Shown here in pieces: positions 1 through 64,000 of a stretch of 64,000 bases of DNA. The position numbers and the translations under genes were made by a program. The number at the start of each line of letters is the position of its first letter. Position 1 is the stretch's first letter. The DNA comes from Antedon mediterranea (taxonomy: Eukaryota > Echinodermata > Crinoidea > Comatulida > Antedonidae), in assembly GCF_964355755.1 (NCBI RefSeq), contig NC_092673.1, forward strand, positions 3,725,001-3,789,000, in the 5' to 3' direction. The notes below the pieces were generated by a model. The model did not search any database, was not told where the DNA came from, and saw nothing but the letters and a program-made list of their open reading frames with translations.

Positions 1-349
1 ATTGTAAAATGGTACTTAGTCATTAAAAGCAAGTGGTTGAAAATAAACTTAGCTCTTACACTTTTTTCTTTAAAAGCAAACACTTGTAATAATTCAATAT
101 AATTAAACATTAATGCAAGAAACGCCTCATAAAGATGATTGCACGGTAATAAAACAATCATTCTTCAACAATTTCAGTCACAAACTCGAATAGAGTAAAC
201 AACAGTCTGAAAACACTCGAGACCTGCCATCTCAAAGTACCGATGCTCAAAGTCCAGGTGTTCGTAATTGTCAAGCGGCAACCGTTAAATTACCTGTTTG
301 TAATTAATGAATACCTGTATTATAATCAAGACTACAGATAATGTAAAGC
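1..349. other. AT-rich non-coding sequence, nothing recognised
   Basis: I see no open frame, tRNA, or repeat of note here. It precedes the MITE cluster that begins near 355. Confidence 0.5.
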
Positions 350-354
350 TTAAG

Positions 355-1955
355 CTTGGTTCTCACTAGCAACGCAACGTAACGCAATATACGCAACGTA
401 ACGCAATCTACGCAACGTAACGCAATCTACGCAACGTAACGCAATATACGCAACGTAACGCAATCTACGCAACGTAACGCAATATACGCAACGTAACGCA
501 ATCTACGCAACGTAACGCAATCTACGCAACGTAAGAATATGCCCTTCCAATCATTGTGTTTGCCCCCGCCAGCTTAAAATCAACGATGTTTGCAGCACTA
601 TATTGTGTCGTCGGTTCCCACTAAAACGTGGTTCCCACTAGCGACGCAACACAAGGACGTAACGCAACGCAAGTGAATTGACCAATCACAAGCGATGGCT
701 TATTCGCTTGTGATTGCTAACTGTCTATAACTTCGCTTGTCATTGGTTAAAACGCTTGCGTTGCGTTTACGTCCTTGCGTTACGTTCTAGTGGGAACCAA
801 GCTTTACTGATTACGCAATACAGCACTTTGCGTCGATACGTCACTGCGTTGCGTTCTAGTAGGAACCACGCTTTAAGCTTGGTTCCCACTAGAACGTAAC
901 GCAAGGACGTAAACGGAACGCAAGCGTTTTAACCAATGACAAGCAAAGTTATAGACAGTTAGCAATCACAAGCGAATAAGCCATCGCTTGTGATTGGTCA
1001 ATTCACTTGCGTTGCGTTACGTCCTTGTGTTGCGTCGCTAGTGGGAACCACGCTTTAAGCTTGGTTCCCACTAGTGACGCAACGTAACGCAACCTTCGCA
1101 ACGTAAGCTTGGTTCCCACTAGAACGTAACGCAAGGACGTAAACGCAACGCAAGTGAATTGACCAATCACAAGCGATGGCTTATTCGCTTGTGATTGCTA
1201 ACTGTCTATAACTTCGCTTGTCATTGGTTAAGCGTGGTTCCCACTAGCGACGCAACGCAAGGACGTAACGCAACGCAAGTGAATTTACCAATCACAAGCG
1301 ATGGCTTATTCGCTTGTGATTGCTAACTGTCTATAACTTCGCTTGTCATTGGTTAAAACGCTTGCGTTGCGTTTACGTCCTTGCGTTACGTTCTAGTGGG
1401 AACCAAGCTTTAAAACGCTTGCGTTGCGTTTACTTCCTTGCATTACGTTCTAGTGGGAACCAAGCTTAAGAAAATGCCCTTCCAATAATTGTGTTTTCCC
1501 CCACCTGCGTGAAATCAAACCTACGATGTTTGCAGCACTGTTTGGTCGACGGTTCCCACTTGTGATTACGCAATATATCACTTTGCGTCAATACGTCGCT
1601 ACGTTGCGTTCTAGTAGGAACCACGGTTTAGTTCCCGCTAGGACGTAACGCAACAACGTAAGCGCGACGTAAAGCGTGGTTCCCACTAGCGACGCAACAC
1701 AAGGACGTAACGCAACGCAAGTGAATTGACCAATCACAAGCGATGGCTTATTTGCTTGTGATTGCTAACTGTCTATATAACTTCGCTTGTCATTGGTTAA
1801 AACGCTTGCGTTGCGTTTACGTCCTTGCGTTACGTTCTAGTGGGAACCAAGCTTGAACAATTTAACCAATCACAAGCGATGGATTATCCGAATTTTTGTT
1901 TGTGATTGGTAAACTCACTTGCGTTGCGCTTACGTCCATTGCGTTGCGCCCCAAG
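355..1955. mobile_element. Nested cluster of palindromic MITEs
   Basis: The segment is built from repeated copies of one foldback unit of about 180 bp. The unit ends read GCTTGGTTCCCACTAG and the reverse complement. Inside are CGCAAGGACGTAACGCAACG-like arms and a core made of CAATCACAAGCGATGGCTTATTCGC and its inverse. Copies or pieces lie near 630-813, 874-1056, 1108-1234, 1230-1413, 1677-1855 and 1855-1955, some in opposite orientation. A second internal block (ATGCCCTTCCAAT ... GTTTGCAGCACT) occurs at 538-592 and 1473-1540. No transposase frame is present, so these are non-autonomous. The unit resembles stem-loop MITEs seen in many animals; the superfamily cannot be named from this sequence. 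Confidence 0.85.
365..534. repeat. 18-bp tandem repeat inside a MITE
   Basis: About nine copies of an 18-bp unit, ACGCAACGTAACGCAATC with TCT/TAT variants, run uninterrupted within the left arm of the first MITE. The unit is made of MITE arm sequence, so this is probably replication slippage of the arm. Confidence 0.85.
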
Positions 1956-2274
1956 CTTTAAGACTTATAGTAGTAAAACATAAAGAATGCACAAAGTTTA
2001 ATTTGTAAAACATAAAGAAACTTAAATTTGTATGTACAAAGTTAATTTGTAGAGAAAAAAACGGAAATAAAGCATTGCCTTTCGTATAATCATATATTGA
2101 CGACCATTCCAATTAGTTCCATTTTCAATTTCTTTCAAAAAAATCAAATCTAGGACGTGTTAATATTACTACGAAATTGCGCCTTAAAATATTGTACAGG
2201 TAATTTTGGAAACAACTGATTAGTGGACTTGGAACGTTTATATACATTGTGACATCTACACGTTTTTCGAGTTT

Positions 2275-3345
2275 TTAGAATATTGAACTTTCGGGCGGGT
2301 TATTATTAATACAGCTCTCATTTTGTCTGCCGCAAATAGCGCGCCAAAATTTCTTAAAGCGTCGTTTGTAATGTTCATTCAAAACGCCGTAGACGATTGG
2401 GTTCACGCCGCAGTTGATCGCAACGTTCGACCACAAAATAAGGAAAATGTGCGAATCGACCTTCATGTTTGTATCTGTAGCGATCCACAGTATCGTTATG
2501 ACCATCGGTATCCACATGATCGCAAATAGTACCACCAAAAGCACCAGCATCCTCAAGACGCGCGATTCCTTAGCAACGTTGTGCGAGGAGTGAATCGTCG
2601 TCGATGAACCTGCGAACCCCGGATGACCACTACTCATTGACGCGACACGTTGGCTGTTTTCCGATATGGTCTTCCTTATTCTGTTATGAGTATACCATAT
2701 AATACCCATTGGTACAATAATACCAAGTATAGTAACTGAACAACAGTATATGATTTCACCATAATTTGCAGATGACCATCCTGGGTCGAGTGTGCAGATT
2801 TTGACCAGCTCTTCATCCACAATAAAATCCTCTTCTACTTGAAAGTTAATGTACATCGGCATTGCACCAAGTAGGGCGATGAGCCAACCGACCGCTATTA
2901 TGCATATCACCTCTTGTATTGTAAGCTTCTGCTTTCTCTGGACAATAAGTCGAAAACGATCGAAGCTGATGATAACCATTGTCCAGATGCTGGTGAACCC
3001 GGTCACGAATTGAAAATAAAAGAAGCTTTTACAAATGAACGAACCGACCTTCCAAGATTCCGTTATTCTGGTGGCTATGACGAACGGGACACAAAATGAA
3101 AAAAGAAGATCTGCTAATGCTAAGTTGCTCACAAGGTAGTTTGTTACAGTTCTCATGCTCTCGTCAACAATAACCACTAATAATACCATAATATTTCCAA
3201 CTAAAGCGACGCTGAATATACAAGTAAGCAGGATCGTCTCCAGGATAACAGCTCCCGGCTCCCATTTGCGATTAAATTCGGAGAAAAATGTAAAGTACCG
3301 GTAGGTGATGTTTTCAACATCTTTTTCGAGGTACGAAATACTCAT
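2275..3345 (-). CDS. Rhodopsin-family GPCR, FFAR4/GPR120-like
   Basis: A single uninterrupted frame of 356 residues encodes a class A seven-transmembrane receptor at the cell surface. Visible landmarks are GN at 50-51 in TM1, NLALAD with D79 in TM2, the disulfide cysteines C105 and C184, DRF (129-131) instead of the usual DRY, IMWIP with P280 in TM6, and NPIVY (315-319) in TM7. The FFAR4-like details are WTE-type residues before TM3 (TESWKVG), an ICTL motif in extracellular loop 2, and a TM6 ending IMWIPMVITIL. These resemble long-chain fatty-acid receptor 4 more than peptide or amine receptors. A potential N-glycosylation site (NIT, 12-14) lies in the N-terminus. The length is typical for class A. 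The ATG at 3345 is the first in frame. The ligand is not provable from sequence; other delta or orphan GPCR groups remain possible. Confidence 0.8.
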   Translation of the reverse strand: MSISYLEKDVENITYRYFTFFSEFNRKWEPGAVILETILLTCIFSVALVGNIMVLLVVIVDESMRTVTNYLVSNLALADLLFSFCVPFVIATRITESWKVGSFICKSFFYFQFVTGFTSIWTMVIISFDRFRLIVQRKQKLTIQEVICIIAVGWLIALLGAMPMYINFQVEEDFIVDEELVKICTLDPGWSSANYGEIIYCCSVTILGIIVPMGIIWYTHNRIRKTISENSQRVASMSSGHPGFAGSSTTIHSSHNVAKESRVLRMLVLLVVLFAIMWIPMVITILWIATDTNMKVDSHIFLILWSNVAINCGVNPIVYGVLNEHYKRRFKKFWRAICGRQNESCINNNPPESSIF

Positions 3346-5480
3346 TTCCGCATCTATAAATAGAAAACAATTTGAGGTATGTCATCAAGACAAAACTGAA
3401 ACCTCCAAGAATAATATGTATTGACAATTTATTTATTTATTTATTTTTTCAGATTTCTAGAGTAGAGAGAGAGATTTCATGAATACTCATGCTTAAAGGC
3501 GCTTCACATCATAAAGACAATATTAAACCGATACATCAATAACAGTAACAAAAAAAGTAATAATTAAATTCAATTGTTATTATGGTATCATCATTTCGAT
3601 CATCCAGGCTCCATAACAAAATGATGGAGATCTTGAAATGATTTGATACCGGTGTGTTTTTTTCTTTTTGTGTGTGTCTGCCTTTCTTATTTAAACTTAT
3701 TTATGCCATTGATTTTGTAACTATTTCCAAAACAAAAGCAAAACGAATGAATGAATGAATGAATTCAACAACTATTTCGACAAAAATTAACATAATGATA
3801 GACTAAACAAATAGAACAACAACAAAAATCATTTGGTCGAGAGACGACATGGTGACTCAAACAAGTCCGTCGCTGTTGTCCCTCCTCATATACACAATCC
3901 ATACAAAAAAAACAAGGTAGGCCTACTAACACATATAGACACAAAAAAAAACAAGCGCCGCAAATTCATAACATTGGCAGATGTTTGTATTTATGGGCCA
4001 CTAATCCACTGTACATCAGTTAGATATTGAAGAATGTAAGTAAAATATTTACGAAGTTTAAAACATTTAAGTTACGTCGGATATTCCTCCCAGCATAACG
4101 CACAACTGAGCCACTGTGTTTCAGCGTTTGTTTGTACAAAATAATAGACAACAAAATTTATACTTACTTGCCAATATGCCTATAAAACTTCTAATAATTG
4201 ATATTTCAGAATTTATTTAAGATAAAATGCCAGTTCTTTGCTCCTGACGTCTATACGTTAAGCATTAGTGTACACGTTATCATAGAGCATGATGCATATA
4301 ACATTATTTGCAAACATCAAAGGGGAAAAACATGGTTCCGACGCTCAAATCAACCAATAAGAGAATGATGAGCTATGATATCATATATTTGTTTATTTTT
4401 CATGACAGGTGTTCAATTAACTCCTCTCTCACTACTTTGGCGTTCAGTGTAATTTATTAAACATGATTCCCGTAAAATGTGTTTCTCATCATTACCACTG
4501 TCAATTAACACAAAATCTAAAGTTCATCTCTTCTGTCTCATGACAACGTAAATGCAATAGGCCTACTAATAGATGGATTTACGCAAGGGCGTGGGCTTCG
4601 GCCAGTGGAGTGATGCGTCTTCATCAACGTGGTTCAGGCTTGTCCCCCACCCCCTCCTCCTAAAAATTATATTTATTCAATAAAAGGGCCAATAACTATA
4701 TAAAGCCTCCGTTTTAAGAAGAACCTGTAGTCAAAATTAGGGCCTACAAAGTAGCCTACTGTAAGGAGCCTATTTCGAAATCTTTGATTGGACGACTTTA
4801 TCTTTTGAGTAGGCCTAACGCTTTTGCAAATCAATCATAGGCCTGATCAGTCATTTTCATATTCCTAACAAAATAAAATAAAAAGTACATAAGTAAAATA
4901 TAAAATTCTACTAATTGAGATAATAAGAAGAAAATAAACAACACATTCCAATCATCGATTGAGGAAACGCGTTCTTTAATCGTTTGCGTTTCTTGATAAT
5001 TTAAAATAGGCCTACTATAAATATTCGGAGATTGAATATTCGTGTGAAAAGGGTTGTGAAAAGAGGTAAAGTATTTCATCAGAAAATGAAGACATAAATA
5101 TACAGAGTATTCAATGTAAATTTAGTTAACTTTTGTCAGACTCTTAAATTGACATTAGAAAATTAGTTATATTTTGTGTTGTATTTTGTTGTAGTATTTG
5201 TGTAGGCCTACCTATCCCAACTGTAACATGTTTCTGAAAACCACATGAACCCGATGCAAGCCTGCTGAGAGGTGGTGGTTTCTAGGCACGTATGCGTGGG
5301 CCTAGAAAAAGAGCCTAGCTTACACAAAATATGAAGCGCGTCATAAATATTAATTTGTAAATCTATTTTAGAAATTAAATGTAGTAACCTATACCTAATG
5401 TTATTCCTTTTTTCCAAAGAATATTGTTTATTTGTAGCTAGGCTAGGCCTTCCCCTGCGTTTCTGCTCTCTGCCGACGAA
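3346..5480. other. Intergenic region between GPCR and EXD3
   Basis: No coding frame convinces me here. The stretch holds TTTA-rich sequence at 3430-3460, a (TGAA)n tract near 3747-3765 that looks like a LINE 3' tail, and otherwise AT-rich DNA. TAGGCCTA-like words recur at 3917, 4559, 4740 and 4808. Confidence 0.5.
3650..3768 (+). repeat. Probable LINE 3' tail ending in (TGAA)n
   Basis: A T-rich 3'-UTR-like segment ends in four to five TGAA units. CR1/L2-clade LINEs commonly end in short tandem repeats of this kind. The same tail appears in reverse at 50807-50825, next to a reverse-transcriptase C-terminal frame, which supports the reading. Confidence 0.4.
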
Positions 5481-5499
5481 TTTGCGTTGTGGTACAGAT

Positions 5500-5560
5500 C
5501 AACGCGTCAACATTCGTTCTAACGCGTTGACATTATATATCTATATCTCTTGAGATCGAG
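5500..5560 (+). promoter_or_regulatory. Candidate EXD3 core promoter with twin ACGCGT boxes
   Basis: Two copies of AACGCGT lie 20 bp apart (5501 and 5521), followed at about 5532-5546 by the TATA-like ATTATATATCTATATC. This is about 95-110 bp upstream of the first ATG of EXD3. ACGCGT is the MluI cell-cycle box known in fungi; a similar role here is only a guess. Confidence 0.35.
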
Positions 5561-5640
5561 TATCTGTTTCACCACTAAAGAATAAGAATACTTGATGTTC
5601 TTGGGGTTTATTTTAAATCAGAAATTGGAAAGTGTAAATA

Positions 5641-8600
5641 ATGCAACAGCCAAATGCAGGAGGAAGTGGAGACCACAGCTCACCAGCTGTTCCATCAATA
5701 GCAACCTTTCAATCATGGTTTAACCAGTTTGAAAAGTTATGGGCAAGCAGAAGGGACGAAGAGATCCGCAAAATGGCAGAACGATTGTTCAACCAACTTA
5801 AACATAATGTACTCGAACTAGTACTGTTTCTTATGGAAAATAATCAAGATCACTTCCGGAAGAAAACTGATACGTGGACAAAAATGGTTTTGAAGAAATT
5901 TTTAGAGATGAAGGAAAGCTTACGAAAAATTAAAAAGGTGCGTTTGTGAGAAGAGAGAATTCTTGTTGCTTTTGACATAATAAATGATGTATTTACTTTA
6001 TTCTTTTAAAACAACTGGAATTTTGTGCTTTAATAATATCATAGCTCATCATGCGCTTTACTTAAACACTTTTACATTTAAGGATCAGTTTACAACTTGT
6101 TTAACGCCTGAGATGCAACAGAGGGCGCTGTACCTAGCAACATGCGGTCATTATAATGTGTTGAGCATCGTCTGCCGTCTCTTTCAACTTGACTGTGATA
6201 ATAATCAACACCTAACTGAGTACATAAATGTAATGATCTCTAGAAAACAGTATAAGGAGGTATGAGGTTGTTTGAACTAACTGAAAGATTCAGGTTTATT
6301 TATCTAAGGCTCTGTCTACACTTTATGTGACAAAAAATGTGATATGCCCATATATGGACACAATGATGTCATATCACTACCATATTTTGGCACATCACAT
6401 TTTTTTGTCAAACTAGTTTGATAGTGTAGACGGAGCTTTAGGCTGTGTTTTCTTAGCCAAAATTATCGGTTAATTTTCAGATTTTAATGAGATACTGTTC
6501 AATTAAATTTCTTGAGCGGAATCAGTTAAACCCTGTTTCCACAGACAGTTTATCGGTTAATTTTTACTGGTTAATTGGCTGCGGAAACACCGACTTAATT
6601 TGTGAGGAGCCTATATTGCTAAAATAAAATATGATTAAGTCTGTGATTCATATTCTTTTAATGCTAAATAATAATAACACACATAAACCAAAAAAAACAT
6701 AAAATAAAAAAATAAATAAGGTGAGGTGATAGGCAGGGATGCAAATGTGAACTGATTTTTCCAGGATTATTATTTTTTATTTTCCGTTTTTTATATGCAA
6801 TGAATTGTAATTCTATAGCTGACATAAGTTGTACTAATTCACGTATTATTCTCTTACACACTAGGCTTGTCGATGCATAACACAGCTAAATTTACAACCC
6901 TACTTCAGTATTCACCAAGTACGTACAATATTTACCATATTTCTACCAGTATGATACATAATTTGAATACATTAATAACAGCCTACTGTTAATAATTATT
7001 AAATTATGTATATTTTTTTCCTACTGTTATTTTAATAATCTAAACAAAACACTTTTTGCTTTATCGCAGGTGGTTAAACCTCTAGTCTTGCTAGATAAGT
7101 TAAATTTAGCTGAAACATATTTGAAAACATTAATAATAGTCTACTGTTAATATTAAATTATGTATATTGTATCTTTTAATTTTAATAATCTAAACATTAA
7201 ATCTCTGTCTGCATTATCAAACTTTATTTGACAAAACAACGTGATGTGCCCATATATGGACATGATGAAATCATATCATCATCACTACCATATTTGGGTA
7301 TATCACTACCATATCACTATCACAATTTTTTTGTCAAACTAGTTTGATAGTGTAGACAGAGCCTAATATTCTTTATCACTGCTTTATCACAGGTCATCGT
7401 ACCTCTAGTCTTGCAAGATAAGTTAAATTTAGCAGAAGCATATTTGAAAAGGCACAATAAGCTACAGATAGAGTTGCTACACTACCTTGATCAGTTCTGT
7501 GCCCAAGGCTTTGATGTCGATACTTTCATTGGGTAGGTTTGTGATCACATAAAGAAAAAAGTATTACAATGTTGAAATAAGGTCTCAAAATGCCAAGAAG
7601 CTTTGTATAAATATGACACCCCAGATTACATTAACACAATTTACTATAGACATGTATATTATCTGTATTTTATGAACATGTTAACCTTGTTAAATTTTAA
7701 CCTCATTCAACTTTGAACAAACAAAAATAATTTCAAACCATGTACTCTATTTTACTGTGTTTGACCATGGATAAATAAAATATCTTTACAAAAAAAATGT
7801 TATTAACCAAAACAGCAATACATCATTTGGAATTTATTCTTGGTTTATAATGTCATCTATATAAGTTTAATAAAATTAGCCTGAAATACTGTATGATTAT
7901 CATGTCCTAGGCTATCTAGGTAATATTAAACTTAAATTAACTTTTTCTTTTTGTGTTAACTGTTTACAATTTGTTTAAAATAAACATTGATTTTGTATCA
8001 TGATTTTATTATAAAATTTGTCTAGAGACCTTGATGTACCAGGCATCAAGAAAGACAAGCTTGCCCCTCGTGCGGTGAGAAAACTGGTTGCAAGACTGCT
8101 ATCTATGTATGATCTAGATTCTGAACTTTGCCCTAATTATGACAAGACTAAGCACATGGGAGCTCTTAAGTATTTACTTCACAAGCGTTATAATGAGGTT
8201 TGTTAAGTTTAATTACTCTATACTTATTAGCCCATTTATGTTATATTCTAATTGTGCTTGTTTCTCACAACACACTATTAATTATTATCTTGCATGTGTT
8301 ATGAATGGTTAAATTGAAATTTCAAAATAATTAATAATAGTATTAGTAATAACAACATTACTTAATAACATTAAGAATAATAATGGTAAGAACATATGAT
8401 ATGTATTTCCTTTAAATTAAGATATTTGTATTCAAATATTAAATTAGTAAATTTAAAATATTAGTTGTTGATAAGTTTATTCCTTATGCTAAGTTTTTAT
8501 GAGATGATGTGGTATTTTTAGTATACTGGGTCTGTTTTTTAAATTTCCACTAACTACAGTTAAAGATGTATTGTCCCTTTGACTAATTCAACAACAAATT

Positions 8601-11600
8601 TTTTTTAAATATTTCTAAAAAAAGTTGGTCATTTTGAAGTATCATAATAGTTATTAACTTTCACCAAAAATTAGTCGAAAGGTTTTTTTGTTCAAAAAAT
8701 AACTTTGACTTCTAGTCAAAGTTTTTGATCAAAACATATCTCATAATGTAGTCTGGGCTCCAGACGGAGTTTTGTCTTAATATTAGTAAAAATATAAATA
8801 TAAATATTTTTGCACATATGGCGTTTCATACGTGTATTACTTGAGTTTGGATACTCCGTCTGGGGAAACACGCACAAGTCACGTGGTTTGACACCAAGAA
8901 TTCTTGGTGCATACGATTATCCGGTTGACTAGTTTCAGCTGCATGCGATTGGCTACTCACTCGTACACTGTTTTAATATTCATATTTCAGAATTTCAAAG
9001 ACTCAACATCTAAGACGATGCGCATGCGCTACATTACGTTTAGACAATGTGTACTTGGGTACATTGATGAAAGTTTCTGAAAGCTAGAAATGATTTTATA
9101 TGCCTAGTAGTCTGGTAAACATTTGATGGGATTTTTCCCAAGAACATGAAAACTCGTCTTGATATGATAGGCTAGCTTCTCCGCAAATCAAACATTGAAT
9201 GGATCATTTATTATGCGGAGATAATTTAATTTATTTCCCACCCTGTCCTGTTCTTTGTGGTGGTGTAGCCCTGTTGTGTGCCGGTGTAGCCCTGTTGTGT
9301 GCGGGTCGGTGGTGGTATGTACCTTATTGGCGTTCTATTTAGCAGGTCATACGTACGAGTTGAGTATCCCTACGAAGGAGGCCTAGGCCAGGACTAAACA
9401 ATTAATAAACAAAACAACTTGGCAACACGATTTTATATTTCAACAGTTGTTCAGTCTCGATCGTACATTCAGCACTGAACGTACTCTATCTTTTTCATTT
9501 TGAAACAAAATGATCATTGGTTGATTCGAAATCCATATTTACATACCGCCCGCCCCATATAGCCAAATACGGTATGATAACCTACGTCATTCTTATCGGA
9601 TGTTTGCGGTCTGCAATTCGATTTCTATACGTGTTTCACAAGTCTGTATTTTCAGAGAAAAATCGCGGTCGAAATAAAAACAAATAAATATAAAAAAAGA
9701 CAATAAATACAGACTTGGGGCAAGTCTACTCATAATGCAACGCGCTTGTTTGGCTACTCTGTATGCATAATGATAAAACTTCTTCGCGATCTGTGTGAAA
9801 ACACCTTCTCAACTTCGATGAGTTGTAAACAATTCTAATTAGCATCATGCATAATGCATACTAATGGTTTGAAATCTTTGTTTACTTTCGCTTTTGACGA
9901 TTTTCCAGACGAAATGTAATCAAATTAATTTACCTGTTAATTACGTAAACTTGTTGTTTTTGGCTCGAATTTTCGACTTAAAGTGAATAACTTTATATTA
10001 CTTTGATATGGCCAATTTAAATTTAGAATATTTTGTTTTTCATTTTTTGTGTTTCAAGGGACAATACATCTTTAACATTTATAGTAGATATTATTTTTTA
10101 TTTCAAATCCATACATCTACATCAGTTAATATTTTTATCTCATTGAGACATAGTACAACTATTGTGGTTTTCGTAACATGTGTGATTTAACTGGTAGGGT
10201 TGTTGCCCAACGAAGTAATAGACAGCAGGGGCTGAAACGGACCCAGAACACAATGGTACACTGGATGACCTCCAGCTTTAAGCACTTGATCGTGTTCGTA
10301 CGGCGATTGAAATACACGTTTATTTGGTTTTTACCCTTGGGGTAAAACCCATACGACGTTCGTACGAATAAACAAAGTACCGGTAAGCTGACACAAAACC
10401 AATTAAGATCGGAATTCTTAGGTCAAAAAGCGCCCTCTGTGCGTCGACCCATATCAATTGACATTGCGTGTTGACAAATTCAACTAGATATTGCATGTCG
10501 TTTCGCGCGCGAATCGTTCAATTATTATTTTTCAATCGACAACCAGACCTATATATTTATAATACATACATCGAATACAATTTACTTTTTAAATAAATAA
10601 TGATCGAAAATCCTGCTAACGTATGTTGTTTGTTGACCACGTGTATTTATCGTGCGAGCCGAACTATTGTTGTGGAAATTCCATTTAATGTACACGCACT
10701 GTACCCCTCTTGTAAAAATCACCACGTGTATTTATCGTGCAAGCCGAACTATTGTTGTGGAAATTCCATTTAATGTACACGCACTGTACCCCTCTTGTAA
10801 AAATCACCACGTGTATTTATCGTGCGAGCCGAACTATTGTTGTGGAAATTCCATTTAATGTACACGCACTGTACCCCTCTTGTAAAAATCACCATACGTG
10901 TATTTATCGTGCGAGCCGAACTATTGTTGTGGAAATTCCATTTAATGTACACGCACTGTACCCCTCTTGTAAAAATCACCACGTGTATTTATCGTGCGAG
11001 CCGAACTATTGTTGTGAAAATTCCATTTAACACGCACTGTACCCCTCTTATCGTGCGAGCCGAACGGTTGATGTGGTAATTCACAGACACCAGGCTACCA
11101 CAATACAGAACTCCCTGCCGTTTACATGTACATTATAAGCCACCGATTCGCAAGTTCAGGTCACCGGAAAAAAACCAACGAGTTGATTATTTATATATAA
11201 TTTTACAAAACAATAGATATACATTCGCATTAACGAGAAAGAACATTTTAAACAATAATTGTTAAACAATCAGAAAGCTTATTTGAGGTCGCGATTTGAC
11301 ATGACCCCGTTAAACGCTTGATTAATTATACCCCGAGGCAGCGTGTAATTGGAATGGGATTGAAATAACCAGTAAAGTTGGTGGATTTTTCGTCCAGATG
11401 GTTTTCTAATTTTTTATAGCCAGAGGCGTAAGTTAATTGCCACACGCGACCTCACAGTTGGAAGTACACGGTAGTTTCAGTCCCGTCCGAACGGGCCTAT
11501 GTGTCCTATCACCTGAACTACTGCCAAAGAGAGCCTGTGGCTATGGTTTGCAAAGCCTTGTCTTAATAAAAAAAAGTGTGATGTGCCCAAATATGGTAGT

Positions 11601-14600
11601 GATATGCTTAAATATGTTTAGTGATATGACATCATCATGTCCATATATGGGCATATCACATTTGTTTGTCACATAAAGTTTGATAGTTTAATCTCTCAGC
11701 CACTCGATAAATCCACTAACAATACAATCATTGTTTTATAGCCTGCATCATGTTCAAGTAATTGGGATGATTTCGTAGAGCAAGCTATTGGAAGTAGTCC
11801 GATACTACAAGATGAGCTTATCATTCAGTTCATCTGTTACAATGACTTACCAGCTGCAGTGAAATGGGCAAAGAGACTAAACATAAGCAGAGAGAGAATG
11901 CCAGAACAAGTTATCACTGCTATTGATGATGCCAACAGGTATTGGTCTTTTAATCATGCTCAACAGAACCTAGAATTTAGACAGATGATGGCATATATAT
12001 TATTCTCACTTTGAGAGTCTCTATCCAATCGAGTTCGAACAATATCATGAAAGCCTCAGTGGTCTAATAGAACATCTGCATATCAAGCAGAAGGATCTGG
12101 GTTTGAACCTCAGTTGGGCGACTTTTTCTCATTCTCACAGATTTTCTCATTTTTATCATTTCAAATTAGTTAATTACATTTCAGTATATCACCGGGTGGT
12201 TTATAATTAATGTTCTGTGCCTGATGTATTTATATGTATATATTTTCACTTATAGGCTTCTGAATCTAGCTCAAACATATGGTGAAATGGGACAAAAGTG
12301 TAGGCTAAGGTTTCAGATTTGAATTTATATATAATTTCTTTTCAAATACACCATGTTGAAGAGGAGCACCATAGCCATATATTATATTCATTTTCTCGTC
12401 TTTTATGTACAGTATTTGAAATATATTTAATTTAAAAAAAGGTAATACAGTGTGTAACTAGGACACTGTATTACATTTTACAATAGCTCACAGCAGATAT
12501 AGTCTCATAATTTGATTGGATGATAAATGCCTGCGACGGAATTAAAATCTGTAACCTTTTGCTGATGAGGCAAGTGTAATAACCATTAGACCACAGAAAT
12601 GTCAACTGAGTTACTTAATGTATGCATTGGTACAACAACTTTCTTATGAATGTTAGTGGATTTGAACCCAGGACTCACGAATAAGTAGGTAAGGCACAAT
12701 AACAACCAAACCACTAAATTATTTATAATACTATTTGAAATGTTTTCTTCCAGCAGTTCACTTGCTGACACAGATGAAGAAATTTGGGAGGCATGTTATA
12801 CTCAAGAGGAGGCAGTAGCACGTAGTAAAATTGAATATTATCAATTAAATTTACCCTATGAGAAGATAGTAATTGTGGATCAGGAATATATGTTGGAGAG
12901 TTGCATTCAACAGTTAACTAGGGTTAGTAATAGTAGTGTGTATTCAGAATTAATTATTTTTTTATACTGAATTTTACTAACATGATTTTTAGTAATGTTA
13001 ATTGTATAAAAATCTTATAGGCCAAAAGCATAATTGGTATAGATATGGAATGGAAACCAGGCTTTCTGAAAACCAAATGCAGGTTCGTTATTTTAACTTT
13101 CTTTGTCAAATTTTATTGGTAACTCAATGAATATTTGTTGTTGAGTTGATATTACAAAAACACACTAAAACTGAATCATTCCAACTTATATTTACTTGTT
13201 GTAGTGTGGTAATAGATTTTATATCCAATTTATTTGCTGCAGTGTATGACCATCAATAATTCTGTTATTTACTTTCTTCAGAGTTGCTGTTGTGCAGCTG
13301 GCATGCGAGTCTCATATTTATCTCATAGACATGCTAGCTCTTGATCCTAATCCAGACTGCCTAGTTTGGTTAATGGAATCTATTCTATGTGATGAGGATG
13401 TTCTGAAGCTAGGTAAATAAAACAGGTATAGAAGAGAAGAAATAGAAATCGATCCATTCCCCATATTAATATCTTTATTTATTTATACTGGGTGACCTCT
13501 TCAGTCAAAGACTGGTCTCCCAAGGGCCCAGTTATGATCAGTGGCTGTGATGTACACCGGGGTAACCCCCTACTCATCTCGAAAGATGTACTAGGTTCTT
13601 TAAAGTGCTTCATGAGCTAGATGTGTACACTGGACCTACGGTTTAAAGTCCTTATCCAAGAAGACTCGTTCTACCACCAGAACCACAAACCTCAACTCTG
13701 CTATTCTATTTTTATTTATTATCTTGTTCGTTAGGATATGGAATCCGCAATGATCTTCAGATGCTGGTGAAATCATATCCATTTCTCTCAGATTGTGTAC
13801 ATAAAATGGAGGGCATGAATGACTTATCGATCCTGCAGTCTAAGGTACTTCTCAATTTTGAAAACCCTAGTGAAAAATAAGGCAATTTTGAATGCCAAAA
13901 TTCTCCACAGAAATCCTAATCATTGAAAATAGAGAACTCTAAACCAACTACTGTAGGTATGTCTCACCAGTCAAATATGTTTGTATCATGATTATTTCTA
14001 TACAGTTGGAATCTGTAAAGCCTAACATACTTGGTGCTACCTCATGTGAAATGGACCGAGGATTGAGTGGACTCGTCAACCGATGTTTTGGAAGACCTCT
14101 AGATAAGAAAGAACAAATGTCGAACTGGGAATGCAGACCGTTAAACTATTCACAGATTGTCTATGCAGGTAATTAACAAATTGTTCACATACTAATTACT
14201 ATACATTATTTTTTTACGAGAGTTGGGAGACTAGTCACCTAGACAGGCCAAATAGCCACATAATATTTAAGGCTAGTGGCTGATAAAACGATCTTCCCCC
14301 TTAAATAATGATAAAGGCAAACATCACAAGATGCTTTACACAAACAAAGTCGTTGGGAATGGAGTTCTGTTGTGAGAAAAACCCTGGTGTCTGACAGGAT
14401 TTGAACTGAAGACCCTGGAATCGGTAGCCGAGCATCTAAACCACCACAGCTCCACTCCATTACTGTGCAACACTGGTATAAACCAATATAGCCTTATATA
14501 CCTGTGTTAGTACAGTAACTGTCCAGAAAACTGCTACACAGAAGGAGAGACCTTAAAAGTCAGATTCTGGTACTTACAGTAGTCGAGTAGGTATGAAGAA

Positions 14601-17600
14601 GAGTTTAAGCTCTGTCTACATTATCAAACTTTATGCGACGAAAAAATGTGATGTGCCCATATATGGACATGATGATGTCATATCACTACCATATTTGGGC
14701 ATATCTCATTTTTTGGTCACATAAAGTTTGATAGTGTAGAGTTTAAGAAGTTACTTGAGCTTTTAACTTATGTATCCTTTTATCTTTTGATCCTAGCACT
14801 GGATGCATATTGCTTGCTGGAAGTGTTTAATTACATGATGGGTAAAGCTGATTCCATTGGCCTGAATATTGATTTAAAATCTGCATTTATAATGAACTCT
14901 CCAACAAAGAAGGTGAAAACAAAAAGAAACAAGAGGAGAGACAAAGAAAAGGCTGTCGTCTCACTTGCTGATATCTCTTTAGTAAGTATAAAATATTTTG
15001 TTTTATCAAACCCAATCAAATAGTTGTAAGGAACAGTGAAGGTAGTCTACATTGAGTGTCATCGTTTTAGCTAACTATCTGGCCCAAAGATAAGCTTCCA
15101 ATACCATTATGGTACCAGCTAATGGAACTGAAATTTCCTTTGTTTAGTCGAATGATAGCTACAAGGAACCAATAACACCACAAGAGTTAGCTGTTGTCTG
15201 TGACACCATGCTTCAAGGATTAGGGAGGCAGCTAAGGTCATGTGGAGTTGATGTAAAGGTTCTAGAAAATGACCAAGATCACAGTCAAGCCGTTGAGGTA
15301 TATATGGCATTGTACTCATTTGGCACCATATGACATACATACTTTTTTATGATATTTTGTGATATTTAGGCAAATTGCCAAGGATAACCAAAAATGAATT
15401 CCTCCACATCCTTCTTAAAGGTGGCAATCCCATTCACAAGACATACACCGTACACAAAAGATACTCTACATAAACAAAGTTGTAATTTGTCATTAGAAAA
15501 AAATCATATGACAGGACAGGAACCTAGGACCCTTGTAGGCAAGCATCATAACCACCAAGCCATAAATCCACTCCACACATACAGTTTTATAAAAAAAAGA
15601 ATTTATTAAACTACTATTGACTTGACTGCTACAAAATTGTTTGTTTTGTTTTTGTAGATCGCCAGAGCTGATGGTCGAATTATTCTCACCAGAGGAACAC
15701 CATATATATCAGTAAGTTACTTTGTTGAATTGTTAGTGATTGAAAACTTGTTTTTCATAGAAACCAAGCATGTTTGCTCACTACACAAATTATCAACGTT
15801 TTATTTAAAAAAGTATTTTGAAACTTTTCTTTGCAGTTGCGCTCACAAGTTGGTGATGACCTTTGCTACCTTGTGAGATGCGTGAAAGCTTGCGACCAAC
15901 TGGAAGAAGTTTTAAATTTCTACAATGTACGCGTCATGGCAAAGGACATATTCAGCAGATGCCAGGTAAGCATTGTTTTTGTATAGACTTTTTGGAGGAG
16001 TGGCAAGATACTAGTCTTCCAATCCAGTATTGCTAGTCTTCCAATCCAGTGCTACTATAGTCTTCCAATCCAGTACTACTATAGTCTTCCAATCCAGTAC
16101 TACTTCTAGTCTTCCAATCCAGTACTTCTTCTAGTCTTCCAATCCAGTACTCCTAGTCTTCCAATCCAGTGCTACTAGTCTTCCAATCCAGTGCTACTAG
16201 TCTTCCAATCCAGTACTCCTAGTCTTCCAATCCAGTACTCCTAGTCTTCCAATCCAAAACTACTAGTCTTCCAATCCAGTACTACTAGTCTTCCAATCCA
16301 GTACTACTAGTCTTCCAATCCAGTACTACTAGTCTTCCAATCCAGTGCTACTACTCTTTCAATCCAGTACTACTAGTCTTCCAATCCAGTACTACTAGTC
16401 TTCCAATCCAGTACTACTAGTCTTCCAATCCAGTACTACTAGTCTTCCAATCTAGTGCTACTAGTCTTCCAATCCAGTGCTACTACTCTTCCAATCCAGT
16501 ACTACTAGTCTTCCAATCCAGTACTACTAGTCTTCCAATCCAGTACAACTAGTCTTCCAATCTAGTGCTACTAGTCTTCCAATCCAGTGCTACTACTCTT
16601 CCAATCCAGTACTACTAGTCTTCCAATCCAGTACTACTAGTCTTCCAATCCAGTGCTACTAGTCTTCCAATCCAGTGCTACTAGTCTTCCAATCCAGTGC
16701 TACTAGTCTTCCAATCCAGTGCTACTAGTCTTTCAATCCAGTGCTACTAGTCTTCCAATCCAGTACTACTAGTCTTCCAATCCAGTACTACTAGTCTTCC
16801 AATCCAAAACTACTAGTCTTCCAATCCAAAACTACTAGTCTTCCAATCCAGTACTACTACTAGTCTTCCAATCCAGTACTACTACTAGTCTTCCAATCCA
16901 GTACTACTACTAGTCTTCCAATCTAGTACTACTACTAGTCTTCCAATCCAGTACTACTAGTCTTCCAATCCAGTACTACTAGTCTTCCAATCCAGTACTA
17001 CTAGTCTTCCAATCCAGTGCTACTAGTCTTCCAATCCAGTGCTACTAGTCTTCCAATCCAGTGCTACTAGTCTTCCAATCCAGTGCTACTAGTCTTCCAA
17101 TCCAGTGCTACTAGTCTTCCAATCCAGTGCTACTAGTCTTCCAATCCAAAACTACTAGTCTTCCAATCCAGTGCTACTAGTCTTCCAATCCAGTGCTACT
17201 AGTCTTCCAATCCAGTGCTACTACTACTATGTATGCATAAACATAATTTACCCTTTTCTTTTAAGATGTGCAACGGTAATGCTTATGCCAAAGTGTCTTC
17301 TTCTACCATGAAAGAAGCCTATGAAAAGAAAAATGCAAGACAACATGGCCCAGCGGAAATGGGTTTATACTCTGACCCCTACGGCTTTGGTGATGACGAA
17401 TTTGACGAAGACGATGGGTTTTACTTTGACTCTGATGTTCTACCAGGTCACGAACCGAATGACTTTTATGAAAGTTATCCTCAAGATCTTCCTGTAGAAG
17501 ATTCTATAATGTACATGCCACAAGCTGAACAGAACGAGGGAGCTGTAGCAGGCTCGTCAAATTTAAACTATAAAGAAGGTGTTGTGTTTTCCAGTAGTGG

Positions 17601-17859
17601 AATTGATATGAATAACCTAACAGTTGGCGATGACGTTGAAATCCAAATGAATGTAATACAGGGCAGTATTTTAGATAGTGTAGACATATTCTATATCTGT
17701 ACTACATGTGGAAAGATTTACTGGGAGGGAAGACATTTCTCAAATGTTTTGGAACAGTATGCACATATTCTTCATAGAGGATCTGATGAGGAGGGCAGCG
17801 CACATGGAATGTTCCAGCATGATGATGATGATAGCATTGAAGGTGGCCTAGTGTTTTAA
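5641..17859 (+). CDS. EXD3: EXD3 / mut-7-like 3'-5' exonuclease (15 coding exons)
   Basis: Coding exons: 5641-5937, 6083-6259, 7393-7532, 8026-8197, 11742-11938, 12754-12922, 13021-13082, 13282-13412, 13735-13844, 14006-14168, 14797-14981, 15148-15297, 15658-15711, 15837-15965 and 17266-17859. All junctions are GT/AG with matching phases; total 2730 bp, 909 residues, close to human EXD3 (about 876). The N-terminal half is helical. The DEDDy exonuclease runs about 385-600: motif I IGIDMEW with D392 and E394, motif II GYGIRNDL with D455, motif III YAALDAY with Y538 and D542. From about 616 a Mut7-C domain begins (D620 in VVCDTMLQGLGRQLRSCG), ending in a zinc ribbon with C711/C714 and C857/C860. 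Worm MUT-7 works in small-RNA silencing and fly Nibbler trims miRNA/piRNA 3' ends; an RNA-trimming role is inferred. The ATG follows an in-frame TAA. Confidence 0.9.
6305..6440. mobile_element. TA-flanked palindromic MITE (family M1), EXD3 intron 2
   Basis: About 136 bp with terminal inverted repeats near AAGCTCTGTCTACACT and its complement, flanked by TA. The core carries the family words CATATATGGACA and ATATCACTACCATATTTGG. It is one of eleven copies in this window, and the TA target suggests a Tc1/mariner-type source. Confidence 0.85.
7070..7130 (+). pseudogene. Decayed duplicate of EXD3 exon 3
   Basis: After a good acceptor (TTATCGCAG) the sequence GTGGTTAAACCTCTAGTCTTG continues almost as at the true exon 3 (7393). 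It reads VVKPLVLLDKLNLAETYLK against VIVPLVLQDKLNLAEAYLK. It then breaks off into ATTAATAATAG instead of the rest of the exon and has no donor. It is therefore a fragment of a local tandem duplication and probably not spliced. Confidence 0.8.
7198..7365. mobile_element. M1-family MITE inside the duplicated EXD3 intron copy
   Basis: An element of about 165 bp begins CTCTGTCTGCATTATC and ends GATAGTGTAGACAGAGCC, with TA at both edges. It sits in the downstream copy of the duplicated intron/exon segment and is absent from the upstream copy, so it inserted after that duplication. Confidence 0.8.
8560..10075. mobile_element. 1.5-kb element with 20-bp inverted ends and TTAA flanks
   Basis: The left end TTAAAGATGTATTGTCCCTT and the right end AAGGGACAATACATCTTTAA are perfect 20-bp inverted repeats 1516 bp apart, in EXD3 intron 4. 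Read as TTAA plus AGATGTATTGTCCC, the ends match the TTAA target duplication of piggyBac elements. No transposase frame lies inside, so it is non-autonomous. Related single ends occur at 38505-38525 (GGGAGACAATACATATTTAA) and 47550-47570 (GGGGACAATACATCTTTAA). Confidence 0.75.
10636..11075. repeat. 85-bp satellite, about five units
   Basis: CACGTGTATTTATCGTGCGAG recurs with starts at 10638, 10723, 10808, about 10895 and 10980, giving an 85-87-bp period, followed by a shortened partial unit. The units are nearly identical apart from small indels, implying recent expansion. All but one carry a CACGTG E-box; the fourth reads TACGTG. Overlapping open frames across it are a by-product of the period. 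Confidence 0.9.
11562..11690. mobile_element. M1-family MITE, damaged
   Basis: The core (AGTGTGATGTGCCCAAATATGG ... GGGCATATCACATTTGTTTGTC ... AAAGTTTGATAGTTTAATC) matches the family, but both outer ends have decayed. It lies about 50 bp before EXD3 exon 5. Confidence 0.7.
12048..12122 (+). repeat. tRNA-derived SINE head
   Basis: CAGTGGTCTAATAGAACATC resembles a Pol III A box. A 5-bp anticodon-type stem (TCTGC/GCAGA) with a 7-nt loop follows. The T-arm CTGGG-TTTGAAC-CTCAG contains the B box. No convincing acceptor stem closes it, so I call a SINE rather than a tRNA gene. Confidence 0.6.
12541..12608 (-). repeat. tRNA-derived SINE head
   Basis: On the minus strand GTGGTCTAATGGTTATTACAC resembles a tRNA A box, and GGTTACAGATTTTAATTCC is a degenerate B box. 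It lies 40 bp from a second tRNA-like segment in EXD3 intron 5. Confidence 0.55.
12638..12722 (-). repeat. tRNA-derived SINE head
   Basis: On the minus strand TTTAGTGGTTTGGTTGTTATTG is followed by the intact B box GGGTTCAAATCC. It ends about 30 bp from the EXD3 exon 6 acceptor. Confidence 0.6.
13460..13715 (-). repeat. Dispersed repeat, probable retroposon 3' tail
   Basis: Between EXD3 exons 8 and 9, the minus strand reads into GGTCACCCAGTATAAATAAA, a 3'-tail-like ending after a more GC-rich body than the surrounding intron. No coding frame is present. The assignment rests on composition and tail only. Confidence 0.35.
14240..14465 (-). repeat. tRNA-derived SINE
   Basis: On the minus strand GAGCTGTGGTGGTTTAGATG (A-box-like) and TTCAGTTCAAATCCTG (B box) are followed by a body containing AACGACTTTGTTTGTGTAAA. 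The same body motif occurs in the element at 15405-15585, so the two belong to one family. Confidence 0.65.
14606..14745. mobile_element. M1-family MITE, EXD3 intron 10
   Basis: Begins TAAGCTCTGTCTACATTATC and ends GTTTGATAGTGTAGAGTTTA, with the family core ATATATGGACATGATGATGTC. It is close to full length. Confidence 0.85.
15400..15585 (-). repeat. tRNA-derived SINE
   Basis: The minus strand reads GGCTTGGTGGTTATGATGC (A box) and CCTAGGTTCCTGTCCTG (B-box-like), followed by a body with ACAACTTTGTTTATGTAGAG. That body parallels the SINE at 14240-14465. Confidence 0.6.
16008..17228. repeat. Minisatellite of 21-24-bp units in EXD3 last intron
   Basis: About 57 copies of TACTAGTCTTCCAATCCAG-type units fill the intron between exons 14 and 15 almost completely. 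Variants are TACTAC/TGCTAC spacers, one to three TAC triplets, and AAAACTACT substitutions. Each unit contains a pyrimidine run followed by CCAG, like a weak 3' splice site. The real acceptor (CCCTTTTCTTTTAAG) lies about 40 bp after the array. Confidence 0.95.
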
Positions 17860-17904
17860 ATACTATGATAATCTAGTCTTTTATATTATGAATAACTGTA
17901 TTTC

Positions 17905-17915
17905 TTGAATAAAAT
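17905..17915 (+). terminator. EXD3 polyadenylation signal
   Basis: AATAAA at 17908-17913 lies about 50 bp after the EXD3 stop codon and is followed by a T/G-rich stretch (TGTGTATTGTTCATTTTGTG). This is the usual layout of an animal cleavage/polyadenylation site. Confidence 0.7.
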
Positions 17916-18343
17916 ATATGTGTATTGTTCATTTTGTGTTTGTTACAGTACAGTATACCTACCACCAAGATTACTTTATATAGCAGCCTCTACGCAATTT
18001 GATTACATATTTTGGCGCTATTGTTGGTCACAAGCTAGTGGACATGCAGCAGTGTTGAAAAACTGTTCATTAAAAATTCAACAGCAAATAAAAACAAAAT
18101 TGGTAAATCTTAACCCTAGCAGCAATCTCAAATATCTCATTAGTCCGCAAGATGTTGCATAGTTTAACATAAAAATGAAATGAGTCTGTATGTTTTGCAC
18201 CTTCGGCACTCCACATGTTTACTTTTAAATAGAAAGCAATATTTTAGTAATAGCACCCTCTATGGTCTGGTGTAATTTTTTTAAATGTTGTAGCACCACC
18301 CTCTATAGTTTTGACACGTTTTCACAAAACTTCCCAATTAACC

Positions 18344-18352
18344 ATCACATTC
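18344..18352. repeat. Left target-site duplication of the foldback element
   Basis: ATCACATTC directly precedes the element; the right flank has ATTACATTC (36085-36093), one mismatch in nine. A 9-bp duplication is typical of Drosophila FB and of Mutator-like elements. Confidence 0.6.
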
Positions 18353-18508
18353 GCTTGTGTCAAGCTAGCCAACAATAAGCCAGCCAACAATAAGCCAGCC
18401 CACTTTTATTTTTTCCAGCCAACAATAACTATGAAACGCCGTTTGTGCATTCTTTACATTTTCATTGTTACTTATGGCTTTTATGGTATTAGGAATTAAA
18501 TATTTGTG
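18353..18508 (+). repeat. Left outer end of the foldback element
   Basis: It starts with a small hairpin (GCTTG-TGT-CAAGC), then two and a half copies of a 15-bp repeat, AGCCAACAATAAGCC, and a unique segment to the first array unit. The inverted copy at 35929-36084 matches base for base over nearly its whole length. Confidence 0.85.
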
Positions 18509-21500
18509 AGAAAAACGGCGGATTGTTCCTGGGATTCACTAGGTGGGATTATACTAGGGTACCCCCTTAGTCGTCCAGTATAAGTTAGAGTGGGACCAAT
18601 GGTCCCGTTTACTCAGCCCTCATCTTTAAAATTTGAGTGTAACTCAATTACAATTTTTAAAATATAGTTAAATTTGAAACTGTATTTGTGAGAAAATGGC
18701 GGATTGTTCCTGGGAGTCACTTGGTGGGATTAAACTAGGGTACCCCCTTAGTCGTCCAGTATAAGTTAGAGTGCGACCACTGGTCCCGTTTACTCAGCCC
18801 TCATCTTTAAAATTTGAGTGTAACTCAATTACAATTTTTAAAATATAGTTAAATTTGAAACTGTATTGGTGAGAAAATGGCGGATTGTTCCTGGGAGTCA
18901 CTTGGTGGGATTATACTAGGATACCTCCTTAGTCGTACACTATAAGTTAGAGTGGGACCACTGGTACTATTTACTCAGCCCTCATCTTTTAAATTTGAGT
19001 GTAACTCATTTACGATATAAAAAATATAGTGAAATTTGATACTGTATTTGTGAGAAAATGGCGGATTGTTCCTGGGAGTCACTTGGTGGGATTATACTAG
19101 GGTACCTCCTTAGTTGTCCAGTATAAGTTAGAGTGGGACCACTGGTCCCGTTTACTCAGCCCTCATCTTTAACATTTGAGTGTAACTCATTTACGATTTT
19201 TAAAATATAGTGAAATTTGATACTGTATTTGTGAGAAAACGGCGGATTGTTCCTGAGAGTCACTTGGTGGGATTATACTAGGGTGCCTCCTTAGTAGTCC
19301 AGTATAAGTTAGAGTGGGACCACTGGTCCCGTTTACTCAGCCCTCATCTTTTAAATTTGAGTGTAACTCATTTACGATTTAAAAAATATAGTGAAATTAG
19401 ATACTGTATTTGTGAGAAAACGGCGGATTGTTCCTGGGAGTCACATGGTGGCATTATACTAAGGTACGCCCTTAGTCGTCCAGTATAAGTTAGAGTGCGA
19501 CCACTGGTTCCGTTTACTCAGCCCTCATCTTTTAAATTTGAGTGTAACTCAATTGCGGTAAACATTTTTAAAATATAGTGAAAATTGATACTGTATTTGT
19601 GAGAAAATGGCGGATTTTTCCTTGGAGTCACTTGGTGGGATTATACTAGGGTACCTCCTTAGTTGTCCAGTAGAAGTTAGAGTGGGACCACTGGTCCCGT
19701 TTACTCAGCCCTCATCTTTAACGTTTGAGGGTAACTCAATTACGATTAATATTTTAAAATATAGTGAAATTTGATACTGTATTTGTGAGAAAATGGCGGA
19801 TTGTTCCCGAGAGTCACTTGGTGGGATTATACTAGGGTACCTCCTTAGTTGTCCAGTTTAAGTTAGAGTGGGACCACTGGTCCCGTTTACTCAGCCCTTA
19901 TCTTTAAAATTTGAGTGTAACTCATTTACGATTAATATTTTAAAATATAGTGAAATTTGATACTGTATTTGTGAGAAAATGGCGGATTGTTCCTGGGAGC
20001 CACTTGGTGGGATTATACTAGGGTACCCCCTTAGTTGTCCAGTATAAGTTAGAGTGGGACCACTGGTCCCGTTTACTCAGCCCTCATCTTTAAAATTTGA
20101 GTGTAACTCATTTACGATTTTAAAAATATAGTGAAATTTGATACTGTATTTGTGAGAAAACGGCGGATTGTTCCTGGGAGTCACATGGTGGCATTATACT
20201 AAGGTACGTCCTTAGTCGTCCAGTAGAAGTTAGAGTGGGACCACTGGTCCCGTTTACTCAGCCCTCATCTTTAACATTTGAGTGTAACTCAATTACGATT
20301 AATATTTTAAAATATAGTGAAATTTGATACTGTATTTGTGAGAAAATGGCGGATTGTTCCCGAGAGTCACTTGGTGGGATTATACTAGGGTACCTCCTTA
20401 GTTGTCCAGTTTAAGTTAGAGTGGGACCACTGGTCCCGTTTACTCCGCCCTTATCTTTAAAATTTGAGTGTAACTCAATTACGGTAAAACATTTTAAAAT
20501 ATAGTGAAAATTGATACTGTAATTGTGAGAAAATGGCGGATTGTTCCTGGGAGCCACTTGGTGAGATTATACTAGGGTACCCCCTTAGTTGTGCAGTATA
20601 AGTTAGAGTGGGACCACGGGTCCCGTTTACTCAGCCCTCATCTTTAAAATTTGAGTGTAACTCATTTACGATTTTTAAAATATAGTAAAATTTGAAACTG
20701 TATTTGTGAGAAAACGGCGGATTGTTCTTGAGAGTCACTTGGTGGGATTATATTAGGGTACCTCCTTAGTTGTCCAGTATAAGTTAGAGTGGGACCACTG
20801 GTCCCGTTTACTCAGCCCTCATCTTTAAAATTTGAGTGTAACTCATTTACGATTTTAAAAATATAGTGAAATTTGATACTGTATTTGTGAGAAAACGGCG
20901 GATTGTTCCTGGGAGTCACATGGTGGCATTATACTAAGGTACGTCCTTAGTCGTCCAGTATAAGTTAGAGTGCGACCACTGGTTCCGTTTACTCAGCCCT
21001 CATGTTTTAAATTTAAGTGTAACTCAATTACTGTAAAAAATTTTAAAATATAGTGAAAATTGATACTGTATTTGTGAGAAAATGGCGGATTGTTCCTTGG
21101 ATTCACTTGGTGGGATTATACTAAGGTACCTCCTTAGTTGTCCAGTAGAAGTTAGAGTGGGACCACTGGTCCCGTTTACTCAGCCCTCATCTTTAACGTT
21201 TGAGTGTAACTCAATTACGATTAATATTTTAAAATATAGTGAAATTTGATACTGTATTTGTGAGAAAATGGCGGATTGTTCCTGGGAGTCACTTGGTGGG
21301 ATTATACTAGGGTACCTCCTTAGTTGTCCAGTATAAGTTAGAGTGGGACCACTGGTCCCGTTTACTCAGCCCTCATCTTTAACATTTGAGTGTAACTCAT
21401 TTACGATTTTTAAAATATAGTGAAATTTGATACTGTATTTGTGAGAAAACGGCGGATTGTTCCTGAGAGTCACTTGGTGGGATTATACTAGGGTGACTCC

Positions 21501-24500
21501 TTAGTAGTCCAGTATAAGTTAGAGTGGGACCACTGGTCCCGTTTACTCAGCCCTCATCTTTTAAATTTGAGTGTAACTCATTTACGATTTTAAAAATATA
21601 GTGAAATTAGATACTGTATTTGTGAGAAAACGGCGGATTGTTCCTGGGAGTCACATGGTGGCATTATACTAAGGTACGCCCTTAGTCGTCCAGTATAAGT
21701 TAGAGTGCGACCACTGGTTCCGTTTACTCAGCCCTCATCTTTTAAATTTGAGTGTAACTCAATTACGGTAAAAAATTTTAAAATATAGTGAAAATTGATA
21801 CTGTATTTGTGAGAAAATGGCGGATTGTTCCTTGGAGTCACTTGGTGGGATTATACTAGGGTACCTCCTTAGTTGTCCAGTAGAAGTTAGAGTGGGACCA
21901 CTGGTCCCGTTTACTCAGCCCTCATCTTTAACGTTTGAGGGTAACTCAATTACGATTAATATTTTAAAATATAGTGAAATTTGATACTGTATTTGTGAGA
22001 AAATGGCGGATTGTTCCCGAGAGTCACTTGGTGGGATTATACTAGGGTACCTCTTTAGTTGTCCAGTTTAAGTTAGAGTGGGACCACTGGTCCCGTTTAC
22101 TCAGCCCTAATCTTTAAAATTTGAGTGTAACTCATTTACGATTAATATTTTAAAATATAGTGAAATTTGATACTGTATTTGTGAGAAAATGGCAGATTGT
22201 TCCTGGGAGCCAATTGGTGGGATTATACTAGGGTACCCCCTTAGTTGTGCAGTATAAGTTAGAGTGGGACCACTGGTTCCGTTTACTCAGGCCTCATCTT
22301 TAAAATTTGAGTGTAACTCATTTACGATTTTTAAAATATAGTAAAATTTGAAACTGTATTTGTGAGAAAACGGCGGATTGTTCCTGAGAGTCACTTGGTG
22401 GGATTATACTAAGGTACCTCTTTAGTTGTCCAGTATAAGTTAGAGTGGGACCACTGGTCCCGTTTACTCAGCCCTCATCCTTAAAATTTGAGTGTAACTC
22501 ATTTACGATTTTAAAAATATAGTGAAATTTGATACTGTATTTGTGAGAAAACGGCGGATTGTTCCTGGGAGTCACATGGTGGAATTATACTAAGGTACGT
22601 CCTTAGTCGTCCAGTAGAAGTTAGAGTGGGACCACTGGTCCCGTTTACTCAGCCCTCATCTTTAACGTTTGAGTGTAACTCAATTACGATTAATATTTTA
22701 AAATATAGTGAAATTTGATACTGTATTTGTGAGAAAATGGCGGATTGTTCCCGAGAGTCACTTGGTGGGATTATACTAGGGTACCTCCTTAGTTGTCCAG
22801 TTTAAGTTAGAGTGGGACCACTGGTCCCGTTTACTCAGCCCTTATCTTTAAAATTTGAGTGTAACTCAATTACGGTAAAACATTTTAAAATATAGTGAAA
22901 ATTGATACTGTATTTGTGAGAAAATGGCGGATTTTTCCTTGGAGTCACTTGGTGGGATTATACTAGGGTACCTCCTTAGTTGTCCAGTAGAAGTTAGAGT
23001 AGGACCACTGGTCCCGTTTACTCAGCCTTCATCTTTAACGTTTGAGTGTAACTCAATTACGATTAATATTGTAAAATATAGTGAAATTTGATACTGTATT
23101 TGTGAGAAAATGGCGGATTGTTCCCGAGAGTCACTTGGTGGGATTATATTAAGGTACCTCCTTAGTTGTCCAGTATAAGTTAGAGTGGGACCACTGGTCC
23201 CGTTTACTCAGCCCTCATCTTTAACATTTGAGTGTAACTCATTTACGATTTTTAAAATATAGTGAAATTTGATACTGTATTTGTGAGAAAACGGCGGATT
23301 GTTCCTGAGAGTCACTTGGTGGGATTATACTAGGGTGACTCCTTAGTAGTCCAGTATAAGTTAGAGTGGGACCACTGGTCCCGTTTACTCAGCCCTCATC
23401 TTTTAAATTTGAGTGTAACTCATTTACGATTTTAAAAATATAGTGAAATTAGATACTGTATTTGTGAGAAAACGGCGGATTGTTCCTGGGAGTCACATGG
23501 TGGCATTATACTAAGGTACGCCCTTAGTCGTCCAGTATAAGTTAGAGTGCGACCACTGGTTCCGTTTACTCAGCCCTCATCTTTTAAATTTGAGTGTAAC
23601 TCAATTACGGTAAAAATTTTTAAAATATAGTGAAAATTGATACTGTATTTGTGAGAAAATGGCGGATTGTTCCTTGGAGTCACTTGGTGGGATTATACTA
23701 GGGTACCTCCTTAGTTGTCCAGTAGAAGTTAGAGTGGGACCACTGGTCCCGTTTACTCAGCCCTCATCTTTAACGTTTGAGGGTAACTCAATTACGATTA
23801 ATATTTTAAAATATAGTGAAATTTGATACTGTATTTGTGAGAAAATGGCGGATTGTTCCCGAGAGTCACTTGGTGGGATTATACTAGGGTACCTCTTTAG
23901 TTGTCCAGTTTAAGTTAGAGTGGGACCACTGGTCCCGTTTACTCAGCCCTAATCTTTAACATTTGAGTGTAACTCATTTACGATTAATATTTTAAAATGT
24001 AGTGAAATTTGATACTGTATTTGTGAGAAAATGGCAGATTGTTCCTGGGAGCCAATTGGTGGGATTATACTAGGGTACCCCCTTAGTTGTGCAGTATAAG
24101 TTAGAGTGGGACCACTGGTTCCGTTTACTCAGGCCTCATCTTTAAAATTTGAGTGTAACTCATTTACGATTTTTAAAATATAGTAAAATTTGAAACTGTA
24201 TTTGTGAGAAAACGGCGGATTGTTCCTGAGAGTCACTTGGTGGGATTATACTAAGGTACCTCCTTAGTTGTCCAGTATAAGTTAGAGTGGGACCACTGGT
24301 CCCGTTTACTCAGCCCTCATCCTTAAAATTTGAGTGTAACTCATTTACGATTTTAAAAATATAGTGAAATTTGATACTGTATTTGTGAGAAAACGGCGGA
24401 TTGTTCCTGGGAGTCACATGGTGGAATTATACTAAGGTACGTCCTTAGTCGTCCAGTAGAAGTTAGAGTGGGACCACTGGTCCCATTTACTCAGCCCTCA

Positions 24501-27125
24501 TCTTTAACGTTTGAGTGTAACTCAATTACGATTAATATTTTAAAATATAGTGAAATTTGATACTGTATTTGTGAGAAAATGGCGGATTGTTCCCGAGAGT
24601 CACTTGGTGGGATTATACTAGGGTACCTCCTTAGTTGTCCAGTTTAAGTTAGAGTGGGACCACTGGTCCCGTTTACTCAGCCCTTATCTTTAAAATTTGA
24701 GTGTAACTCAATTACGGTAAAACATTTTAAAATATAGTGAAAATTGATACTGTATTTGTGAGAAAATGGCGGATTTTTCCTTGGAGTCACTTGGTGGGAT
24801 TATACTAGGGTACCTCCTTAGTTGTCCAGTAGAAGTTAGAGTAGGACCACTGGTCCCGTTTACTCAGCCCTCATCTTTAACGTTTGAGTGTAACTCAATT
24901 ACGATTAATATTGTAAAATATAGTGAAATTTGATACTGTATTTGTGAGAAAATGGCGGATTGTTCCCGAGAGTCACTTGGTGGGATTATACTAAGGTACC
25001 TCCTTAGTTGTCCAGTTTAAGTTAGAGTGGGACCACTGGTTCCGTTTACTCAGCCCTTATCTTTAAAATTTGAGTGTAATTCATTTACGATTAATATTTT
25101 AAAATATAGTGAAAGTTGATACTGTATTTGTGAGAAAATGGCGGATTGTTCCTGGGAGCCACTTGGTGAGATTATACTAGGGTACCCCCTTAGTTGTGCA
25201 GTATAAGTTAGAGTGGGACCACTGGTCCCGTTTACTCAGCCCTCATCTTTAAAATTTGAGTGTAACTCATTTACGATTTTTAAAATATAGTAAAATTTGA
25301 AACTGTATTTGTGAGAAAACGGCGGATTGTTCCTGAAAGTCACTTGGTGGGATTATACTAGGGTACCTCCTTAGTTGTCCAGTATAAGTTAGAGTGGGAC
25401 CACTGGTCCCGTTTACTCAGCCCTCATCTTTAAAATTTGAGTGTAACTCATTTACGATTTTAAAAATATAGTGAAATTTGATACTGTATTTGTGAGAAAA
25501 CGGCGGATTGTTCCTGGGAGTCACATGGTGGCATTATACTAAGGTACGTCCTTAGTCGTCCAGTATAAGTTAGAATGCGACCACTGGTTCCGTTTACTCA
25601 GCCCTCATGTTTTAAATTTGAGTGTAACTCAATTACTGTAAAAAATTTTAAAATATAGTGAAAATTGATACTGTATTTGTGAGAAAATGGCGGATTGTTC
25701 CTTGGAGTCACTTGGTGGGATTATACTAGGGTACCTCCTTAGTTGTCCAGTAGAAGTTAGAGTGGGACCACACTGGTCCCGTTTATTCAGCCCTCATCTT
25801 TAACGTTTGAGTGTAACTCAATTACGATTAATATTGTAAAATATAGTGAAATTTGATACTGTATTTGTGAGAAAATGGCGGATTGTTCCCGAGAGTCACT
25901 TGGTGGGATTATACTAGGGTACCTCCTTAGTGGTCCAGTTTAAGTTAGAGTGGGACCACTGGTCCCGTTTACTCAGCCCTTATCTTTAAAATTTGAGTGT
26001 AACTCATTTACGATTAATATTTTAAAATATAGTGAAATTTGATACTGTATTTGTGAGAAAATGGCGGATTGTTCCTGGGAGCCACTTGGTGGGATTATAC
26101 TAGGGTACCCTCTTAGTTGTGCAGTATAAGTTAGAGTGGGACCACTGGTCCCGTTTACTCAGCCCTCATCTTTAAAATTTGAGTGTAACTCATTTACGAT
26201 TTTTAAAATATAGTAAAATTTGAAACTGTATTTGTGAGAAAACGGCGGATTGTTCCTGAGAGTCACTTGGTGGGATTATACTAGGGTACCTCCTTAGTTG
26301 TCCAGTATAAGTTAGAGTGGGACCACTGGTCCCGTTTACTCAGCCCTCATCTTTAAAATTTGAGTGTAACTAATTTACGATTTTAAAAATATAGTGAAAT
26401 TTGATACTGTATTTGTGAGAAAACGGCGGATTGTTCCTGGGAGTCAAATGGTGGCATTATACTAAGGTACGTCCTTAGTCGTCCAGTATAAGTTGGAGTG
26501 CGACCACTGGTTCCGTTTACTCAGCCCTCATCTTTTAAATTTGAGTGTAACTCAATTACGGTAAAAAAATTTAAAATATAGTGAAAATTGATACTGTATT
26601 TGTGAGAAAATGGCGGATTGTTCCTTGGAGTCACTTGGTGGAATTATACTAGGGTACCTCCTTAGTTGTCCAGTAGAAGTTAGAGTGGGACCACTGGTCC
26701 CGTTTACTCAGCCCTCATCTTTAAAATTTGAGTGTAACTCATTTACGATTTTTAAAATATAGTAAAATTTGAAACTGTATTTGTGAGAAAACGGCGGATT
26801 GTTCCTGAGAGTCACTTGGTGGGATTATAGTAGGGTACCTCCTTAGTTGTCCAGTATAAGTTAGAGTGGGACCACTGGTCCCGTTTACTCAGCCCTCATC
26901 TTTAAAATTTGAGTGTAACTCATTTACGATTTTTAAAATATAGTGAAATTTGATACTGTATTTGTGAGAAAACGGCGGATTGTTCCTGAAAGTCACTTGG
27001 TGGGATTATACTAGGGTACCCCCTTAGTCGTCCAGTATAAGTTAGAGTGGGACCACTGGTCCCGTTTACTCAGCCCTCATCTTTAAAATTTGAGTGTAAC
27101 TCATTTACGATTTTTAAAATATAGT
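18509..27125 (+). repeat. Left arm: about 47 tandem 183-bp units
   Basis: Successive GGCGGATTG landmarks at 18517, 18698, 18879, 19060 and 19241 give a 181-bp period; units with an ATTAATATT insertion are a few bases longer. Each unit holds the palindromes GGGACCACTGGTCCC and GAGTGTAACTC, and a GGTACC. Units fall into recognisable variants (CGGCGG/TGGCGG, GTGCC/GTACC, CAGTAGAAG/CAGTATAAG). These variants recur as a ten-unit higher-order repeat between about 21.3 and 25.0 kb. Confidence 0.95.
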
Positions 27126-27195
27126 TTAGAGTGGGACCACTGGTACAAATTTCACTATATTTTATTTTTTTTATTTTTTTTATTTATTAATTTAA
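27126..27195. other. Centre of the foldback palindrome
   Basis: The arrays meet through TTTCACTATATTTTATTTTT, a T-rich run and TTTATTAATTTAAAAGATG. Array sequence reads forward on the left and reversed on the right, leaving only an AT-rich spacer as the loop. Confidence 0.8.
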
Positions 27196-30100
27196 AAGAT
27201 GAGGGCTGAGTAAACGGAACAAGTGGTACCACTCTAACTTTTACTGGACGACCAAGGAGGTACCCTAGTACAATCCCACCAAGTGACTCTCAGGAACAAT
27301 CCGCCATTTTTTCACAAATACAGTTTCAAATTTCACTATATTTTAAAAATCGTAAATGAGTTACACTCAAATTTTAAAAATGAGGGCTGAGTAAACGGGA
27401 CCAGTGGTCCCACTCTAACTTATACTGGACGACTAAGTGGGTACCCAAGTATAATCCCACCAAGTGACTCCCAGGAACAATCCGCCATTTTCTCACAAAT
27501 ACAGTATCAAATTTCACTATATTTTTAAAATCGTAAATGAGTTACACTCAAATTTTAAAGATGAGGGCTGAGTAAACCGGACCAGTGGTCCCACTCTAAC
27601 TTATACTGGACGACTAAGGGGGTACCCTAGTATAATCCCACCAAGTGACTGCCAGGAACAATCCGCCATTTTCTCACAAATACAGTATCAAATTTAACTA
27701 TATTTTAAAATATTAATCGTAATTGAGTTACACTCAAATTTTAAAGATAAGGGCTGAGTAAACGGGACCAGTGGTCCCACTCTAACTTAAACTGGACAAC
27801 TAAGGAGGTACCCTAGTATAATCCCACCAAGTGACTCCCAGGAACAATCCGCCATTTTCTCACAAATACAGTATCAATTTTCACTATATTTTAAATGTTT
27901 TTATCGTAATTGAGTTACACTCAAATTTAAAAGATGAGGGCTGAGTAAACGGAACCAGTGGTCGCATTCTAACTTATACTGGACGACTAAGGACGTACCT
28001 TAGAGTATTATCCCACCATGTGACTCCCAGGAAAAATCCGCCGTTTTCTCACAAATACAGTATCTAATTTCTCTATATTTTTAAAATCGTAAATGAGTTA
28101 CACTCTAATTTAAAAGATGAGGGCTGAGTAAACGGGAACAGTGGTCCCACTCTAACTTCTACTGGACGACTAAGGAGGCACCCTAGTATAATCCCACCAA
28201 GTGACTCTCAGGAACAATCCGCCGTTTTCTCACAAATACAGTATCAAATTTTACTATATTTTAAAAATCGTAAATGAGTTACACTCAAATTTAAAAGATG
28301 AGGGCTGAGTAAACGGGACCAGTGGTCCCACTCTAACTTATACTGGACGACTAAGGGGGTACCCTAGTATAATCCCACCAAGTGACTCTAAGGAACAATC
28401 CGCCGTTTTCTCACAAATACAGTATCAAATTTCACTATATTTTAAAAATCGTAAATGAGTTACACTCATATTTTTAAGATGAGGGCTGAGTAAACGGGAC
28501 CAGTGGTCCCACTCTAACTTATACTGGACAACTAAGAAGGTACCCTACTATAATCCCACAAAGTGACTCCCAGGAACAATCCGCCATTTTCTCACAAATA
28601 CAGTATCAAATTTCACTATATTTTTAAAAATCGTAAATGAGTTACACTCAAATTTTAAAGATGAGGGCTTAGTAAACGGGACCAGTGGTCCCACTATAAC
28701 TTATACTGGACGGCTAAGGGTACGGTGTACCCTAGTATAATCCCACCAAGTGACTCTCAGGAACAATCCGCCGTTTTCTCACAAATACAGTTTCAAATTT
28801 CACTATAATTTAAAAATCGTAAATGAGTTACACTCAAATTTTAAAGATGAGGGCTGAGTAAACGGGACAAGTGGTCCCACTCTAACTTATACTGGACGAC
28901 TAAGGGGGTACCCTAGTATAATCCCACCAAGTGACTCCAAGGAACAATCCGCCATTTTCTCACAAATACAGTATCAAATTTCACTATATTTTAAAAATCG
29001 TAAATGAGTTACACTCAAATTTTAAAGATGAGGGCTGAGTAAACCGGACCAGTGGTCCCACTCTAACTTATACTGGACGACTAAGGAGGTACCCTAGTAT
29101 AATCCCACCAAGTGACTCCCAGGAACAATCCGCCATTTTCTCACAAATACAGTATCAATTTTCACTATATTTTAAATTTTTTAATCGTAATTGAGTTACA
29201 CTCAAATTTAAAAGATGAGGGCTGAGTAAACGGAACCAGTGGTCGCACTCTAACTTATACTGGACGACCAAGGACGTACCTTAGTATAATCCCACCATGT
29301 GACTCCCAGGAAAAATCCGCCGTTTTCTCACAAATACAGTATCTAATTTCTCTATATTTTTAAAATCGTAAATGAGTTACACTCAAATTTAAAAGATGAG
29401 GGCTGAGTAAACGGGACCAGTGGTCCCACTCTAACTTCTACTGGACGACTAAGGAGGCACCCTAGTATAATCCCACCAAGTGACTCTCAGGAACAATCCG
29501 CCGTTTTCTCACAAATACAGTATCAAATTTTACTATATTTTAAAAATCGTAAATGAGTTACACTCAAATTTAAAAGATGAAGGCTGAGTAAACGGGACCA
29601 GTGGTCCCACTCTAACTTATACTGGACGACTAAGGGGGTACCCTAGTATAATCCCACCAAGTGACTCTAAGGAACAATCCGCCGTTTTCTCACAAATACA
29701 GTATCAAATTTCACTATATTTTAAAAATCGTAAATGAGTTACACTCAAATTTTAAAGATGAGGGCTGAGTAAACGGGACCAGTGGTCCCACTCTAACTTA
29801 TACTGGATAACTAAGAAGGTACCCTAGTATAATCCCACAAAGTGACTCCCAGGAACAATCCGCCATTTTCTCACAAATACAGTATCAAATTTCACTATAT
29901 TTTTTAAAATCGTAAATGAGTTACACTCAAATTTTAAAGATGAGGGCTTAGTAAACGGGACCAGTGGTCCCACTATAACTTATACTGGACGACTAAGGGT
30001 ACGGTGTACCCTAGTATAATCCCACCAAGTGACTCTCAGGAACAATCCGCCGTTTTCTCACAAATACAGTTTCAAATTTCACTATATTTTAAAAATCGTA

Positions 30101-33100
30101 AATGAGTTACACTCAAATTTTAAAGATGAGGGCTTAGTAAACGGGACCAGTGGTCCCACTATAACTTATACTGGACGACTAAAGGGGTACCCTAGTATAA
30201 TCCCACCAAGTGACTCCAAGGAACAATCCGCCATTTTCTCACAAATACAGTATCAAATTTCACTATATTTTAAAAATCGTAAATGAGTTACACTCAAATT
30301 TTAAAGATGAGGGCTGAGTAAACCGGACCAGTGGTCCCACTCTAACTAATACTGGACGACTAAGGAGGTACCCTAGTATAATCCCACCAAGTGACTCCCA
30401 GGAACAATCCGCCGTTTTCTCACAAATACAGTATCAAATTTCACTATATTTTAAAATATTAATCGTAATTGAGTTACACTAAAAAACTTTAAAGATGAGG
30501 GCTGAGTAAACGGAACCAGTGGTCGCACTCTAACTTAAACTGGACGACTAAGGACGTACCCTAGTATAATCCCACCAAGTGACTCCCAGGAACAATCCGC
30601 CATTTTCTCACAAATACAGTATCAATTTTCACTATATTTTAAAAATGTTATCGTAATTGAGTTACACTCAAATTTAAAAGATGAGGGCTGAGTAAACGGG
30701 ACCAGTGGTCCCACTCTAACTTATAGTGGACGGATATTGAGGTTCCCTAGTATAATCCCACCAAGTGACTCCCAGGAACAATCCGCCATTTTCTTACAAA
30801 TACAGTATCAAATTTCACTATATTTTAAAATATTAATCGTAAGTGAGTTAAACTCAAATTTAAAAGATGAGGGCTGAGTAAACGGGACCAGTGGTCCAAC
30901 TCTAACTTTACTGGACCACTAAGGAGGTACCCTAGTATAATCCCACCAAGTGACTCCCAGGAACAATCGGCCATTTTCTCACAAATACAGTATCAAATTT
31001 CACTATATTTTAAAATATTAATCGTAATTGAGTTACACTCAAATTTAAGAGATGACGGTTTAGTAAACGGGGCCAGTGGTCCCACTCTAACTTATACTGG
31101 ACGACTAATGACGTACCCTAGTATAATCCCACCATGTGACTCCCAGAAACAATCCGCCGTTTTCTCACAAATACAGTATCAAATTTCACTATTTTTTTAA
31201 AATCGTAAATGAGTTACACTCAAATTTAAAAGATGAGGGCTTAGAGTAAACGGGACCAGTGGTCCCACTTTAACTTATACTGGACGACTAAGGGGGTACC
31301 CTAGTATAATCCCACCAAATGACTCTCAGGAACAATCCGCCGTTTTCTCACAAATACAGTATCAAATTTCACTATATTTTTAAAATCGTAAATGAGTTAC
31401 ACTCAAATTTTAAAGATGAGGGCTGAGTAAACCGGACCAGTGGTCCCACTCTAACTTATACTGGACGACTAAGGGGGTACCCTAGTATAATCCCACCAAG
31501 TGACTGCCAGGAACAATCCGCCATTTTCTCACAAATACAGTATCAAATTTAACTATATTTTAAAATATTAATCGTAATTGAGTTACACTCAAATTTTAAA
31601 GATAAGGGCTGAGTAAACGGGACCAGTGGTCCCACTCTAACTTAAACTGGACAACTAAGGAGGTACCCTAGTATAATCCCACCAAGTGACTCCCAGGAAC
31701 AATCCGCCATTTTCTCACAAATACAGTATCAATTTTCACTATATTTTAAATGTTTTTATCGTAATTGAGTTACACTCAAATTTAAAAGATGAGGGCTGAG
31801 TAAACGGAACCAGTGGTCGCATTCTAACTTATACTGGACGACTAAGGACGTACCTTAGAGTATTATCCCACCATGTGACTCCCAGGAAAAATCCGCCGTT
31901 TTCTCACAAATACAGTATCTAATTTCTCTATATTTTTAAAATCGTAAATGAGTTACACTCTAATTTAAAAGATGAGGGCTGAGTAAACGGGAACAGTGGT
32001 CCCACTCTAACTTCTACTGGACGACTAAGGAGGCACCCTAGTATAATCCCACCAAGTGACTCTCAGGAACAATCCGCCGTTTTCTCACAAATACAGTATC
32101 AAATTTTACTATATTTTAAAAATCGTAAATGAGTTACACTCAAATTTAAAAGATGAGGGCTGAGTAAACGGGACCAGTGGTCCCACTCTAACTTATACTG
32201 GACGACTAAGGGGGTACCCTAGTATAATCCCACCAAGTGACTCTAAGGAACAATCCGCCGTTTTCTCACAAATACAGTATCAAATTTCACTATATTTTAA
32301 AAATCGTAAATGAGTTACACTCATATTTTTAAGATGAGGGCTGAGTAAACGGGACCAGTGGTCCCACTCTAACTTATACTGGACAACTAAGAAGGTACCC
32401 TACTATAATCCCACAAAGTGACTCCCAGGAACAATCCGCCATTTTCTCACAAATACAGTATCAAATTTCACTATATTTTTAAAAATCGTAAATGAGTTAC
32501 ACTCAAATTTTAAAGATGAGGGCTTAGTAAACGGGACCAGTGGTCCCACTATAACTTATACTGGACGGCTAAGGGTACGGTGTACCCTAGTATAATCCCA
32601 CCAAGTGACTCTCAGGAACAATCCGCCGTTTTCTCACAAATACAGTTTCAAATTTCACTATAATTTAAAAATCGTAAATGAGTTACACTCAAATTTTAAA
32701 GATGAGGGCTGAGTAAACGGGACAAGTGGTCCCACTCTAACTTATACTGGACGACTAAGGGGGTACCCTAGTATAATCCCACCAAGTGACTCCAAGGAAC
32801 AATCCGCCATTTTCTCACAAATACAGTATCAAATTTCACTATATTTTAAAAATCGTAAATGAGTTACACTCAAATTTTAAAGATGAGGGCTGAGTAAACC
32901 GGACCAGTGGTCCCACTCTAACTTATACTGGACGACTAAGGAGGTACCCTAGTATAATCCCACCAAGTGACTCCCAGGAACAATCCGCCATTTTCTCACA
33001 AATACAGTATCAATTTTCACTATATTTTAAATTTTTTAATCGTAATTGAGTTACACTCAAATTTAAAAGATGAGGGCTGAGTAAACGGAACCAGTGGTCG

Positions 33101-35928
33101 CACTCTAACTTATACTGGACGACCAAGGACGTACCTTAGTATAATCCCACCATGTGACTCCCAGGAAAAATCCGCCGTTTTCTCACAAATACAGTATCTA
33201 ATTTCTCTATATTTTTAAAATCGTAAATGAGTTACACTCAAATTTAAAAGATGAGGGCTGAGTAAACGGGACCAGTGGTCCCACTCTAACTTCTACTGGA
33301 CGACTAAGGAGGCACCCTAGTATAATCCCACCAAGTGACTCTCAGGAACAATCCGCCGTTTTCTCACAAATACAGTATCAAATTTTACTATATTTTAAAA
33401 ATCGTAAATGAGTTACACTCAAATTTAAAAGATGAAGGCTGAGTAAACGGGACCAGTGGTCCCACTCTAACTTATACTGGACGACTAAGGGGGTACCCTA
33501 GTATAATCCCACCAAGTGACTCTAAGGAACAATCCGCCGTTTTCTCACAAATACAGTATCAAATTTCACTATATTTTAAAAATCGTAAATGAGTTACACT
33601 CAAATTTTAAAGATGAGGGCTGAGTAAACGGGACCAGTGGTCCCACTCTAACTTATACTGGATAACTAAGAAGGTACCCTAGTATAATCCCACAAAGTGA
33701 CTCCCAGGAACAATCCGCCATTTTCTCACAAATACAGTATCAAATTTCACTATATTTTTTAAAATCGTAAATGAGTTACACTCAAATTTTAAAGATGAGG
33801 GCTTAGTAAACGGGACCAGTGGTCCCACTATAACTTATACTGGACGACTAAGGGTACGGTGTACCCTAGTATAATCCCACCAAGTGACTCTCAGGAACAA
33901 TCCGCCGTTTTCTCACAAATACAGTTTCAAATTTCACTATATTTTAAAAATCGTAAATGAGTTACACTCAAATTTTAAAGATGAGGGCTTAGTAAACGGG
34001 ACCAGTGGTCCCACTATAACTTATACTGGACGACTAAAGGGGTACCCTAGTATAATCCCACCAAGTGACTCCAAGGAACAATCCGCCATTTTCTCACAAA
34101 TACAGTATCAAATTTCACTATATTTTAAAAATCGTAAATGAGTTACACTCAAATTTTAAAGATGAGGGCTGAGTAAACCGGACCAGTGGTCCCACTCTAA
34201 CTAATACTGGACGACTAAGGAGGTACCCTAGTATAATCCCACCAAGTGACTCCCAGGAACAATCCGCCGTTTTCTCACAAATACAGTATCAAATTTCACT
34301 ATATTTTAAAATATTAATCGTAATTGAGTTACACTAAAAAACTTTAAAGATGAGGGCTGAGTAAACGGAACCAGTGGTCGCACTCTAACTTAAACTGGAC
34401 GACTAAGGACGTACCCTAGTATAATCCCACCAAGTGACTCCCAGGAACAATCCGCCATTTTCTCACAAATACAGTATCAATTTTCACTATATTTTAAAAA
34501 TGTTATCGTAATTGAGTTACACTCAAATTTAAAAGATGAGGGCTGAGTAAACGGGACCAGTGGTCCCACTCTAACTTATAGTGGACGGATATTGAGGTTC
34601 CCTAGTATAATCCCACCAAGTGACTCCCAGGAACAATCCGCCATTTTCTTACAAATACAGTATCAAATTTCACTATATTTTAAAATATTAATCGTAAGTG
34701 AGTTAAACTCAAATTTAAAAGATGAGGGCTGAGTAAACGGGACCAGTGGTCCAACTCTAACTTTACTGGACCACTAAGGAGGTACCCTAGTATAATCCCA
34801 CCAAGTGACTCCCAGGAACAATCGGCCATTTTCTCACAAATACAGTATCAAATTTCACTATATTTTAAAATATTAATCGTAATTGAGTTACACTCAAATT
34901 TAAGAGATGACGGTTTAGTAAACGGGGCCAGTGGTCCCACTCTAACTTATACTGGACGACTAATGACGTACCCTAGTATAATCCCACCATGTGACTCCCA
35001 GAAACAATCCGCCGTTTTCTCACAAATACAGTATCAAATTTCACTATTTTTTTAAAATCGTAAATGAGTTACACTCAAATTTAAAAGATGAGGGCTTAGA
35101 GTAAACGGGACCAGTGGTCCCACTTTAACTTATACTGGACGACTAAGGGGGTACCCTAGTATAATCCCACCAAATGACTCTCAGGAACAATCCGCCGTTT
35201 TCTCACAAATACAGTATCAAATTTCACTATATTTTTAAAATCGTAAATGAGTTACACTCAAATTTTAAAGATGAGGGCTGAGTTAACGGGACCAGTGGTC
35301 CCACTCTAACTTATACTGGACAACTAAGGAGGTACCCTAGTATAATCCCACCAAGTGACTCCCAGGAACAATCCGCCATTTTTTCACAAATACAGTATCA
35401 AATTTCACTATATTTTTTAAATCGTAAATGAGTTACACTCAAATTTAAAAGATAAGGGCTGAGTAAACTATACCAGTGGTCCCACTCTAACTTTTCCTGT
35501 ACGACTTAGGAGGCACCCTAGTATAATCCCACCAAGTGACTCTCAGGAACAATCCGCCATTTTCTCACCAATACAGTTTCAAATTTAACTATATTTTAGA
35601 AATTGTAATTGAGTTACACTCAAATTTTAAAGATGAGGGCTGAGTAAACGAGACCAGTGGTCGCACTCTAACTTATACTGGACGACTAAGGGGGTACCCT
35701 AGTATAATCCCACCAAGTGACTCCCAGGAACAATCCGCCATTTTCTCACAAATACAGTTTCAAATTTAACTATATTTTAAAAATCATAATTGAGTAACAC
35801 TCAAATTTTAAAGATGAGGGCTGAGTAAACGGGACCATTGGTCCCACTCTAACTTATACTGGACGACTAAGGGGGTACCCTAGTATAATCCCACCAAGTG
35901 AATCCCAGGAACAATCTGCCGTTTTTCT
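27196..35928 (-). repeat. Right arm: about 48 tandem 183-bp units, inverted
   Basis: The same unit as the left arm in opposite orientation, seen as CAATCCGCC every 181-187 bp. It contains a head-to-tail duplication of 3855 bp (21 units): 27489-31343 recurs at 31344-35198 and matches on to about 35281. Every stretch I compared was identical. Short open frames at 30029-30286 and 33884-34141 are identical copies of array sequence, not genes. Confidence 0.95.
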
Positions 35929-36084
35929 CACAAATATTTAATTCCTAATACCATAAAAGCCATAAGTAACAATGAAAATGTAAAGAATGCACAAACGGCG
36001 TTTCATAGTTATTGTTGGCTGGAAAAAATAAAAGTGGGCTGGCTTATTGTTGGCTGGCTTATTGTTGGCTAGCTTGACACAAGC
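35929..36084 (-). repeat. Right outer end of the foldback element
   Basis: The inverted copy of 18353-18508, carrying the same 15-bp repeats (GGCTTATTGTTGGCT in this orientation) and ending GGCTAGCTTGACACAAGC. Confidence 0.85.
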
Positions 36085-36093
36085 ATTACATTC
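36085..36093. repeat. Right target-site duplication of the foldback element
   Basis: ATTACATTC follows the element end and pairs with ATCACATTC at 18344-18352, with one mismatch. Confidence 0.6.
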
Positions 36094-38156
36094 ATCATAT
36101 TCACAACAAAAGTGTACATGGTTTGTTTTTTTTATCAATCACAAAAGTCCATTAGAGGGCGATATATCGCTAAACAAATTGGAGGGCGCTACATAGATTT
36201 TTAATCATCCCACAATATTTATTGTGGACAGCAGCAGTTTGCAATAACTTTTTTTTCAGTAGGGCCTACAACATCTAGGCCCAGAAATAATTTTAAAATA
36301 CTAAGCCTAGGCTATACTCACCTAGTCTCTAGAGGCCCTATAGTGTAGTAGTTCCGTGATATGATAGAGGCAACAAAGCCTAATAAGGTCGGCAGGCAGG
36401 GCTGGCACCTTACGTACAGACTTGTTAACTAAATTAGGCTAATACTGTAATAAATGTCCACAAAAGAAGGCTGGATTGAGTATATTAATAATTTTTGTAG
36501 TAATCCACGACAGTAGAAATTTCGCCACATATAATAAACTAATTATCGATTTAAAAACAAAGCCACATCTCACAGAGCAGACGATCGATGAACGTGTGTG
36601 TGTGTGTGTGACGAGTACCACCATCGCGTGTGCGCGTAATAAGTGCTGGACGTTTACGCGCACCACTTAAGTACTGTATGTCGCACTCAGGGCTAAGTCA
36701 GATACAATAGCGGTCAATTTCGTACGCAATATTAAAATTAAAAACATTCTTCACAAGTTGCTTTCCACTTTTCAGTGCATTTACTATTGACAAGAGATAT
36801 AATATATTTTTATAATAATTTACATCCTTTCCTATAAGTATAACATTTTGGCAATCAGCAGTAGATTGAGATAGGATATGCGATATAACAGAGTTATTGT
36901 ATTATATGATGATTAAACTATGAAAATAGTTCATTTTAATTCAATATTCCCTTCCAACTACTGTAGCTTGATAATTTTATAACAAATGTTGTTGGTTTAT
37001 CCTGAAAAAAAGCAAGTTGTAGTAATTTTAATTTATTAGAGCAAACAGCACCCTCTATAATTCCAACAATAATTTTGATAGTTTAGTATCGTTCAAGATA
37101 AATTGATGTTTTTAATCAATTAAGGCAATTAACATGCCATATAACTATAATTAATGTTTTGTACCCAAGTAAACCATGTGCACTTCTTGAAATAAAAAGG
37201 TAAGGTATTTTACACCATTAAAAAAAACTTGCTAAACATTTGTCCTCATCTAACACCCTTCTATTCCAACATGAGGAAAACTAGAATTGCATACTAGGTG
37301 CAACACTGTAGGCTAAAGGATGGTTCTGAAACTATGGATGAACAGTTTATTGCCTAAAGCTCTATCTACACTATCAAACTAGTTTGACCAAAAAAGTGTG
37401 ATGTGTCCAAATATGGTAGAGATATACCCAAATATGGTAGTTATATTACATCATCATATCCATATGGGCATGTAGGCACATTGTTTTGTAAATTTGTAAC
37501 AAAGTTTTATAGTGTAGACAGAGCTTTAGCCACAACTATTTAAATGTGTGAAAAGACTATAGAGTGTGCATGTTACCAAGAAACAACAATTTGAAAGTGG
37601 AGGGAATATTTTAAATTCTGTAGTCTATGGATGATATGCTATACTGAACATACAACTATTATTAAACAATTATTAAATGCATAAGAAAAATTATTTATAT
37701 TTTTCATAATTACTAGTAACCTTTGAAGGTCAAATATTATGATATTTACAATAACCTATTGAGAAATGAAAATTAAGAATAAAAACACCCAAACTTGAAC
37801 GCATACTAGTAATTCTTCACATTCACTAGCTGTAAAGAATCGCATCTCTACCAATCAATTGAAAAGTTTTTGACCAGTTCCTTTTGCCGATTTAAGTACA
37901 ACTTCACAATTTCCAGTAGCCGATAAATGTTCACAATTTTCATTTTTCAACGTCAAAGTTAAGCACTCGTTCAATGGCACCACAAACCGGATTTAGCACA
38001 GGAATAAAAATTACAATCGTTACAATCATAAACAACAGTTGTACAGTGAGTTTCAACAAGACATTTACTTTACAATTGGCTAGTTACATAGTCCTAGTCT
38101 TGTCAGACTGCTGTATATATTTATAGACAATTTGGAGTCCTTATTTGGCAGTAAAA
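36094..38156. other. Intergenic sequence downstream of TACC
   Basis: AT-rich DNA with a short (GT)n run at 36594-36610, one MITE at 37355-37528 and no convincing frame. The TACC 3' UTR must extend into its right end, but I could not choose a polyadenylation site. Confidence 0.5.
37355..37528. mobile_element. M1-family MITE
   Basis: Starts TAAAGCTCTATCTACACTATC and ends GTGTAGACAGAGCTTTA, with TA at both edges. The core has two ATATGGTAG words rather than the usual one. Confidence 0.85.
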
Positions 38157-41100
38157 TCACCTAGATCCAGCTCCCATTTTGGCTATTAACTCATCACAAA
38201 TATTTGTAAGTTCTGTATTTTCTTTCGTCTGTGAAAGAACCAAAATTACAAATATTAAATTAAAAATTATAGCAAACATATATTTCATATATTTAATTGT
38301 TCTATTATAATACCGTTTTCACTTATAAAAAGACAAAATAAACAGTAAAATTCAACAAAAAACCCATTGACCTCCAGTCAATTTGACTATTTTTTGCAAT
38401 CAATTACAGTTTTTTCAAGTAAATAATTTGTTTGCGATCCAACTTTTTATCAAGGTAAATAACTAATATGTGAATATGTATATTTTATATTATTATTATT
38501 TCTTAAGGGAGACAATACATATTTAACTAGAATACATACCTTCTGTTCAATAGTTTTTTCCTGACTTGCTGATTTCATCTGTTCTCGTTTCATTCCAGCT
38601 TGTAGTCCAGTTATCTCCGCTATATAGCTTTTCTTTACCTTATCTATTTCGGCATTTGCCCTATATCACAAGACAATACAAAATTACTATTATTGAAAGG
38701 CATATGCGATGTGATTTGTGATTTATGCAGAATCAAGAATAATCACATTTAGTACGAGGCAGTGACACTAGGTATGAGTGAGGGCGTATATTCTCTACAA
38801 CGTACAACACCCTCACGCATCAACAATAAATTTATCAAAATATACTGTATGCCAACAGCTAAGCGGACATCAGATTTTAGTACCATTAAAATACACAAAA
38901 TAGACTCACACCAAGTCATAATTTGTAACTACCAATGAATAAAAGTTAATTTTATAAAAATACAGTTACTACTGTACTTACTTCTCTATTTTTTCTTCAG
39001 CATGTGATTTCAGCGTTTGGTACCGGTTTTCTTGTTTTTTTACTTTTGTTTGATAGTCCGATACACACTTTTTCAAAATTTCTTCATTCTGAAATGACAT
39101 ATGACTGCATTGTCACTTTTTTTTTTCAAATTTTAAATATTTCAGGAGAAAGTTAATTGTTTAACAACCTAAAAACTATGCCTAAAGCTCTGTCTACACT
39201 ATCAAACTAGTTTGACCAAAAAAGTGCCCAAATATGGTAGTGATATACCCAAATATGGTGGTGATATGACATCATCATGTCCATATATGGGGACATCATA
39301 TTTTTTTGTCACAAAGTTTGATAGTGCAGACAAGATGCGTCTCATCAGCTTTTAACTCGGACAACAACGACCATTCAAGACGACATGCCTCGTCGTACGA
39401 TGCTGTAATAGGCCTTAATAGTAGTTGGCCTTAATATTACTTACCTTTTTATAACCTTCAATGGTATTCCTGAGTTTTTCATATCTCTTGTGTAAGTCAC
39501 TGAAAGCATTCTCTACAGACGCCAAATCGTCCAAGGCTTGTTCTTTCTCTCGTTGAAGTTCTTCAAATTTTCCCTCAGATGAGTTTTTATGATGATTCAT
39601 ATCACCTATGAATAAAAACCATGATGATATTAAAATAAAGGCCAAAATAAAAAAATAGCTTGTTTCAGGTCGAGCGCCCGGATAGATTTTTTTTCAGAAT
39701 AATCTGACTGGAAATTTGGTGGGCCAAAAATCAACAGGAAACAAACATTCTTTTTTAGGTTGGCCTAATATATAGTACAGTATAACCCTTCCTTTAGGAT
39801 TTAGGACACCTCTATTAAGGGAGACTTTGCAGTAGCAATATTTGTTAACACTACAAACAACCATTCAGAGGACACCACTATTAAGGGGACACTTTCCCAG
39901 GATACAAAGGAGTTTTTAATCTATATTAATATGCAAATGCAGTCAAATAGCAGGTCTATAGGGTCACCACATGTCACCCTAGGTAGTGAATCACAGACCT
40001 ACCAACTGTACTGGCTTAAGAACACACAAAAAGATAGAAAACCAACATAAGTTAAATACATTACCCATCATTTGCTGTATTGTACGCTCATATTCAGTAA
40101 CCAATGCCCTACAAAACACAAACATAATTATAAACATTAAATAAAATTAATGATATTTACCGAAAGTCCCCTGAGCATATCGCATCATTACTTATTCTTA
40201 TTACGTTCACCATGATTCTAAATTTTTTGTAAGATTTAGCATTTCCCAATTCTTTTTTTTTCATTTGAGATGCAAGAATGAAACCCATTAAATAAACTTT
40301 TGGTTTTTTGACATGTCTGTATGGAATCATGGGTCAAAGGTCAAACTTACTTCAAATCTGAGTTAGTTTTATCCGAAGTCTCTTTTTCTCTTACAACTGC
40401 CTCATATTTCTGTTGCTGTTCTAGCATTCGTTTCTCCATTTCTTTCTGCACTTGATGTCTAGCTTTTCTTACCACTGTATCCATCTCTGTCTGGGAGTAT
40501 TTAAGCAGCTGAAAAGAGACACATATATTATCCAAACAACAGTGAAATAAATGTCATTGGCAGGGCTAAGCAAGTACCTTAACAAGATACTATTCAAGGA
40601 CCAATTGAGAGAGCTAACTATGTACCGTTGCAAGGGCTAAGCAAACTACATAAAAAGGTACCATGCAAGGGCCAATTACTGTACTGTTACGAGAGCTAAA
40701 TAAATACCATTGCAAGGACCAAGCAAATTTCATAAAAAGGTACCATACAAGTGCCAATTACTGTAAGTACCGTTACGAGAGCTAGTACCATTGCAAGGGC
40801 CAAGCAAATTTCATAAAAAGGTACCATACAAGTGCCAATTACTGTAAGTGCCGTTATGAGAACTAAATAAGTACCATTGCAAGGGCCAAGTAAATTTCAT
40901 AAAAAGGTACCATGCAAGTGCCAATTACTGTAAGTACCGTTACGAGAGCTAAATAAGTACCATTGCAAGGGCCAAGAAAGTTTCTTGTAAAATGTAAGGG
41001 TTAAAAAATTGCAATTATGAGGGCTAAATAAGTATGAGTGCAAAGGCTAAGTAACTATCATTGTGAGGGCTAAGTGAGTATCAGTGTGAGGGTTAAATAA

Positions 41101-44100
41101 TTACAATTACGAGGGCTAAATAAGTACTATTGCAAGGGTCAAGTAAGTAGGTATAATTGTGTGGGAAAAAAGTGAGTATCGTTGTGATTGTAAAAGTATA
41201 CAGCTAAATCATTGACAGGAACAATGAGGATAAGAAACTGTAATCAAACCTAAAATGACAAAAACACAATGAAATTGATAGGCTTACCTCTACTATGCCT
41301 TCTTCTCCTCCCCTAGGAGGAGAGTAAACTTTTGGACTATCCCCAAACTTCATACTTGTATTCTGAAATAGATCAAGTTTGCTTATGAATATTCATCAAG
41401 TAGACATTTCAGATATGTTTAAAATTTGTAAATATTGCTATTGTTTTGTACTATATTTGTCTGGCTGTTTTACTTTTACTTGTTTTGATTTAGCTCCATT
41501 GAAATCCATCCACAGCATTGTCATTTTTTCAGTAATTCGCGTTTAGGTTTATATGTATTTAAATACGAGTAAAGGATAACTAGATCACGGTGAATGGTTT
41601 TTTGTTTGTAAATTTAATCAAATGTAAACTGTACATTTATTTGTCCTCTGTTGAATGTTGACCGAGGAAAATCAGATTACAAAAGCACCAGTCCATTTGG
41701 AAATCAGCCATCAGGCACACTGTTCTTTGATTTCTGTCACCTTATTCTAATGCTAATAGTGCAAAACTTTCTATAGCATTTACCTATACATTGATGTAAT
41801 GGTCAACGCCAGTATGATTATCTGAAACAGTTCTACTAAAAGAAAATGTTACTAAACATGATAACCAGGCCTTGTCTTTTAAGGCGAGCGAGTGCGATCA
41901 CTCACCTAACACACTCCTAAACTGCCCTTGAGGAGTGCGATTTACAACACGCCTAAATTTGGTAAACTTCTACACACCAAAATACAAACAGCACACCTAC
42001 AGCACCTGAATGTATTGAGGAGTGCAAACTGTAGCACACCTACAATTTTCTAAAGACAAGGCCTAGATAACATAACATTACCTGATTGTTTGGGCTGTAT
42101 TGCAACAACCTATCAATCTCCTTCGGAGTTTCATGGTTATCAGAGTTGTTTAGTTGCTGTGTACGAGCAATGGGTTTAGAAGGTGGTGGCGTATCCATCT
42201 GAAATAGATCGTTTTCGCCTACTGTTTTCATTACCTGCGGTAATGATCTTGCTGATGCTACTACAAGAATCAAATTGAACAAAAGTTGCATAAATAGTGA
42301 AGAAATAGTAAGCTGCAAGAGTCAGTATAAGTTGCTATCTCCATCCCATTATAATATAGTATCCACTGCTCATTATTCTTACCACATATTTATACTAGTA
42401 TAAAGTCTGGGTAATTTATACATAACATTGTAATGCTAAACATCAACATCTGGTAGTAGTCATTCAATCAATGGAAAGCAAGTCCTAGTATTTGTTTATT
42501 TATTGATTATTTGTTTATTTATGATATTTTTTGGATCACTACTGTATCAAGATTGTATTGTATTTGTATAGTGAGTATATATGGGTATAAGGTAAAAGTA
42601 TGCATCAAATAATTTATCAACGAAGAACAAAACATATAAATATCAGCTTCACAAATTTATTGAATACTTACATGCCAGAGAATCTGCTGGTTTTACTAAG
42701 GGGTCAAACTTCACATACAGTGATTGTCTTGCAAGAGCAGATTCTTGGAACTATAAAAAAAACATTGTATTGATTAAAATTTTACATGGTCGCATAGCTG
42801 GATGGATGGATGGACGGGACCCGTTCCGGAACAGGTGTGAAAGACCATTAATACAAATCTTTTAAACTTACTGAGCTTCCACTGCCAGCCTTCTCAAGGA
42901 AGTCGACATCAAACGCGGCAGGATCAGCTGGTACAAAGACTGAAACAAAAAATAAACATTTTAGAGGAAGCAAAAGAAAACAATTTAAAAAAAACGATGA
43001 CAGACTAATCCTTAGAATGCACATGCAAATAAATATCAAGTTTCCTTCCTTATAGACCAGAAATGGCGCCACCAATTTAATCCAGACAGCATGAATTCTT
43101 AATCAGTTAAAGGAATACCAGAATACATATACATTTTGGTTACTAAAGCTCTGCTCTGGAGCTTTTGATTTGCAACAACTAAAGCTGTGTCTACACTATC
43201 AAACATGATGTAACAAAAAAAATGTAATGTGCCAATATATGGACATGATGATGTCATATCACTACCATATTTAAGTAAATCACTACTATATTTGGGCACA
43301 TAATTTTTTGTCAAACTAGTTTGATAGTGTAGACAGAGCTTTAGCAAACCTAATCCAATCGCTATAAATCATTTTGCAAATAATAAATTACAATGCATCA
43401 TGGGATACATTAACCGGAATAATTTTATTCCTGTATAAATTACAAGTCAATAAAATAAATACATATGTTATGACCTCAGTAAGTGTCCATTAGTGCACAA
43501 CGCTACAACTACCATAGCTACACGTAAATGACAACATAAACATTAGCTAAAAAGCTGATCATTTTCATAACATTAACTGATGACAAAGAAATATTATTTA
43601 TTATATTTGAATAATAGAATAGTTTCAGAAATCAGGTGGAGTCTTCTCTCATGGTATGAAAAGAGATTGCTTCGTTCTGAAATGGTCAATGCATCCTGTT
43701 TGCCACAGGGACACCCACCTATAATTGTCAGGTTTTTACTATCTTATGAAAATCTTATAGTACTGATATTATAATACTTATAATGATGTAATATTTGTGT
43801 AAATATTTTACATTATGTTAACAGACCTTTGGTGTACCCAAAATTGTAATATTTAATTGTTCTTCAACCTTTTCAATGGCCATTCAAGCATGCATTCACA
43901 CAAAAAACAAACACATACTAAAGACTAAATGTTTATAGCTTTGCCTACAATATCAAACTTTATGTGACAAAAAAATGTGATATTCTCATACTGTATATGA
44001 ATATGATGATATCATATCACTACCATATTTAGTCATATCACTACCATATTTAGTCATATCACTACCATATTTAGTCATATCACTACCATATTTAGTCATA

Positions 44101-47100
44101 TCACTACCATATTTAGTCATATCACTACCATATATGGGCACATCACATTTTTTTGTCAAACTAGTTTGATAGTGTGGACAGAGCTTAAGAATGATTAATT
44201 GTGGATTATGAAATTTAAATTTTTTTTAATACACTGTTCAGATACAGATACTATTTCTATACAAAAAACTAAATGTCATTTTGTCGGGATCAGTTGTAGA
44301 AAGTGTACGATATTTATAAATCATCATAAAAACAAAATATTAGTTTTATAATAAATGACACTTATGGCTGCAGATTGAAATTTAAGAATAGTTATCATAA
44401 TTTCTTTTAAATAAAGACATCTTAAATTTTGATGAATAAGAGGTTTAAAACTCACAAAAATTATTGCAAAATCAAATTTGTTAAATGTGGCAAAATTTGC
44501 GTAAAAATACAAGAAATTTGTTGAGTATGTTTCATATTTTTAAAAGGGTCATTTACAAATTTATTATACATTATAATTTTGGCTGTTATTATCATACTTC
44601 ATGAATTGTTAATTAGTTGTAAATATCATCATGCAACATTATGATTTGATGCCTAATCCTCCTTATGAATTAATCATATTCTCAGTTAATAGTCTTATTT
44701 AAACATCTGCGATTTCCCTGCAGAAATACAAGCTTAAATAAGGGATCATACTGATACTCACAGTTACAAATATTTCATACAAAAAATCCACAAAATGGAA
44801 AGCATAAATTAAATCCACAATTAAAACCAACCAGCTTATGGTATTTTACAATCTCTTTTTTATAATTTATATATATATAATATATTGTGCACCATATTGG
44901 TTATGTTGTCTACGAGAAGATAACACGACCTTATCTGAAAAATGATATACTAACTGTATTTATATACTGGCAAATATCATTAAACACATTTTCATAACAT
45001 TGCTTAACATTAACATTTAGTTATCTGTAATGCGGCTTAAATTTTTTGGTAAGGAGCAATAAATGGTGTATGTATATATGTAACTCTATTACTATAGTGC
45101 ATATGAATATTTGTACAGTTACTATTATTAGTTGACACATTCTGTATGTACACCCGTATACCATGCTCTATTCTAAGTGACATAATGACTGCAACCGCAT
45201 GTTTAGTGACGCGTGCATGCACACACACAGTCTTCTGCTTCCTACCTTCCTGCGCTAGGCGGTATTCCATTTCTTCAAAACTTATCTGCCTCTGAACATC
45301 AGTGTCAAAGGGGCCTTCGAAGCGGCAGACGAGAACCGCAGCAAATTGAAAGAGGAAACTTGATGTATTAGTCATGCATTTCGAGCCAAAGTGGCCAAAA
45401 TGAAACTTACATGTTTACCATTTGAACATATCGACTACAAATCCAAAAACACATTAATACTCAAAACGCTCAATGACGTTACAGATTTTGCCACGTTTTA
45501 ACAAATAGTTGAATGCCACTAAATTAAAATCACTGTCAATTTTTCAGAGGGTAAAGAAGCCATATTCGTTAAATTTAACACACAAACTACCATGTTTACT
45601 ATATAAGCTTACTTCCTGTTAAAAATCACTTCATTAAAAATTATAGAGGGGGCTATTATCATTTCTTTGTAAAATTATTTAATGTTTTATAAATTACCTT
45701 CTTCTGCTGGGAAAAACTCTTCTTCCCCTCCTCCAAAATCATCATCTCCAGTTATGTCAGGAGTTAAAATTGCAGAAAAATCTATAAAAAAAAAATTAGA
45801 TTGGGATTATTTTTTTTAATTGTTGTATGCGCTGAATTTGTTACCAGTTTGGTAGGATGAACTTTGCCTCCAACAAAATGGGCAAGATAATCAAGGATCA
45901 GTTATATAGAATTTTTTTAAACAAGCTACACAAATTGGTTTCTAATTAGGAGTTATATAGTAAAAAAACATTATAGTTTTTTATGTGTAAGTGGTACAAA
46001 CAACTAAATATAAAACCCACAGAATGTATAATTATTGGTTAATAAGAAAAAATGGGATAATAATTATAGTTATTAGCAGAAACAAATTAGAAATAAATAA
46101 CGATAGACCAGTGGCAGGTCTAGTATCATAAATGTCACAGTCCATTAAATAGTATTCGAGAAAAAAACACAGCCATTATGATTAGCAGGAGAAGTAATTT
46201 CTAACATTTAGAATCAAAACATACTCAATGCTAAAACCAATCACTTGAGTTATGTGACAGCATACCAAATATCGAGATAATGCTCACGTTTCTGATAGAA
46301 TGAAATACTACATCAGATTTATAATTTACAAATATACAGAGCACTTAAAAATATATCATATAGTTTAACAAGTTCATTTCAGAATGTATATGAATAAAAT
46401 GTATGTTTGAAAAAATGTTCATACTGTACTTCATTTAATACATTAGAATTTATTATCTAAATATGATGTTTAAAATAGATTGTTCATTTAGTAAAATAAG
46501 ATGATTGAATAGAAGTATTAACCTTTTACCTTTGTCTAAAAAATCATTATTTTAGAACAATTTTGAACAAAGGTTGTTACGGAAACATAATTGGTTAATT
46601 ACAGTTATTTTTGTGATTGATGCTGGGGGAAAAAATGTTCCTTGTTTCTCTAGAAGGAATAAATGATTGAAGTTGCATCTTCATCGTTATGAGTTCCCAC
46701 AATCATCATGTTGATTAACACAGAACTAGTCAGTGTGCTGGCAGTATTTACAGCTGGTTTTGGGTTTAGTTTTGATTGTTTGGATTTATTTCTTACATTA
46801 TTTTGTTAACATTTTTTTAAATATTATTTTTTTATTATTAATATTTTTCTTTAATACTTTCTATTTATTTTTACAAGGGGAGGGGGGAGAGGGGGTGACT
46901 CAAGTTGGCAAGGTTGTCATGCCTAAATTTAGATACATTATTTAAATCTCTGTCCACAAACACTACAATCATGAAATTCCAAAAACCAAAAGTGGAATAT
47001 TGATTGACAGTATCTTCATCGATATATCAATCGTCCATTGACACTCTTGGGTGGAGTCAAAATAGATTCGAACCAGTCATCAGATAATTTAGGTGTTCTA

Positions 47101-50100
47101 TCATATTAAATACATTACACACCTGAAGGAGTTGGTATTTCTTTCACTCCATTAACTGGACCTACAGGTACAGGCGTTCTTTCAGATTCAATATTGCCAT
47201 CGGCAGAAGTAAAATCACTAGTAGAATCAGATGTAGACGTATCCTCTACAATGAATCCCACTGATGTGCTACAAAGATAAATTTGTTAAATATTTTTAAT
47301 TAAGTTTATATTAACACTTTTGTGTTGCTTAGTGGTTAAAATGATTGATAATTTCCTAAAAACATGAAAAATGAAGATTAATTAAGTCAGACTTTGAATA
47401 GGTTATTTTGTAGTTTTAATAAGTTAATCCCTTCCGTAAAAAAAAAACATGTTTTTTCAGGTAATACATTTTTTTTCAAAGTGGATAACTATTATGTGAC
47501 ATTAAAATGGCATATTAAAAAATAAAAATATTAAAAAAAAATTTTTTAGGGGGACAATACATCTTTAATAAAACACTTCCTTCCTGAATATACTTGCAAA
47601 TAGCAGGTATACATATTTCAGTAGTTTCTCATCATCATCAGTGATAAATAAACTGATTGACTAATTCAATTAATGTACAGTATACAGTATCAGATTAAAA
47701 CATGTATAAGCATTTCATTGAGAATATATTATTGTCATTTTGAAGGTATAAAATTATATGTAAAACCCTTGTTTGTAGGTCTACTTAAAATTATAATGTA
47801 AAACCATCTGAATATTAAACCACGGCATACCTGTCAGGCTGCTCAGGTGATATCCTGGTTACTTCAACATCATCTAATGAATTTTCAACATCTTTGAGGT
47901 CAAGCTCTGAATTTCTTGGAGGAGAATTAGCAACAGCTGATTTGGTACCAAAAGGATTAAAATTCTGTAACTCCTCATCGGTCATATCAGCATAAGATTT
48001 TGCGGTGTTTGTAGCCTTTGGGGGCGAGTTAGCGACGGCTGTCTTCATACCGAATGGGTTGAAGTTTGCCAATTCTTCATCGGTCATATCAGCTATGGAT
48101 TTTCCCGCCATTTTATTGTCTTTTTGCTGATCAAGTTCGCTAGGAACATAGGCAGCTACCAGATTTTCTTTATCTTCGATGCCAATCAGCAAATCTACTG
48201 GTTGCTCCGGCAAATCCCTAAAAAGTTATTTTCAAAAAGTTTTGAGTTTATAAAATTCTAGTTATGTTTTTATTTTAGATAAACATGTTTACCAAAACAA
48301 AATATTATTAGTAATAGTAGTACTAGTAGTAGTACAGTAGTATTCTCAACATGAAATTTTAATAATTGTTACAAAAACAGATTTATATTCGGAGTTGATA
48401 GATCGCAGTGATTACTGTATTCAACGATTTATCAATATTAACAACATTTGAAAAGTTCAACAAGAGTTTAAATATTAATTATTATTTTTTAAGATTATTT
48501 CCGCAGATATTAACGTAAAGATTGAACTCTCAATGTTGAAAGACTAAGAGCAACATCAATTATACTGCAAATATAAAATGCACTGGTCAATTGCCTATTG
48601 CATTTTATAAATCACATAAAGGAAATTCAATGTTATGAGTAAGGGTACTCAAATACTGGAAGTAAAATGTTGGTACAGCTGTTTAAAAAGAATAAAAAAA
48701 TAGAAAATATAAACCGAGTTTAAATGAATGTGTCCTACAGTATATAATTAAACAACAATCAGTATAATATATAGCTATTGTAAGTTATAAAAAACTTTGT
48801 TCTACTTGACAGTGTATATAAATTAATATAGTCTTACTCTTACACTCGATCTACACTATAGAAACTTTATGTGTCAAAAAAATGTGCCCATATGGAGATA
48901 TATATTTGGGCATATCCCTGCCATATTTGGGCACTTCATACTCTTTTTTTTTTTCAAACTAGGTTGATAGAGTAGACAGTTGTCATGTTGTCCAACTTGG
49001 CTTTTTTTTAAAAATATTATGAGTAAAGTCCATAAATTACTATTGCATCTATAATAGTTTTCCTACTACAGTTACTCAGTACTTTTACTTTTCTTTAGAA
49101 TTAATGGTTCAGGTAAAAGGGATGGGTTATGCACGTATTTCTGAGTTGAATTAACCTTGTTAATTCAATTATAATCAGAATGAAACACATTTACTGTTGC
49201 ATGGGTCAAATGTTGAAATCCACTCCATGGGCTACCTAACTATTTGCCCAGTGGGTCAACAGCAAGTCAGCTGCACCAGACTCGCTTTTTAAAAAAGACA
49301 AGATTTTTGTCTAGACAATATTTTAATATTTTTGAAGTTCATTAGTAAAGTTAGGTTTGCAGTTACGCCATTAGGATACTGCAAACTTAAATTAAATTTT
49401 TAAAATGTGATGTGCCTACATATGGACATGATGTTATAGCACTACCATATTTGAGCATATCACTACCATATTTGGGCATATCAAACTTGTTTTTGTCAAA
49501 CTAGTCTGATAGTGTAGACAGAGCTTTACTAATTGTTTCGAATTGGAAACATATTTTAAGTTCATGCTTCGAATTCGGGTGTCATAAAATAAAATTAACA
49601 AAATAGACTCCTCCATAAAATGGAGTCTTCCATTTTTACCTTAAAGGAAGGTTATCAATAAGCTCGTTGACAAACTCGTTGGCAAATTTTATATAATCGT
49701 TATGATCTTGCTTGGTGACAACTTGGACGCGTTCTATCCAACTCTCCTTGTCATCAAGCTCACGTACGAATTCGTAGGCCGAAAACGCAGTATGCAACTT
49801 GGATTTGTTATTTTTAGGCTTTGAAGGTGTTTGAAAAGTGACCTACAGTACAGGGAGCAAAAAGAAAAATATTGATTAAATAAATACAATGGATTAGAAA
49901 GGAAGTACCGTATGCACATTGGAGCAAAATAATAAATATGCAAGATATATAGTATTAGTAGTATATTCTTAGTGAACTTTTTCTTTAAAAAAAAATTGTC
50001 TTAGATGTATTTGCATTAATTTATTATGAATTCCAACAAATAAAAAAAGATGTATTCATAATTTTTAAAAAAGTGTCATTAGTGTAATGTAATTAGAATT

Positions 50101-53100
50101 ATTCTTTCTTATAGAAACTTCTAAATAGAAATATCTGATACGCAATGTTTTAAATAAATTCAACATGAGCCATAGGGCTTACATTGATAAAAAAATTATT
50201 GTTTGAATCTTGAAAAACTTAAGTTAATTATAAGAAAGATAATAGAAATATAAAACATATTTCCTTAGAGTATATACAGTATTAATAATGTAATCATAAA
50301 ATCAGTAATTATAAAAGAAAGATTTCAGAAGTGTTACCGTTAGGGACTTATATAGCAACACAGCAGGGGTGCAAGAATGTTACCCTGCCGGCCCGTAAGG
50401 GACTTTAAAGCGCCAATGTTCACCCTCAAAAGTCAATATCTTGTCTAAAACACTTCCTTACAGTAACACACGGTACAATTAGCAGTTTCACTTTAAATTC
50501 CAAAACATAAAGTGTTACAAAGAAAGCATATAGATTTGATTTGTTCTTTATTTATGTTGTATGATTTATTATCATATCCTGCATGGCCTAAAGGGAGGAC
50601 ATAAACAAATCAACAGGTTTATAAATAACAAGCAAACTCTAGATTAGTATAATGAAAGTGACAAGGCCTTAGTCATTATAGTGCATTTCATTATATTGTA
50701 TTCCTTATGAGAGGTATGCACTAGGATCAAGTCAAGTACCGTATCATTTATTGTCATTTGTTTTAAGAAAAATACATAGAAATTCTGTTTGCTCTGTTGG
50801 CAGAACATTCATTCATTCATTCATAATAACATTTATTTCTTATCATTTCAAAGTAAACAAAATAACAATTTAAATATAAATAATTAAGAGGCAAAACCCA
50901 GAAAGTAATAACATTTAGAGGTTTCCCTCCAAAAAAACTTGTGACGGGTAGCCAGTTAAGAAATTGTAATCATATTGGAGTTTAAACAAACAGAAACAAA
51001 ACAAGACAACGACAAATTAATAATAATAAAATACTATGGAAGCACAGAAAAACCAGAATAAAAATGTTGTTTTATTATTATTAGTTATTTATGGAGTAGA
51101 ATTTGTTTAAGTTTAAAAGAAAATGTATTTTTTGAAGGTGCCAATTTAATTTCGTCGGGGAGATCATTAAATAATTTGGTGCCACTATAACGGATATTAT
51201 GTTGCATTAATGTTAATTTGGTAAGGGGAGGGTGGAGATTATAGGAGGATCTAGTTTTATGGGTATGAATACTATTATTTTTTATAAAGCTGCAAGAAAG
51301 TTTGGTTGGAAGTAGACAGTTGACATGTTCATAGACGGACACCACACAAACGCAAAAACAAAAACATTTCAAAAAGTGGCTACAGTACATTAAGGTTCTA
51401 ATAGCTCCTGGATGGAAACTATTTGTAAATCGTGCCTTACTGGCCTTAATAGAACGCAATCGCCGACCGCTGCACGTCAACTGATCAAAATTTAATTCAC
51501 CTACAGTATGAGTAGACTAACACCTAGGATTCAGCTAACACCTAGGTTTCAGCCACGAGCGAATGAAAATATGCTAATCTTATACAGTACATGACAGTAG
51601 ATTATAATATGTTCATGTATGCCTTTAGCGATGCTACTGTATTTCATTTTGAAGATCATGAAGGCAAGGTACTGTGGAATACATCGCGGTAAATTATAAA
51701 AAAGAGTAAATTTACATTCTAGTTCTTTAATTAAAAAGCATATCAGTCACTCAAGCTATTGGTTATTCTTAATAATTATTCCTAATTAAATTCATACAGC
51801 ATTACAATTCAATAATATTCTAATTTTTGACAGAACTCAAAAGATTCTGAAAAACACAGAATTTGACATCGGGAAAAATTTCATTTAAAAATTTTGTTTA
51901 GCAATATTGCTATTCAAACTGATTTTTTAGTCAAGAAACATAGTTTTATATATTTTAGAAATGGATAGCAATAAAGGTTGTTTTGTATAGCTTTTTGCAT
52001 GCTACTGTACACTGGCGGAATTATACTCTATGTCATTGTTAAACGCAACTAATAAAATTATTTTTAATAATTATTTTAAATATTTGCTTTTTCTTAGTAT
52101 AGTTTTTAATTACAGTATAAACAGCAGGTTTTGTTTACTATACAGTAATTAGCAATTATACCTACTGTACTGTAGTAGTATATTATTTTTAGAAACTGAA
52201 TTTAATTAAAAACATTTTTATATTGGAACTAGCAAAATACAAAATCATCAATCATTTTGAAATTACTCTTCATAAAGGCCATGTGGAAAATTCTACAATC
52301 TTCAAGATTCAAGACAAAATTTACTGTACAACTGTATATCTATATTACTGGTATTTAATAGTAATACTATAGGAAACCTGTACAAAATTAGATAACTTAG
52401 AGATTAACTTGTTATATCGGTCAATATTAGGTCAGTTGCTATAATTATTCAGAAGTGGGAAATTAAGGATTGGTTAGACTAGTTATCTAAGAAAAGCAGC
52501 AATTCAATGTAGAAAATGCAAAAAAAGTGTACATACAAGACGGATCAAGCAAAGTATCAACAAATTAATGATCAGTATCTTGTGAAATAATTAATTAGTA
52601 CATAGAGCAATTAGTCTTATATTTTTCCCTAACTTTTTAAATTATTTTTCCCTAGCCTTGTTTATAAACGGATGGGTATTCACAAAAAAAAAAAAAAAAA
52701 CATCCCAACAAACAAAAAATCATTTAGTTTTGCAGGAACATATTAAATATTATTAAATATTAACTTTGTAGTAGAAGACACATGCTGCTCATGTCACTAG
52801 TTGTAAAGTCATTTGAGTCTTTTTTTTAAGTACAGTCAATTGTACTGTATATTAAATTTAAACAGTGAAAAATATATTGTTCAAACATAACATGGGCAAA
52901 TCAATATCATAACATATTATGATTTAAGTGAAGAAGTAATTAGTACAAAGAAAAGAGATCACAATGCTTTTATAAGAATATTTATCTATCCCATAATGCA
53001 TTTCTTCATTCACATATCTTATGATGCATTTCTTCATTCACATATCTCATGATGCATTTCTGCATTCAACGTCATCATTCAGTGGTGGCAAGAAAAATAA

Positions 53101-55805
53101 TACCTTTGCTGATTCTAAAAATGGAGACTGAGGTGGCGTGGGAAGGTCAAGACATATTTCTACATCAGGAACCCAAGACTTCGGCTCCGTCGGCAACAGG
53201 AATGACAACGGTAAAGCCTGCCCTCGAGAATCACTATCGGTATATTCTGAATAATCTGACGCATCAAATCGACCTTCATCATCTTCTTCGGATGATTCCG
53301 AATTTGAGTTACAAGATCTTCTGATGATCTGTGGGGACGTCAATCTACGGCGATCAGGGTAGTCTTCTTGAGTGCCAAACCTTTTCAAAGACTTCTGCTT
53401 TCTCAGTTTCTTTAAATTCAACAGGTTGATTGTTTCTTCAATATTTAAAGAGCTACGTTTATCAATATCAACATTCTTTAAAACTAAATCAGTTTTAATT
53501 AACTTATCATCATTAACATCATCTGTACTGTCTTCTGGTAAAGTGTCATTTGTTAGACAATCCTCAGAAAATTTATTTTTAACTGCTTCTAATAGAACAT
53601 CAACATTCATTCCCAGTGAAAATGATCCAGATTCTTCAAATATGTGTAGGGAAGACGTTTCGGAATCGGTTTCCGAATGCACATCTAGCGGAGAATCCAC
53701 CATATATTCCATTAGGCTTTCATCGTCATCATCTTCTTCAGTTTCGTGCAAAATATGCGAAACATCGACGGAATGACATCGGGTCATAGAAGGCTTGTAT
53801 CCTTGTTGACCTGTTGATCGACTGAATGATAATGACTTTTTTAGGTTGATGAAACTTAGAGTTTTCTTTATCCGAAACGATCTCTTATTGACTTGGTCAT
53901 CGGGAACGTGATCCAGCGAATCGCCGACTGATCTTGCATGTTGACGATTTACCGTAAGTCGTGGTTTCCTCAACAAGGTAGCATCATCCAAAGCATGCTT
54001 TCTTTCTCTGGATTGTACGTCACCCATGGTAACTGAGATAAAAACATTCATCAAATAAAAATAAAAACTATTCATTAATACAATTTCTTAAAATCAGCAT
54101 TGCCAGTCATTTTTCACAGAAATTTCATTATATTAAAATTATTGATATCCACTTTGCCATTGAAAATAAATTCGGGCTAGTAAAACAAAAAAGGTTTAAA
54201 GGTCCGGTAGGCTACAGCAGTTAAAAATAACCTTACGGATAACCCTTGAAAATGATTCTAAACCTAAATGATTAAACACAGTTTGTAAATTGTGAAGCAC
54301 AAAAATAATAAAATGTTCTTTACCAATTAAAATACATGAATAAAAATAAATCTTCGATTTTGCAACTTGATCAATCCAAAAGAACTACTAAGGAGCAACA
54401 AATGCAATCAAATACTGATCACTTGTTGGTTTGTAATTTTTTTAAAAATTTAACAAAATTAGTTTTTTAATTCAATATTTCCGATACACACAATTCTCTC
54501 TTATCGCATCATAAATTGTATTCGTTTTACAAATGTACTTATTATTAATTCCCAAAGGCATGTCCGCATCCATTTTTGACCTACAGTATTCTGTAAAGCT
54601 TTGTCTACACTATCAAACTTTTTATCATATTTAAGCATATCACTACCAAATTTGGACACATCATAATTTTTTTGTCAAACTAGTTTGATAGTGTAGACAG
54701 AGCTTTATACAGTAACTAAACAAGATACAGTAGTTAATTCCATTTTAATTTCTATAAATTAATATTTCTCTTTGAGGCAAAATGTATAATTTTAGACAAG
54801 AAACTATAATATAACAATTAACAGAAAATTACAAATTAAAAAGAAGCTTAATTCACTTATATAAAATTCACTAATTGTTTATAATTAAAACAATAATGAA
54901 AGTAAATAACTTTTATAATATAATTATTCTTCAAACTGGGGCTGGATTACCTGCTGAGGCGTGACTGTGAATGATAACCTGTTTATTTCACACCTAAAAG
55001 TGAAATATTAATTAGCCAAATACAAGATTAACAACAGTAGATCAATCAACACTAAAGGATAAATCCAATAATCTGCTTTGCATGGAGCGACAAACACCAA
55101 CAGTACAGAACAAAAGCAATCATTTTCAATATAAACAGTCAGAATATTTTTGATCAATTAAGAATTTGTTTAAATTAAACACATTGATTAGTGCTAATGA
55201 TTTGACATTAGAATTGCAATATTAAAAAAATGATCACTGATTGAAATAGATTTTTTTAGTACAAATTTTATAGACATTTTGATTGATTGTTTACAGTGTC
55301 AACACTGACAATAACACTAGTCCTATCCAGTATATTCCTGAAAATGTCACTGTTCCTTCCCCATTTTGTTTATTACAGAATTACAAAGAGTAAAACAACT
55401 ATCTTTTGTCACAATAAATGCAACCCAACATGGAAAGTATTTTAATTTTTTTTAATTAATAATTTGTATATTAATTTTTTTTGTAAATCTGCCATGTATA
55501 CAAACATACAAATAATTAATTTTGAAGTAACCAGTTACCAATTACGTCTATACCTTTTTATTATGCGCTGAAAGCAACGTAGCCGCAATATTCTCCTTTT
55601 GCGATGCCTTTAAAATTCCGGACTGTGAGGACGGTTTCAATGGCGATGGCAACTTATCAAATTTCTCTGGCACTGGCAGCAATGGAGATGGCAAACTATC
55701 AAACTTCTCTTGTTCAAACAATGGAATCTTTAAATTTTCAACATCAATTGGAGTCTTGCTACAACTATCCAACGAGTGGAGAGGTGAGAATGGGTTACTG
55801 TTCAT
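38157..55805 (-). CDS. TACC: Transforming acidic coiled-coil protein (TACC), isoform A
   Basis: Coding exons, 5' to 3': 55805-55554, 49842-49640, 48217-47831, 47268-47123, 45781-45698, 45314-45246, 42939-42872, 42750-42672, 42260-42082, 41362-41288, 40508-40351, 40108-40065, 39605-39445, 39088-38982, 38660-38540 and 38228-38157. Phases agree throughout; 2205 bp, 734 residues. TACC proteins sit at centrosomes and spindles and work with XMAP215/ch-TOG and Aurora A in microtubule growth. The N-terminus has SQKEN followed across the first junction by VTFQTP, as in vertebrate TACC3. Two SDP-like repeats (196-219, 231-252) contain FNPFG and [15 protein letters not shown] and SLYVKFDPL (404-421) match the block before the coiled coil of TACC2/3. 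Residues 515-734 are the TACC coiled coil, ending [11 protein letters not shown]. The acceptor at 42260 could instead be 42251. Confidence 0.92.
38500..38526. mobile_element. Solo end related to the TTAA element of 8560-10075
   Basis: GGGAGACAATACATATTTAA matches the inverted end with two changes. The adjacent sequence (read in reverse) also parallels the first 150 bp of the 8560 element, including AGTTATT and GGTCAA words. The other end was not found. Confidence 0.5.
39183..39332. mobile_element. M1-family MITE, TACC intron
   Basis: Begins TAAAGCTCTGTCTACACTATC; the right end is decayed after GATAGTGCAGACA. The core words ATATGGTAGTGATATACCC and CCATATATGGGG are present. Confidence 0.8.
40555..41175. 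repeat. Degenerate tandem repeat in a TACC intron
   Basis: Units of roughly 90-110 bp are built from TACCATTGCAAGGGCCAAG, AATTTCATAAAAAGGTACCAT and CAATTACTGTAAGTACCGTT. They recur at least five times from 40600 to 40990 and grade into shorter GAGGGCTAAATAAGTA units up to 41175. Divergence increases to the right. Confidence 0.8.
43180..43343. mobile_element. M1-family MITE, TACC intron
   Basis: TAAAGCTGTGTCTACACTATC to GATAGTGTAGACAGAGCTTTA, TA at both edges, with the full family core. Confidence 0.85.
43934..44187. mobile_element. M1-family MITE with internal 21-bp expansion
   Basis: A copy of about 254 bp between TATAGCTTTGCCTACAATATC and GATAGTGTGGACAGAGCTTA. Its core has expanded to six or seven tandem copies of a 21-bp unit, ATATCACTACCATATTTAGTC (about 44012-44140), explaining the excess length. 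Confidence 0.85.
48841..48980. mobile_element. M1-family MITE, degraded
   Basis: ACTCGATCTACACTATAGAA at the left and GGTTGATAGAGTAGACAG at the right enclose the family core (ATATTTGGGCATATCCCTGCC). Several mutations mark it as an old copy. Confidence 0.7.
49400..49528. mobile_element. M1-family MITE, left end lost
   Basis: The core from AAATGTGATGTGCC and the intact right end GATAGTGTAGACAGAGCTTTA are present; the left inverted repeat is missing. It lies about 110 bp downstream of a TACC exon donor (49640). Confidence 0.75.
50805..51480 (-). pseudogene. 5'-truncated LINE, reverse-transcriptase C-terminal tail
   Basis: A 131-codon frame (51480-51085) ends with a segment typical of non-LTR retrotransposon ORF2 C-termini: [20 protein letters not shown], then [11 protein letters not shown] and a final [10 protein letters not shown]. 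It runs into an AT-rich 3' region ending at a (TGAA)n tract (50807-50825 in this orientation), as in L2/CR1-clade LINEs. The catalytic polymerase domain is absent, so this is a dead insertion in the large TACC intron. Confidence 0.65.
51500..53100. other. TACC intron, AT-rich, nothing recognised
   Basis: AT-rich sequence with a poly-A run (52682-52700) and frequent TACTGTA words. No gene, RNA or clear repeat unit. Confidence 0.5.
53104..54027 (-). CDS. TACC: Alternative first coding exon of TACC (isoform B)
   Basis: An open segment of 308 codons starts [10 protein letters not shown] after an acceptor (TTATCTCAG, 54033) and ends in a donor at 53104 (GCAAAG|GTATTA). The phase is 0, so it joins the VTFQTP exon at 49842, giving a 958-residue isoform. 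The first 100 residues are basic and serine-rich ([14 protein letters not shown]). Then come acidic runs ([19 protein letters not shown]) and a proline-directed end (LPTPPQSPF). It cannot follow the 55554 exon in frame, because that reading hits a stop, so it needs its own promoter or a 5'-UTR exon. An exon-like segment at 54951-54995 with good AG/GT flanks could be that UTR exon. A separate gene ending at the in-frame stop (53047) is the alternative reading. Confidence 0.7.
54594..54707. mobile_element. M1-family MITE, shortened
   Basis: TAAAGCTTTGTCTACACTATC to GATAGTGTAGACAGAGCTTTA, TA at both edges. About 114 bp: the centre lacks the ATATATGGACATGATG segment. Confidence 0.85.
55554..55805 (-). 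CDS. TACC: First coding exon of TACC isoform A
   Basis: Encodes 84 residues from [11 protein letters not shown] to HNKK. It includes an internal repeat ([10 protein letters not shown] / [10 protein letters not shown]) and [10 protein letters not shown], the conserved N-terminal TACC motif. The exon begins after TATTTTAG (55813) and ends at AAG|GTATAG. The SP and NPF sites look like kinase or adaptor-binding motifs, which is inference. Confidence 0.85.
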
Positions 55806-57059
55806 ACTGCACCTAAAATAAAAAACAACAACAAAATAACACTCTACACTATTTAAAATATACATACGCAATACCATCCTACAGTTACACTGTAGTCAAT
55901 CATAATAATTTCATGAACGATACCACTGGCTTGGAGGTAAATCTTAAGAATATTGTTATTGCTACACATTTCTAAAATTGTGTAGCAAAAAAGACAATAC
56001 AAAACTATGTTTCTCGACTAAAAAATCAGTTTGATTAGCAATAATTGGTAAACAAAATTTTAAAATGAAATTTTTCCCTGGCCTATGTCGGTTTATCCAG
56101 GTAAGCTAGGCATGAACTAGACAAAATACTGTATAAACAAAATAATAATTTTCAATCTTTATTCTGGCTTTCCCACTGGCCCATTGTACCAATTTGTCAA
56201 CAAACTTGATATTAAAAAAATTTATTAGATGATTAACTTCTATATTAGAAACTTATTATGATTAAGTTATTAATAAACCTGTAGGTACTGTAGACACAAA
56301 ATATTGGTTTAAAAGCACACAGTGGTTTTACTAGAGCAAGCCTACAGTACAGTGAATAGAATCAATCAATGATTTTAAAAACCAATCCTTCAAATCACAA
56401 TTTAAAATCATCAATTAAATATTTATTTTAAATCTGAGACATACAATACAATTCCCCTCATACTGTTGAAGGAATCAGTCAAGCAGATCCTGGAATCTTC
56501 TGATAAATTATGTATTTCAGTGTTAACCTCATTAGTATGCAAAAGGTATATCAACAGTATCATGTGTCAAAATATTATGATAAGAAAGTAGGCCTTCACA
56601 CAATAAATAATGATAATAGTGTAATGTGATGGTACAGCAGGTAGGTGAAAGCAATACTGTAATGGCAATGTATAGTGGTATTAATCGAAATATTATTTTA
56701 TTTCCTGTAATAAATAATGGTCATTTACTGTTGTTTTTTAAAAATTTCTGTACACCACCGCTTTAAAACAAAGGGCCATGACTTTCATTCTACAGCACTG
56801 CGATCGATAAATAAGTGGGTTTATTATCTATGTTGTTATATGCTGCAGTGTTACATAGGTTTATATTTTAATTTTTTAATGAATAAACAATAATTAATTC
56901 AAAATCCAGAGCTACCCTTTTAGGGTACAGTGACTTAATAATTTACTTGAAATTAAACATTATACCCAGTAACACTTAGTAATTATTAAAAATGATTAAC
57001 TATTAAACAGATGTAAAACTAATATATTTATGAGATTATGTAAATTGTAATAATAAAAG

Positions 57060-57685
57060 CTGATAATGTTAAAATAATGGCAACTAGAGGGTACTCCGAG
57101 AGTACAAACCTCCGCCTACTGTAAAATTCCTCTACACGAAATGTCCCCGGAAAATATATATATTTTTTTAAATTTTTTTTTTTAGTTCTAAGTGTAAATA
57201 GGCTAACTACACCATACAAAGTTGTGGATGAGTGTGTGGTGTAATGGTTATGTATCCAGCCTCTCACAGTTGAGATCGCTGGATAAAGTCCCACTGAGGG
57301 TTTTTTTCTTTTTTTTATTATTATTTTTTTATTTATTTTTTGTTTTGTTTTTTGTGAACCTTGATCTTCAAAATTTAACCACAATTATATGATGAGTCAT
57401 TGATCATTGTGGCTAAGTTTGGTGAGAATTGGATAAAAACTGTGGTCTCTAGGTAGTAATATAGTTTTTTGTTAGTTGTGACCTTGGCCTATGACCTTTT
57501 CCCCTCAAATTCGAACTCGTCCGAGCTTCTGAGGCATAGATCATTGTGTCCAAATTTGGTGAGAATCGGATAAAAACTGTGGCCTCCAGGCTGTTCACCG
57601 ACAGACACATACAAACCCACAAACATACAAACACATAAACATACAGGGGTGAAAATATAATCTCCTTGGCGGAGGTAACTAGTAA
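57060..57685. repeat. Composite dispersed repeat with tRNA-like insert
   Basis: The ends read GAGGGTACTCCGAGAGTACA (57087) and ATCTCCTTGGCGGAGGTAA (57660-57678). The interior has two diverged copies of TTTGGTGAGAATYGGATAAAAACTGTGG (about 57418 and 57555). Sequences with these ends and this interior are common in marine invertebrate genomes, as I recall. Between them, 57230-57305 (GTGTGGTGTAATGGTTATGT ... GAGATCGCTGGATAAAGTCC) looks like a tRNA-derived segment. Confidence 0.55.
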
Positions 57686-60239
57686 ATTTAACAGTATAAC
57701 AACTAGTTAAATCATAATACCAAATTTTAATACATAACTACCATTACCAATAGGAAATGGCATTAAAAATCTACAGTAGAAAAATGGATCACTTCCTGAA
57801 TTCTATGTCATGTTTCACACTGAAAAAGTTGAACAGGAGACCACTATTCATGCTGTCTTTATTAAATGGCTAGAAATTGGCTACAGGTTAGGATTGAATA
57901 GAAAGGTCTAGATAAACAACAATTATTTTCTCAAGTAATAATGTACTGTATTAGTTCTCCCATCTGAAAAATTCTAAGTTAATGCCATTTTTTGAGAGGT
58001 CATTAAAAATTTGTTTTGTAGGTCATGAATTTGAAATAGAGGATGCTGCTCCGCTGTATCACCATCAGGAAGGAACCATCACTCAAAAACTATTTAAATA
58101 GATTTTTTACAGAATAAATCATTGGAAAATATTTCTTAAACAATTAGTCCTGTCGAAAATAAAGTTAACATAACATATTTGTTTGGGTTCACTGTGGTGG
58201 TTTATTGTGGAGTAAATCATCGGACCCGCATGGATAGGCCAACTTATGGTGGGTAATTTATTACAGTATAAGTAGGCCTATCTAGGCCTAGCCTCGTTAT
58301 TAAATAAAATAAAGTATGGAAAAACTTCAATTAAACCGATTTAGCCAAGCAGACTGAGGCCGAGCTGAATTTACTTGAGGCTGAGTTGATTTGAGGCTGA
58401 GTTGATTTGAGGAAGAGATGGTTGGTTTAGGGCCGACTTGACCTGCTTCCGCCTTTCACACATCATCCATTCATTGGTTGGCTAGGCTTAGGCCTAGCTA
58501 GCAGCTAAATTAAAGGCGAGGAGGAGGATGGATGAGGAGTGTTTTTTAGGCATAAAATTCCGTGTCCTTCAATATTCAACACCTATCTAAATAATTGATA
58601 TATCAACATAAAATCTTATCACTAATAGTAAATCATGATTTACTAAATTATGAGTATATAAGATTTAAAAATGTTAATTTTGAGAGCCGACCTCCTAGCT
58701 AAATTAAACACAGGCAATTTCTGCGCCACCAGACGATCGGCGGGGAGAGAAAGGAATGAAACCCTCAATAACACACGTCATGAACTCGCCCATTTTTCTC
58801 ATCGGGCAATCTCGAGACCTAACGAATTTGTTCAAATTCAATACAAAATGAATGTACCATATTCTGGTTTTTTACTGCAAGTAGGTTTATATGTTCAACT
58901 TACCGTTTTGGTCATGAGAATAATGTTTTGGAGTCGGGATAGGGAGGTGGCCTCGGCCGAAACAGTACCTCGCAATTTCAAATACATGACCGTTTTCTTC
59001 AAGTTCCCACCGCCTATTGCGCATGGTCAATCTTCAGCAGAAAATAGATTAATATTTTTTTTACAAACGATACTCGATTATGATTGGCTGCTTACCTCAC
59101 TCCCATCCTCCACTGAATTGAGTGCAGCTAAAAATGTGTTATCCCCCTAACATGAAAATATAATAAAATAAAAATGAATATCAAACTTTGAGTAGGCTAT
59201 ATACAAGTTTTCAAACAACAAAAAATGAAAAATAATTATCAGCATATTTGAGGCTTCTATAGCCCAATTATTGCTTTAAAATAAAATGCAAGAAAATTAA
59301 AAACAGAGGTGAGTCGAGTCTTTAATGTTTGAAATTAGCATTTGAAAAATTGTATGCAAAAACACATATTTCTTTTTTACAAAAAATTAGAATGCTGATA
59401 TTGAAGTAACATCATAAATGTTGTAATGTAATATTGAATTAAAAACGTCAATACCTTCCCTACATCTCACAGAGTGACAGTGTCACTCGGTTTTGTTATT
59501 ATACTGAGTTAATAGTTATACTAAGCCTACCATTTTTTTAAAGAGCCAAAAGTTTCCTGTGTACACTTTTACTAGTTTATCCATATTTCATAAAAAACGC
59601 AACTCCAGTTAGGCCTATATAAGTACAGACTCATAAAAATTATAAATTCAAAATACTCCCTAAGCAATTAAGCAGAAACCATGTGTTAAATAAAAATAAT
59701 TTTACTACATAATAATTAATATTAAAATTAATTTAATATCTTGCTTTTATTTCAGTAGTAGCATGGAAAAAATTATTATTATTTTTTTTTTAATGTGTGG
59801 TAATAATAATAATAAATTGCACCAATTTTCACTACCATTTTAAATAGGAAAGAGTTTTCCATTTTTTATTTGGTAATGACTTTATACTGTACATGGAACT
59901 AAATAAATAAAAAAAAAAGAAATAGTTTTATAACTCCATGGTTTATCAATCATGGATCATTTATTGTTGCGGGTACGTAGTATAGTGTGTATAGTAGTAC
60001 CCGTTTTATGTATGTTGACTATTGAAACGACGACGGAGATTTGCGCGCGCTATTTATCATGTTTTGATTGGTGTTTGGATTTCCCATTATTGTTGGCGTT
60101 TACCTCTTTCTTTCACCGGGAACATATATTAATTTATAACTTAAAAAGTAGTTGTTGTTGTTTGTAATTACATGTAGAAAGATCTAGAATATGTACACAT
60201 TAGATTACTGAAATATTAAACCTAAAAATAACTAGTTCT

Positions 60240-60490
60240 ATCCTTCCTAGGCTAGGCCTAGGCCTAACTAGGTAGGCTAGGACCTCTAGCTAGCTAGGCC
60301 TAGGCCCTAGTACTAGTAGGCCTATTAGTATTATTTAGGCCTAGTACTAGTAGTCAGTACTAGCCTAGCTAGGCCTAGCTAGTATGCCTAGCTAGCATAT
60401 TATAGCCTAGCAGGACTTGGTAGGCCTACTAGACCGTACCTAGCTAGGCTAGCTGTCTAGCCTAGCTAGGGCGAGTCGTAGGCCTGCCGC
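60240..60490. repeat. AGGCCTA/CTAGCTAG-rich simple region
   Basis: Short self-complementary words (TAGGCCTA, GCTAGC, CTAG, ACTAGT) repeat irregularly over 250 bp. Single TAGGCCTA words are scattered through the rest of the window (for example 4998, 5204, 58270), so this is a local concentration of a genome-wide word. Confidence 0.6.
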
Positions 60491-60578
60491 CTGCCTGTTA
60501 GATAGAAGGGTGCTAATGGTAATGCACTTTTGCTCAAGCTTACCCTATTTAAAAACATTCAACCGCTGCGTCGTTAAA

Positions 60579-60890
60579 GACGATCGGGCCCAAAACATTC
60601 TTGAAAATTTTTTTTCAATAAGTATTCAATTTAAAGTCAGAAAATATGAAAATATGTATTACCGAATTAGGTTTCACTAAGCACTAGGAATGAAATGTGA
60701 CACATTATTTTATATAACACAAAAGACTATCGAGCCCAACTGGTAAGACAATCGGGCCCAAAGTGTTTCTGAAAATACTGGACGATCGGGAATAACTGGT
60801 AAGACGATCGGGCCCAACACATAATACGATCGGGACCGCAAAATATTGGCCCAATCGTCTTGGGACCAATCGTCAGTGGTCCCAATTGTC
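60579..60890. repeat. Cluster of GACGATCGGGCCCAA motifs
   Basis: GACGATCGGGCCCAA or close variants occur at about 60579, 60728, 60752, 60779, 60804 and 60827. Reversed forms (GGCCCAATCGTCTTGGGACC, CAATCGTC) sit at about 60848-60890. Two units share the spacer AACTGGTAAGAC. The cluster ends about 200 bp before the NSMCE4A start codon. Confidence 0.7.
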
Positions 60891-61099
60891 TGTTCTCCTT
60901 TTAGTTTGGTACACATGTGAAACTGCAGTAGCGCCCATAGAAGGGCCATCAGGCAGATTAACCTGACAAAAATAAATCCAGACACCATTGATTAATGTTC
61001 AAATATTTTTACTATAAAATTGGTTGGAAATAGTAAATACTTATAATAATTATATTTTTACTTATTTATTCCACATTACAGAAAGTGTATTTCAGGAAA

Positions 61100-62147
61100 A
61101 TGGCAGATGAAGTTGATTACCACCAAAAAAAGCGTGATATTCGCAGGCAATATCGTGCTTTGACCTCAGAAACTCAAAGTAAGTGGAAATTTTGCATTGT
61201 TAATTTGCCATTTTAATATCAACTTTTTTTGTTGTCATGTTCAGGAAACGGTATGTGATCTATAAAAAATTTTAATTCAAGATTTTTTTTTTTCAGAAAA
61301 TCGACATGAGCTTATCAATCCAGAAAGTACAGCAGGGTTACATGATGTACTGGATAGAGCAAATAGACTATTTGATGATGGTAATTACATTTTTTTAATT
61401 AGATTGATCTTTCAATCTTGATTAGATTCAATCTAAATTAGATAGGTAATTTAGAATGAAATTAGATTGATTTTCAATCTAAATTTCCTTTCTAATACAT
61501 TATGCTTTTTCAACCAAAGATGGTCAGTATTTTAAAAACTTTAAATGTGCCTATTGGCCAAATCAGATCGGCCAGCCCCCATCCAATACACCACCAAGTC
61601 TATTACACTAAGCATTGTTTTGTGAACTTTATTATTTTAATTATGCAAAATGCAACCATTTCTTTGCCATATGAAAAGTACAATTAACCTAAAAAACAGA
61701 ATTGAAACATTACAGAAGTACAGAATAGCTTTTTGAAACATGAGCATCTTATTTTCTAACTTCAATGTCACCTAGATCACTCTTTTCATGTTTTCAACAC
61801 ATAATCATCTAATTTTTAGAATATTTCCTATGCTAAACTAGGAAAGCCTTTATATTGCCAATTCTCCTCTGTCCAACTGCAATTTTAAGTCCTTGCTTTA
61901 ACGAAAAAGATTTTTTATCGTGAAACCACCCACCTCCATCAAGCATATTTACATTTTTATTAATTTAAAAAAAATTATTATATTAACATTTCGGATTTAA
62001 ATTACAGTAAAACTTTTTAAAGGAACAAGAGAGGCCGCTATGGATTCGGCGTTCTTGGTGATTGCGTCTTCGCTCGGCAAGCAGAGTGCACAGAAACTAC
62101 ACACAGACTTGGTCATGTTTGATCCAAGGGAATATGTGGAGAAGCTG
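61100..62147 (+). CDS. NSMCE4A: NSMCE4A (Nse4), SMC5/6 kleisin, first three coding exons
   Basis: Exons 61100-61178, 61297-61380 and 62008-62147 join in phase to 101 residues. Nse4 is the kleisin subunit bridging SMC5 and SMC6, with Nse1 and Nse3, in DNA repair and chromosome maintenance. The family signature is clear: RRQYRALTSETQKNRHELIN, then LHDVLDRANRLFDDV, then REAAMDSAFLVIASSLGKQ and LHTDLVMFDPREY. This lines up with the N-terminal SMC6/Nse3-binding part of human NSMCE4A. The start MADEVDYHQKKRD is the first ATG; an AG (TATTTCAG) four bases upstream suggests a 5'-UTR intron. The rest of the gene is not found up to 64000, where a transposon fills the intron; it presumably continues outside. 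Confidence 0.88.
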
Positions 62148-62403
62148 GTTTGTGTGTTATTTATTATTAATACAGTTTAGCATCATATTACCATGGTAAC
62201 ATGATGATTGGTTTGATTCATTTTGTGTCCCAGGCAGACCCGACTCAAGATCCTGTATCTTTCTGGGATTCTGCCTTCTTCCTTTTCCCCCTCAGAATCA
62301 TTGTTATTTGTATATTATTTCTTCTTTATTCCATTATTGTTAAAATCTTAAAAAGTAGTATACAAATGTTATTTTAAATTAAAATGGTTATTATTATTAT
62401 TAT

Positions 62404-63847
62404 TAGGTTATATGCATTATCATGCATATAACCTCTTGATTCTGTCAAAATCTTTATTTATTTATTTATTCTTTCCTTAGCACTATTTTGTCCGTGAATT
62501 ATCTTGATATCAGTTTCATCTATCTAAGTCAATTTTTCAGAGTATATTCCTTATGGCCAGGAATCGATGTGGTTATATTTTCACGATGCGTAATCAAAAA
62601 TTACGCGGTCTACGCGCGATTTTACGAAATCACGTTTGTAATCATATCTTCACAAGCATGAATCACAATTAAACAAAATTTGGTACTCATAAATTTCAGG
62701 TCATATTTCATCATATGGCAATACAATTACGTGCGTAGCGCATATAACGCTTGCGTACGCGCGCTTAAAATGTTCAAAATTGTCAAAATTTATTTTCGAT
62801 GAAATTAGAGTACGTTTCAGGCAATTTTAAGCGTTTAAAAAATTGCCATGAGTGCGCAGATTTTTGCACGCGCACTGCGCGTTATACGTTAATGCGCACT
62901 CTTTTTGTCCGATTTCGGTTGTACAACCTTTCTTTAATAATATCATCATATTTTATTCACTTTTCAACGCGTAATTGCCTTATACGAGCACGTCAAAAGT
63001 GACAGGCTACGCACGTGTAAGTTAACAAAATGGTGAAAATATGCTAAATTTTAAAATTAATATAGATCGTCAGAATGCTCGGGAACACATATTTTTTATT
63101 TAATTTTCTTGAAGTGTATGTATCTTATGTATGATTTATTATTAAACTAAGGGAACAAAAGTTGATTAAGCCATAATTAATTGCATATTAAATTAAAAAA
63201 AATTCATTTCGACAATCAAACAAATTATGACATTTTCTTAGGCCAAAATAACAAACTTAACATTAACTTTCTTCCTTCAAAAGTTCATATATTAAAGTTA
63301 AAAGTATATAGTTTGACAGTGCATCATTTTTGTACATTTTTAGAGATGTCATCATAGTAAAAAATTATAATTCATTGCGGTATGTAATAATCTATCTGCA
63401 CCAAAGTGGTTACTGCATAGTAAATACACGGAGGAATTTTTCTACAATTTTTAGTCAGTTTTGTATGGCTCGGTGGTGTGTGCTCGTGTCTATGGCACTC
63501 AAGGTACCGAGATCGAGTCTCACCTTGGGAAACGAAATAAATTTTTTTTTTTATTATCCGTATTGTTTGTTCAAATTTATTTCTTAGTGTATATATTATA
63601 CACATGATTTATAATGAAATCTAGATAAAAAATAACTTATGTCTTTATTATTATGTAACAGCAAATGTGGTTTATGACATTATACGCAGAGGGATCTTTG
63701 ATCGGATTGTGATACCGGCTATTGTATTCGCGTTAGCAAGGTCCTATCATATATTATATATTATTTAAAGAATCTGAGAAAATCAATGAATCAAAATATC
63801 TTTTAAAAATAAATTATCTTTATTTTAATTATCAATGCATATAACCT
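62404..63847. mobile_element. 1.4-kb insertion with GGTTATATGCATT inverted ends
   Basis: TAGGTTATATGCATT at 62404 and AATGCATATAACCTA at 63833-63847 form terminal inverted repeats, with TA at both outer edges. The left end is itself a near-perfect 30-bp palindrome. The interior has CpG-rich blocks (GCGCGCTTAAAATG, CACGCGCACTGCGCG) unlike the surrounding intron, and no transposase frame. It lies in NSMCE4A intron 3. Confidence 0.6.
63458..63545 (+). repeat. tRNA-derived SINE head
   Basis: GGCTCGGTGGTGTGTGCTCG resembles an A box, and GTACCGAGATCGAGTCTCACC carries a B box. An A-rich/T-rich tail follows. It sits inside the 62404-63847 insertion and may be a nested SINE. Confidence 0.55.
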
Positions 63848-64000
63848 ATAATTCGTCATAGTGACGAATTAAATCTAGTTATTATTTATTTCCTTTATTG
63901 CATCAAGTAAGCAGTGATGAAGTTGACATAAATATAATAGTAAATATGTAAACACATAGTATAACACAGTCCAAACAAGTAATACTAAAATATATCATAG

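Follow-up and report, generated by a model that had tools for sequence, protein, structure and literature searches.

A foldback transposon with giant satellite arms and a candidate coding relative in the crinoid Antedon mediterranea

How do two long arrays of one satellite come to face each other across a few tens of bases, as they do at a 17.7-kb locus of the crinoid Antedon mediterranea? The locus lies in the window, the whole 64,000-nucleotide stretch analysed here (C4:3725001-3789000, part of a 354-Mb genome in 18 contigs), and an earlier note made from the sequence alone had read it as an exceptionally large foldback transposon. The outline drawn there held on measurement. The element ends at 18353 and 36084, as claimed, between the flanking 9-mers ATCACATTC (18344..18352, forward strand) and ATTACATTC (36085..36093, forward strand), a target-site duplication with one mismatch. 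A 148-bp left end domain (18353..18500, forward), with the terminal GCTTGTGTCAAGCTAGCC and 15-bp AAGCCAGCCAACAAT repeats, returns as an inverted copy in the right end domain (35937..36084, reverse). The left satellite arm (18501..27125, forward) contains 47 units of 181-188 bp, every one forward, and the right arm (27189..35936, reverse) contains 48, every one reverse; this anchor count found no wrongly oriented unit, and Tandem Repeats Finder gave 46.9 and 47.7 copies of a 181-bp repeat over the same intervals, matching the inverted, nearly identical outer ends and the 47-48 units per arm first described. Units are spaced 181-189 bp apart, which makes the original estimate of about 183 bp a fair mean, and the centre, put at tens of bases, comes to 20 bp in a local alignment, or to 63 bp if taken as the gap separating the Tandem Repeats Finder arrays. 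This A/T-rich orientation switch (27126..27188, unstranded) adjoins a 20-bp displaced unit fragment. The arms are 92% identical when aligned over nearly their whole length, and because shifting the alignment by one unit costs only ~1%, they are two arrays of one satellite and no fresh palindrome. Array lengths throughout are lengths in the assembly.

Several other features share the window. About 0.5 kb from the element, an open frame that partially matches Mut7-C RNase (17203-17859) borders a 22-bp minisatellite of 54 copies (16009-17223), which stops at its edge. Three short arrays, at 39227-39267, 44012-44133 and 49436-49483, carry closely similar versions of a 21-bp repeat (around CCAAATATGGTAGTGATATA) in both orientations, and the repeat recurs in L096. 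A Rhodopsin-family receptor gene occupies a single open frame at 2275-3381.

The element belongs to a real, multi-copy, dispersed family with one kind of end. A genome search for the same ends, a check the earlier note had proposed, returned 67 exact copies of the 18-bp family tip (37 forward, 30 reverse) against 0 for a reversed-pattern control; allowing as many as 3 mismatches over 21 bp gave 82 matches against 1 in the control, some of the 82 being a different small element. Pairing by hand from genomic position placed 53 of the 67 exact tips, together with a 54th that has a single mismatch (C1:25019463), in 27 convergent pairs. Tips lie 7.5-33 kb apart in 26 pairs and 79 kb apart in the remaining one. 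That leaves 14 exact tips without a listed partner; a longer query recovered the other end domain for one of these, C4:17145076.

Two further tip-like sequences were set aside. The abundant near-match GATTGTGTCAAGC is a different repeat in all five copies examined, and the variant GCTTGTGTTAAG, considered as a miniature of the family, is in fact a different small element holding an inverted piece of the family. A small element with TATGGGCGGCCATTAGGG ends, ~1.3-1.6 kb where both ends were seen (C5:10442726, C3:25733841, C9:24319707, C7:10352237, C8:6341384 and C1:26634170; L053-L057, L075-L082, L102), contains an inverted foldback end domain and a few satellite units, so two transposon families share one satellite. 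By eye it shows a 6-bp target repeat in two of the three copies with both flanks.

Target duplications accompany the family's ends. Both junctions were read for all 27 pairs, 340 bp inward at each end, and exact duplications of 9 bp were found in 18 pairs and of 8 bp in 3; imperfect 9-bp duplications carry one mismatch in 4 pairs (including the window element) and two mismatches in 1. In the last pair (L037/L038) the tip is duplicated by 10 bp, the left one (C3:32277395, L037) having an additional copy of its outer 10 bp, and the target duplication, the 9-bp repeat GAAGATCAT, lies outside. When left and right flanks were swapped among elements, 0 of 702 combinations came within one mismatch and 2 of 702 came within two. 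Insertion of the family thus creates a target duplication of 9 bp, or sometimes of 8 bp. Mutator superfamily duplications are about 8-11 bp, a range that the family's 8-9 bp fits; the consulted part of one published account gives 8-10 bp for Mutator (PMC4079207).

Empty sites were sought with 24 of the 27 joined junctions; because scoring covered 40 of 406 first-look candidates, the counts are lower bounds and absence at other sites carries little weight. The joined flanks of C5:1140428, a site within a repeat, match end to end at 98-100% in at least 35 places, 9 of the 35 at 100%, and those of C5:18405830 run uninterrupted at 99% in at least 3. Four of these 38 places were read, and each holds one 9-mer. 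For the window element the same genome search matched just its own two halves; empty sites lacking one 9-mer, whose absence the earlier note had counted as a refutation, were found for two sister elements and not for the window element's own site.

These data bear on the plainest alternative, that two satellite arrays were inverted by rearrangement or assembly error without any transposition. The arrays do behave like ordinary satellite, with higher-order repeats and independent growth, yet the same inverted ends occur at 27 loci, with target duplications against 0 of 702 for swapped flanks, and with empty sites. The recurrence of inverted end domains and flanking duplications at 27 loci means that the inversion is not a single assembly join, the outcome the earlier note had named as fatal to its reading. 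Target duplications and empty sites led us to reject both an assembly join and a plain satellite inversion, and we regard an origin without transposition as extremely improbable. The window element is a foldback-type DNA transposon by structure, as proposed: it has inverted arms of tandem units, a ~9-bp duplication and dispersed copies with the same ends, and two of its sisters have empty sites.

Arm length varies widely across this family. Unit counts for the two arms are 47/48 in the window element, 30/10 in L069, 17/23 in L070, 24/17 in L071, 54/40 in a 33-kb copy on C3 and 39/14 in the 79-kb pair on C6, leaving out lone stray anchor matches (one outside the arms at window 41215, two in C6 and two in the C3 core). 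Arms are of a single orientation in all six elements counted, and 8 of the 12 arms exceed 4 kb. Unit number differs both between arms and between copies. Within the window element, the right arm carries a 21-unit higher-order duplication (27488..35283, reverse) in which 31343-35283 repeats 27488-31428 identically over 3,941 bp with a period of 3,855 bp, and the left arm has its own, distinct multi-unit duplications, among them one with a 10-unit period (21452..24954, forward; 6 differences in 1,661 bp over the nine units compared). Only for the two outermost units is the nearest match the same position of the opposite arm. The arms grow independently of each other. An 18-mer from the unit has 1530 exact genome copies (control, 0); among the 100 matches listed, all on C1, 96 fall within two full elements and the other 4 next to an old end.

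The ends behave differently from the arrays. Tips fall into two classes, GCCAAC (A class, 17 pairs) and GCCGAC (G class, 10 pairs). The first 40 bp are 99.9% conserved across the 34 A-class ends; in the G class the values are 100% and 98.8% without gaps, and 95.5% and 98.5% in a gapped alignment. Divergence of ends and of first units, respectively, is 2.4% and 6.3% within A-class elements and 2.5% and 6.4% between them (34 ends), and 2.1% and 7.1% within G-class elements and 1.8% and 5.8% between them (20 ends); G-class ends thus differ slightly more within than between elements, giving no sign of pairing by descent. Conservation of the 40 bp together with arm-specific duplications indicates that the tips stay almost constant and that the arrays alter one arm at a time. 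The satellite unit also holds a 15-bp dyad, GGGACCACTGGTCCC, at consensus position 75, which reads AGGACC..GGTCCT in the GCCGAC class, a change on both sides that preserves the symmetry. It was considered as a binding site and set aside, since it is conserved no more than the rest of the unit.

Centres were compared in six copies that lack other DNA between the arms: the window element, three short elements read whole (L069, L070 and L071), and L088 and L090, the two of eight centre guesses that met the orientation switch (the other six fell within one arm). In all six the arrays stop at different unit phases; three junctions have overlaps of 1-17 bp, and the other three have fillers of 1-20 bp. 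A single core-less ancestor would be expected to have passed one common junction to its descendants, whereas all six differ, so the middle has probably been lost repeatedly to give core-less copies. We infer independent core loss, for example through aborted gap repair that switches between inverted arms. The forward array ends at phase 151 in the window element and 150 in L088, and phase 151 is likewise where it abuts the core of the C3 copy; the first two, out of twelve ends, offer a lead that phase 150/151 may be the original arm-core border.

That C3 copy (C3:8279859-8313032) is 33 kb long and is flanked by an exact 9-bp duplication. Its tips belong to the A class, and its arms, of 54 and 40 units, enclose a core, 15.7 kb of other DNA placed at the orientation switch. 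Its gene looks intact and comprises an open frame of 1108 codons that encodes a PHD finger (E 5e-6), 39-codon in-frame repeats and a DDE-like part, and a second of 774 codons with UCH (E 1.7e-20), a ubiquitin-specific protease, and Peptidase_C48 (E 1e-18), an Ulp1-type protease. A candidate 343-bp intron with standard splice sites joins the two in frame, giving 1,853 codons from the upstream stop. The left, non-coding part of the core lacks a second full copy, and portions of it match dispersed repeats. Decayed units at the core border were considered and rejected, one edge match (E 1e-8) and one weak match (E 0.09) being too little.

Assignment of the DDE part draws on several comparisons. 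Pfam, including its MULE model, gave no match to this part in the scanned pieces (the 1108-codon frame was scanned in two, leaving out the 39-codon repeat region between them), and our label for it is accordingly Mutator-like, short of membership in the Mutator superfamily. Queried against NCBIfam and PDB sequences, the DDE part produced only matches far below cut-offs or at chance level. By eye, the first aspartate stands in VIDATG, the second in INMD and a CxxH in ACTSH, and the start of the second exon has a glutamate in a stretch resembling the Mutator TNNxxE. When profiles were aligned with hhalign, the DDE part plus three distant relatives scored 34.7 against six Mutator proteins of the genome (E 0.0017, probability 15.5%), with both aspartates in register. 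None of 200 column shuffles reached that score (best 20.4), and the reversed profile scored 18.0. A previous comparison, made with shorter pieces, came out less strong (E 0.011, probability 3.9%). Matched with each of three Mutator groups in turn, the profile scored 16.4, 15.0 and 13.8, inside the spread of the shuffles tested on the full set; the three groups score 22.8, 52.8 and 59.8 among themselves. Together these comparisons are suggestive of a Mutator link for the DDE part, and the C3 copy is, suggestively, the best candidate for an autonomous source of the family.

The gene could instead be a captured passenger or a nested transposon, the true transposase then belonging to an ordinary Mutator family or being absent from the assembly. 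Just one full copy was found in the genome, with distant relatives (21-32% identical) at C2:17927650, C4:13582253 and C10:11147772. At C4:12430315-12433567 lies a decayed copy that keeps the order of the DDE and protease parts, and no end match among the 82 is near it; single occurrence and a decayed copy away from the ends are what make a passenger conceivable. The genome has 36 Mutator (PF10551) matches, several with long open frames, and foldbacks such as Tetris are known without a coding copy, so far as its partly consulted description goes (PMC4079207). Against this, none of the 36 Mutator matches lies between any of the 27 end pairs, and the six loci read have no matching termini within ~3.5 kb, one of them having long terminal inverted repeats unlike the family tips; ordinary Mutator genes were set aside as the autonomous partner on these counts. 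The C3 core, moreover, sits at the orientation switch and not within an array, and its borders show arm units and only short inverted matches of chance size. A passenger gene is, in our judgement, unlikely. Separately, C4:19215500-19222500 (L092) holds a Mutator element with 81-bp identical inverted ends ~6.2 kb apart and a 637-codon open frame.

Membership of the P superfamily was also considered, because Galileo, a foldback look-alike of flies, likewise has long, internally repeated, unequal arms that change length independently. In the portion of the Galileo description available to us, flanking sequences are 7 bp against the 9-bp duplications here, and the longest arms are ~1.26 kb (PMC3573991). 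The scanned parts of the C3 protein match a PHD finger and show no THAP match. A P-type identity is accordingly highly unlikely.

Our preferred reading, which we hold with good confidence, is that the window element is a non-autonomous foldback cut-and-paste transposon served by a C3-type Mutator-like transposase, with repeated loss of its core and arm-wise growth. The Mutator-like DDE transposase encoded in the 15.7-kb C3 core would bind the nearly invariant 40-bp GCTTGTGTCAAGC tips and mobilise copies having two of them. Window-type copies would arise when the core is lost, most simply through aborted gap repair in which the copying strand switches between the inverted arrays; repeated, independent losses of this kind would explain why the centres differ. 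Arrays would then lengthen arm by arm through multi-unit duplications, by unequal exchange or slippage, and the result would be a satellite spread by its own transposon. Two far-apart ends may also move jointly, carrying the DNA between them. A more specific version, towards which we lean only slightly, makes this a giant autonomous foldback family: the 33-kb parent would encode a single protein with PHD, Mutator-like DDE, ubiquitin protease and Ulp1-type (SUMO) protease parts, arms would grow after insertion, template-switch loss of the core would yield pure-satellite copies, and widely spaced end pairs could move tens of kilobases of other DNA.

Two pairs may illustrate the last point. At C6:18981631-19060520, tips 79 kb apart with a one-mismatch duplication bound arms of 39 and 14 units; the ~69 kb between these arms contain PAN and fibrinogen-C matches, along with frames that by eye are retroelement-like. 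At C7:23903809-23935298, tips 31.5 kb apart are flanked by an exact 8-bp duplication, and a second right end domain without a tip lies inside. In each case the outer ends of two elements may have moved jointly, by analogy with Ising's composite TE of the fly, where, according to the section of the account consulted, long DNA is mobilised between two foldbacks (PMC6431247); alternatively, DNA may have inserted later into one element.

Foldbacks with tandem units are known: Drosophila FB has arms of tandem repeats and makes 9-bp duplications, and in sea urchins, which are also marine animals, the arms of the TU foldbacks likewise contain tandem units. The present family resembles both, going by their descriptions, in structure and duplication length alone. 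Foldbacks have also been proposed as a source of satellite DNA. The root-knot nematode family Tm1 is similar in its composite inverted arms with repeats and in having both non-autonomous and transposase-bearing members; its duplications are mostly 9 bp (8-10 bp; 45 of 53), and the title of its description, consulted in part, classes it as Mutator/Foldback (PMC3169594). Tm1 differs in its ~14 bp arm repeats and 496-aa putative transposase, against 181 bp units, a 33-kb coding copy and protease domains here (PMC3169594). Among the titles and abstract openings surveyed in the openly licensed literature, no foldback is described with multi-kb satellite arms or with the C3 domain set, and in the published descriptions examined, each in part, no foldback encodes that set.

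The closest parallel is Tetris of Drosophila virilis. In the portion of its description consulted, Tetris shares an end domain followed by tandem units (~220 bp), target duplications of 8-10 bp, changes of unit copy number within arms and a link to satellite; its arms reach 1,735 bp at most, three of its copies are structurally complete, and no coding copy was found (PMC4079207). Unlike Tetris so described, the Antedon family has 27 complete pairs, 8 of 12 counted arms above 4 kb and a coding candidate (PMC4079207), and the arms of the window element reach the 8.8 kb that the earlier note gave, ~5 times the longest (1.7 kb) in the foldback descriptions examined. Where Tetris as published is a satellite-linked case with short arms and no known transposase (PMC4079207), this one genome holds a coding copy, core-less copies with differing centres and many array lengths, and its target duplications and some empty sites allow events to be ordered. 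The conversion of a transposon into satellite, and the way a transposase handles arms that exceed a typical whole element, become testable questions here; if the proposed mechanism is true, one transposon continuously seeds and spreads a satellite. By structure the window element is of a known kind, a foldback; beside the foldback descriptions examined, its family stands out for the giant arms and the unusual candidate autonomous copy.
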